In this document: in pieces, positions 1-35,008 of the stretch
How the letters are laid out: every line of letters begins with the position of its first letter
Numbering within the stretch: position 1 is the first letter of the stretch
IMG/VR virus record: IMGVR_UViG_3300025030_000293
Coordinates: 1-35,008 of that record
DNA: 35,008 bases
Strand: one strand, 5' to 3'
Origin: a virus
Program-made: the position numbers and the translations under genes
Notes under the pieces: model-generated
What the model saw: the letters and a program-made list of their open reading frames with translations, nothing else
The model's database searches: none
Told to the model about the DNA's origin: nothing

Positions 1-188
1 GTGTCTGGATCATTTGGATCCAAGCGACCAGACAACACTTCTTTGGCTTCTTCCTCGGTAAGATCACCGTTGTTGAGGTATCCGCGCACCGCAATATAAC
101 GCACACTACGGGCATAAAATACATCTTGCTTAGTCCTTTCCATTAGTTCTCTCCTTGTGCCCTTGTCATCTCGGATTGACCTGCCCAT
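1..188 (-). CDS. Hypothetical protein, C-terminus cut by window edge
   Basis: Only the first 62 codons are inside the window. I chose the ATG at 188-186 because a very strong AAGGAGG site lies 7 bases upstream; a second in-frame ATG at 143-141 has a weaker GGAGA site. The visible protein is charged and soluble-looking, with the stretch VRYIAVRGYLNNGDLTEEEA, and has no membrane segment. It follows the primase-like gene after 61 bases in the same direction, so it probably belongs to the replication operon. I do not recognise the family. Confidence 0.7.
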   Translation of the reverse strand, partial: MGRSIRDDKGTRRELMERTKQDVFYARSVRYIAVRGYLNNGDLTEEEAKEVLSGRLDPNDPD

Positions 189-249
189 CTTTCACCTCCT
201 TGGTATCGGAACCTATATTTTTGAGCACGTCCGCTGGTATCGTTCTTGT

Positions 250-1086
250 TCATTTTGCTTCAGCAATCGCATTCAAAATCTCATTGTCCATTTGTTTCAT
301 GTGCAAGTCATTGGGATCTTTGCAGCCATCTGGCCAGTTTGGTTTGGCTATTTTGCCGCGCCATCCCAACTGCCGGGAATAGTTGATCGCTTCCTTCTCC
401 TCACCCTGATCCGGGAAGAAAATAACAGGCTTGCGCACCATCTCAAAATCTTCCAACCGCAACGTCATACCCCATACAGAGGACACTGCTGGTATCCTGA
501 GTTCAGTTAGAGTGAGTGCATCCAACACACCGAATGTAACCACCAAGTATTCACCGGTCAGATACAGGTACCAGTCCGGCACATAAAGACTGGACGTAGA
601 ATGTGTCACATACCGGGCGCCGGTGGCTTCTTGCACATGCTGACCGGCACGTAATATGTAACCAGTTAGATTATCATCAGCAGAAAAAGTTGGGATGACA
701 TACCACCCATTATGCCATCCCAACTTCTGTCCTTCAATCCTGCACTCCAAGCCGCGCATTCTTAGATACCAGCCCAGACTTTCGGTGTATTTTGAAAGCA
801 TGTGGTGGGCATCAAAAACGAACTTGACTGGATCGCTGGCACCAGTGGGTGGCTTCCAGTCCGTTGACTCTGTGTTGTATAACATGGATGGTGGTGTCCA
901 CCCACGCAGCTTGCGATCCAACACATACAGATCTCCACTGCGACCACAGGATAGACACCTGAACCACCCATCTTTATAGACCAACATGGATGGGCTGGTG
1001 TCGTGATGGAAAACACACAACGCTGAATAGTATTTTTCATATTCCTTGACGTGCTCCAAGCGAGAAACAACACTTCTCAGATCCAT
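250..1086 (-). CDS. DNA primase-like protein (CHC2 zinc finger + degenerate TOPRIM)
   Basis: 278 aa. The N-terminus carries a CHC2-type zinc finger: C24, H27, C44 and C47, in the setting FHHDTSPSM...GWFRCLSCGRSGD that is typical of DnaG and T7 gp4-type primases. Residues about 178-265 resemble a TOPRIM fold, with a VVT-x-GVLDAL strand-turn, the PVIFFPD strand and a terminal KDPND motif. Family members normally have Glu in the first motif and DxD in the second; here the Glu position is Phe185 and the DxD reads D226-Q-G228. The role by family would be primer synthesis at the replication fork, but the substitutions make catalysis doubtful. There is no helicase domain; the SNF2 helicase is in the same operon. 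The ATG at 1086 has an AAGGA site at long spacing. Confidence 0.85.
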   Translation of the reverse strand: MDLRSVVSRLEHVKEYEKYYSALCVFHHDTSPSMLVYKDGWFRCLSCGRSGDLYVLDRKLRGWTPPSMLYNTESTDWKPPTGASDPVKFVFDAHHMLSKYTESLGWYLRMRGLECRIEGQKLGWHNGWYVIPTFSADDNLTGYILRAGQHVQEATGARYVTHSTSSLYVPDWYLYLTGEYLVVTFGVLDALTLTELRIPAVSSVWGMTLRLEDFEMVRKPVIFFPDQGEEKEAINYSRQLGWRGKIAKPNWPDGCKDPNDLHMKQMDNEILNAIAEAK

Positions 1087-1104
1087 GTTGGCCCATCCTT
1101 CATG

Positions 1105-2133
1105 CTACGAATTTGTGATCTCTTCCAATTTTTCTTTGGCCTGTTCGTTATTGACAGCCAAAGAAGTCAACATCTTTAGTGCATCTGTGTCCCCGGCTTT
1201 GGCCTGATTTGCTAGCATGTCTAATATAGTCGGAGCAGACGCCTGTTTCTTCTTGGTCTTTGGCGCTTCAACGTCCTGTCCGGTGAGTTCTGCAACAATC
1301 TTTTTGGCCTCAACCTTGGCTGCTTCTACTTCCTCGGCTTTGGCCTTCTTGATCTTGGCCAGTTCTGCCGCGTACTTGGCATTTAGTTTTGCCTCTTCAT
1401 CACCCTCAACAGGCACTTCACCCGTGTCAGGATCGGGTTGCAGATTTGGTGCTTCAACTTCCTCGTCATCATCTTCGACAGGAATTTCGCCGATGCTTTT
1501 CACCCAGCCATTTTCATTGAGTGAGATGGCCAGCGGACGTTTGCGGGAGAGCAGCAGCTTTTCAATGAATACCAATACGTTGTCTGACCAAGGGATGCTA
1601 TCAATCTCAAAGTCCATGCCACCCAGCGAAAGGAATTCAGCTAGTTTCTCGCCATAAACCAGTGTAATTGCCCAAGCTTCATCGTTTGATCCGTCAATGG
1701 TAGGCGGAGAATACTTCTCGAAGCCATACGTCAGGTTGTATACCAGCCGATAATTCTTCCATTTACCAGCGGTGATGTCAAACAGGGCGGTGAATTCCAG
1801 GTGGGCTTTGATCGAATACTTTTTGTTTGCTGAGCTAATACCGGAACGGGCAGCCACCTCACGAATGGTAGGAGGTTCGTTTTCTTTGGCGGCAAAACCA
1901 GCAAACACACAACGGTGTGTTCCATTGACTGGCCGAGCACCATAGATTTCAGTGTTGCTTGTGTTCAAAGTGATAGCTTGGCGCCCGTTCTTGATGTAAT
2001 CCGGTGCGTCAGCCAACAAAACAGTGATGGCTTGGTTGTTGTCTTCAAAGATTACATTGACTTTCTCACCAACGATAGACACTGTGGCTACACCAGAGCG
2101 TCCCTTTCCACCTTGTTTAGTAGGTACAGGCAT
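1105..2133 (-). CDS. Hypothetical protein with acidic linker and Lys/Ala coiled-coil tail
   Basis: 342 aa, with an AAGGAG site before the ATG. Residues about 1-215 look like a folded beta-rich domain. Residues about 220-250 are strongly acidic (runs of D and E with proline). Residues about 250-300 are Ala/Lys/Glu-rich and probably helical (KYAAELAKIKKAKAEEVEAAK), followed by KTKKKQ and a short helical end. It lies between the primase-like gene and the zinc-finger gene. A folded domain plus an acidic flexible region in a replication operon could suggest a single-strand DNA-binding or replication accessory protein, but no family motif was recognised, so this is only a contextual guess. Confidence 0.75.
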   Translation of the reverse strand: MPVPTKQGGKGRSGVATVSIVGEKVNVIFEDNNQAITVLLADAPDYIKNGRQAITLNTSNTEIYGARPVNGTHRCVFAGFAAKENEPPTIREVAARSGISSANKKYSIKAHLEFTALFDITAGKWKNYRLVYNLTYGFEKYSPPTIDGSNDEAWAITLVYGEKLAEFLSLGGMDFEIDSIPWSDNVLVFIEKLLLSRKRPLAISLNENGWVKSIGEIPVEDDDEEVEAPNLQPDPDTGEVPVEGDEEAKLNAKYAAELAKIKKAKAEEVEAAKVEAKKIVAELTGQDVEAPKTKKKQASAPTILDMLANQAKAGDTDALKMLTSLAVNNEQAKEKLEEITNS

Positions 2134-2169
2134 TTCAAATCTCCTTCAGAGTGTAATTGATAGAGGGAT

Positions 2170-2406
2170 TCATTGTGTGTGTATGTCGCGAATATCCCGG
2201 ATGATAGACCGTACGTTCCGGTCAAATTGATCCTCAACTTCTTCTTCTTCATCAATCAAGTCGAGAAGATAGGTACATTTTGGATAGCGTATGCAACCCC
2301 GGAATGGCTCACTTGTTAGGCTATTGATGCGCTCGACTACCTGTCCACCACATAGCTGACAGATTTCGCCCGGCACAATCTTGAAGCCTTTGATAGGAAT
2401 GGGCAC
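2170..2406 (-). CDS. Small topoisomerase-type C4 zinc-finger protein
   Basis: 78 aa from a GTG start that lies 2 bases after the stop of the preceding gene, so translation is probably coupled; no clear ribosome site is visible. Residues 16-44 form a C4 finger of the kind repeated at the C-terminus of type IA topoisomerases: CQLCGG, then FRGCIRYPKC. The tail is very acidic (DEEEEVEDQ) and then basic. The finger suggests single-stranded DNA or protein binding, which fits its place between the helicase and primase genes. The protein lacks any catalytic domain. Confidence 0.75.
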   Translation of the reverse strand: MPIPIKGFKIVPGEICQLCGGQVVERINSLTSEPFRGCIRYPKCTYLLDLIDEEEEVEDQFDRNVRSIIRDIRDIHTQ

Positions 2407-2408
2407 GG

Positions 2409-2771
2409 TTAGAAAGTTCGAGGCTTATTTCGGAACTCATCGTGCATTGTATCCAATACAGTTGCCAACTGATCAGCCACATGCGCAATGCCTTCTGGGG
2501 TGAGAACGACATAGACGGAGTCGAATTCCACAACCTCTGCCAAAGTAACTGTTACTTCGACATACAAACCGCCACCGTACATCACAGAATACGGTTTGTA
2601 TTGGGTGCGATCCGGCATCATTTGTTGCACTGGTAGCCTGAGTTTCAGCTTGGTCGGATCTTTGGTGTCCAGACGTATGTGCGCCGTGGGTGCAAGGATA
2701 ACTTGCTGCTCCGGGAATATTGGATTGATAACCGTGTTGGGGTCATAGGTTAGAGACGGTTCTTTTGACAT
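2409..2771 (-). CDS. Hypothetical protein in replication operon
   Basis: 120 aa. Its ATG overlaps the helicase stop by one base (TAATG arrangement), showing translational coupling. The sequence is soluble and mixed alpha/beta, with GGGLYVEVTVTLAEVVEFDSVYVVLTPE-like strands in the middle and a helical end. No family was recognised. The palindrome AAGTAACTGTTACTT lies inside the gene at 2543-2557. Confidence 0.75.
   Translation of the reverse strand: MSKEPSLTYDPNTVINPIFPEQQVILAPTAHIRLDTKDPTKLKLRLPVQQMMPDRTQYKPYSVMYGGGLYVEVTVTLAEVVEFDSVYVVLTPEGIAHVADQLATVLDTMHDEFRNKPRTF
2543..2557. promoter_or_regulatory. Palindrome AAGTAACTGTTACTT (copy 1 of 4)
   Basis: Perfect 7-bp arms around one central base, inside the hypothetical gene at 2409-2771. 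Identical apart from the central base to copies at 6677, 12978 and 14917. It is probably a site for a dimeric regulator, in the manner of dispersed repressor sites. Confidence 0.55.
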
Positions 2772-5344
2772 TAGATCTCCAGTAAATCCATGACAGGAAT
2801 GTCATCAATTGAGATAAGCTGGCCAAAGATTTCACGCTTGGTTTCTATGAGTTTGTGAACACGCTCGTCCATGGTGTGCCGGGCAACCAGGTAGATGATC
2901 TCTACATTGGACTGCTGGCCAATACGATGTAGTCTGGCTTCGATCTGTCCCTCCTTTCCCGGATTCCACTCGCGCTCCACAAAGATGAGAGTGTCCGCTG
3001 AAAATAAATCAATACCTTCGCCGCCCGCCTGAGAGATAATTGCCACCCTTACTTGTGGATCGTGCAAGAATGCGAATACATTATCGGATCGCTCGTGCTG
3101 TGGGGTGTCACCTACTATGGTGATCACGCCGAAGTGCTTGAGCTTTTCAACCAAGGTGGCTACTACTGCTTTGTGATGGGCAAACAACACAACCTTTTGT
3201 TTGGAGACCAGCACATTCTCGGCCAGCTCAACTGCAGGCCCAACCTTCATGTGACCAATAATCTGCCGCAGTTTAGCAACCAATTCCAACTTGGAAGCCT
3301 TGCGATTTTCCTGCACCTGCCGCCGTGCATCTGTGAGTGCCTCATTGTAATCTCGGGCAAACAGCTTATCGTAGTCCACAGGAATATTTACCCGTGTCAT
3401 AGATGGGAGTTCAGACATGACTTCTTGCTTCGTGCGGCGAAGGAAGTAGGGCGCCAGTTCTTGCTTCAGTTCCTTCAAATGTGAAGCGCCACTGACATCC
3501 CAACCCCACCTGCTTTTATAGGCGCCACAGTAGGTAATGGCATACTTCCAATAAGAATTCCACCTGCCGGGAGATATGATATTCAACTGGGGAAACAATT
3601 CAATGGGACGGTTCAGGAATGGGGTACCGGAAAGCCCAAGGAAATAGGGCGTATTCAAGGACTTGGCTGCGCGTGTGCGCTGAGAGTCCTTGTTGGCGAG
3701 AGCGTGACTCTCATCAAATAAAGACAACTGATAACCACGTGCCCGTATGCTTTCAATTTTACGAGTAAAGATCGCATAAGACATAATAGTAAATTTCGCG
3801 TTGGGTAGGGGTTCAGAGGATGAAGTAACCACTGCGCTATCCTCTCCAATCCAATTATTGATTTCGTCTTGCCACTTATAAGTAACCGAAGCCGGAGAAA
3901 CAATCAAGATACTGTGAAAGCCCCGTTCTTGTATGTAACCCAGAGCCTCGATGGTATTATGAGTGAGTATGGCATGTTCAGTGACATACAAATGATCTTC
4001 ACTATCTACAGAAATACACACACTCGCTACATTTCTTGAGAACTCTACTGACTTCATAGTTCTAGTTGGTCTTGCATGAGAGCCAGGCACATATCTGATC
4101 GCTTTGCGTTCAACCGTGAAGGGCAATACCCATTCAGGAAGGCGCATTCTGATTTGATATTCAACAGGCTTATCTTCTCCTGCTCTATCATAAGTATTTA
4201 CAGATGCCACCCCGCCTAATTCCTCAACCAGTTCCTGAACTCCTAACGCAAGTTTATGGCTGATAGAATGATAAATTACTTTGTTACGAGTTAGAGATAC
4301 AGATCCGCCACCATCCATGAGACCATGTAATAAAGAAACACGTTGGGAGGGTGATGCCAATAAATAAATATCGGGTATGAATTTGTTTGCACTGAGTATA
4401 TCTAATCCAAGATGCTGTATCATACCAATCAAACCGCGAACCCAAAAGCGTGATGCCTTTCCAGTGTATGATTTACTATATGAGCAATCCATTCCTTCTT
4501 GCATCATCTGTGATCTAATTTGATCAACGTCATCTGAGTGTGTGCTGGCTACCACAGAGGACTGAGTGAGATTACCACTTGCAAGCAAGTATCCTAAAGT
4601 ATAGGGAGGAATAGGAAGTGCAACGGTTGCGAACTCAACTGGAGCAGTAAGCATAGGTAGATACAATGCAGTCTTGGATAGGTTCAAGGATTTCTTAGTT
4701 TTAGATTGAATTATACAAGGAAGATTTTTGAGTTGTTCAGTGGTAAGAACTAACTCTTCCCAATGATCCCCGCCCATTCTATAGCGCACAGTCCACAAGT
4801 GCTCAAGCCCGGACTCTACTGAACTATTGTCACTAAAGGTTACACGATATACATCTTTCTTTCCTTGAGGAAAGACACCTGTTACTCTGTGTGGCTGCCC
4901 ATCAGAACCTATTACGTGATCTCCAATTTTTATTTCACCTATCATTCTCCAGCCGTAAGGTGTGAGCACCTGGCTATCAATGGGCTGGAGTTTTCCCAGG
5001 CCCATCTCATCTGCTATGATGGCTCTGCCGTTAGTGTTGTGCAGAAAATCCAATGCCTTTATCTGGAAAGGATACATCTTACTTCTTACCAGATTGGACT
5101 TGGAAAATATTGGATCCTTACCCAGATCCAGTACAGGTTTGTCAATCAGAAACCCATACTCCTTACCGAATTTGACACTCATTTTAGCAGAATATTCAGA
5201 TGCCGGTAGCCACCACAAACGAGCTTCCCCATCAAAGCGGGCATCCGGTAGGGCTTTGATCTTGTTCTTCATACCCATAGAAAAAGGAAAGTGAAACTCG
5301 ATGCGCAACTTTTCCTGGTTATAGCTTATCTGTTTATGATCCAT
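2771..5344 (-). CDS. SNF2-family DNA helicase/ATPase, interrupted by an intein
   Basis: 857 aa from the ATG at 5344; a GTG two codons earlier (5350) is possible, but the AGGGTG site fits the ATG better. Without the intein the host protein is about 512 aa. Helicase motifs in order: motif I DEMGLGK|T (split by the intein), Ia ILIVSPAS, II DESH, III LSGTP, V QAGGEGIDL and VI QIEARLHRIGQ. These are the signature of SNF2-type superfamily 2 ATPases, which translocate on double-stranded DNA. Phage members are found in replication or recombination modules, and here it is the first gene of the minus-strand operon running towards the primase-like gene. Because the P-loop is split, ATPase activity should need protein splicing. 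No HNH or other added domain is seen. Confidence 0.95.
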   Translation of the reverse strand: MDHKQISYNQEKLRIEFHFPFSMGMKNKIKALPDARFDGEARLWWLPASEYSAKMSVKFGKEYGFLIDKPVLDLGKDPIFSKSNLVRSKMYPFQIKALDFLHNTNGRAIIADEMGLGKLQPIDSQVLTPYGWRMIGEIKIGDHVIGSDGQPHRVTGVFPQGKKDVYRVTFSDNSSVESGLEHLWTVRYRMGGDHWEELVLTTEQLKNLPCIIQSKTKKSLNLSKTALYLPMLTAPVEFATVALPIPPYTLGYLLASGNLTQSSVVASTHSDDVDQIRSQMMQEGMDCSYSKSYTGKASRFWVRGLIGMIQHLGLDILSANKFIPDIYLLASPSQRVSLLHGLMDGGGSVSLTRNKVIYHSISHKLALGVQELVEELGGVASVNTYDRAGEDKPVEYQIRMRLPEWVLPFTVERKAIRYVPGSHARPTRTMKSVEFSRNVASVCISVDSEDHLYVTEHAILTHNTIEALGYIQERGFHSILIVSPASVTYKWQDEINNWIGEDSAVVTSSSEPLPNAKFTIMSYAIFTRKIESIRARGYQLSLFDESHALANKDSQRTRAAKSLNTPYFLGLSGTPFLNRPIELFPQLNIISPGRWNSYWKYAITYCGAYKSRWGWDVSGASHLKELKQELAPYFLRRTKQEVMSELPSMTRVNIPVDYDKLFARDYNEALTDARRQVQENRKASKLELVAKLRQIIGHMKVGPAVELAENVLVSKQKVVLFAHHKAVVATLVEKLKHFGVITIVGDTPQHERSDNVFAFLHDPQVRVAIISQAGGEGIDLFSADTLIFVEREWNPGKEGQIEARLHRIGQQSNVEIIYLVARHTMDERVHKLIETKREIFGQLISIDDIPVMDLLEI
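3956..4990 (-). mobile_element. Class 3-type intein with decayed LAGLIDADG endonuclease
   Basis: 345 aa inserted between the Lys and Thr of the SNF2 Walker A motif (MGLGK | T). The N-terminal residue is Leu (LQPIDSQVLTPYGW), not the usual Cys or Ser. The non-contiguous Trp/Cys/Thr set that defines class 3 inteins is present: Trp in EHLWTV (codon 4793-4795), Cys in SVCISVDSEDHLYVT (codon 4016-4018) and Thr in ILTHN just before the terminal His-Asn. The +1 extein residue is Thr. In the middle, two LAGLIDADG-like helices are visible (LGYLLASG and HGLMDGGG), but the position-8 acidic residue is Ser in one and Gly in the other, so the homing endonuclease is probably dead. Confidence 0.9.
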
Positions 5345-5380
5345 GATCACCCTATCAAATTGTCAGGAACTATGAGTTGG

Positions 5381-5418
5381 TTGGGGGAGCTGGGATGGGC
5401 ACAAGGCAACTCCCCCAA
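5381..5418. repeat. 9-bp inverted repeat in the helicase leader
   Basis: TTGGGGGAG at 5381-5389 and CTCCCCCAA at 5410-5418 are perfectly complementary across a 20-base loop. The element lies 37 bases upstream of the helicase ATG, in the expected 5' leader of the minus-strand operon. It could be an mRNA hairpin that shields the leader or attenuates transcription, or a protein-binding site. No U-tract follows on either strand, so it is not a standard terminator. Confidence 0.6.
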
Positions 5419-5517
5419 GACCAGAAAGGAGGGATCGGGACACAGCCGATCACAAAATTATCTTACCACAAAATTTGTCCTCTACATTAAATTCAGATTA
5501 GAGTTCTGGTAGCCATC

Positions 5518-5546
5518 TTGACAAACAATTTCAATTTTGCTATGAT
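5518..5546 (+). promoter_or_regulatory. Near-consensus sigma70-type promoter
   Basis: TTGACA at 5518-5523, exactly 17 bases, then TATGAT at 5541-5546. It has the perfect -35 hexamer and a 5/6 -10 hexamer at optimal spacing, the strongest promoter match in the window. No protein-coding frame begins directly downstream; it points into the structured non-coding segment. Confidence 0.8.
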
Positions 5547-5552
5547 GAAACT

Positions 5553-5809
5553 ATGAATTGCAACGGCAAATTGGCCACCTGATTTGCCCACATTTACTTG
5601 ACACAGCCCAGTTGGTGAGCGACAAACAAGGATGATGCTGGACATCAGAGCCAGCTACCGCCCTATACGAAAAGGCAATTGGTACTCTACGCGGGTAGAG
5701 TAACCAGAGGTGGGCATCATGGGAGGGCACTTGCGCCTCTGTCAATTTTCAAGATTGACAAAAGCCTTAGTAGATTCGGACAAGAAAGTGAAAACTTTCT
5801 TTTATTTTA
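5553..5809 (+). ncRNA. Candidate structured phage RNA, about 250 nt
   Basis: A strong promoter lies directly upstream and a terminator-like hairpin ends the segment; the 5' end is estimated from the -10 box. No reading frame of useful length with a ribosome site is present. Perfect stems visible: GCTGG/CCAGC (5637-5641/5651-5655); TACTCTAC-GCGG-GTAGAGTA (5683-5702); CAGAGG/CCTCTG (5705-5710/5736-5741) with a 25-base loop; TGTCAAT/ATTGACA (5740-5746/5754-5760). A 7-bp pair, TGCCCAC (5585-5591) with GTGGGCA (5710-5716), could form a pseudoknot. TTGACACAG (5598-5606) pairs with CTGTGTCAA (5836-5844), which would close the whole structure if transcription reads past the terminator. I do not recognise a known RNA family. 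It could instead be a long 5' leader of the gene at 5915. Confidence 0.6.
5782..5809 (+). terminator. Rho-independent terminator-like hairpin
   Basis: AAGAAAGT-GAAA-ACTTTCTT is a perfect 8-bp stem with a GAAA tetraloop, followed by TTATTTTA. The stem is A/T-rich, so efficiency may be partial. Confidence 0.6.
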
Positions 5810-5815
5810 CTGAGC

Positions 5816-5833
5816 CGACCATTTCGATGGTCG
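5816..5833 (+). other. UUCG-tetraloop hairpin
   Basis: CGACCAT-TTCG-ATGGTCG is a perfect 7-bp stem with the very stable UUCG loop. It lies between the terminator-like hairpin and the CTGTGTCAA arm at 5836, so it is either the last helix of a longer form of the structured RNA or part of the leader of the gene at 5915. Confidence 0.6.
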
Positions 5834-5862
5834 AACTGTGTCAAAATACAAAAAACAATTTC

Positions 5863-5891
5863 TTCTGATGTAACATTCCTTTAGCTATAGT
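5863..5891 (+). promoter_or_regulatory. Possible promoter for the 5915-6705 gene pair
   Basis: TTCTGA at 5863-5868, 17 bases, then TATAGT at 5886-5891. The -10 is a 5/6 match, the -35 only 3/6. The expected start site falls just before the AGAGAGGAGAG ribosome site of the gene at 5915. Confidence 0.4.
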
Positions 5892-5914
5892 TTGTAGTTA
5901 GAGAGGAGAGCACT

Positions 5915-6442
5915 ATGGATAAGAAGATATCCTGGCTGAGAATAGATTCTGATTTCCTTTTGGTTGTTTATCGGCGTCTGGCGGCGGCTTCTGGTGAGGC
6001 GACTATGGCCGCCTTGAGCCGGGAGATGGAACGTCTTGGTATATACAATCGGCGCACTGGTAAACCTTTTTCACGCCAGGCCTATTACTATGCTTTGGCG
6101 GCGATCCCTGGGGCTTTGCCCCTACTGCGCCGAGGAGTTGGATTGGTGCATGATCGTCCTGTCATCTGTTCCAATCCCCAATATCCCAACATTACTTCCT
6201 GGTTCAAGCGCAAGATGCCGGATATACAAGTCATTGAATATGATCAGATTACCCTGGACGATGCTTACAGGCGAGTCATCTATGGTGCGCCGCCCATTGG
6301 TTGCATGGGTGTGGCGGCGGCGGTGTATTGGATTTACCATGAGCGTAAGCCACTGCGGTTTGACGCTGTTCCGCTGGATGATGGAACTTATTACCTGCGC
6401 AGGATGGTATGGCAAGATCACATACGGCACCAAAAGAACTAA
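5915..6442 (+). CDS. Hypothetical protein, possible N-terminal helix-turn-helix
   Basis: 175 aa with a strong AGAGAGGAGAG site. Residues about 25-65 (ALSREMERLGIYNRRTGKPFSRQAYYYAL) resemble the DNA-binding helix-turn-helix region seen next to serine recombinases, where a helix, the phrase 'R-R-T-G-K-P-F-S' and a second helix occur. The rest (DQITLDDAYRRVIYGAPPIG...) is unrecognised. It forms a two-gene plus-strand island with the HNH gene, against the direction of its neighbours. This may be a self-contained regulatory or homing unit. Function not assigned. Confidence 0.8.
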   Translation: MDKKISWLRIDSDFLLVVYRRLAAASGEATMAALSREMERLGIYNRRTGKPFSRQAYYYALAAIPGALPLLRRGVGLVHDRPVICSNPQYPNITSWFKRKMPDIQVIEYDQITLDDAYRRVIYGAPPIGCMGVAAAVYWIYHERKPLRFDAVPLDDGTYYLRRMVWQDHIRHQKN

Positions 6443-6705
6443 GTCCAGCGGCTCTGCTGGAACTGTATAATTGTACATGCGCCATGTGTTTTGGTAAGGC
6501 TGTTACCATTCACGAGATCGAACCAAAGTCCAAAAGGTCTGCTGATTGGTGGGAATTTGATAATAGGGTACCGCTTTGCGGCTACTGTCACGACCTGGTT
6601 CATCTGGAAGGCACTGCCCGCTGGCATGATCGGTTGCACGAGGCGCGGGCAGTGCTGGTTTCTCTGTACGGGATTGAAGTAACCGTTACTTTACCTCATA
6701 CATAG
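6409..6705 (+). CDS. HNH endonuclease-like protein
   Basis: 98 aa. It overlaps the end of the preceding gene by 34 bases, with an AGGA site inside that gene. Motifs: CAMC at about residues 25-28, IHEIEP at about 34-39 (first His-Glu), DNRVPLCGYCHDLVH at about 51-65 (the Asn and the final His with a second CxxC). This is the zinc-stabilised beta-beta-alpha HNH nuclease fold. Phage HNH proteins act as homing enzymes or assist terminase nicking; here the distance from the terminase favours a free-standing homing enzyme or a partner of the 5915 gene. The last codons contain the palindrome AAGTAACCGTTACTT. Confidence 0.85.
   Translation: MARSHTAPKELSPAALLELYNCTCAMCFGKAVTIHEIEPKSKRSADWWEFDNRVPLCGYCHDLVHLEGTARWHDRLHEARAVLVSLYGIEVTVTLPHT
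6677..6691. promoter_or_regulatory. Palindrome AAGTAACCGTTACTT (copy 2 of 4)
   Basis: Perfect 7-bp arms at the very end of the HNH gene, 14 bases before its stop and close to the end of the converging minus-strand operon. Confidence 0.55.
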
Positions 6706-6706
6706 C

Positions 6707-6823
6707 CTACCATGCCCGAGCAATGGCATCAGCCAGATCAGCTGCGCTGTATGAATGGTACATATAATGTTCGGGTGCAGTGGAAATTGTCTTGCTGAGT
6801 TCTTCCAGTGATTTTGGTTGCAT
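6707..6823 (-). CDS. Small hypothetical protein, 38 aa
   Basis: The ATG at 6823-6821 lies 2 bases after the stop of the DUF932 gene, with an AGAGGGAAG ribosome site in that gene's end. The product starts MQPKSLEELSK and ends ADLADAIARAW, and is probably two short helices. It is the last gene of the minus-strand accessory operon and ends one base from the converging HNH gene stop. Family not recognised; the call rests on spacing, ribosome site and sensible composition. Confidence 0.6.
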   Translation of the reverse strand: MQPKSLEELSKTISTAPEHYMYHSYSAADLADAIARAW

Positions 6824-6825
6824 GG

Positions 6826-7812
6826 TTACTTCCCTCTGATCACATCAAAGGCCAATTGTTTCACCAATGCCCGCTCACCCAACAGGGCAGATGAGAACTG
6901 ACCAGAGCCACGACCTGGTTTCCAATCTTCCAATTCCACTACTGCATTCCACGCACCCCATTGGGTATTGGCCAGCTTCGGTTGCTCGTCATTCCACTTG
7001 AGAAACAATTCTTCAGCTGCTTCCCGGTGCTGCCGCTTGGAATCTTCCAGGTTGGCAAACTCTTCGGACACATCAATGACTGTAAGATCTTCAGGCTTGG
7101 GCGGAGGGGCATAGATTTGTAGCAGTGCCCGTTTGAAATCATCCAGATCGAAGGGTGAAACAGCCATGACACCAAACAGCTGGTTGACTGTTTCCATGCG
7201 CTTGTTCATTTCCAGTGCAATGCTGGCAACCTTTTCCAATCTGAGCATGTTGCCGGTAGTGTGTGCCACATTCATGGTAAGTGTGGCTTGGGCAATACCC
7301 ATGCGCAGGGTGTTGTTACACACCGTGCGGACAGGGGTGTAGTAAATCTTGGTGGCTGATCTGCCCGTCTTCTCATCGTATAGAGTGAAGTATTGGTGTA
7401 TGGTGTCACCTTTGATATCTACCATACCGGCATCCAGAGCAGCGAACATGCGCTCCCCGTTGCCCAGGGCGCCGATGGTTTCAACCGGGTAGATCTGGCT
7501 GAGGTCATTGAAAGTCTGGGCCACGGACAAATTCGTAACCAGCTTGTAATTCTTTCCGACCACATCCAATGGTTGCCAGTGCTTCTCGCCGTTCTGTGGT
7601 TCGCGGATGACTGCCATACGATCTGGCACAGGTATCATGCCATCTTTGGTTTCCGCATAGACCGGAACCAGCCGGGTGTCGTAGGCAATGCCGCTTTCGA
7701 ATGCGGCTTCGACCAGGGTGATCTTGCGCTCTTTGGGAAATACCGTACCCAGATTGTGCCAACCTGGTTGGGCTCTGGCCATAAATTTGTTACCAAATAA
7801 TTCGTGACTCAT
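6826..7812 (-). CDS. DUF932 phage/plasmid-like protein
   Basis: 328 aa. Matches the DUF932 (phage/plasmid-like TIGR03299) pattern: WHNLGTVF near the N-terminus, VGKNYKLVTN at about 85, GALGNGERMFAALD at about 114, YFTLYDEKTGRSATKIYYTPVRTVCNNTLRMG at about 140-170. The family is common in phages and plasmids; its biochemical role is unknown. Length is normal for the family. The ATG lies just after the stop of the 7814-8116 gene and the two are probably coupled. Confidence 0.92.
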   Translation of the reverse strand: MSHELFGNKFMARAQPGWHNLGTVFPKERKITLVEAAFESGIAYDTRLVPVYAETKDGMIPVPDRMAVIREPQNGEKHWQPLDVVGKNYKLVTNLSVAQTFNDLSQIYPVETIGALGNGERMFAALDAGMVDIKGDTIHQYFTLYDEKTGRSATKIYYTPVRTVCNNTLRMGIAQATLTMNVAHTTGNMLRLEKVASIALEMNKRMETVNQLFGVMAVSPFDLDDFKRALLQIYAPPPKPEDLTVIDVSEEFANLEDSKRQHREAAEELFLKWNDEQPKLANTQWGAWNAVVELEDWKPGRGSGQFSSALLGERALVKQLAFDVIRGK

Positions 7813-7813
7813 T

Positions 7814-8116
7814 TCATTTCTCCTTTGAGTTCATCTTTTCGGATTTGGGAGTGATGGTGAATTGCTGATTGAATTCATGTTTCAACACCAGGGTCTCAAA
7901 GCCGTTGTCGAAGTGCATCTTCACCGTTGCAACGTTGATGCGTACTACATTAGCATAGGCCGGTGAGAACAGGTGCTTATACCATTTACCAAGTTCAGGT
8001 TCGATCATCTCATTCTCCTTGCTCTCTTCAAGATACGAGCTGAGCTGGGTGGCTCGTTCAACCGACACACCATGTAGGGTCAAAGAGAAGTTCGTGTGTG
8101 ATTTTGTAGTTGTCAT
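7814..8116 (-). CDS. Hypothetical protein, 100 aa
   Basis: Starts MTTTKSHTNF and ends with a charged tail (KSEKMNSKEK). The middle reads GKWYKHLFSPAYANVVRINVATVKMHFDNGFETLVL, which looks beta-rich. It is upstream of and coupled to the DUF932 gene. Its start codon lies within the promoter of the divergent gene at 8161. Family not recognised. Confidence 0.7.
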   Translation of the reverse strand: MTTTKSHTNFSLTLHGVSVERATQLSSYLEESKENEMIEPELGKWYKHLFSPAYANVVRINVATVKMHFDNGFETLVLKHEFNQQFTITPKSEKMNSKEK

Positions 8117-8139
8117 TAGTGCATCTTTTCTGTTAGAAT
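8110..8139 (+). promoter_or_regulatory. Probable promoter for the gene at 8161
   Basis: TTGTCA at 8110-8115, 18 bases, TAGAAT at 8134-8139, followed by a GGAGG ribosome site and the ATG at 8161. It overlaps the first codons of the divergent gene. Confidence 0.55.
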
Positions 8140-8160
8140 AGAGGAAACGGAGGTTACAAT

Positions 8161-8457
8161 ATGGTCGCTAAGAAACCGATGCCGATGCCTGGTGGAATGC
8201 CGATGGGTGGAAGTGCTCCCAATCCGATGCCGCCCGGCTCCCCACCTGCCGCCGCTCAAGGTGGCGAAGGCGGTAGTTCTCCCGAGCAAGTGCGGGCTGC
8301 AATTATGACCGTGTTACAAAGAGCCAAAGCACTGGCTGACAAGTTTGGAATTGACCTGAACGAACTGGTTGCCGAACTTGGTGCCGGGCGCGGCAGAGGA
8401 ACTCCTCCACCTCCGCCTGGTGGGATGATGCCGCCGGGTGGTGGCATGATGGGTTAG
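8161..8457 (+). CDS. Pro/Gly/Met-rich small protein with central helix
   Basis: 98 aa with a GGAGG site 7 bases before the ATG. Residues 1-38 and 79-98 are low-complexity (PMPMPGGMPMGG; PPPPPGGMMPPGGGMMG). Between them lies one well-formed amphipathic region (PEQVRAAIMTVLQRAKALADKFGIDLNELVAEL) that resembles a short interaction helix. It is the only plus-strand gene in the 6.7-13.9 kb minus-strand block and has its own promoter. Its stop overlaps by 4 bases that of the converging gene at 8454. Such Pro/Gly-rich proteins are usually met in head modules near portal genes; why this one lies among early genes is unclear. Function unknown. Confidence 0.8.
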   Translation: MVAKKPMPMPGGMPMGGSAPNPMPPGSPPAAAQGGEGGSSPEQVRAAIMTVLQRAKALADKFGIDLNELVAELGAGRGRGTPPPPPGGMMPPGGGMMG

Positions 8458-8609
8458 TTCTCGACTTCCAGTTCATCCGTTTCCACATGGTGAACTGTGA
8501 TGCCCTCGCCATTCAGGGCATTGGTTATGAGTTCGACAATGGAGCCGATACTTTCTTTCCAAGTTTCGGCTTCTTCAATTGTCACAGTGATCGAGATCAT
8601 TTTAGCCAT
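8454..8609 (-). CDS. Small hypothetical protein, 51 aa
   Basis: I chose the ATG at 8609 because GAGGAGG lies 7 bases upstream; a start at 8645 would lack a site and overlap the previous gene further. The product (MAKMISITVTIEEAETWKESIG...) looks like one beta strand, an amphipathic helix and a second strand. It overlaps the preceding gene by 8 bases. Family not recognised. Confidence 0.7.
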   Translation of the reverse strand: MAKMISITVTIEEAETWKESIGSIVELITNALNGEGITVHHVETDELEVEN

Positions 8610-9051
8610 TTGTTTTTCCTCCTCTTGAATATGTTCCAAATCCAACTAAATTGACTGCACTTATGCCAGTATTCCTGAACAACTCGTCCTCATCTTCGTA
8701 GTTTGAGATCCATTCCAATATGCCTTCCATGAGATTGTATTGGTACAAGCCGATGAAAGCGTCACCTTTCAGGACATCATTTTCATTGGCGACTCTGATT
8801 TGTTGTCGGCCATCGTCACCAAAAGTGCCGATTTTTACAACCCAGTGGGCATCAAGTTGCACGGGTGGTATTTTTGTAGCGGAGAAACATGTAAGCTTGT
8901 ACGTATCAGTCCACGTTCCGCCACAGTTTTTGCAGCGCACGTCCTGATGGATTTCATTTCCATCGGCTTCATAACTACCGGCATCCGTATTTTCTGAGCC
9001 ACAATATAGACAGTGTGCACTGTTCTCGAGGTATTCTTCTTGTGTTATCAT
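8602..9051 (-). CDS. Zinc-ribbon phage protein
   Basis: 149 aa. CLYCGS at residues 14-19 and VRCKNCGGTWTDTYKL at about 38-53 form a CxxC...CxxC zinc ribbon, a layout common in small phage proteins of unknown role. The C-terminal two-thirds reads like a globular domain with FIGLYQYNLMEGILEW. It overlaps the upstream gene by 4 bases (ATGA). DNA or protein binding is the general expectation for a ribbon of this kind; nothing more specific can be said. Confidence 0.8.
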   Translation of the reverse strand: MITQEEYLENSAHCLYCGSENTDAGSYEADGNEIHQDVRCKNCGGTWTDTYKLTCFSATKIPPVQLDAHWVVKIGTFGDDGRQQIRVANENDVLKGDAFIGLYQYNLMEGILEWISNYEDEDELFRNTGISAVNLVGFGTYSRGGKTNG

Positions 9052-9305
9052 CTTGATCTCCGCATACGTACTTCCAAAATATAGCCGATGCTTTCCAATT
9101 CAGCCTCCAGGTTGGCATACTCATCCGGTGTTGCCTGTTTGGTGACGGCAATAACACTAGTATAGTCTGCTCCACCATGCTGTCCGACATGCTCATAGCT
9201 CATACAATATCTACCTTGTATGTCATCGGGTTCGTTGGGGAAGAGGGCAATGATGCCATCGTTCTTCCACTTGCGAAAGATCACGAAAGTCTTAGAGTTT
9301 GACAT
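9048..9305 (-). CDS. Conserved phage hypothetical protein, 85 aa
   Basis: The start is placed at the ATG at 9305 (MSNSKTFVIFRKW), with AAAGGGAT upstream; an earlier ATG at 9338 would overlap the previous gene more. The pattern VIFRKWKNDGIIALFPNEP...CMSYEHVGQHGGADY is one I associate with a widespread phage and plasmid family of unknown function. Overlaps its neighbours at both ends. Confidence 0.8.
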   Translation of the reverse strand: MSNSKTFVIFRKWKNDGIIALFPNEPDDIQGRYCMSYEHVGQHGGADYTSVIAVTKQATPDEYANLEAELESIGYILEVRMRRSR

Positions 9306-9663
9306 TATGTTTATCCCTTTCTTTGAGCGCGGCTTCATTCTGTTCGATGATCAGCTGTAATTCATTCGGGTGCTTGGCATACAGGTAGCCAACCTGAACG
9401 CTGATATACATCAGACCAAATGCCATTGGGTTGGCTTGCAAATCACGTGTGGAATTTGCGACTTGTTCAGCGTCGGCCTGTGTGATCTCCCGCTTTTCGT
9501 TGTGGCGAATACCTTGCAGTGCCATTTCCTGCACGAGCAGGATGATAACGGGTACGGCTTTGTTGACTGCATCGGGAGTTTCGAAAGTTTCATTCATCTT
9601 GATGAACAGATTGAACATGCTTTTGATGACCGAGCCAAACAAATTGGTAACGTTGTAAGTCAT
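9292..9663 (-). CDS. Hypothetical helical protein, 123 aa
   Basis: Mostly helical: a hydrophobic N-terminal part (LFGSVIKSMFNLFIKMNE), a second hydrophobic helix (KAVPVIILLVQEMALQGI) and a charged C-terminus. No clear transmembrane segment, although the second helix is quite apolar. It overlaps the upstream gene by 4 bases and the downstream gene by 14. Family not recognised. Confidence 0.75.
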   Translation of the reverse strand: MTYNVTNLFGSVIKSMFNLFIKMNETFETPDAVNKAVPVIILLVQEMALQGIRHNEKREITQADAEQVANSTRDLQANPMAFGLMYISVQVGYLYAKHPNELQLIIEQNEAALKERDKHNVKL

Positions 9664-10037
9664 TTGTTTTCTCCTTCCTGTTGCCTTTTGAGTTGTGAGA
9701 TCATGGCGCCGATATCACTCATCATCTCAGCGCGTGAAGCCTTGCGCTGGAGGGTCATGTACTCCATGCCCAGGTTCGCACAGGCAAGAGAGCGTTTACG
9801 ATTACCAGATACCCAGGTTCCGTTGTGACCGGAGAAGTCAATAGCCAGCCGGTGCTGTATTCCTGGTAAATAGCTGATGACTGCCGGTATGTAATATCCG
9901 AACTGCTTACTGATGCGACCACCCACCCACATCAATTTCATAGGGGTGTAGTGTAGTTCTTCCAGCACTGACCACAGTGTATAGACAGGTCGTGGTATGG
10001 GACTGGTGGGATGGACATAAGGTGGTAGGTAGCCCAT
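9660..10037 (-). CDS. Hypothetical protein, 125 aa
   Basis: The N-terminus is rich in Pro and aromatic residues (MGYLPPYVHPTSPIPRP) and the C-terminus is helical (RAEMMSDIGAMISQLKRQQEG). The ATG lies 3 bases after the stop of the 10041 gene with AGGAGGAATGAAC upstream, so the pair is coupled. No known motif. Confidence 0.75.
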   Translation of the reverse strand: MGYLPPYVHPTSPIPRPVYTLWSVLEELHYTPMKLMWVGGRISKQFGYYIPAVISYLPGIQHRLAIDFSGHNGTWVSGNRKRSLACANLGMEYMTLQRKASRAEMMSDIGAMISQLKRQQEGENK

Positions 10038-10040
10038 AGT

Positions 10041-10220
10041 TCATTCCTCCTGATCTCTGCCACAAAATGGACACACAAATTGGTCGGCGATTTCCTCGCC
10101 ACACTGTATGCAAGCACTATCGCCGTTGTCGAAATCGAGGATGACGACTTCCAATTCATCTGGGTTGCTGATCACTTCAGCAACGCCGCCCAAAACTGAT
10201 ATGATTATTCTTTTGCTCAT
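10041..10220 (-). CDS. Small zinc-ribbon protein, 59 aa
   Basis: The ATG at 10220-10218 has GAGGAG 6 bases upstream. The first half (SVLGGVAEVISNPDELEVVILDFDNG) is beta-alpha-beta-like, a recurring pattern in small phage proteins. The second half has CIQCGE and CPFCGR, a CxxC...CxxC zinc knuckle. Tight spacing on both sides (3 bases to each neighbour) supports it as a genuine gene. Confidence 0.75.
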   Translation of the reverse strand: MSKRIIISVLGGVAEVISNPDELEVVILDFDNGDSACIQCGEEIADQFVCPFCGRDQEE

Positions 10221-10223
10221 TGT

Positions 10224-10553
10224 TTACTCCTCTATTTCAACATAGATACCGTCATACAAGTACACTGCATTACCCCATGGATCACGTGCGTAGGGCTGGT
10301 ACAACCAATCCGGGTATCCTGCATCCCACTCGAATGGATACCAGTGACCATCCAGCTTGATGAACCATTGAGTTGTGTAGTAGGTTCCGCCCAACGACTG
10401 AAATGTGCGGTCGTTGGCAATAGCACGAATTATGGTCTTGACAGTGCCAGTGTAGTCTGGTTTGGCAGGTGGCTCAGGATGTTCGGGCGTCCAACATTGC
10501 CAGCCCCAACCGATGTTACGGTTCTTTCTGGTGATTTCAATGGTGCGTTTCAT
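10224..10553 (-). CDS. Hypothetical Trp/Tyr-rich protein, 109 aa
   Basis: Unusually rich in aromatic residues (WGWQCW; GHWYPFEWDAGYPDWLYQPYARDPWGNAVYLYDG) with a basic N-terminus (MKRTIEITRKNR). It overlaps the upstream gene by 4 bases. The aromatic clusters suggest a small beta-sheet or ligand-binding fold, but no family is recognised. Confidence 0.75.
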   Translation of the reverse strand: MKRTIEITRKNRNIGWGWQCWTPEHPEPPAKPDYTGTVKTIIRAIANDRTFQSLGGTYYTTQWFIKLDGHWYPFEWDAGYPDWLYQPYARDPWGNAVYLYDGIYVEIEE

Positions 10554-11245
10554 TTCAGTTTCTCCTGAATGATCTGTGCTTCCTGCACTAGATAGTCTTC
10601 AGTTCCGGGCAGGATGAGTTGAAGCCCGTGTTTTTTTTCTCTCTCTACATAGCAATCAATGGTTGCCTTGGCTTCCTGAATGGCGTAATCCAGATCGAAG
10701 TAACCCCAGACACTGTCAATTCTGACGGCGGTTGGATTTGTTTCCGGGTTGCCAGTCCATGCCACCCAGACGTAGCATTCACCGCTGATGTATTTGCTGT
10801 AAACTGCCACTTCTTCCCGCATGATACCCAGGATAAACTCTTTACGCTTGGATGTCAGCAATTTCCAGCCAAATTCTCTTTGAATTTTCTCCCTGGTGAC
10901 ATAGATGAAGCCAACCAACCCGCTATCCCATTCTGCATGTTGAGCACGACCAATGAATGATCCAGTGCTCATGGATAAGACACTGTGATCATGTAGATAC
11001 AAGGGTAGATACAGCAGCTGGCCGAGCTTAGATTGAGCTTCCAACCAGTGCATAAATCCAGACGGTGTATCAAGGTAGGGCACTCGTGGTTTATCTCCAA
11101 TGCGCCGGTCGCCCAGAAGATAGCGGGGGTGATCTGTAACCATCACACCTACATTGTCCCACTGCCGGGGATCTTCTGGATTGTCATCCTGCTCGATAGT
11201 CAGGCAGTAACCTTTGTATTCTTCAATATGATAGAAGTTGTACAT
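10550..11245 (-). CDS. Conserved phage hypothetical protein, 231 aa
   Basis: The start is placed at the second of two adjacent ATGs (11248 and 11245) because AGGAGG lies 4 bases before it. The protein contains the stretch IGRAQHAEWDSGLVGFIYVTREKIQREFG, which I associate with a widespread phage protein family of unknown function, and a C-terminal helical region. The fold seems to be alpha/beta and soluble. The preceding small gene ends 10 bases upstream. Confidence 0.8.
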   Translation of the reverse strand: MYNFYHIEEYKGYCLTIEQDDNPEDPRQWDNVGVMVTDHPRYLLGDRRIGDKPRVPYLDTPSGFMHWLEAQSKLGQLLYLPLYLHDHSVLSMSTGSFIGRAQHAEWDSGLVGFIYVTREKIQREFGWKLLTSKRKEFILGIMREEVAVYSKYISGECYVWVAWTGNPETNPTAVRIDSVWGYFDLDYAIQEAKATIDCYVEREKKHGLQLILPGTEDYLVQEAQIIQEKLK

Positions 11246-11255
11246 CATTCCTCCT

Positions 11256-11408
11256 CTAGTCCAGTGTATATAAATCCCACACATTATCCACACAACAGAA
11301 TTTTTCTGTTGCCTTGATCCAAGCAGAGTTCAAGTCTTTTGCATAGACTATTCCCAGATAGTGCCACATGTTATTCTTGAATCGTTTGCATACGAATGGA
11401 TAGTTCAT
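11256..11408 (-). CDS. Small hypothetical protein, 50 aa
   Basis: Starts MNYPFVCKRFKNNMWHYLG and ends VWDLYTLD. GGAGG lies 4 bases before the ATG at 11408, and a second ATG directly precedes it, the same GGAGGAATGATG layout as the next gene. It overlaps the stop of the upstream gene. The sequence 'AKDLNSAWIKATEKF' suggests one helix after a short strand. Family not recognised. Confidence 0.7.
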   Translation of the reverse strand: MNYPFVCKRFKNNMWHYLGIVYAKDLNSAWIKATEKFCCVDNVWDLYTLD

Positions 11409-11647
11409 CATTCCTCCGGTTTGAACGGTGGGTTCTCATAGATCACATCATCGTTTAGATATATCCGCAGTATGGGAGACCTGTCCGGGTCACAATCAAG
11501 CCGGGACGTGTCGAGTTCCAGAATCGGAGTGCCGTCCTCACTCCAATAGATGAACAGCTCGAGCTTTGGAGTGATCTTCTTGTCTTCTTCATCGGCCAGG
11601 TCAGGTGCGTAAAGGTCAAGTGCAAATTCTGTGGGTTTATCAGTCAT
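11408..11647 (-). CDS. Acidic hypothetical protein, 79 aa
   Basis: Strongly acidic throughout (LADEEDKK; LDCDPDRS; NDDVIYENPPFKPEE) with alternating hydrophobic strands (KLELFIYW; PILRIYLN). Overlaps the upstream gene by 8 bases. Small acidic beta proteins of phages are sometimes DNA mimics or inhibitors, but nothing here proves it. Confidence 0.75.
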   Translation of the reverse strand: MTDKPTEFALDLYAPDLADEEDKKITPKLELFIYWSEDGTPILELDTSRLDCDPDRSPILRIYLNDDVIYENPPFKPEE

Positions 11648-11933
11648 CTTGTTCTCCTTTCAAATCTCTGATGGCATCCTTCAGCAGGTCTTCAAACTGG
11701 TAGGGCGGAACCCGCTGTTTGTGATCATCTTCGATCCAGTTCAGGCGCTTACCGGTAGTGGTGCCCCAAACATTCTTACTAACCACAATGCCGTGCTTGG
11801 GTGATTTGAATGCGATCACTGAATCGTAGCTGAAATACAGGCGTAACATTCCTATCTCTACAGCCAGAGTATGGGCGCCGTAATTGCTGGACGAATAGTT
11901 ACCATAGTTCCAAATGTGGGGAAGAGTAGCCAT
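11640..11933 (-). CDS. Conserved phage hypothetical protein (DUF8033-like)
   Basis: 97 aa. The sequence YGNYSSSNYGAHTLAVEIGMLRLYFSYDSVIAFKSP (given here in two overlapping readings: NYGAHTLAVEIG and LYFSYDSVIAF) and WGTTTGKRLNWIEDD match a phage family I remember as DUF8033; the number is from memory. The fold appears beta-rich. It is the first gene after the motif-bearing gap at 11934-12019, so it may have its own promoter. Confidence 0.75.
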   Translation of the reverse strand: MATLPHIWNYGNYSSSNYGAHTLAVEIGMLRLYFSYDSVIAFKSPKHGIVVSKNVWGTTTGKRLNWIEDDHKQRVPPYQFEDLLKDAIRDLKGEQDD

Positions 11934-11991
11934 GTCTCATGTCCTTTCTGATACTAATTGGTTGCAATTTATTATCGCTCGGATTTATGAG

Positions 11992-12016
11992 TTTCTAATG
12001 AGAATCAAATTAGAAA
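11992..12016. repeat. TTTCTAAT/ATTAGAAA inverted repeat with ATGAGAAT
   Basis: TTTCTAAT (11992-11999) and ATTAGAAA (12009-12016) are 8-bp inverted arms around 9 bases. The spacer and arm contain ATGAGAAT (11998-12005), which recurs in other gaps at 13053, 14028 and, inverted, 14124. It lies in the 86-base gap before the minus-strand gene at 11933, where an operator or promoter would be expected. Confidence 0.5.
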
Positions 12017-12019
12017 ATT

Positions 12020-12475
12020 TTAATCTTGCTCTGACAATACTTGAAGCAGAGCATCCAGACGATAGCCGCACAGATCCACTAGGTACATATTGGCTTCATC
12101 GAATTGGACAACCACATCCAGCCAATCAAACCCATTCAATTGCAGGTGGGCGTCACGGTAGCGAAATTCATTGAAGTATTCTAGCTCTGCAAGTTCTTCT
12201 GTGGTTATGTCAGAGGCGATGATCTCACGCCCGTTCAGGCTGATGTTCTCAAAGCGTTCCAACAAAGCAGACAGGCGTTCATCCTCATCAATTACTTCGA
12301 TCACATAGCTTATATCCGTATCCCAATCTATGTGGGCTATCTTGTGATCCTGGATGGTGGTTTGCAGTCCATCCAGGCAAGTGAGAAGTTCTTTACGGGC
12401 GGGTATGAAAACCAAAGCATCGACCACAAAATCAACATCGTACATAGCATGAAACACGATCCATTTTTCATGCAT
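12020..12475 (-). CDS. Hypothetical acidic protein, 151 aa
   Basis: Acidic and soluble, with DVDFVVDALVFIPARKELLTCLDGLQTTIQDH at the front and a C-terminal domain ending YLVDLCGYRLDALLQVLSEQD. No transmembrane segment or catalytic motif is seen. It begins 1 base after the stop of the 51-aa gene upstream. Family not recognised. Confidence 0.75.
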   Translation of the reverse strand: MHEKWIVFHAMYDVDFVVDALVFIPARKELLTCLDGLQTTIQDHKIAHIDWDTDISYVIEVIDEDERLSALLERFENISLNGREIIASDITTEELAELEYFNEFRYRDAHLQLNGFDWLDVVVQFDEANMYLVDLCGYRLDALLQVLSEQD

Positions 12476-12476
12476 G

Positions 12477-12632
12477 TTAGTTTCCTTTCAGCAGTTTCGA
12501 TCTGGGTTCCAGGCGTTTGATCACTTTGACAGCTTCTTCTTTGGTCATCCCGCCCAGGATTTTCACAGCAACATCATTCATTCTAAGTGTGTCCTTGGCT
12601 ATACGTAGCTGGTGCTTGTCGAATATGTTCAT
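12477..12632 (-). CDS. Conserved small phage protein, 51 aa
   Basis: The start at 12632 follows GGGAGAATGAT; an upstream ATG at 12671 lacks a site. The product begins MNIFDKHQLRIAKDTLRM and continues GGMTKEEAVKVIKRL, a pattern I associate with a very common tiny phage protein. It is probably a short helical hairpin. Function unknown. Confidence 0.8.
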   Translation of the reverse strand: MNIFDKHQLRIAKDTLRMNDVAVKILGGMTKEEAVKVIKRLEPRSKLLKGN

Positions 12633-12633
12633 A

Positions 12634-12759
12634 TCATTCTCCCTTCCTATACGGTGTGCCACAGCGGGCACAAACGATCTTGTAATAGTGACCGTGCCGT
12701 TGTTTGTGCGGCTGCCAGTAATGCTTGAACAGTTTACAGATGAGCAGTTTCAAGTTCAT
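12634..12759 (-). CDS. Small zinc-binding phage protein, 41 aa
   Basis: The ATG at 12759 has AGGAGG 4 bases upstream. The pattern ICKLFKHYW at residues 7-15 and CARCG at about 31-35 resembles the DUF1660-type prophage proteins (C-x3-F-x-H-x-W ... CxRCG), where two Cys, a His and a third Cys can bind zinc. It overlaps the upstream gene by 26 bases. Basic overall. Confidence 0.7.
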   Translation of the reverse strand: MNLKLLICKLFKHYWQPHKQRHGHYYKIVCARCGTPYRKGE

Positions 12760-12967
12760 GTTCCTCCTGTGTAACTTGGTAAGTTTTGCGTCCAGTATCA
12801 GCACGTTTGAAGTTTATACAGTTGGTGCCTGGGTGCAGTGATAGCAGATATTTTGCCCGACGGTGTGCTTGTTCTATTGTGCAAGTTTGACCAGACAGCG
12901 GGCTGGATTCAGATGTACCAGCGGTGAAATGTTTCTGGCTCAGCCAGAATATATAGAGGTATTTCAT
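12734..12967 (-). CDS. Hypothetical protein, 77 aa
   Basis: GGAGG lies 4 bases before the ATG. The N-terminus is aromatic (MKYLYIFWLSQKHF) and the middle is helical (IEQAHRRAKYLLSLHPG). The palindrome AAGTAACAGTTACTT abuts the ribosome site, so a bound regulator would cover the region just upstream of the start. First gene of the 6.7-12.97 kb operon. Family not recognised. Confidence 0.75.
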   Translation of the reverse strand: MKYLYIFWLSQKHFTAGTSESSPLSGQTCTIEQAHRRAKYLLSLHPGTNCINFKRADTGRKTYQVTQEEHELETAHL

Positions 12968-12977
12968 GTGTCCTCCA

Positions 12978-12992
12978 AAGTAACAGTTACTT
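12978..12992. promoter_or_regulatory. Palindrome AAGTAACAGTTACTT (copy 3 of 4)
   Basis: Perfect 7-bp arms, touching the GGAGG ribosome site of the minus-strand gene that starts at 12967. Of the four copies it has the most operator-like position. Confidence 0.6.
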
Positions 12993-13148
12993 CGCTTCTA
13001 TGTCAGCAGCCTTTCCGATTGCGATTGATTTGTTACATTTTAGCGCGGCAAAATGAGAATAACTTTAGAAACAGATTAGAAAATTTTCATTTTTGCTTTG
13101 GGTGGGGTGGTGTAGTACGCTAAGAGCCAACAGCCGGATCAGTTCACT
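12993..13148. other. Intergenic control region with ATGAGAATAAC and TTAGAAA repeats
   Basis: 156 bases without a gene. It contains ATGAGAATAAC (13053-13063), identical to 14028-14038, then two TTAGAAA copies (13065-13071 and 13077-13083). CAGATTAGA (13073-13081) also occurs at 5494-5502 upstream of the helicase operon. A G/T-rich patch follows (13097-13115). This is probably the promoter and operator region of the minus-strand operon starting at 12967; no clean -35/-10 pair was found. Confidence 0.45.
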
Positions 13149-13379
13149 TCAGCAGGCTGGGTTGGCGAGATCTACCAAAAGACGCTCGGCAATACTGACG
13201 ATCTTTCTAGCTTGGTCACGAGGACTGCCTTGGCATATCAGGCGGGCATACAACTGATAAGTGTTACCGAAGTCACCGTGAATCAGCAAGAACAATCTGG
13301 CATGAAGCGCGGTTAGGTGTGTCGGGTTATGGATCAGGATGGAAGTATAAGCGGAGTACATTCTCTTGCTGTCAGTCAT
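13149..13379 (-). CDS. Hypothetical helical protein, 76 aa
   Basis: Predicted mainly helical (TALHARLFLLIHGDFGNTYQLYARLICQG), ending with a conserved-looking helix (RKIVSIAERLLVDLANPAC). AAAGGACTGCC precedes the ATG. It follows a terminator-like hairpin, so expression may be attenuated relative to the upstream gene. Family not recognised. Confidence 0.75.
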   Translation of the reverse strand: MTDSKRMYSAYTSILIHNPTHLTALHARLFLLIHGDFGNTYQLYARLICQGSPRDQARKIVSIAERLLVDLANPAC

Positions 13380-13394
13380 GGCAGTCCTTTCGGT

Positions 13395-13426
13395 AAACGC
13401 AAACAGCCCGTAGCAAGTACGGGCTG
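13395..13426 (-). terminator. Terminator-like hairpin between minus-strand genes
   Basis: CAGCCCGTA-(5)-TACGGGCTG forms a perfect 9-bp stem (13404-13426), followed on the minus strand by TTTGCGTTT. It sits between the genes at 13444 and 13379. Confidence 0.55.
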
Positions 13427-13443
13427 AGGAAAGCGTGGCTGAG

Positions 13444-13647
13444 TTATGGTTTCACGTCAAGCTGGGCAAGTTCGGTCTCATCTGGCCAGATGCGCACCTG
13501 AACAGTCAAGCTGCCAATCTTGGTAGGCATCTTAGCCTGAAGGACAACGCGGTTATACAAGCGTTGTACATGTGTAGCCTGGGGTTTACCCAGGCGCGGG
13601 AAGCGGGCGGAGAGAATAGCATCAGCGGCAGTACCGTTGAATCGCAT
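13444..13647 (-). CDS. Small basic hypothetical protein, 67 aa
   Basis: The start at 13647 (MRFNGTAADAILSARFPRLG) has AAAGG upstream; the longer frame from 13692 would run into the preceding terminator. The protein is beta-rich with VVLQAKMPTKIGSLTVQVRIW in the middle. It lies between two minus-strand terminator-like hairpins. Family not recognised. Confidence 0.7.
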   Translation of the reverse strand: MRFNGTAADAILSARFPRLGKPQATHVQRLYNRVVLQAKMPTKIGSLTVQVRIWPDETELAQLDVKP

Positions 13648-13690
13648 GGTAATAATCCTTTCTGGTAATACACAGGCGAGAAGCAAGCGC

Positions 13691-13721
13691 AAAAATGGCC
13701 AGCCTTTCCAGGGGCTGGCCT
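13691..13721 (-). terminator. Rho-independent terminator, minus strand
   Basis: AGGCCAGCC, an 8-base loop, GGCTGGCC, then ATTTTTG on the minus strand. A G/C-rich perfect 8-bp stem with a T run is a classic intrinsic terminator. It ends the transcript of the 13734-13946 gene. Confidence 0.8.
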
Positions 13722-13733
13722 GTGGGAGTAAGA

Positions 13734-13946
13734 CTAGCGTTTCCAGATGTTGAGGTTGCCGGTGTAGCCCAGGTCTGCGAGCGCCTGGTACAAGCTGGCG
13801 GACACGAGAAGCATATTGCCCTTTTCACCTTTGGACTTGACCAGAGTAACTTTGGTCGGATCAGTCTCGAATTCCAGAGTGACCTTAGTACCAACGACAG
13901 AGATCTTGAGATTATCACGCGCCGAAGGTTTTACAGTTTGTGCCAT
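13734..13946 (-). CDS. Small hypothetical protein, 70 aa
   Basis: The start at 13946 (MAQTVKPSARDNLKISVVG) has AAAGGGG upstream. A beta-strand core (TKVTLEFETDPTKVTLVKSKG) is followed by a helix and a basic end. It is the first minus-strand gene left of the control region and has its own terminator, so it is a monocistronic unit, as expected of an early regulator. No helix-turn-helix is evident. Family not recognised. Confidence 0.75.
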   Translation of the reverse strand: MAQTVKPSARDNLKISVVGTKVTLEFETDPTKVTLVKSKGEKGNMLLVSASLYQALADLGYTGNLNIWKR

Positions 13947-14308
13947 GATATTACCCCTTTCTGGGTGTGACACGACCGCCGAATTGCGACCGATGCCACC
14001 ATTGTCCCGATCCAATCTGAGCGCCAGATGAGAATAACATTAGCATTTTCTCATAATCGAACTCATCTTCTTTTCAGGTAATGTTCTATGCGTGTAGCTG
14101 AATTCAGCCTCTGCTCTTATCTCATTCTCATCCCAGACTTATCCCATTATAATGAATGGAACAATGCGCATATCCGAACATTTATTAACATGCCAATATT
14201 CAATGGTTGAATTTGTTTACATTCTACTACACGAATGATAGGTGAGGATAAGCTTAGATTATTCTCGACCATATGTTCCAGGACAAATGTTCTATTTCAC
14301 GGCTAAAA

Positions 14309-14322
14309 AATTGTGCACAATT
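14309..14322. promoter_or_regulatory. 14-bp palindrome AATTGTGCACAATT
   Basis: Perfect palindrome in the control region, 29 bases left of the dif-like site. Typical size for a dimeric repressor operator. Confidence 0.5.
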
Positions 14323-14351
14323 CGAGGGGTGATCGGGCTGGGGCGTGCGTT

Positions 14352-14383
14352 ATGGTTTCGATAAGTGTAATTATCGAAACCAT
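14352..14383. repeat. dif-like (XerC/XerD-type) palindromic site
   Basis: Two 13-bp inverted arms (ATGGTTTCGATAA and TTATCGAAACCAT) around a 6-base centre (GTGTAA). The inner 28 bases have the layout of a Xer recombination site: an 11-bp arm ending ATAA, 6 bases, and an 11-bp arm beginning TTAT. Pairing continues outwards to 14348 and 14387 with one mismatch. A plain operator or a replication hairpin is the alternative. Confidence 0.5.
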
Positions 14384-14560
14384 GACGGCTAAACGATGCG
14401 TCTAAGACTAAGTGGAAGGTTGCGCGGTGTATTGTTATGTGGGGTAGGGTGCTGTAGTGTATTGTGTTGTCTGGTATTGTGTGAGGGCAGATGGATTCAC
14501 TTTCATTTTGTTTTACAAAAATTCTAATCCGAAACTAATGCAAAGATCGAATGAGTTGTT

Positions 14561-14917
14561 ATGATGATGAAGTGGATCGATCTTCCCGGCGAAGCTGAGA
14601 TAGAAGCACAGATCGAGTGGGTTGGGAAGCTAATTCGTAGGGCAGAGGAGAAAAAGAAAATGGAAGAAAGAGTTGGTGATGTGCAGGTGCAGTTGAAGGA
14701 ATTAGAAGTGGAAGTGGCTGATCTGAGCTCGAACATTGGAATTCTGGCTGAACGTTTGAATTCGATCCTTGGGCTGCACGAGGAAGAGAATCCCAATGCT
14801 GAGAAAGTTTCGAGAGTGGCTGTCTGCGATCTTTCTCAAGCAATCCAGATCCAGCGGGACAAAGTGCACAAGTTATTGCTTGCAGTCCAAATTATATTGA
14901 ACCGGCTGGAGATTTGA
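14561..14917 (+). CDS. Coiled-coil hypothetical protein, 118 aa
   Basis: Starts with three consecutive ATG codons and has no strong ribosome site. Residues about 10-70 are a long charged heptad-like helix (EAEIEAQIEWVGKLIRRAEEKKKMEERV...KELEVEVADL), and the C-terminal half is also helical. First plus-strand gene after the control region. ATTCTAATCCG at 14521 lies 30 bases upstream and resembles elements ahead of three minus-strand operons. Family not recognised. Confidence 0.75.
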   Translation: MMMKWIDLPGEAEIEAQIEWVGKLIRRAEEKKKMEERVGDVQVQLKELEVEVADLSSNIGILAERLNSILGLHEEENPNAEKVSRVAVCDLSQAIQIQRDKVHKLLLAVQIILNRLEI

Positions 14918-14931
14918 AGTAACTGTTACTT
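14917..14931. promoter_or_regulatory. Palindrome AAGTAACTGTTACTT (copy 4 of 4)
   Basis: Begins on the last base of the coiled-coil gene and ends just before the AAAGGAG ribosome site of the gene at 14950; the same position relative to a ribosome site as copy 3. Confidence 0.6.
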
Positions 14932-14949
14932 TGGCAAAAGGAGAAGAGA

Positions 14950-15117
14950 GTGTCCTGGTCGATCATTATGACGCTAAAGAACGATCCGCACAGTGCATCC
15001 ATTAAGAGTATGTTGATCTACTGGCGCGTAAGGGTGACGACAAGTTCACCTGCAGAATTAGAAGGCACTCTAAATGCTTTTACGCAATGGAATAGTTTGA
15101 AAGGTGGTGTGAAATGA
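14950..15117 (+). CDS. Small hypothetical protein, 55 aa, GTG start
   Basis: GTG start with AAAGGAGAAGAGA upstream (an ATG six codons later is the alternative). The stop overlaps the next start as ATGA, which fixes the frame. The product reads VSWSIIMTLKNDPHSASIKS...AELEGTLNAFTQWNSLKG. No recognised family. Confidence 0.6.
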   Translation: MSWSIIMTLKNDPHSASIKSMLIYWRVRVTTSSPAELEGTLNAFTQWNSLKGGVK

Positions 15118-15374
15118 AGTTCAGGAAACAGCCCGTTGTAGTTGAAGCCATGCAGTTGTCAGAGCATTCCATAGACGAAATCGCATGCCGGGCAAAAATC
15201 ACACGATATAAGTGCGACGATGGTTTGGTGCAGTTACGAATACCAACTTTAGAAGGTGTGATGATTGCTGGGGATGGTGATTGGATTATCCGAGGTGTAA
15301 ACGGCGAATTTTACCTATGCAAACCGGACATATTCGAGAAAACCTACGAAGCTGTGAAAGGCGGTGAGGGATGA
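15114..15374 (+). CDS. Conserved phage protein (PGDYG-like)
   Basis: 86 aa. MKFRKQPVVVEAMQL at the start, then IPTLEGVMIAGDGDWIIRGVNGEF and CKPDIFEKTYE at the end, match a very common small phage protein family (PGDYG-like; here the core reads GDGDW). Length and order are typical. The function of the family is unknown. Coupled by ATGA overlaps to both neighbours. Confidence 0.9.
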   Translation: MKFRKQPVVVEAMQLSEHSIDEIACRAKITRYKCDDGLVQLRIPTLEGVMIAGDGDWIIRGVNGEFYLCKPDIFEKTYEAVKGGEG

Positions 15375-15538
15375 CCGAGAAAGACTGTTACTGCTTTAGA
15401 TGTAGAAAATATTTTCATCGTCTCGGGATTGCCAGACATAAGGCGATGCACAGAGATAGAAAAGAGCCGTGCAGGATCATGTTCTCAGATGGATATGTGA
15501 GAATTTATGCGTTTGATGCGAATGGAGGCGTGAAATGA
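15371..15538 (+). CDS. Small C2H2-type zinc-finger protein, 55 aa
   Basis: MTEKDCYCFRCRKYFHRLG... with CFRC followed 11 residues later by HKAMH gives the spacing C-x2-C-x11-H-x3-H of a classical C2H2 finger, close to the N-terminus. The rest is basic (HRDRKEPCRIM). ATGA overlaps with both neighbouring genes show that the frame is translated. DNA, RNA or protein binding is the likely role. Confidence 0.75.
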   Translation: MTEKDCYCFRCRKYFHRLGIARHKAMHRDRKEPCRIMFSDGYVRIYAFDANGGVK

Positions 15539-16059
15539 TAATCTCTGAAGAAATCGCACGACTGCGAGAGTTGGAGAAGAAGGCTACACCGCGACCGTGG
15601 TTTTTGGCTGTTCACGAGGAAAAAACAGTCAAAAAATTAATGGAATGGACAGCAAAACTTGGTATGCATTATCCAGACAATAAAACAATTCACATGGTTG
15701 GAGCTGGAAAGTTTGGTGAAGACGGATTGGATGAGGACGAAATACGTGTTCCAGCGGTAACGGGTAATGGCCCAACAAGTGAAGCCAACCGTGATTATAT
15801 TTGTGCCGCTCGCAACGTTCTTCCCGATCTACTGGATGAGATCGAGCGTTTACAGGCGGCTGGATTTATTGAGGTCGAGCGCGCGAATAAAGCTGAAGCC
15901 GATCTTGCCGCAGCACTGAAACGGGCGGAGGCGTTGCAAGAGGCGCTGGTTGAAATATCACGGGGTGAGGGTGCATTTAGTCGTGATCCGCTTACTCACG
16001 CAGGTAATACGATTGAGAACATGAAGTCTATTGCCCGTACTGCCATCTCCGGCGGTTAG
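15535..16059 (+). CDS. Ead/Ea22-like phage protein
   Basis: 174 aa. The opening EEIARLRELEKKATPRPW and the later NRDYICAARNVLPDLLDEIERLQ are the pattern of Ead/Ea22-like phage proteins, which start with a helix plus 'ATPGPW' and later contain a 'YIAAANP..l..LLdeIErL' helix. The C-terminal half is a coiled coil (ERANKAEADLAAALKRAEALQEALVEI). Accessory, function unknown. Confidence 0.8.
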   Translation: MIISEEIARLRELEKKATPRPWFLAVHEEKTVKKLMEWTAKLGMHYPDNKTIHMVGAGKFGEDGLDEDEIRVPAVTGNGPTSEANRDYICAARNVLPDLLDEIERLQAAGFIEVERANKAEADLAAALKRAEALQEALVEISRGEGAFSRDPLTHAGNTIENMKSIARTAISGG

Positions 16060-16102
16060 ATTTCTTGCGAGAGCGTGTGGAAAAACTCAAAGAAGGTCAT
16101 GC

Positions 16103-16396
16103 TTGAAGATACACAAAGAACTTACCCTTGAGTACACTGCCAACACAGATCGGATTGGTTTCATGGTCTTGTCCACCTTTGAGTACCCAACATTTCCGGT
16201 CGCGGATGTACCTGGTGTCACAGTTGTCCACAGTGAATTGGTTCCAGAATTAGGAATTAGTGTGAACTGGTTGGAATCCGAGCAGTTCAAACCTGTCCGC
16301 TGGAACATGGCTATACCCGAGTATGTCTTGCGGGTTGGTCTACATTATGGAAAACTGGTTTTTACCTATGAACAGGTGGAAAGGATATTGAAATGA
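16103..16396 (+). CDS. Hypothetical protein, 97 aa, probable TTG start
   Basis: The frame is open from 16031, but the early part reads like out-of-frame sequence of the preceding gene. A TTG at 16103 has AAGAAGG upstream and gives L/MKIHKELTLEYTANTDRIG. A later ATG at 16163 is also possible. The middle (VTVVHSELVPELGISVNWL) looks beta-rich. The stop overlaps the next ATG (ATGA). Family not recognised. Confidence 0.6.
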   Translation: MKIHKELTLEYTANTDRIGFMVLSTFEYPTFPVADVPGVTVVHSELVPELGISVNWLESEQFKPVRWNMAIPEYVLRVGLHYGKLVFTYEQVERILK

Positions 16397-16773
16397 TTGG
16401 CTTTCGTTGTTATGTGGATGTCAACTACCATGTTTTTGCCAGTTTCTTGAAGAATGGTAGAGTATGTCTCAAGGTTGAATGTGGCATAGACAACAACTTT
16501 GAGTTCAATTCGGCCCAGGATCTTGGGCACGTGATACGTTTGTGGTTTATCCCGCCTGATTATGTTCATCTGATACAAGATACTCAATTTACACCCAGGA
16601 TCAGTTTTACAACTGTGGATGAAAACGTGCGCAAAGCCAACGCTGTGGTGTCTGATTATCTGTCACATGACTTTCCGGTGTCTCCCGTGGAAATGTGTGC
16701 CGAGTTTACCGAGATGGCCGAAGAGGTTTTAGCCCTTCTGAACCCCTTGGTGGAGGAAAAAGACAATGAGTGA
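16393..16773 (+). CDS. Hypothetical protein, 126 aa
   Basis: Beta-rich N-terminal half (RCYVDVNYHVFASFL; RVCLKVECGI) followed by a helical C-terminus (EFTEMAEEVLALLNPLVEE). ATGA overlap with the preceding gene and 8-base overlap with the next. No motif recognised. Confidence 0.75.
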   Translation: MIGFRCYVDVNYHVFASFLKNGRVCLKVECGIDNNFEFNSAQDLGHVIRLWFIPPDYVHLIQDTQFTPRISFTTVDENVRKANAVVSDYLSHDFPVSPVEMCAEFTEMAEEVLALLNPLVEEKDNE

Positions 16774-16891
16774 GTCTGAAATTTGGGCGGCTTGGTTCCA
16801 TGTTGCTGTGTTTGTTTTTGTTGTTTGCTGGATTTACAAGTGTATTTGCATTTTGATCGACTTTTTGGGGCAAAATGGACATAAAGACTAA
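16766..16891 (+). CDS. Small single-pass membrane protein, 41 aa
   Basis: ATG with GGAGG 9 bases upstream. After MSESEIWAAW comes a strongly apolar segment (FHVAVFVFVVCWIYKCICIL) of about 20 residues with several Cys and aromatic residues, then a short polar tail. It overlaps both neighbours. Small phage membrane proteins include holins, exclusion proteins and signalling peptides; no further assignment is possible. Confidence 0.65.
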   Translation: MSESEIWAAWFHVAVFVFVVCWIYKCICILIDFLGQNGHKD

Positions 16892-17207
16892 GCGAGCATA
16901 CGCCAAACCGGGTACTGTCACTGTCCCGGCCTTCATGGTTTGGTATCGTGGGGATGATTATGTGTACTTTCTCCATGCAAAAACCCTTTCTGAGGCCCGC
17001 ACCATCATCAATAATCGCCATGGACGGGTACGAGGCTACACAAATTTGCGATCTCGGCGATTTCATGCCCTTGATGATCGCCCAATTACATACGTGGCAT
17101 TGGTTGATCTGGGCTTTGCGTCAAAAAATGCTGAACATGCGGCTAATCAATCACCAATCTGCACGTGTGATCTATGTTTAGGTGGTAAATATGCAAAAGA
17201 AAAGTGA
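16875..17207 (+). CDS. Hypothetical protein, 110 aa
   Basis: Basic N-terminal half (MDIKTKRAYAKPGTVTVPAF; RHGRVRGYTNLRSRRFHAL) and a C-terminal CTCDLC motif that could bind zinc together with nearby residues. It overlaps the membrane protein gene by 17 bases and the next gene by 17. Family not recognised. Confidence 0.7.
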   Translation: MDIKTKRAYAKPGTVTVPAFMVWYRGDDYVYFLHAKTLSEARTIINNRHGRVRGYTNLRSRRFHALDDRPITYVALVDLGFASKNAEHAANQSPICTCDLCLGGKYAKEK

Positions 17208-17430
17208 AAAGACGTTGGAAGTTGTAGTTGTACTGACCCCGGCGCAAATCGAGTCCATTTTTACTGGCCATCCACGTGAAATGAGCTTCACGCGCAAGCT
17301 GATAACCTGGGATTTGCAGGGAAGGCGGCGCCGGATGTCCCGTGCCAAGAAAATAATTGCGGATCGGGACAAAATTATGGTCATTCCTGACTATCGGCTG
17401 GTTCCGGCCTTCGAACTCAAGGCAAAGTAG
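17191..17430 (+). CDS. Small basic hypothetical protein, 79 aa
   Basis: The ATG at 17191 has AGGTGG upstream; a GTG three codons earlier is less likely. Very basic middle (GRRRRMSRAKKIIADRDK), so nucleic acid binding is possible. It is the last gene of the small-gene operon, followed by AAGTAG-TTG-CTACTT (17425-17439), a palindrome that shares its outer bases with the AAGTAAC set. Confidence 0.7.
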   Translation: MQKKSEKTLEVVVVLTPAQIESIFTGHPREMSFTRKLITWDLQGRRRRMSRAKKIIADRDKIMVIPDYRLVPAFELKAK

Positions 17431-17449
17431 TTGCTACTTCTAAGGATAC

Positions 17450-17478
17450 TTGACTTTTTGTTCTATATGACGTAGAAT
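17450..17478 (+). promoter_or_regulatory. Strong promoter ahead of the head module
   Basis: TTGACT at 17450-17455, exactly 17 bases, TAGAAT at 17473-17478. Each box matches the consensus at 5/6. With the promoter at 5518 it is one of the two best in the window, and both precede structured non-coding segments. Confidence 0.75.
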
Positions 17479-17484
17479 ATAACT

Positions 17485-17560
17485 AACCTCTGGTGCCCTC
17501 CCATCATCAGAGATTGCCTTTTGCAGACTTGCTCCGCCCAAGCAAGTCTGCTTGCTTTAT
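17485..17560 (+). ncRNA. Candidate short RNA or attenuated leader, about 75 nt
   Basis: The expected start lies about 7 bases after the -10 box. The segment folds into CTCTG (17488-17492)/CAGAG (17508-17512) with a 15-base loop, then the terminator hairpin at 17523-17551. The loop contains GTGCCCTCCCAT (17493-17504), the exact reverse complement of ATGGGAGGGCAC (5719-5730), which lies in the loop of the CAGAGG/CCTCTG hairpin of the 5.6 kb RNA. It may be a free small RNA or the leader of the structural operon at 17603. Confidence 0.5.
17523..17559 (+). terminator. Hairpin terminator/attenuator upstream of structural genes
   Basis: GCAGACTTGCT, a 7-base loop, AGCAAGTCTGC: a perfect 11-bp stem, followed by TTGCTTTAT. 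The T-run is imperfect, so read-through into the gene at 17603 is likely. Confidence 0.7.
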
Positions 17561-17602
17561 AGAACGGGAGTTCGGTATAATGATGTATATGTGGAGGCTG
17601 AT

Positions 17603-17956
17603 ATGACAAAATTTGTAATGCGTTCCGGCCCGCCATCCCCAGCTGGCCCAGGTCTGATTCCAGGTGTAAAGAGTATCACACTCACGTTGTCTGCCGGAGC
17701 AGGGTCTGTACCTTTGTGGGTAGACGCAACTCGGGTTGGCATCTATCCAGCGGCCAGTGCTGCTGGTCGCATTGGTTTGGGTGCTGCGCCGGTTGCTATT
17801 GGCACCAAAACAGGCAATGCTGTTGAGACTGATCTTACTCTAGGTATGCCCCTGGTAGATTCTGTGTGGCAGTGGTTTGATTTGTCCCTGACTGAGACTA
17901 CCACCCTGTATTTTATTGGGGCTGCGGCTGGGGTATTCACTGTTGTGGTGGTGTAA
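17603..17956 (+). CDS. Probable virion structural protein, 117 aa
   Basis: The start at 17603 has GGAGG 5 bases upstream; the open frame extends back to a TTG at 17552 inside the terminator hairpin, which is unlikely. The protein is rich in Ala, Gly, Val and Thr with repeated beta strands (SITLTLSAGAGSVPLWVD; TTTLYFIGAAAGVFTVVVV), as in head decoration or fibre proteins. First gene of the packaging/head operon. No family recognised; the structural role is inferred from composition and position. Confidence 0.75.
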   Translation: MTKFVMRSGPPSPAGPGLIPGVKSITLTLSAGAGSVPLWVDATRVGIYPAASAAGRIGLGAAPVAIGTKTGNAVETDLTLGMPLVDSVWQWFDLSLTETTTLYFIGAAAGVFTVVVV

Positions 17957-18814
17957 ATGAAGACAGTAGCTTTGGTCGGATTTGCCAAAGCCACCAGGGA
18001 TGCGGTTGCTAAATCCAAGGCAGACGAGATCTGGACAGTTGGCTGGGGCTATGCTTACGATTTTATTCCGCGCATAGACCGTTTGTTCGAGATGCACCCC
18101 ATTTGGTTGTATCAGATGACAATCAAACCAGCTTACCATGTGCCCCGCCAGCACTGGATGTGGCTGCATCAACCCCGAGATTACCCGGTTTATCTGCTGC
18201 GCGAATTGCCGGAAGTGCCGAACAGCATTTCTTATCCCATTCAGGAAGTTACCGACTTCCTATTTGGCAACAAACTAACGAAGGGGGGTGATCCAACCTC
18301 TTTCTACTCAGACTCTTTCGATTACATGATGGCATTGGCCATTTATGAGGGGTTTGAGTGCATCGAAATCTACGGATTTGAAATGGGGACGAACACTGAA
18401 TACCGTTACCAGCGTGAGGGGGCAAACTTATTTGTTGGTTTGGCCATGGGACGAGGCATTCAGGTCAAATTACAATCCAACTCAGCCTTGTTGAGGGGGA
18501 GAAAATATGGCTACGAGGGAGGACAAATGATATTCCGTCAGGATTTAGAACACATTTTGGCCGAAGCTGCCGGTAATAAGCGTGATGCTGCGGCCAGATT
18601 ACAGCACTTGGAAGGTCAAAAACTACAAATGCTGAAGGTTGGCAATGCAGATGCCGACATAGATATCAGGTTGCAGGCTGTCCGGGACGAGGTATTGATG
18701 ATGTCCTCGGCTGAGCAAACCCTGATTTATCTCATCCGGGAGATAGATCTGGAAGAACCGCAGTTTGAATTGGAAAATCCTTTGCAGGTAATCAATGCTG
18801 AGCCTGGCGCCTAG
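17957..18814 (+). CDS. Conserved phage protein, Rossmann/sialyltransferase-like N-domain
   Basis: 285 aa. It begins MKTVALVGFAKATRDAV, a strand-turn-helix as in Rossmann folds, followed by EIWTVGWGYAY, RIDRLFEMHPIWL and a SFDYMMALAIYEGFECIEIYGFEM segment. This resembles proteins found beside terminase genes in many phages and is distantly like motility-accessory/sialyltransferase folds; the link is from memory. Residues about 200-250 are a coiled coil. Starts directly after the previous stop. Possible substrate unknown. Confidence 0.75.
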   Translation: MKTVALVGFAKATRDAVAKSKADEIWTVGWGYAYDFIPRIDRLFEMHPIWLYQMTIKPAYHVPRQHWMWLHQPRDYPVYLLRELPEVPNSISYPIQEVTDFLFGNKLTKGGDPTSFYSDSFDYMMALAIYEGFECIEIYGFEMGTNTEYRYQREGANLFVGLAMGRGIQVKLQSNSALLRGRKYGYEGGQMIFRQDLEHILAEAAGNKRDAAARLQHLEGQKLQMLKVGNADADIDIRLQAVRDEVLMMSSAEQTLIYLIREIDLEEPQFELENPLQVINAEPGA

Positions 18815-19214
18815 ATCTACAAGTCTTACATTGTGGGATCGAGCGACTGCGCTGACCCTGGCTCCGCGCACAGTAAGTCTGACTTTGGAAGATGGAGGAT
18901 ATATGACGAGCCGCCAGGTATTGGAAACAGATATTCGCCAGGGATTGGATGAGAGTATTTCATACACTCTAACCACTACGCCATGGGGATCAAGCCCGAC
19001 TTCTATTGCAGTGACCGCGTGGGATATCACTTATGGTGAGATGACCAACGTATCATCCACGGTCTTGACTGGCACGCCTGCTGCAGTGGGGGACGTGATT
19101 ACTTTGCCAGTTATGGCTGGCCTGACTGAAAATCATGCTTATCGCGTTGAAGTAAAATTCACTTCAGGTGGCCATATCTTTGAGCCGTACTTCATTGTAT
19201 TTGCTGAAAGGTAG
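18795..19214 (+). CDS. Hypothetical virion-associated protein with LTL repeats
   Basis: 139 aa from the ATG at 18795 (AGGT site), overlapping the previous gene by 20 bases. A second start at 18903 has a much better GGAGG site, so two products or a downstream start (103 aa) are possible. The N-terminus repeats LAPRSTSLTL / ATALTL / LAPRTVSLTL, a repeat style known from phage virion proteins. The remainder is beta-rich (TSIAVTAWDITYGEM; YRVEVKFTSGGHIFEPYFIVF), like a small immunoglobulin-like or tail-fibre-type domain. Confidence 0.7.
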   Translation: MLSLAPRSTSLTLWDRATALTLAPRTVSLTLEDGGYMTSRQVLETDIRQGLDESISYTLTTTPWGSSPTSIAVTAWDITYGEMTNVSSTVLTGTPAAVGDVITLPVMAGLTENHAYRVEVKFTSGGHIFEPYFIVFAER

Positions 19215-19220
19215 GTTGCA

Positions 19221-19454
19221 ATGGCCGAAAGACAACGTTGGGCATCAGAAGCCTGGAGCAAAGTCAAAGAAGGAAGCCTGAGTAAATTAGGCTGGCCGGA
19301 CAGGGCCAAATTGTTGAATGCTGCCAGGAGAAACCGTAAAGAAGTAATGGGCAAACTGAATTTCCTGGCAAATGCCAGCGGAGATCCAGCGACCAAGGCC
19401 AAGGCACGGGCGATTGCCAATTACATCAAGAAGCAACTCGATAAGGAAGCATGA
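19221..19454 (+). CDS. Small basic protein, possible terminase small subunit
   Basis: 77 aa, helical and basic (RAKLLNAARRNRKEVMGKLNFLAN; TKAKARAIANYIKKQLDKEA). It is immediately upstream of the terminase large subunit with an ATGA overlap, the usual place for the small subunit. No small-subunit motif is recognised, so the assignment rests on position and charge only. Confidence 0.65.
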   Translation: MAERQRWASEAWSKVKEGSLSKLGWPDRAKLLNAARRNRKEVMGKLNFLANASGDPATKAKARAIANYIKKQLDKEA

Positions 19455-21043
19455 GCAAAATTCCCAAGCGCGAGACGATCACATTACCAGATATTCAAGG
19501 CACAATAAAGCCATTCCGTTACAAATTTACGGAATGGCTGGATCGTTTCGGCTTTCTGGTCAGGGATGTATGGGACATAGAAAAGGGGGAGTGGTCGGGT
19601 ACAGGTTGGCTGCAGTTATTCCCAGAGCAGCACCGCTTTTTTGAATTTGCGCTCCAGATGAATAAGGAAAAGCAATTCAAGTATAGCACTGTGCTGTATT
19701 CCACAATTAAGAAGAGTGGGAAAACTATTTCAGCGGCAGCCATAGGTTGTTGGTTTGCTGAAGTGGCTCCACCCGGCACTGAAATTTACGTTATTGCCAA
19801 TGATCTCGAAAGTTCAGAGGGCCGGGTCATGCGCGACATGAAATACCATGCCAACATACGCGGTTACAATGTAAAGCAGTATGAGATCGTGCTGCCTAAT
19901 GGAACATTTGTGAAAGCCTTAGCTCAAAGTTACAAAGCTGTTGCGGGTTCGCGTCATGCCTTGGTGCTCTTCGATGAACTATGGGGTATTACCAGTGAAA
20001 TTACCCGGCGTACTTATGAAGAGATGACGCCAATTGCTACTATTCCATGGTCTCTCAGGTTTATTGCCACGTATGCTGGATTCATCAATGAATCTGATTT
20101 GCTGTGGGATTTGTATTTGAATGGTGTTGGTAGAGATGAGCATGAAGATGGGCGTGGCAAACTAATTTACGACATGCTGGACGTGCCAGTATGGGAGAAT
20201 GGGCGGCAGCTTACTTACTGGAACCATGAGCCGCTTTTGCCTTGGCAGGTGCCTACTTATTACGATGAGCAGCGCGAAGCTCTCCGTCCTGCGGCTTATT
20301 TGCGCCTGCATGAAAACCGCTGGGTGACAACCCACGAGGAGTTTGTGCCTGCCGAGTGGTGGACGTATGCAGAAAGTCAGATGCAAGGATCGGCGGAATT
20401 GTGGAAAGATCATCCTTACTTTGGCTTCCCGGTGTATATTGGAGTGGACGCCGCGTCTAAACGAGATTCCACAGCAGTGACGGGCGTAACTTATGATGAA
20501 GCCAAAGGTGTGGTTATTGAGTTATTCCATAAGATATGGACGCCGGTAGAGGGAGTGCAACTGGATTTAGATGAAACGGTCAGTTCCTTTTTGCAGGAGA
20601 TGTGCAAAATATTTCATGTGGCAGTAATTGGTTACGATCCAGCACACCTTTACCAATCGATGTTGAATTTACAAAAGGCTGGTTATCCGGTAGCTGAGTT
20701 TATCCAGTCGATTGGCAACATGACCAGGGCCAGCCAGAACTTGTACGACTTGTTGAAGTTCAGGCGCTTCTACACCTATAAGGATGAAGAGGCCAGAGCA
20801 CACATACAGAACACAGTTGCGCAGGCCGAATCCAGTGGCATTCGTATCGTAAAGCATCCAGGATCATTCCGTAAGAAACCGGTGGATTATGCCATTTCGT
20901 TGGCTATAGCTGCATATCTGGCAGTCAAAGGTGGGGGCATCGACATCACAGAGCCGCTGACTGTGGTATCTCCATTCTCGGATATTACCGCCTGGAACAA
21001 ACCCGGCGATATGCTTGAGCTGCCATGGCAGTTCAAAACTTAG
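19451..21043 (+). CDS. terL: Terminase large subunit
   Basis: 530 aa, normal for the family. The ATPase domain has a Walker A-like loop STIKKSGKTISAAAIG at about residues 84-99 and a Walker B HALVLFDELWG at about 170-180. The C-terminal nuclease domain shows the acidic residues of the RNase H-like fold: YIGVDAASKRDSTAV at about 331, VIGYDPAH at about 394 and KKPVDYAISLAIAAY at about 475-490. This motor packages DNA into the procapsid and cuts it. Overlaps the preceding gene by ATGA; the portal starts 8 bases downstream. Confidence 0.95.
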   Translation: MSKIPKRETITLPDIQGTIKPFRYKFTEWLDRFGFLVRDVWDIEKGEWSGTGWLQLFPEQHRFFEFALQMNKEKQFKYSTVLYSTIKKSGKTISAAAIGCWFAEVAPPGTEIYVIANDLESSEGRVMRDMKYHANIRGYNVKQYEIVLPNGTFVKALAQSYKAVAGSRHALVLFDELWGITSEITRRTYEEMTPIATIPWSLRFIATYAGFINESDLLWDLYLNGVGRDEHEDGRGKLIYDMLDVPVWENGRQLTYWNHEPLLPWQVPTYYDEQREALRPAAYLRLHENRWVTTHEEFVPAEWWTYAESQMQGSAELWKDHPYFGFPVYIGVDAASKRDSTAVTGVTYDEAKGVVIELFHKIWTPVEGVQLDLDETVSSFLQEMCKIFHVAVIGYDPAHLYQSMLNLQKAGYPVAEFIQSIGNMTRASQNLYDLLKFRRFYTYKDEEARAHIQNTVAQAESSGIRIVKHPGSFRKKPVDYAISLAIAAYLAVKGGGIDITEPLTVVSPFSDITAWNKPGDMLELPWQFKT

Positions 21044-21051
21044 GAGCTGAC

Positions 21052-22878
21052 ATGGTAGACATGATTACAAACAAAGATTTGCAGGATGTTCTATTCAATT
21101 TAGGACGGGCAAGCACATTCACCAAAGGCTGGCGAGACAATATCGAACAGTGGCGCCGGTTGTATGACTTCAAACATTATGAATTACAACCATTACCGGG
21201 TGAAAGCCAATTCGCTGATCCAACTTACACCAACACAGTGGATTTGGCGGTGGCAATCATCCTGGCCAATCCAATAACTTGGCGGGCTGCACCGTGGCGA
21301 CCAACTGCCAACGCCCAGAAGCAGGCCAGCCAGGTTGAAAAGTTTCTGATAGGGACTGAGGAAGCTAACACCGACCGAAACGGTTATGACCAGGCGTATG
21401 AGATCATCTTACATTTCGTGCGGGATGCCGGGGCGGTGTTGTACACCTATTGGGATGACAATATTGCCGCATCCTCGAAGTCAACCGGTGAATTCATTGA
21501 CACCAATGGGAATGTGGTAGCTGCCACCGTCTATGAAGAATGTCCGCTGCGGATCCAGGTGATCGACCCAATGTCCATAAAAATTTTGGCCGGGGGAAAA
21601 GAACGCTGGATGATGGTGGCGCGTGAGGAAAAGCAAACGCTTTACGATATTTACAGCCGCTTTGGAGTTTTGCCGCAGCGTTATTCCCATTTGACTGGCG
21701 ATATTACGGCCCAGCTAACTACCGAAGATATTTTGGTTGATTATTGGGATGTGGCAACGATATCGGATGGGGATGTAAAGAAGCAGGTTGTCCGCAATGG
21801 TGTGTTGTTTGGCAACGAATTTATACCGGGTTATGAACTCAAGACAATGAAAAAGTACCGGTCATTGCCATACACCATTGGCTTTTATAAGCCAACCGAT
21901 CGGTTGGATTCAACGAAATGGGCTGGTATTATTTCTCCTTTGATAGGATCGGTGCGGCATCTGGAGACCAGCATCAACCGCCGTCAACGCCAGATCGACA
22001 TGTTCTCCAGTATGCCGTTTGTCTCCAAGACTTTGAAAGGCCGGGCAGTGAATGTGGATCCCGGCATGGGCAAAGTGGTAAATTTATCCACTGAGGAAGA
22101 TTTTGGCTTCCCGGTGTGGCAGGGCAATCCGCCAGACGTGGAAAGACAGATTGATTTCTTCCGTTCCAGGGTGCAGCAGTCTGGTTTCTCGGACGTATTC
22201 TATGGTTCTGGCGCCAGTGCCGTGTCTGGTTACGCACTGTCCCAACTTGGAGATCAAAATCGTATCCGATTAGAGCAGCCGGTTACACACCTGGAGCGGT
22301 TTTACATGTGGGCGGCACAAAAAATTGTAGAGATCACTCTGGACAACGCTGAACCAGGCTCATATATACGAATGTACGGCAAGGTCAAAGGTGAACCATT
22401 TGCCGGGGCGGTGTGTGTCAGTGATCTATCTGGCCAACATATCACTTGTGAGATCGTCCCTGAGTTCCCGAATGAGCGGGTGCGGAACCATGCAATGGCC
22501 ACTCAAGTACGTGGCATTATTTCTGACCATCGCATCATGGAAGATTACCTGCGTGTACAGCAGCCAGATGAGGAATTTGATGTTCGCATGATCGAACAGG
22601 CGCAAAACAGCCCAATCATTATGAACTACAACATCCTGCGCAAATTCAAAGAAATGGCAGATGCCGGGGATGAGATGGCGAAGTTAGCTTTAGAGTCCAT
22701 GCTGCAGAATGGCGTGCCGGGTATTTCCGGTCGTCCGAAAGAACCTAACAATCCTGAGCAAAGTTTGGGTATGCCTAACCGGGCCGAGCCAATGGGCGGC
22801 GAACCTACAAATGAAGGTGAACAATTAGCCAATGCTGCACCCAATTTAGCCGGAGGTATTTATGGCTCAGAATTCTAG
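21052..22878 (+). CDS. Portal protein
   Basis: 608 aa. I place the start at 21052 (MVDMITNKDL) because AGGAG lies 5 bases before it; an in-frame ATG at 21025 overlaps the terminase and has no site. The layout (LGRASTFTKGWRDNIEQWRRLYDF at the front, NTVDLAVAIILANPITW, and later VSGYALSQLGDQNRIRLEQPVTHLERFYMWAAQKIVEI) is that of phage portal proteins, with the long stem/wing helices in the second half. Forms the dodecameric DNA gateway to which the terminase docks. The C-terminus is Pro/Glu-rich and disordered. Confidence 0.88.
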   Translation: MVDMITNKDLQDVLFNLGRASTFTKGWRDNIEQWRRLYDFKHYELQPLPGESQFADPTYTNTVDLAVAIILANPITWRAAPWRPTANAQKQASQVEKFLIGTEEANTDRNGYDQAYEIILHFVRDAGAVLYTYWDDNIAASSKSTGEFIDTNGNVVAATVYEECPLRIQVIDPMSIKILAGGKERWMMVAREEKQTLYDIYSRFGVLPQRYSHLTGDITAQLTTEDILVDYWDVATISDGDVKKQVVRNGVLFGNEFIPGYELKTMKKYRSLPYTIGFYKPTDRLDSTKWAGIISPLIGSVRHLETSINRRQRQIDMFSSMPFVSKTLKGRAVNVDPGMGKVVNLSTEEDFGFPVWQGNPPDVERQIDFFRSRVQQSGFSDVFYGSGASAVSGYALSQLGDQNRIRLEQPVTHLERFYMWAAQKIVEITLDNAEPGSYIRMYGKVKGEPFAGAVCVSDLSGQHITCEIVPEFPNERVRNHAMATQVRGIISDHRIMEDYLRVQQPDEEFDVRMIEQAQNSPIIMNYNILRKFKEMADAGDEMAKLALESMLQNGVPGISGRPKEPNNPEQSLGMPNRAEPMGGEPTNEGEQLANAAPNLAGGIYGSEF

Positions 22879-23089
22879 GTTCGACAAAGCTTTACAGCGG
22901 TCGCGCAAGGCTGTTGATATTGCATTTAGCCAGTCTGCCAAGCGCATGGGATTGACACGAGACAAAGACCTGGGCATCTATTCCATGCTGAATTCTGATG
23001 ATTTCCAGGCGTTGGCCCAGGATTTTGGTGAAACAGATGTGCTACAATACATCCAAGAAATGGAACGCAAGCGTTTGTTAGAGGAGTAA
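22862..23089 (+). CDS. Small helical head-module protein, 75 aa
   Basis: Overlaps the portal end by 17 bases with a GGAGG site. Charged helices (RFDKALQRSRKAVDIAFSQSAKRM; VLQYIQEMERKRLLEE). The position after the portal fits a scaffolding or head-assembly cofactor, but no family is recognised. Confidence 0.8.
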   Translation: MAQNSRFDKALQRSRKAVDIAFSQSAKRMGLTRDKDLGIYSMLNSDDFQALAQDFGETDVLQYIQEMERKRLLEE

Positions 23090-23093
23090 AGAC

Positions 23094-23933
23094 ATGCCAC
23101 AACCAAAAGAAAATGAAGATCTTTATCGTCCAGTCTTACAGCCGCCTCCTCCACCTAAGGCTGTACCCATTTATCCTGTTTATAGAGGACAGCCGAATGT
23201 AACACCTAAAGATCTTCCGGCTTATGCTCCGGCAAATCCTTATGTTCCTCCAACTTCTACTCCGCCAACCTCTGGTGGTGGGATGCCGGTCTCTCCTCCT
23301 ACGGCACCCGCCACCAATCCATTGACCTGGAGCAACAAGTATGGATTACCTGGTGCGCCTGAGTGGTGGAAAGGCATGATGCCAAGCCAGTGGACACCTG
23401 AGACAGAAGTGGCGGCCATGGCCAATGCGCTGATTCCCTATCTATCTGCTGAAGATCAACGGCAAATGGGCAGCACATTATCTCGTTTATACCCGGATGC
23501 TTTTGGATCTTATTCTCCCGAGCAGACCAAGTATGGCACTACACCTGATCTCACCACAGAGGTCAGTCATTATTTCCAATCCAAGAAACGGGCTGGGGAT
23601 GTTTTATCTGCATTGGATAAAATCAAGGAAGCGTCCGGTCAGGATGAATCAAAGATGGGGCCAGGGTATCAATACTTGCGGCAGTTAGCCAAGACTATGC
23701 AGGACTTTGGGGCGGACGAAGATGATTACCGCATGAGCCGCCGCCAGATCAAAGGTTTGTATGGTGCGCTCGATCCTCTTTTGTCCGAGGCCAAGGGCGA
23801 AAAATTGGGAGCTTACGGAGAAATTGCACGCGGCTTAGCTCAACCGTTTTTCACTGCTGCCGGATTTATGGGCGTCAAAAAGGATGCAAGTGGTAACTGG
23901 ATATTCGGCGACCCCAATAAAAACTGGTACTAA
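23094..23933 (+). CDS. Head-module protein with Pro-rich N-terminus
   Basis: 279 aa. Residues 1-80 are Pro-rich and disordered (QPPPPPKAVPIYPVYRGQP; TPPTSGGGMPVSPP). The second part is helical with YLSAEDQRQMGSTLSRLYPDAF and a conserved-looking C-terminus (LAQPFFTAAGFMGVKKDASGNWIF). It lies between the portal-side gene and the giant protein; an internal virion or assembly role is the contextual guess. Confidence 0.8.
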   Translation: MPQPKENEDLYRPVLQPPPPPKAVPIYPVYRGQPNVTPKDLPAYAPANPYVPPTSTPPTSGGGMPVSPPTAPATNPLTWSNKYGLPGAPEWWKGMMPSQWTPETEVAAMANALIPYLSAEDQRQMGSTLSRLYPDAFGSYSPEQTKYGTTPDLTTEVSHYFQSKKRAGDVLSALDKIKEASGQDESKMGPGYQYLRQLAKTMQDFGADEDDYRMSRRQIKGLYGALDPLLSEAKGEKLGAYGEIARGLAQPFFTAAGFMGVKKDASGNWIFGDPNKNWY

Positions 23934-23943
23934 GAGGTAATTC

Positions 23944-26900
23944 ATGGCCAAAAAATTCTGGGAACAGCCCTGGTATCTTGAGTATCTCGAAGATCTCAAG
24001 CGCAAACAAACCAACAAAAAAGATACCAATGAGCTGCTGAAAACCACGATCAATTCCACTGTCAAAAATCCCAATGTTCAGATGGTTCCCAGGCGCGTTG
24101 CCAACATCTCACCAGCGCGGACTTACATACAGGCTAAACAAGCCGAGATTGAGCGGATGGTTGGGCCAACCAAGGTGCTACCACGCCCATCTTCAGTGAC
24201 AGCCATGCCGGATCGGGTGGTAGAAAAGCTGCCACCTGTTTCACCTTACACTTATTTACCACAGGCGGCGCCACCACCCAACCGACCTGATCTTGAAACA
24301 GTACAACCAGCGGGCGCCAGGCGAGTGAAGCCCGCCCCGCCGCCCAAACCAAAACAGACATTCAAAGCAACGCCCGACACAAAAGTCGGGCAAGAAGTCT
24401 ATTTATCTTATGATAAGAATGCCAGGCTGACGTTCATTACTGCGCGTCCGACTGACATAAAGCTATTCAATTACAATGGAACAATGGTTCCAGTTTCCAA
24501 AAATGACAGCGGGAAATGGGCATTAGATAAGGAAATAACCCAACTGGGTGTCACGCTCGACAACATGATCCCCATGGTGTACACGCCGGATCTGTTGGAA
24601 ACCCTGAATTCTACCAAGACTGCGGCGGATTTATTGAAGCCGTTGACGTTGGATGGCATGATCAAGCTGGGCGAGGCGTTGTATTATGATCCGATTGTTA
24701 ACCAAATAACAGCTCGGCCTACCCAGACACAGATATTCTGGACTCCAGATCACAAGGAATTGACGTATGAGCGTACCGCCACCGATGATAAAGGAATGGT
24801 GGTAACTAATGATCCGGTTGAATTTGATGTACAGTCTAGTAAATTCTTACAGGAAACACTTACCAAGGAGCATGTTGAGTTCGATGCGTTTACTAATCTG
24901 GATGTAGCAGGCAATCCAACCCGCGCTTCAGATATTCGATTTGGGCTGGGCACAGTCAGAACCGAAGATTTACAAGCTATGCACGGGCTGGATTACACCC
25001 TGAATAAACAGACAGGCGAAACTGTGAATTTGCTGGATGAACAGGGAAATGTATATCCATTCTACCTGACGCCGGAAACCCCGATTGCTAATTTTCCCAT
25101 TCAGATGAAGAACTTTGAAACCGCTCTGCGGAATTCAAAATTATTCCAAACCCTGGTTGTACCCGTCTGGGCCAAATTTGATCCAGTCAAGGCCGCGCCC
25201 TATGTTGATGGTGCCATTGCCGCAATTTCTGGTTTTTATGCTTTGTTTGATCAGACATCCATAGTGCCGAAACAATCTACATTGTTTTCGTCCGAGTCTC
25301 AAACGGTACGGCGCAGTGGTTTGGGCAATACCGTTCCAGCATTCTTATCCAATTTGCTTACGCAATTTCTTGGTCGGCCACTAGTATCGGCAACCCGTTT
25401 CCTTGCATTTCCCATCTCTCTATTTGAAAAAGCCACAGCATCCGGAATGTGGAAATTCGCCCAGTCCATACAAGATCAACTAGAGATGGCGGTAAAGGAC
25501 AAACGTGCCGTTGTCGATGACCAATTACAGAGGGCTATGTATCTGGAATTGGAGCGTCCGGGCATCTCATTATCTCCAACCCAATTGCTGCAGGACACTT
25601 ATGAATACACTGAGAAGTTTGATGTTGGAGATCGAGGTGTAAGTACCCAACTGGAAATGGCGGGTCTGGGTTCTAACGATGCACTGGTCACATACGTGAA
25701 CCGCATGAATTCTAATGTTGCTGCCGGGCAGTCCTTGATGGATGGCGCAATCCGCAAACAATACTCGGGATTGACAGGAGAAGCTGTTGATGAATTTGCC
25801 GAGGGCATGTACCGGTACTACGTGTGGGGTCTGGATTGGGCGGCGATCAACAATTGGATAGATGGCAGATACGAACAAAAACCCATCCAGGCCGGGGTTG
25901 ACAAGATTTTGGCTGGAGATGTACCTGTTACTTCAGATGAGTTTCACTTTCTGTGGCAGTTCATGGCCTATAACACGGTTACTCCCACGGCAGACGTGCG
26001 CAGCTTTATGCCCAAGTTCAATATTCAACCGGACACTGGAGCAAATTATTTATTCTTCCGGCACGCGGCTGATGTTAGCTTGGCCAAAGGTCGTCCACTT
26101 ACACTGGATGAACTATACGAAGAATCCATAACTTGGTTGGCTGGTTATTATCAAAATCCCATTTCTACGAAAGAGTTCCGGGAACTCATGCTGCAGCGGT
26201 CACAGGCCAGACATGATCGGGCGCTGACGCTCAATCGCACTGCCAAGAGCTACAGGGTATTGGGTGAAGGAGCACCTGATGAAGCTACCCAGCAGTATTA
26301 TTTTGGGTTAGCTGATGAAATGATAAAGGCTGCCCAGGATCTATTAGTGGCCACTTATCCAATGGATCGCAAGGCCGGGAACATAGATCCATTTTCGGCC
26401 TACACCTGGGATGCAAAACCGGAAAGATTGCAGCAAGTTTATCAGAATGTGGCTTTGGCCGAATTACAGCTTGGCCGCCCGCCGACACGCCAAGAGATAA
26501 CAGACATAGCTTCCATGTCGGTGGATATTGTTATCGAGATGGGCGGCGAGATGGTCTTCGATGCTATGGAGTTATTGGGCGTATTCAAGGTGGGGAAGAT
26601 TGCTATAAACGCCGCACAAAAGGGAATTACCAAGACGCTGGTGAAATCTGCCAAGGGTATATCTGTTCTCAATGCGCTTGCGGCAGTCCAAGATGAAATC
26701 TCCAACATGGCTTTGATACGCCACATGAAAGGCAGAGCTTTGGCTTCTCAGGCATTCAAGCAGAGTGAAGTCATGGCCGAACTTACATCGGACATATTAC
26801 GCTCCAACCCACAGACTAAGGAAGAATTTGTGGCCTTGTTTGAGCGGGTTGCCAATGATATTGTGAGGATCAAGAGCGCCGGTACCAAAACAGAGGCAGC

Positions 26901-29900
26901 GGAAATCATTGCTTCCATCATGCCAAATCGACCAACCATTTTGTCGGCGCACACCTTACAAGAAGCGGCAGATTTGCTGACGGAGACAATTGATCCAAAG
27001 AGGTGGCCCACAATAGCTGGTGAAGTATGGGATGAAAACTGGAGTCACATGATCGAGCGGGCCGCACACGATTACAACAAAGTGTGGAAACTAGACCCGA
27101 GTGATGCCAGCTTGCAGACGCTCAGAACCAATAATATCACAGCCAAAGCCACCCAGAATTTCTTTAGTTGGGCCGGTCAGAGCCGAATGGCAACTGAACT
27201 TGGATCACAGTTCCGTAAGACATTCAGTGATGCCAACCGCGCTTGGACTAATTCAGTGATTTTCAGTGACACCTGGTGGGCTAAGCTGGGGTTTACTGGC
27301 AAGGAATCCACGGCGGGAATTTACAAATGGCGCCAGATATTAGAGGGAGTTTACAAGCTCAATCAAACCTTTATGAACGCATGGGTGTGGGCTACACTGG
27401 CGCGGCGTCCGGCCTGGATGTTGTACAATTTCATTGATAATACTTTCCGGTTTTTTGTAGGCGGAGCTGGAGATATACGGGACATCTTTTTCCTGATGCA
27501 GACCGGAGTAGGACAGAAGATTGCCAGCAATGTCAAAATCCCGGCGCATGTTGCTTCCGATCTGAGTGCACTTACCTTCAGGTATGTAGTCGAGCCACTG
27601 GGAGAAGGCATTTCGCAGAAGAAATATCTGCCCAGCATTCTCAATTTACGGGACAATCCGCTGGGATTTTTACAGCACTATCGGGTGAATTATTTGGCCA
27701 TGACAGATGGGAAGAATGCACTGACCAAAGCATACACGGTTTTCAGCGCATTCCCGGTGTCGGTGAAGAGTTTAGCTAATGCTATAGAGTATGGCACGCG
27801 CATTCGCATGTGGTACAAGCTCTATACCAATAATGTCAACGTGCTCAACAAGACTATTCTGACCAATTTGTTAGATGGAGCAGAGGCGATTGGTGAAAGT
27901 CCACGCGTCCTGGGTTTGAAGGAACGGTTACTTGCCACCGGCATGAGTGAACTGGATGCCAACAAGTGGGTACAGCATGTAAAAGACATGTGGCTGACCT
28001 CTGGTTCTAACTCTCAACGCTTCGAGCGGTCGCTCCAATTGCTAGCTACACCGGGTGAGTATCTCAACGAACGGTTATTCCTGCCGGAGATTATTACCAA
28101 AGCAGCCTGGTTTGATGAAACGCTACAACGCCCACTGATTACTGCAGTGTTGGATGAACTGCAGAAATTCGTTACCACCCAGGCAGATGCCGGGCTGACC
28201 AAGCTCACGAAGGTGCAAGTGGATCAGTTCTTCGACCGGGTTATTGCCATGTTCGATGCAGAATCCAATGCCAAGCTGAGCACCATTTGGAACCAACAGG
28301 CCCAGATTTTGCGCAACTTCGACATAGATTCAGGGCGCCAGGAATTGAAGGGTACTCCATATTACCCGGAAGCCACCACCAAGAGTAAGGACTTTCCGCT
28401 GGTGACTGATTCTGGAAATGATGCGGTCAAGGCCATTCCAAGGGATGCTACCAAACTAACCAACACTCAGCGGCGTTTGGCCAAGAAAGCTGTAAAAGAG
28501 AACCGGGTTGTCATACCCAACGATGCAGATGAGAATCTGGTCAAAGCTGTAAATACCATTCGGGATCGGTCTGATGCGATTGGAACTAAACCGCAACCAC
28601 TTACGGATGAACAAATCCGAGCAGTAGAGAATGATCTAAAGGATATATTACCGGCAGATGTACCGACCAATGCCTTTGAAATGGAAGTGTTAGACCGCGT
28701 CATTCAAAAGAATATACCGCGCGGCATTTATCTGGAAGCAGGAAAGCGCCGGGCAATTGCCGCAAAGAACTTTGGGGATGTGTTTGGCCAGCCGGAATTC
28801 ACACAAAGCCGGGTATACAGCCGGTTGGAACGCCCAGACCGTGATCTGATTGCGGCTCATGGTAGAAACTTGGATGATGCCATACGTCATGTGGCATCAT
28901 CCATAAACTCATTTTGGATTGAGGTTTGGCCGGGGCCGCGACAATTGGATGCAGCCGGAAACATTATTTTCACGGCGCGTACCAGTAAATCATGGGAACA
29001 GGCTTTCAACCTAATAGCGCGGCAGTGGAACAGCCAGGTATTCATGTATGAGGAGTTGTTGGACGATGTCAGGCGTGGAAATTTCACCCTGCTGTCATCC
29101 TACTCAGTAAAAGATATGTTGGACAAGGCAGGCATCCAACCGATGTTCGACGCCAAAGGCAGAGTGGTCAGGATCAGGATGCACAATCCTGTAACCAACG
29201 AGTGGAAGACTACCGACTCTGTGGTAGCGGTTTCCCAATTCAAGAAGATCACAGGCGTAGAAAACCAGCGGATATACACCGGCAGCATTCAGGAACTTGG
29301 CAAGGGTGTAATACCAGACAGCAAGAAAGCCTTTACTATCGAGGCCAAAATTTTGCCAACACCGTTTCCATCTTATGATGAAATGGTGAACAGTACTCCG
29401 CGTCTGGCTTTGGCAATCAAAGAAGGACGCTTGGCAGATGCCAATCGAATTTTGGCTGGTGAATTCCGTTATCACATGTTCTATGAAAAGGCTGGACAGC
29501 TTGTTCCAGCCGACAGTATGTTATTGAACCGCATCTGGAAAGAAATCGGCGGAGATTCTAAGAAACAGTGGAAGACGCTGCAGGATGTACCGCCTGATAT
29601 TACCCACAAAGTATTGGATGACTGGGCACAAACTCATCACGGCTATCAGTTAGGCAAGATGGTAAAAGGTTTGCAGGATGATCTGACGGTTGTGTTCCAA
29701 AAGCAATATAGCTGGACTGAAGCTGGTGCACGGGACTACTTCAAGCTGTGGGATAGGGTTATGGAGAATGTATCCCGATTGTTGTCGGATACACTTGGGC
29801 GGCCCATAACCAAGGATGAAACCTGGGCACATGTGTACTTCGGCTTCTACAAAATTGATCCGACTGTAGATGGTAAGGCCATGCGCGGGTTGGATGGTCG

Positions 29901-32900
29901 TCAAGTATTCCAATCTAATCTAAATGATTTCATCGAGCGCAGCATGACCAACAATATGACCGGTGCAGAGATCCTGGAACGCATGAAATCCCTGGGATTT
30001 TCTGAGGGTGAACTGAAATGGAATGGAATGTACCAATGGCTGGTCAAAAACAAAGACGAAGCCATCACCCAAAGCAGTCTGAAGAAGTTGGTATTTGAGC
30101 GCGAACGCTATCTTGAAGCTCAAACTCAGGCGGGTGGTGTGTGGAGTGTCACGCTAAAAGATGGAAAAGGAAACCAATTAGTCCAGGCGACCGGAGCGTT
30201 GTCACTGGATCCAGACACAAATTTGTTTCGCTTCAACCTGACAAAGGTAGAGGGGGATGTAGATGAGTATTCATTACAGCGGCTGCAGCGTTGGGCAAGA
30301 GATGAAGAGGCCACCCACCTGGTCATGCCGGATGGGGTTGTACATGATTTGCGCAAGGTTCCGCCCTCTCTAAAAGCTACTCGCAGATCAGATTTTTCTT
30401 TCCTGGGCAGCACCGATTTTGTAAAGAACGAACTGGATCGACATTCAGCGATCATCAAAGCTTTTGCCGGGTCCAATCCAACCACATCTCTACATGAGAT
30501 GTTTCACGCTGTGGAAGATTATTTGCCGGACGCAGCGAAAAAGGTATTGGACGATTACGCTTCCGAGACCTTACTGCGGATGCAGGTAAGCAATGATCCA
30601 GCCTACAAGTTGTACAAAGACTTGGATCCGGCAGTCGCCCGCAGTGAGATTACAGCCCGAGCATGGGAAAAATATGTAATCACTGAGATGGCGCCGAACA
30701 GCGAGGTGGGGCACATCTTCAAGGCTATCAAGAATTACTTGGTGAATTTCTATCGCAGCATGGGTGATTATTTTGGCGGGGTATATCTGACGCCCGAAGT
30801 GCGCAAGGTATTCGATCAGATGGTGGGAGACGGCTGGAAGCAGGCTCAGGCTGACAAATTACCAAAGCCGCGTTCTCCCGGCCCCAAACCCAAAGTACCG
30901 GCAAAGCCAATTACATCTGAGGACGCACTCAAGGCTGCGCGGAAAGCCAAAGAAACGGTTACTTCCAAGCCGGTTATCAAGAAGAAGGATCCGGCAACCA
31001 AGGTGGCGGATCTGGTGGCAGTGGATGATATTGACCGGGCGCAGGGAAGGTGGCTGCAAAAGGGTACGTTCTATCCTGTACCGCGCAAGCGGAGATTCCT
31101 GAAAGGCTACACCGCCCAGGATGTAATTGATCACGAGATCAAAGAACTTCGTGGCGATTTGAAGATTAACCCCGACATAGATATGTCCTCTGTCAGCGCA
31201 CAACACACAATCTGGGTGGCATTTGATGAGGGTGTGGCAGTCAAGCATTACAAATTCAGCGATCCGGCCCTGAAGAACCTGACATCTACACAGTATCCAT
31301 ACTTCCGGGTATTGGCTGTGGATGGAAACGGCCACGCTCTAATTGAATACTCAGCAAAAGCACCCAAGGGAGCAGAGCCGTTGATGCAGGAGATCCACGC
31401 ACACCAATCTATTCTGGAATTGATGAACGGCCCGGAGAATGAACTAAAGACAGCCATGCGCGAACTGTTGGATATTTATACTCAGGATGATGTGGCCCGG
31501 TTGGTTAGTCAATTTGAGCCCATTGTCACCAAGATTGAAGACAAGCTAATTGCCAGTAATTACACCATGTTGGCCAAGGATCTCACACCAGCCGAGAGGG
31601 AGGCATTATCCTTCCTGGCCAACAACTTCTTACCACCTTCTATTGCTAGCACATACCCGCAAAAACCAGTGCAACGTTTCGCTCAGCAGGTTTTGGATGC
31701 CAACGGAAACTACATCAGCTTTGGGGTGGTCGGCAACATTGACATTGATGATATTATATATGTCAACGACTTTGCTACCTTCTTCGACCGGGTAGCCAAT
31801 GCAGTTTGGGAGCCAATCAGTAAAGGAGAATTGCCTAAAGTCCAGCGCATCAGCGAGGATGTGTTGTCTATTTTGGAGCAGCGCGGGTTCGACCCGGTAG
31901 TTTTAGCTGGTAACATATCATCGGATTACATACACAATGCTTTGATTTCCGGGCGCAAGCTGACACCCATACCTGTACCTGATCGCTCATCCTTTATGGA
32001 CTTTGCCGCGCGTTCCAAGGTCAAAACCCCGGATGGCCGACCACTTCCGGTTTACCATGCTTCACGCTTCAACTTTGTTGAGTTCAATGCTGCCAACGAT
32101 ATGGGCCACCATTTTGGTACAGTCTATGCTGCTTTGGATAGAGCGCATTGGCAACCTAGTTGGCAGTTGCACGCCTACTGGCTGAACATCGAAAATCCAA
32201 TCAAGCTCACCGATAATGGCGGCTGGGGCTACCTGGGTGTGGCCAATCAGTTGGCAGAAATTGATTTGATTTCCGCTACTGAAGCACTGGCTTTGAAGAA
32301 TGAAGCAGCTATGGCCGATAATATTATGGAAGGGCTTATCCAAACCTTGGATGAGACTACTCCAATTACCATGGTGCAGGCCGACAAATTGATGAATGAG
32401 TTGTATACCTCCATGCCAATTCTGAAAGACTATGGCAACTTCGATGCCAAAGATCTGATGGTCAGTTGGAACTTGAATGCCGGGTTATATGCCAATTCAA
32501 AGACAGTTTACAGCCCGCTAAATATCCACCGCCGTGTAGGATCTTCTCGGGTGGTGGCGGGGATGAAGAAATCTTATGCCATTGACGGCATCGAATATGT
32601 CAATGCCTTTGAAAATCGCGGTTCCACATCCTACATGGCCTTCTATAAAAATCAGATCAAGCGGGTAGACAATGTTGGAACTTACAATCCAAAGGTAGAT
32701 CACGTAAGGTTCCAGATGTTGAGCGACCTGATTGATGACTCTGCCGAGCATGTTGAGAACAGTCAACGGGCATTGAAAACCTGGACAAAATCAGTGTCAG
32801 GGATGTTGGATAATGTAGATAGTTTGTTCCTTGATGCCCGCACTGGATTTATGAATGCCAACGTGCTGGTTTCTTATCCCGATGCGCTCAGCAAACCCAA

Positions 32901-35008
32901 TACTGCCTACTTGATTGGCAACGGATTTGATTATATTGTCCGAGAAATGGGAGATGACGCGGCGGATCATTACCTGCGTAACTTGGCATCTGCTCTTCGC
33001 GGGGCGGGATTGGATGAGGCAGACATCTTCCACATGGGAGATGCCAGGTTTGTCATTCAAATGGACGATGCCCGCAAGCTGGATGATGTGCTGGAAGCAG
33101 TAGCCAATGCTCCCACCGTGCGTGTGTATGATGATGTCGGTGAACTGTGGGACATAGATTTGGATATTAGCCATTCTGGGGTGGGATCAAAGAATGATAT
33201 TCCTGAACAATTCCAATTGGCACAGGAAGCATCTGAGAAGTTGCGATCTGATTCCTATGTAGATTGGCTACGGCACAGTGGTGAAGAGCGTACCGAATTC
33301 CGCAACGAATGGGAAGCATTGGATGATGCGGATTTGAATGGCGCCGAGATTGCCACTCACAAGTACATTCGTCCTGCCGATCCGATTTTCCAGGAAGTGC
33401 CGTACCGGCAGTGGTACTACCACAAGGCCGAGCGTGAAATTGAGAAAATGGATTTCAAGAGTACTTCGACTGCCAGGCTACGCAGTGTATTGCCAAAGTT
33501 CGTCAGTGCTGATGAGATGAAATGGTCTGGATTGGATGATTTCCTGTCTGAAAATAAAAACGTAACCAAACAAGAGGTGTTGGATTTCCTTCGTGAGAAT
33601 CAGATCGAAGTCAACAAGGTTACACCTGAGATGAGACGATCAGCCATGAGTGGCGATCAATCTTTATTCCAGAAAACCGATGCCGAGGATCTGGTTGCTA
33701 AAGCAAAACAGCCCGACATCCAACCAGAAATAGATGAGGCATGGCGGGCATTTGCTCAGTCACCCATCTTCACACACGGCAGCCAGCAAGTCAGCCTGGC
33801 AGATTTGTGGGGAGTATTATTTGGGAATGAGCGTAAATTGCTGGAAGCTGGATCAGATGGCTTCGCCAATATTGCCATCAAGCTGGCAGATGACTTCCAA
33901 ATGTCGGGTTTGACTGAGCAAGCAGAAGTCATGCGGCTGCTTTCCGGGTTGGCCAAGGATTTCTCCAAATATGTAGAGGGAAGCGTCATCAAACTGGACT
34001 CTTTGGTTCCGCCACCACTGGCTTTGTGGCGCACCAACCCACAGATACGACAGTGGATCTCCAATCTTTATGGCGTGGGATCTCAAATAGCAGCAGGCAA
34101 GCGCACCCTGCGCATGTGGAAGGATGAGTTCGGGCGTAAGATTGATGACTCTCCGCTGGCCAAGTTGGACATCAATCCAGAGGCGAGCAAGGTATTGAAC
34201 GATGTTGCCAAAGAAGGCGCACTGCTCAAATCACAGATGAATGATGTGGCCAATTATGGTGGTCGCATGGCCGGGCATTATATTTCACCGGCCAACGGCG
34301 CCGTTACCAAGACCAACTTCAACATGATCGACTACACTGATTTCACCGTGCTGGATCAATTTATGAAAGACCTGATCCCGTTCTGGATGTACCCGGCCAA
34401 GTCAGTGCCATTTTGGATAAAGACGCTTGTTCAGCATCCAGAGATTGTGGCGTTCTATTACAAATACCAACGCTGGTCAAAAACTTCAGCACTGCAGGCT
34501 CATGCCACGACCAGCCGAGGTGAAGTTCTGCCGTCACTGAAAGGTTACGTACCCATTCTGCCGGGTCTGTGGTTCAACCCACTGGCGCCGCTGTTGTTCC
34601 GTTATGCTTTCCCGCGCGTGGATAACATACCAGAAGAAGATCCAGAGCTAAGTCCATTGCAGTCTGTGGCCAAGTTCTTCTTGGATGATGCGCCCATATT
34701 CGGCATCAATATCTCCCCGGTGATGTCGGCTGTACTGCAGACCTTCTATGATCCTTACTACCCCAAGACCAATCTGGCTTATGATATAGCCAAAGCGGTT
34801 ATTCCCATTGAATTTATTCCACCTTTTGCCGAGCGTTGGATTATGGCCCAAACGCGGAAAGTGGCCAGCGGCTGGAAGAATATACCCGAACGGTTTTCCG
34901 AAGAAGTTAGCTGGAAAGACTACCTGATCGAGCGTGAAATCTTGATCAATGCCCTGGATCGCATGAAAGATATTACCAGCCAGGTAGAAAAAGAAGCCAT
35001 TGCCAAAG
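23944..35008 (+). CDS. Giant polyvalent virion protein (partial; peptidase + ADP-ribosyltransferase-like + GGDEF-like)
   Basis: One uninterrupted frame from an ATG with AGAGG upstream to the window end: 3,688 complete codons and still open. Residues about 1-130 are Pro/Lys-rich. The next 2,000 residues are mainly helical and unrecognised. HEMFH at 2184-2188, followed by EITARAWEKYV and a YLTPEVRKVFDQM helix, is the zincin metallopeptidase pattern of phage polyvalent proteins. Residues about 2690-2915 (TPDGRPLPVYHA, HHFGT, WLNIENPIKL, EYVNAFENRG, NQIKRVDNVGTYNP) match the ADP-ribosyltransferase domain of such proteins. Residues about 2955-3045 resemble a GGDEF domain. MKWSGLDDFL...TKQEVLDFLRENQIEV (about 3175-3220) is another segment I know from these proteins. 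The end (FWMYPAKSVPFWIKTL) is membrane-like. By family such proteins are packaged and injected with the DNA. Confidence 0.9.
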   Translation, partial: MAKKFWEQPWYLEYLEDLKRKQTNKKDTNELLKTTINSTVKNPNVQMVPRRVANISPARTYIQAKQAEIERMVGPTKVLPRPSSVTAMPDRVVEKLPPVSPYTYLPQAAPPPNRPDLETVQPAGARRVKPAPPPKPKQTFKATPDTKVGQEVYLSYDKNARLTFITARPTDIKLFNYNGTMVPVSKNDSGKWALDKEITQLGVTLDNMIPMVYTPDLLETLNSTKTAADLLKPLTLDGMIKLGEALYYDPIVNQITARPTQTQIFWTPDHKELTYERTATDDKGMVVTNDPVEFDVQSSKFLQETLTKEHVEFDAFTNLDVAGNPTRASDIRFGLGTVRTEDLQAMHGLDYTLNKQTGETVNLLDEQGNVYPFYLTPETPIANFPIQMKNFETALRNSKLFQTLVVPVWAKFDPVKAAPYVDGAIAAISGFYALFDQTSIVPKQSTLFSSESQTVRRSGLGNTVPAFLSNLLTQFLGRPLVSATRFLAFPISLFEKATASGMWKFAQSIQDQLEMAVKDKRAVVDDQLQRAMYLELERPGISLSPTQLLQDTYEYTEKFDVGDRGVSTQLEMAGLGSNDALVTYVNRMNSNVAAGQSLMDGAIRKQYSGLTGEAVDEFAEGMYRYYVWGLDWAAINNWIDGRYEQKPIQAGVDKILAGDVPVTSDEFHFLWQFMAYNTVTPTADVRSFMPKFNIQPDTGANYLFFRHAADVSLAKGRPLTLDELYEESITWLAGYYQNPISTKEFRELMLQRSQARHDRALTLNRTAKSYRVLGEGAPDEATQQYYFGLADEMIKAAQDLLVATYPMDRKAGNIDPFSAYTWDAKPERLQQVYQNVALAELQLGRPPTRQEITDIASMSVDIVIEMGGEMVFDAMELLGVFKVGKIAINAAQKGITKTLVKSAKGISVLNALAAVQDEISNMALIRHMKGRALASQAFKQSEVMAELTSDILRSNPQTKEEFVALFERVANDIVRIKSAGTKTEAAEIIASIMPNRPTILSAHTLQEAADLLTETIDPKRWPTIAGEVWDENWSHMIERAAHDYNKVWKLDPSDASLQTLRTNNITAKATQNFFSWAGQSRMATELGSQFRKTFSDANRAWTNSVIFSDTWWAKLGFTGKESTAGIYKWRQILEGVYKLNQTFMNAWVWATLARRPAWMLYNFIDNTFRFFVGGAGDIRDIFFLMQTGVGQKIASNVKIPAHVASDLSALTFRYVVEPLGEGISQKKYLPSILNLRDNPLGFLQHYRVNYLAMTDGKNALTKAYTVFSAFPVSVKSLANAIEYGTRIRMWYKLYTNNVNVLNKTILTNLLDGAEAIGESPRVLGLKERLLATGMSELDANKWVQHVKDMWLTSGSNSQRFERSLQLLATPGEYLNERLFLPEIITKAAWFDETLQRPLITAVLDELQKFVTTQADAGLTKLTKVQVDQFFDRVIAMFDAESNAKLSTIWNQQAQILRNFDIDSGRQELKGTPYYPEATTKSKDFPLVTDSGNDAVKAIPRDATKLTNTQRRLAKKAVKENRVVIPNDADENLVKAVNTIRDRSDAIGTKPQPLTDEQIRAVENDLKDILPADVPTNAFEMEVLDRVIQKNIPRGIYLEAGKRRAIAAKNFGDVFGQPEFTQSRVYSRLERPDRDLIAAHGRNLDDAIRHVASSINSFWIEVWPGPRQLDAAGNIIFTARTSKSWEQAFNLIARQWNSQVFMYEELLDDVRRGNFTLLSSYSVKDMLDKAGIQPMFDAKGRVVRIRMHNPVTNEWKTTDSVVAVSQFKKITGVENQRIYTGSIQELGKGVIPDSKKAFTIEAKILPTPFPSYDEMVNSTPRLALAIKEGRLADANRILAGEFRYHMFYEKAGQLVPADSMLLNRIWKEIGGDSKKQWKTLQDVPPDITHKVLDDWAQTHHGYQLGKMVKGLQDDLTVVFQKQYSWTEAGARDYFKLWDRVMENVSRLLSDTLGRPITKDETWAHVYFGFYKIDPTVDGKAMRGLDGRQVFQSNLNDFIERSMTNNMTGAEILERMKSLGFSEGELKWNGMYQWLVKNKDEAITQSSLKKLVFERERYLEAQTQAGGVWSVTLKDGKGNQLVQATGALSLDPDTNLFRFNLTKVEGDVDEYSLQRLQRWARDEEATHLVMPDGVVHDLRKVPPSLKATRRSDFSFLGSTDFVKNELDRHSAIIKAFAGSNPTTSLHEMFHAVEDYLPDAAKKVLDDYASETLLRMQVSNDPAYKLYKDLDPAVARSEITARAWEKYVITEMAPNSEVGHIFKAIKNYLVNFYRSMGDYFGGVYLTPEVRKVFDQMVGDGWKQAQADKLPKPRSPGPKPKVPAKPITSEDALKAARKAKETVTSKPVIKKKDPATKVADLVAVDDIDRAQGRWLQKGTFYPVPRKRRFLKGYTAQDVIDHEIKELRGDLKINPDIDMSSVSAQHTIWVAFDEGVAVKHYKFSDPALKNLTSTQYPYFRVLAVDGNGHALIEYSAKAPKGAEPLMQEIHAHQSILELMNGPENELKTAMRELLDIYTQDDVARLVSQFEPIVTKIEDKLIASNYTMLAKDLTPAEREALSFLANNFLPPSIASTYPQKPVQRFAQQVLDANGNYISFGVVGNIDIDDIIYVNDFATFFDRVANAVWEPISKGELPKVQRISEDVLSILEQRGFDPVVLAGNISSDYIHNALISGRKLTPIPVPDRSSFMDFAARSKVKTPDGRPLPVYHASRFNFVEFNAANDMGHHFGTVYAALDRAHWQPSWQLHAYWLNIENPIKLTDNGGWGYLGVANQLAEIDLISATEALALKNEAAMADNIMEGLIQTLDETTPITMVQADKLMNELYTSMPILKDYGNFDAKDLMVSWNLNAGLYANSKTVYSPLNIHRRVGSSRVVAGMKKSYAIDGIEYVNAFENRGSTSYMAFYKNQIKRVDNVGTYNPKVDHVRFQMLSDLIDDSAEHVENSQRALKTWTKSVSGMLDNVDSLFLDARTGFMNANVLVSYPDALSKPNTAYLIGNGFDYIVREMGDDAADHYLRNLASALRGAGLDEADIFHMGDARFVIQMDDARKLDDVLEAVANAPTVRVYDDVGELWDIDLDISHSGVGSKNDIPEQFQLAQEASEKLRSDSYVDWLRHSGEERTEFRNEWEALDDADLNGAEIATHKYIRPADPIFQEVPYRQWYYHKAEREIEKMDFKSTSTARLRSVLPKFVSADEMKWSGLDDFLSENKNVTKQEVLDFLRENQIEVNKVTPEMRRSAMSGDQSLFQKTDAEDLVAKAKQPDIQPEIDEAWRAFAQSPIFTHGSQQVSLADLWGVLFGNERKLLEAGSDGFANIAIKLADDFQMSGLTEQAEVMRLLSGLAKDFSKYVEGSVIKLDSLVPPPLALWRTNPQIRQWISNLYGVGSQIAAGKRTLRMWKDEFGRKIDDSPLAKLDINPEASKVLNDVAKEGALLKSQMNDVANYGGRMAGHYISPANGAVTKTNFNMIDYTDFTVLDQFMKDLIPFWMYPAKSVPFWIKTLVQHPEIVAFYYKYQRWSKTSALQAHATTSRGEVLPSLKGYVPILPGLWFNPLAPLLFRYAFPRVDNIPEEDPELSPLQSVAKFFLDDAPIFGINISPVMSAVLQTFYDPYYPKTNLAYDIAKAVIPIEFIPPFAERWIMAQTRKVASGWKNIPERFSEEVSWKDYLIEREILINALDRMKDITSQVEKEAIAK

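Follow-up and report, generated by a model that had tools for sequence, protein, structure and literature searches.

Two questions are raised by an intein that has no nucleophile at its first residue and carries a homing endonuclease domain: by which route it can leave its host protein, and whether the endonuclease can still help it to spread. The intein considered here lies in the Walker A motif (P-loop) of a helicase encoded in the window, which is the whole stretch of DNA analysed, an IMG/VR virus record of 35,008 bases. The observation is confirmed as real and not due to chance. Taken together, sequence and model evidence make it very probable that a phage SNF2 helicase is interrupted in its Walker A loop by a class 3 cis-splicing intein, with predicted class 3 chemistry and an endonuclease that is expected to be dead.

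The precursor reading frame (2771-5350, minus strand; Table 1) runs unbroken for 859 codons, and the spliced extein would have 514 residues. Pfam finds SNF2-rel_dom (PF00176, 2.2e-28) and Helicase_C (PF00271, 1.7e-11) on the flanks, and Hom_end_hint (5.1e-8) and LAGLIDADG_3 (PF14528, 6.6e-7) on the insert. Both domains of the SNF2 family are present in the host, and its Walker A motif is whole once the flanks are joined. In PHROGs, the flanks match phrog_62, DNA helicase (1.2e-87), and other parts of the window match DNA primase (250-1086) and terminase large subunit (19451-21043); the helicase, primase and terminase matches together indicate a tailed phage setting. The window also holds a very long frame of 3688 residues (23944-35007, plus strand) that is still open where the contig ends; its match to an ADP-ribosyltransferase of polyvalent-protein type is weak (E 6.7e-5, under the Pfam cut-off). 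A small frame at 6409-6705 (plus strand), which overlaps the end of the frame 5915-6442, has a weak HNH match (E 0.0089), also under the cut-off.

Table 1. Features of the intein-bearing helicase gene (window coordinates).
Feature	Position	Strand	Basis
Intein-interrupted SNF2-family helicase precursor, 859 aa, GTG start	2771..5350	-	ORF, Pfam, PHROGs
C-extein: remaining SNF2 motifs and Helicase_C	2774..3955	-	ORF, Pfam
Thr+1, predicted second nucleophile of splicing; Walker A Thr once the helicase is spliced	3953..3955	-	Sequence, empty-site homologues
Intein, 345 aa, predicted HINT domain with inserted LAGLIDADG domain	3956..4990	-	Sequence, Pfam, AlphaFold2 model
Asn345, block G:7, C-terminal cyclising Asn	3956..3958	-	Sequence; N in 92/92
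Thr343, block G:5, T of the WCT triplet	3962..3964	-	Sequence and PDB alignment; T in 91/92
Cys325, block F:4, predicted first nucleophile	4016..4018	-	Sequence and PDB alignment; C in 91/92
Gly228, place of block E catalytic Asp, C-terminal end of predicted helix 214-228	4307..4309	-	Model, alignment
Ser138, place of block C catalytic Asp, C-terminal end of predicted helix 129-138	4577..4579	-	Model, alignment
Trp66, block B:12, W of the WCT triplet	4793..4795	-	Sequence and PDB alignment; W in 83/92
His64, block B:10 catalytic His	4799..4801	-	Sequence; His in 92/92 aligned rows
Leu1, intein residue 1, no N-terminal nucleophile	4988..4990	-	Sequence
GLGK of Walker A, end of the N-extein	4991..5002	-	Translation; intein-free homologues DEMGTGKTIQ, DEMGLGKTVQ

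Intein residues 1-345 run from window position 4990 down to 3956 and are residues 121-465 of the frame. The N junction reads ADEMGLGK/LQPID and the C junction ILTHN/TIEAL, which splits Walker A between Lys and Thr (GLGK/T). Joined without the intein, the flanks read IADEMGLGKTIEALG; at the corresponding place, the uninterrupted helicases of Rhodothermus phage RM378 and Thermus phage MN1 read IADEMGTGKTIQ and LGDEMGLGKTVQ, respectively, and both of these intein-free homologues have a continuous DEMGxGKT at the insertion point. An extein tree groups them with the window helicase and the intein-bearing L132, L054 and L129 (83% SH-aLRT). An earlier note on this DNA had placed an intein at 3956-4990, between the Lys and the Thr of the P-loop of a phage SNF2 helicase. 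Translation and the empty-site homologues reproduce these coordinates exactly, the insertion point agrees with the junctions and the uninterrupted sites, and the identity of the host is borne out by its two Pfam domains, PHROGs and the RM378 and MN1 homologues. A class 1 intein with a displaced N junction is rejected: the 120-residue N-extein contains no Cys, and the empty-site homologues fix the junction at K/T.

Class 3 inteins are described by a WCT motif and their own splicing route (PMC3196547, PMC5222942, PMC5050341 and PMC7664689, in the parts available). The window intein has no Cys, Ser or Thr at position 1, and has Trp at B:12, Cys at F:4 and Thr at G:5; His at B:10, His at G:6 (His344, between Thr343 and Asn345), Asn at G:7, a nucleophile at +1 and a HINT fold complete the set. 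The residues from which the earlier note had derived a class 3 type, namely Leu1, EHLW (Trp66), SVCISV (Cys325) and LTHN (Thr343), are all found in the sequence. The best PDB sequence matches are the class 3 DnaB inteins 6bs8 (1.9e-10) and 6rix (6.4e-9), and in both alignments their W, C and T pair with Trp66, Cys325 and Thr343; Trp66 aligns with W67 of 6bs8, and Cys325 with its F:4 Cys. The signature residues, PDB alignments, family comparison and structure prediction agree on the class 3 type.

The AlphaFold2 model, which was run on a 54-sequence alignment (mean pLDDT 95.6, pTM 0.93), shows a HINT domain into which a LAGLIDADG domain is inserted. In VIA-align, the whole chain ranks the class 1 intein PI-SceI at the top (Z 27.2), which is because of the endonuclease domain. 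When the HINT part is aligned separately, the best of the mini-inteins is the class 3 M. smegmatis DnaB intein 6bs8_C (Z 19.1, 1.5 A over 122 residues, 30% identity), with MchDnaB1 (6rix) at Z 18.4. The class 1-type Prp8 intein also reaches Z 18.4, a tie by the rule of VIA-align, with a worse rmsd of 2.2 A. This near-tie means that the fold alone is insufficient to assign a class, and the class rests on the active-site residues.

In the proposed route, Cys325 would attack the peptide bond between Lys and Leu1, giving a branched thioester at block F, from which the N-extein would be transferred to Thr+1. Cyclisation of Asn345, aided by His344, would release the intein, and an O-to-N shift would restore GLGKT. 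The P-loop is split before splicing, so the precursor is expected to lack ATPase activity; because Thr+1 is itself the Walker A Thr, we can soundly infer that this activity waits for splicing. There is only the faintest chance that Thr+1 attacks the N-terminal junction directly, as in a class 2-like route, with Cys325 merely assisting. The absence of a nucleophile at residue 1 is shared with class 2, but the known class 2 inteins described in the available parts of PMC4031507, which are KlbA orthologues, begin with Ala, have Ser at G:6 and Asp at F:4, and are followed by Cys at +1. The window intein instead carries the class 3 W and T together with Cys at F:4, His at G:6 and Thr at +1.

The assignment of the nucleophile to Cys325 is consistent with the family at large. 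Relatives were gathered by two viral scans, one genome scan and a search of phage records, giving, after nine partial frames had been dropped, 92 different full-length rows: the window, relatives on viral contigs, one bacterial locus and six loci from phage records. Among these, F:4 is Cys in 91, G:5 is Thr in 91, and B:10 His and G:7 Asn are invariant; B:12 is Trp in 83, Phe in eight and Leu in one, and the +1 residue is Thr, Ser or Cys (83, 7 and 2). Residue 1, in contrast, takes 13 types, including Ala (34 rows), Cys (11) and Ser (3). A variable residue 1 beside a near-invariant F:4 Cys is expected if F:4, and not residue 1, provides the nucleophile. L045 is the sole row of the 92 without the F:4 Cys, and it lacks the W and T too. 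The eight natural FCT variants (L018, L019, L020, L069, L087, L096, L104 and L124) occupy the same SNF2 Walker A site and combine Phe at B:12 with the retained Cys F:4 and Thr G:5. Ten more inteins, two of them in record G004 and eight in phage records, bring the set to 102 rows, with WCT in 91, FCT in eight, and ICT, WCS and LGH in one each. A third viral scan found 51 new loci, of which 21 were removed as duplicates or repeats of older rows; the remaining thirty give 132 rows, with WCT in 120, FCT in nine and again one each of ICT, WCS and LGH.

Among 50,697 phage records, 558 match the window intein; the best 60 of these reach at most 38% identity to it, isolated phages among the matches listed come no nearer than 38-39% to the window or L051, and WCT is present in 12 of the 14 phage-record inteins tabulated. 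Record G004, an 83-kb phage, has three WCT inteins, L147 (32178-33200), L146 (59384-60430) and L145 (41506-42546), which lie in an SNF2 helicase, a RecA-like protein and one further protein with the intein after GK. The scan of the genome collection gave a single relative, L047 on the Phytohabitans flavus chromosome: an intein of WCT type that keeps both LAGLIDADG acids and interrupts a chromosomal protein, with junctions GPPGTGK/G and THN/T.

To judge from the alignments, the identity of residue 1 may still matter to some degree in the family. On an 82-row tree, made up like the other intein trees of class 3-type rows without a class 1 outgroup, the Cys1 state requires at least four changes, and Cys1 occurs in five rows of this less redundant set, where the Cys background is 1.5% (P 0.008, ignoring relatedness). 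Some class 3 inteins reportedly have Ser1 or Cys1, an observation attributed to Tori and Perler in 2011 and to Brace et al. in 2010. The definition given in the available parts of PMC7891396 demands that there be no Cys at the N-end, and so leaves uncounted any WCT intein with Cys1, which most of the 11 Cys1 rows of the present set are. By that definition, 1701 class 3 inteins were present in nr by 2020, 82.5% of them with LAGLIDADG, and deviations at W (6.1%) and T (4.6%) were rare. The description of class 3 inteins as rare, which the earlier note had given, is out of date on this count.

A rival reading is a dead intein, one that keeps its signature while the precursor stays unspliced and the phage does without the helicase or obtains it elsewhere. 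There is a precedent in the class 3 intein of Arthrobacter FB24, a non-splicing pseudogene, and the endonuclease half of the window intein is already degenerate. In the account available from PMC3196547, however, that pseudogene has lost the F:4 Cys and the B:10 His, whereas the window intein keeps every splicing residue, and its extein is open, full length and equipped with both helicase domains. A search of viral contigs with the C-extein found only one relative, the sister contig L048, which also bears on this point. Its positions 1-4609 are 98.7% identical overall to window positions 1-4614, and it ends within the intein, covering residues 127-345 and the C junction. The 657 nt of intein contain no difference (0 of 219 codons changed), against 24 of 394 changed codons in the C-extein. 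A dead intein is on these grounds highly improbable. The unchanged intein sequence also hints, weakly, at recent homing. A mismatch-free run as long as the longest arises in 0.4% of draws with random mismatch placement; the hint is weak because mismatch-free runs of 617 and 542 nt occur elsewhere in the alignment, and general recombination would also explain it.

The state of the endonuclease was overlooked in the earlier note, whose class 3 reading otherwise stands. A LAGLIDADG domain is present (PF14528, and a fold match to PI-SceI), and both catalytic acids at its helix ends are replaced, by Ser138 and Gly228. Across the 132 rows, Asp occupies position 138 in 118, with Asn in 11 and Ser, Leu and Val in one each; position 228 has Asp in 129, Gly in two and Asn in one. 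Both acids are missing only in the window and in L053, whose endonuclease domain is also shorter in the alignment. Asp-to-Asn changes in PI-SceI abolish Mg-dependent cleavage. With the LAGLIDADG fold kept and both acids gone, the window domain is not expected to cut DNA, and this copy of the intein would pass on mainly together with its phage.

The loss at position 138 is shared by a clade of ten metagenomic inteins (the window, L050-L054, L061, L157, L159 and L160), all of them inserted after GxGK of Walker A and, where measured, about 38-52% identical to the window intein. Residue 138 is Asn in eight members, Ser in one and Leu in one; residue 228 is Asp in eight and Gly in two; and residue 1 may be Leu, Cys, Gln, Glu, Asp or Ala. 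A careful tree was built from a choice of 39 of the 102 rows, after removal of positions 1, 66, 138 and 228; it leaves out L114, L135 and L152, which also lack Asp138 and are placed elsewhere on the 82-row tree. The 39-row tree unites the window, L050-L054 and L061 in a single clade (bootstrap 100, SH-aLRT 99), and Asp138 is absent from all seven and present in the other 32, which corresponds to one change. In a quick 37-row tree, the ten members lie on one side of a branch, at a support of 91% SH-aLRT that is not decisive; this tree includes L135 and L204 and requires three changes at 138. L204 (1402-3906, plus strand) is a DnaB-like helicase with an intein at FGK/S and Asn at 138; it lies outside the window clade on the tree, which suggests that it lost the block C Asp independently.

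By Pfam, the hosts are SNF2 proteins for the window, L051-L054, L157, L159 and L160, a Strawberry-notch C-terminal domain protein with ddrB-ParB for L050, and a terminase for L061. One intein lineage in the P-loops of SNF2, Strawberry-notch and terminase genes implies that it has moved between genes, and only the two cross-family cases are taken as good evidence of this. Within SNF2 genes, the inteins of the window and L051-L053 are 42-51% identical and the exteins 24-28%, and the extein tree places the window with L132, L054, L129, RM378 and MN1, apart from L051-L053. Transfer between SNF2 genes was nonetheless set aside as a candidate: a single clade of the four exteins passes the AU test (p 0.247), and the tree has several very long branches.

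The moves between genes might predate the loss of the acid in each branch, which is less simple on the tree. Otherwise the intein would have moved with its active site already altered, through host recombination, an endonuclease acting in trans or a one-acid nicking enzyme. A fuller version of the last option, that the block C Asp was lost once at the base of the clade and that a one-acid, perhaps nicking, enzyme still drives spread among P-loops, with the window copy a recent further loss, is conceivable but unlikely; it builds on Asn in eight of ten members, the kept block E Asp and the occupation of at least three ATPase families. Retention of Asn instead of a mixture of residues mildly suggests that function has been kept, and the acid losses in the window and L053 look like later decay. 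No one-acid LAGLIDADG inteins were found in a literature search judged mostly by title, and the nickases in the available parts of PMC3943268 are engineered ones only. An account of the ten-member clade was not found in the literature searched, which was largely without subscription journals.

The endonuclease loss and the ten-member clade deserve to be followed up. Related inteins that share an altered endonuclease active site and yet occupy three ATPase families bear on how inteins move, and closely related inteins at one P-loop site with varied residue 1 bear on whether Cys1 becomes neutral after takeover by F:4. The latter point belongs to the debate about a possible origin of class 3 from class 1, as set out in the available parts of PMC3196547 and PMC7664689.

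Among known systems, there are published class 3 precedents for a Snf2 helicase as host and for a helicase P-loop as insertion site. The window intein, a clean class 3 example whose empty site in phage SNF2 helicases is well defined, adds a member to a known kind. The Deinococcus radiodurans Snf2 intein, known here by description and not by sequence, is likewise class 3, with a block F branched intermediate reportedly detected by Brace et al. in 2010 (cited in PMC3196547 and PMC5222942; splicing is mentioned in PMC11219805, all in the parts available), but its host is a bacterium and not a phage. M. smegmatis DnaBi1 (6bs8; PMC6195587, in part) shares the class, the WCT triplet and the helicase P-loop, where its +1 residue is the P-loop Ser; it differs in being a mini-intein without an endonuclease and in having DnaB, not SNF2, as host. 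For DnaBi1, a regulatory role has been proposed, as splicing is blocked by a disulfide between the F:4 Cys118 and Cys48. That oxidative stress or another signal also delays splicing of the window intein, with the helicase switched on afterwards, would be compatible with the preferred class 3 reading, and the lost endonuclease fits an intein retained for some other reason; the idea is still improbable, since DnaBi1 Cys48 corresponds to Val47 and the other cysteines of the window intein are residues 92 and 169. A redox switch of the DnaBi1 type is rejected, the partner Cys being replaced by Val47; the window intein also lacks the Asp62 of DnaBi1, with Gly61 at block B:7. Class 3 inteins of mycobacteriophages and other phages, reported in terminase, DarB-like and DnaB proteins (PMC5050341, in part), resemble that of the window in their phage hosts and, mostly, in WCT, but most of those tabulated here keep both LAGLIDADG acids, unlike the window. 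The nine other clade members share with the window intein the Walker A site and the missing block C Asp.

What the first reader, a model, noticed from the sequence alone, without database searches (positions are those of the whole stretch)
5553..5809. Promoter-driven, highly structured non-coding RNA in a phage early region
A TTGACA-17-TATGAT promoter leads into about 250 bases that contain at least four perfect local stems, a terminator-like hairpin, a UUCG hairpin just beyond, a 9-bp long-range pair closing the region (5598-5606/5836-5844) and a possible pseudoknot (5585-5591 with 5710-5716). There is no useful reading frame. I do not recognise the layout as tmRNA, 6S, GOLLD, HEARO or a group I intron. 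It may be a new phage RNA family or a long structured leader of the 5915 gene.
Basis: partly seen in the sequence, partly recalled or inferred. Interest (0 to 1): 0.75.

Follow-up and report, generated by a model that had tools for sequence, protein, structure and literature searches.

The report
New structured RNA in uncultured phages
Two distantly related uncultured phages, probably infecting Chloroflexota bacteria, carry the same previously uncatalogued folded RNA just upstream of a small two-gene operon, and it is better conserved than the protein that follows it, so it is very probably a functional RNA whose job is not yet known.

Summary
The window (IMG/VR record, 35 kb) has a TTGACA-17-TATGAT promoter and about 290 nt of strongly folding sequence between a minus-strand helicase gene and the plus-strand 5915-HNH gene pair. 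A second phage record (G006, 66 kb; terminase 71% identical) has the same promoter geometry, the same gene order and a homologous RNA in the same place. A covariance model built from the window alone finds it at 96.9 bits (E 4e-25), against 62.7 bits for a sequence-only model, so structure adds 34 bits. Six hairpins recur between invariant boxes; by a hand alignment, 13 base pairs changed on both sides and none broke. The RNA runs to at least 5842, not 5809. Rfam has no match, and no third copy was found. Most likely it is the 5' leader of the 5915-HNH transcript, acting in cis; a processed trans-acting RNA is the main rival. A real new RNA family of two members; function not shown.

The parts
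5518..5546 (+). promoter TTGACA-17-TATGAT; predicted start near 5553
   Evidence: same spacing in G006 (TTGACT-17-TACTAT, L017 1860-1888); distance from -10 start to the UGCCC box 44 and 41 nt
5579..5590 (+). conserved box 0 CUGAyyUGCCCA; 5' strand of the possible pseudoknot with 5712-5716
   Evidence: read; UGCCC/GGGCA invariant in both, P about 0.05 by shuffling, no covariation
5611..5623 (+). hairpin P1b GUUG/CGAC (G006 GCAG/CUGC)
   Evidence: 2 of 4 pairs changed on both sides
5626..5634 (+). invariant box A ACAAGGAUG
5637..5655 (+). hairpin P2b GCUGG/CCAGC (G006 UCUGG/CCAGA)
5657..5680 (+). conserved box B ACCGCCC...GAA.AGGCAAUU
5679..5707 (+). hairpin P3 (UUGGU/ACCAG plus a 7-bp inner stem found only in the window)
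   Evidence: 2 pairs changed on both sides
5712..5735 (+). box C GGGCAUCAUGGGnGGGCACUUGCG, the longest nearly invariant stretch (23 of 24)
   Evidence: used as the search pattern
5740..5760 (+). hairpin P4 UGUCAAU/AUUGACA (G006 UUUCAUC/GAUGAAA)
   Evidence: 3 pairs changed on both sides in a hand alignment
5760..5779 (+). conserved box D AAAAGCCUnAGUAnAUUCGG
   Evidence: 4 pairs changed on both sides by hand, 3 by the model-fitted alignment
5816..5833 (+). hairpin P6 CGACCAU-UUCG-AUGGUCG (G006 CGACCUU-UGGC-AAGGUCG)
   Evidence: 1 pair changed on both sides
5837..5842 (+). box F UGUGUC, last clearly conserved box of the RNA
5915..6442 (+). 175-aa protein with a likely helix-turn-helix N-terminus; no family found
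   Evidence: homologue L017 2304-2825, 32-33% identity
6409..6705 (+). 98-aa HNH protein overlapping 5915; 55% identical homologue in G006, also overlapping

Best explanation
A phage-encoded structured RNA of about 290 nt, made from its own promoter as the 5' leader of a short two-gene operon (5915, then an HNH protein). Shown: it is conserved at the same place in two phages, with compensatory base-pair changes and invariant boxes between the hairpins, on the plus strand. Inferred: transcription starts near 5553 and runs on into 5915. Proposed: the folded leader controls expression of 5915-HNH in cis, by binding a partner (the HTH-like 5915 protein itself, a host factor or a small molecule) that changes access to the ribosome-binding site. 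That last step rests on position only.
For: Same order in both phages: helicase(-), promoter(+), RNA(+), 5915 homologue(+), overlapping HNH(+), convergent DUF932(-). Promoter spacing and its distance to the RNA are conserved. The RNA-5915-HNH block is a plus-strand island among minus-strand genes, so it needs its own promoter. No terminator-like site between the RNA and 5915 in the window. Window-only CM 96.9 bits against 62.7 for sequence only on G006; 96.9% of cells paired and 10 pairs changed on both sides, against 24.7-48.4% paired and 0-1 such pairs when helices are slid. Hairpins that sit at the ribosome-binding site in both phages are compatible with translational control.
Against: The RNA core (about 78% DNA identity) is better conserved than protein 5915 (33%), which fits a partner other than 5915 equally well. 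The hairpins at the ribosome-binding site are not significant (z -1.5 and -1.2) and the linker to 5915 differs in length (72 and about 109 nt). One scan flags a terminator-like site at P6 in G006. Only two family members are known. No expression data.
Confidence: 0.48

Rival explanations
1. A stand-alone, trans-acting phage RNA, processed from or terminated before the 5915 mRNA, that binds a phage or host protein, or assembles with itself as other ornate phage RNAs do.
For: Own promoter; size; six conserved hairpins separated by invariant single-stranded boxes; conservation above that of the downstream protein.
Against: No conserved terminator or obvious 3' end; always found directly upstream of 5915 (two cases); no partner identified.
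Confidence: 0.32
2. A DNA element, such as a replication origin or a protein-binding region with hairpins in single-stranded DNA, between divergent early genes.
For: Both strands fold about equally well; it lies beside a helicase gene; an AGATTAGAGTT stretch upstream of the promoter is also conserved.
Against: Wobble pairs in the compared helices are G-U on the plus strand (P1b, P3, P2), which would be A-C mismatches on the other strand; a plus-strand promoter at a conserved distance; no skew change at this place.
Confidence: 0.09
3. Leader-peptide control: the region is conserved because of a short upstream frame beginning AUGGGnGGGCACUUGCGyCUy (MGGHLRL).
For: The three differences in the first seven codons are all silent; a Shine-Dalgarno-like GAGGUG precedes it in the window.
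Against: The frame is 49 codons in the window and 10 in G006, and differs after codon 7; conservation extends upstream of the AUG and far past the stop; three silent changes are expected by chance with P about 0.04; G006 lacks a good ribosome-binding site there.
Confidence: 0.06
4. No function as RNA: chance folding plus ordinary conservation of intergenic regulatory DNA.
For: Folding z is not unique in this window and is about zero for the G006 copy folded alone.
Against: 34 bits gained from structure taken from the window alone; 13 double changes by hand and 10 on a model-fitted alignment, with no broken hairpin pair by hand.
Confidence: 0.05

Closest known systems
GOLLD and ROOL, large ornate RNAs often carried by phages (PMC12286853; Rfam)
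   Same: Phage-encoded RNA with many hairpins and possible pseudoknots
   Different: No Rfam match; about 290 nt here (GOLLD and ROOL are much larger, from general knowledge); it precedes a protein operon; no sequence or structural correspondence found
Riboswitch-like and protein-binding structured 5' leaders
   Same: Promoter, structured RNA, then the regulated gene in the same direction; conservation of the RNA above that of the downstream protein
   Different: No recognisable terminator or significant ribosome-binding-site switch; no ligand; no known family matches
HEARO / omega RNA
   Same: Structured RNA upstream of an HNH-encoding gene
   Different: The HNH protein is 98 aa, separated by another gene, with no RuvC or IscB signature; no Rfam match

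Membership tests
Any Rfam 15 family (including GOLLD, ROOL, OLE, HEARO, tmRNA, 6S, RNase P, group I and II introns) | Covariance-model match at the gathering score | tested here: not met
   with E up to 10 only chance snoRNA-like and small hits
tmRNA / tRNA | tRNA-like domain | tested here: not met
   ARAGORN found none
Structured RNA family (in general) | Compensatory changes in homologues | tested here: met
   only two distinct members
Riboswitch or cis-regulatory leader | Lies in the 5' UTR of the regulated gene, same strand, no terminator between | tested here: met
   transcription itself not observed; one weak terminator-like call at P6 in G006
Riboswitch or cis-regulatory leader | Expression platform (terminator/antiterminator or ribosome-binding-site switch) | tested here: inconclusive
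   hairpins at the ribosome-binding site, z -1.5 and -1.2
Riboswitch or cis-regulatory leader | Ligand or protein dependence | not testable with these tools
   needs binding and reporter assays
HEARO / IscB omega RNA | Adjacent IscB-type nuclease (RuvC plus HNH) | tested here: not met
   only a small HNH protein and a protein of no known family follow
Retron | Adjacent reverse transcriptase gene | tested here: not met
   neither gene downstream matches one

The most novel reading that the evidence does not exclude
A new class of pseudoknotted phage RNA that acts in trans, its nearly invariant box C (GGGCAUCAUGGGnGGGCACUUGCG) serving as a hub that pairs with the 5' UGCCC box and the CCGCCC box to make a compact fold that binds a conserved host or phage machine, or assembles with itself.
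Probability: 0.2. Interest if true: 0.75.

Novelty: new variant of a known kind. Interest (0 to 1): 0.52.

Why it matters
Phage RNAs with strong structure and invariant unpaired boxes are few, and several turned out to have unusual biology. This one has a fixed genomic partner (an operon of an HTH-like protein and an HNH protein), occurs in phages that probably infect Chloroflexota, which have few studied phages, and comes with a consensus and a search pattern that others can use to find more members.

Tried and rejected
Homologues of the RNA by blastn in phages and plasmids, with the window or G006 copy: none. Box-C and gapped-box patterns: only G006 is real in viral contigs, none in genome contigs. 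Model R2 in about 950 Chloroflexota-related genomes: one weak hit (20.5 bits, half the model deleted, 65% GC), judged chance given the number searched. 5915 homologues by protein search: none beyond G006. Helicase-alignment scan: G006 only. Fold of 5915 from two sequences: pLDDT 52, no usable structural match. Near-identical contigs of the same phage all end outside 4614-7889, so they say nothing about the RNA. Long-range pairings between invariant boxes (UGCCC/GGGCA, AGGC/GCCU, AGUA/UACU) are each compatible but not significant (P 0.05 to 0.12). Minus-strand ORFs over the RNA show no convincing shared protein.

Full report
What the window is. The window is a 35,008-base virus record of IMG/VR, a tailed-phage fragment: primase-like and SNF2 helicase genes on the minus strand to the left, terminase and large structural genes on the plus strand to the right. 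Near-identical contigs of the same phage exist, but all of them end outside 4614-7889 and so miss the RNA. In bacterial and archaeal genomes, the only relatives of its terminase that were found (28-32% identity) lie in Chloroflexota assemblies (Dehalococcoidia, Anaerolineae), so the host is probably of that phylum (inference).

The observation. The stretch 5585-5860 folds with z -4.9. On its own this would be weak: the minus strand reaches z -4.4, and several other 250-nt tiles of this window reach similar values.

The homologue. An alignment of two terminases reached a 66-kb record, IMGVR_UViG_3300012964_000004 (L012, handle G006), whose terminase is 71% identical. It has the helicase at 28703-30232 (62-66% identity, no intein) and a 5915 homologue at about 30903-31421. 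The intergenic stretch between them (L017 1640-2303) holds an RNA that aligns with the window's. Box patterns taken from this alignment find only this record in viral contigs.

Evidence that it is an RNA. A covariance model made from the window sequence and its own fold alone (R1) finds the G006 copy in 308 kb of related and unrelated loci at 96.9 bits, E 3.7e-25. The same window sequence without structure (R3) gives 62.7 bits. The 34-bit difference is support for the fold that does not depend on an alignment made by hand, although the helices written into R1 were chosen after both copies had been seen. On the model-fitted alignment 96.9% of cells pair and 10 pairs changed on both sides; sliding the 3' strands by 1-3 columns gives 24.7-48.4% and 0-1 (the alignment leans towards the structure, and there are only two distinct rows). 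A hand alignment of six hairpins gives 13 double changes and no broken pair; those helices were chosen by hand. Shuffling each segment between the boxes shows that hairpins of the observed length have single probabilities of 0.005-0.15 in G006, with a product near 10^-9 (segments chosen by hand). Against this, the G006 copy folded alone is no more stable than shuffles, so the case rests on conservation, not on energy. Wobble pairs are G-U on the plus strand.

Anatomy. In order: promoter; box 0 CUGAyyUGCCCA; P1b; box A ACAAGGAUG; P2b; box B ACCGCCC..GAA.AGGCAAUU; P3; box C GGGCAUCAUGGGnGGGCACUUGCG; P4; box D AAAAGCCUnAGUAnAUUCGG; P5; UACU; P6; UGUGUC. The distance from the start of the -10 hexamer to the UGCCC box is 44 nt in the window and 41 in G006. 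The helix of box A with box C (AUGR/UCAU) and the pairings UGCCC/GGGCA, AGGC/GCCU and AGUA/UACU are possible in both but carry no double change and are not significant alone. The closing pair 5598-5606/5836-5844 has no counterpart in G006. The RNA core is 78% identical in DNA, while protein 5915 is 33% identical.

What it does. The RNA, 5915 and the overlapping HNH gene are a plus-strand island between minus-strand genes in both phages, so one promoter in front of the RNA is the simplest source of all three. No terminator separates the RNA from 5915 in the window; in G006 one weak site is called at P6. That makes a 5' leader the most likely form, and control of the operon in cis the most likely role; the expression platform is not shown. 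A separate trans-acting RNA is the main rival, favoured by conservation above that of the protein. A DNA element, a leader peptide and chance are less likely, for the reasons given under the rivals.

Known families. No Rfam 15 family matches either copy, ARAGORN finds no tRNA or tmRNA, and the downstream genes are not IscB-like and not a reverse transcriptase. Open-access papers on large ornate phage RNAs were searched for context; none was found that describes this RNA, but most subscription papers are not held. It is a new family of two known members, of the general kind of phage structured RNA or leader.

Noticed in passing
window 2771-5350 (-): The SNF2 helicase is interrupted by an intein with Hint and LAGLIDADG domains; the homologue in G006 (L017 83-1636) has none. 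A related intein sits in an unrelated 3,207-aa phage ORF in L008.
   Followed up: partly
window 23944-35007 (+), continuing in L009 to 9568: One open reading frame of at least 3,688 aa runs off the window and on in a near-identical contig, to about 4,380 aa in all.
   Followed up: partly
window about 5495-5505; L017 about 1800-1826: AGATTAGAGTT is conserved upstream of the RNA promoter in both phages; in G006 it lies in a TTAGAGTTAGATTAGAGTT repeat, possibly an operator or iteron.
   Followed up: no
L017 2209-2219 and 2268-2278; window 5859-5869: A CUUCUCUGAUA-like element just after the RNA, repeated before the ribosome-binding site in G006, can pair with the purine-rich ribosome-binding region in both phages.
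   Followed up: partly
window 5915-6442: Protein 5915 has a recombinase-like HTH at its N-terminus and a conserved C-terminal motif RVxYGxPxIxxMxxAxxVYWxYHxRxP; no family or fold match.
   Followed up: partly
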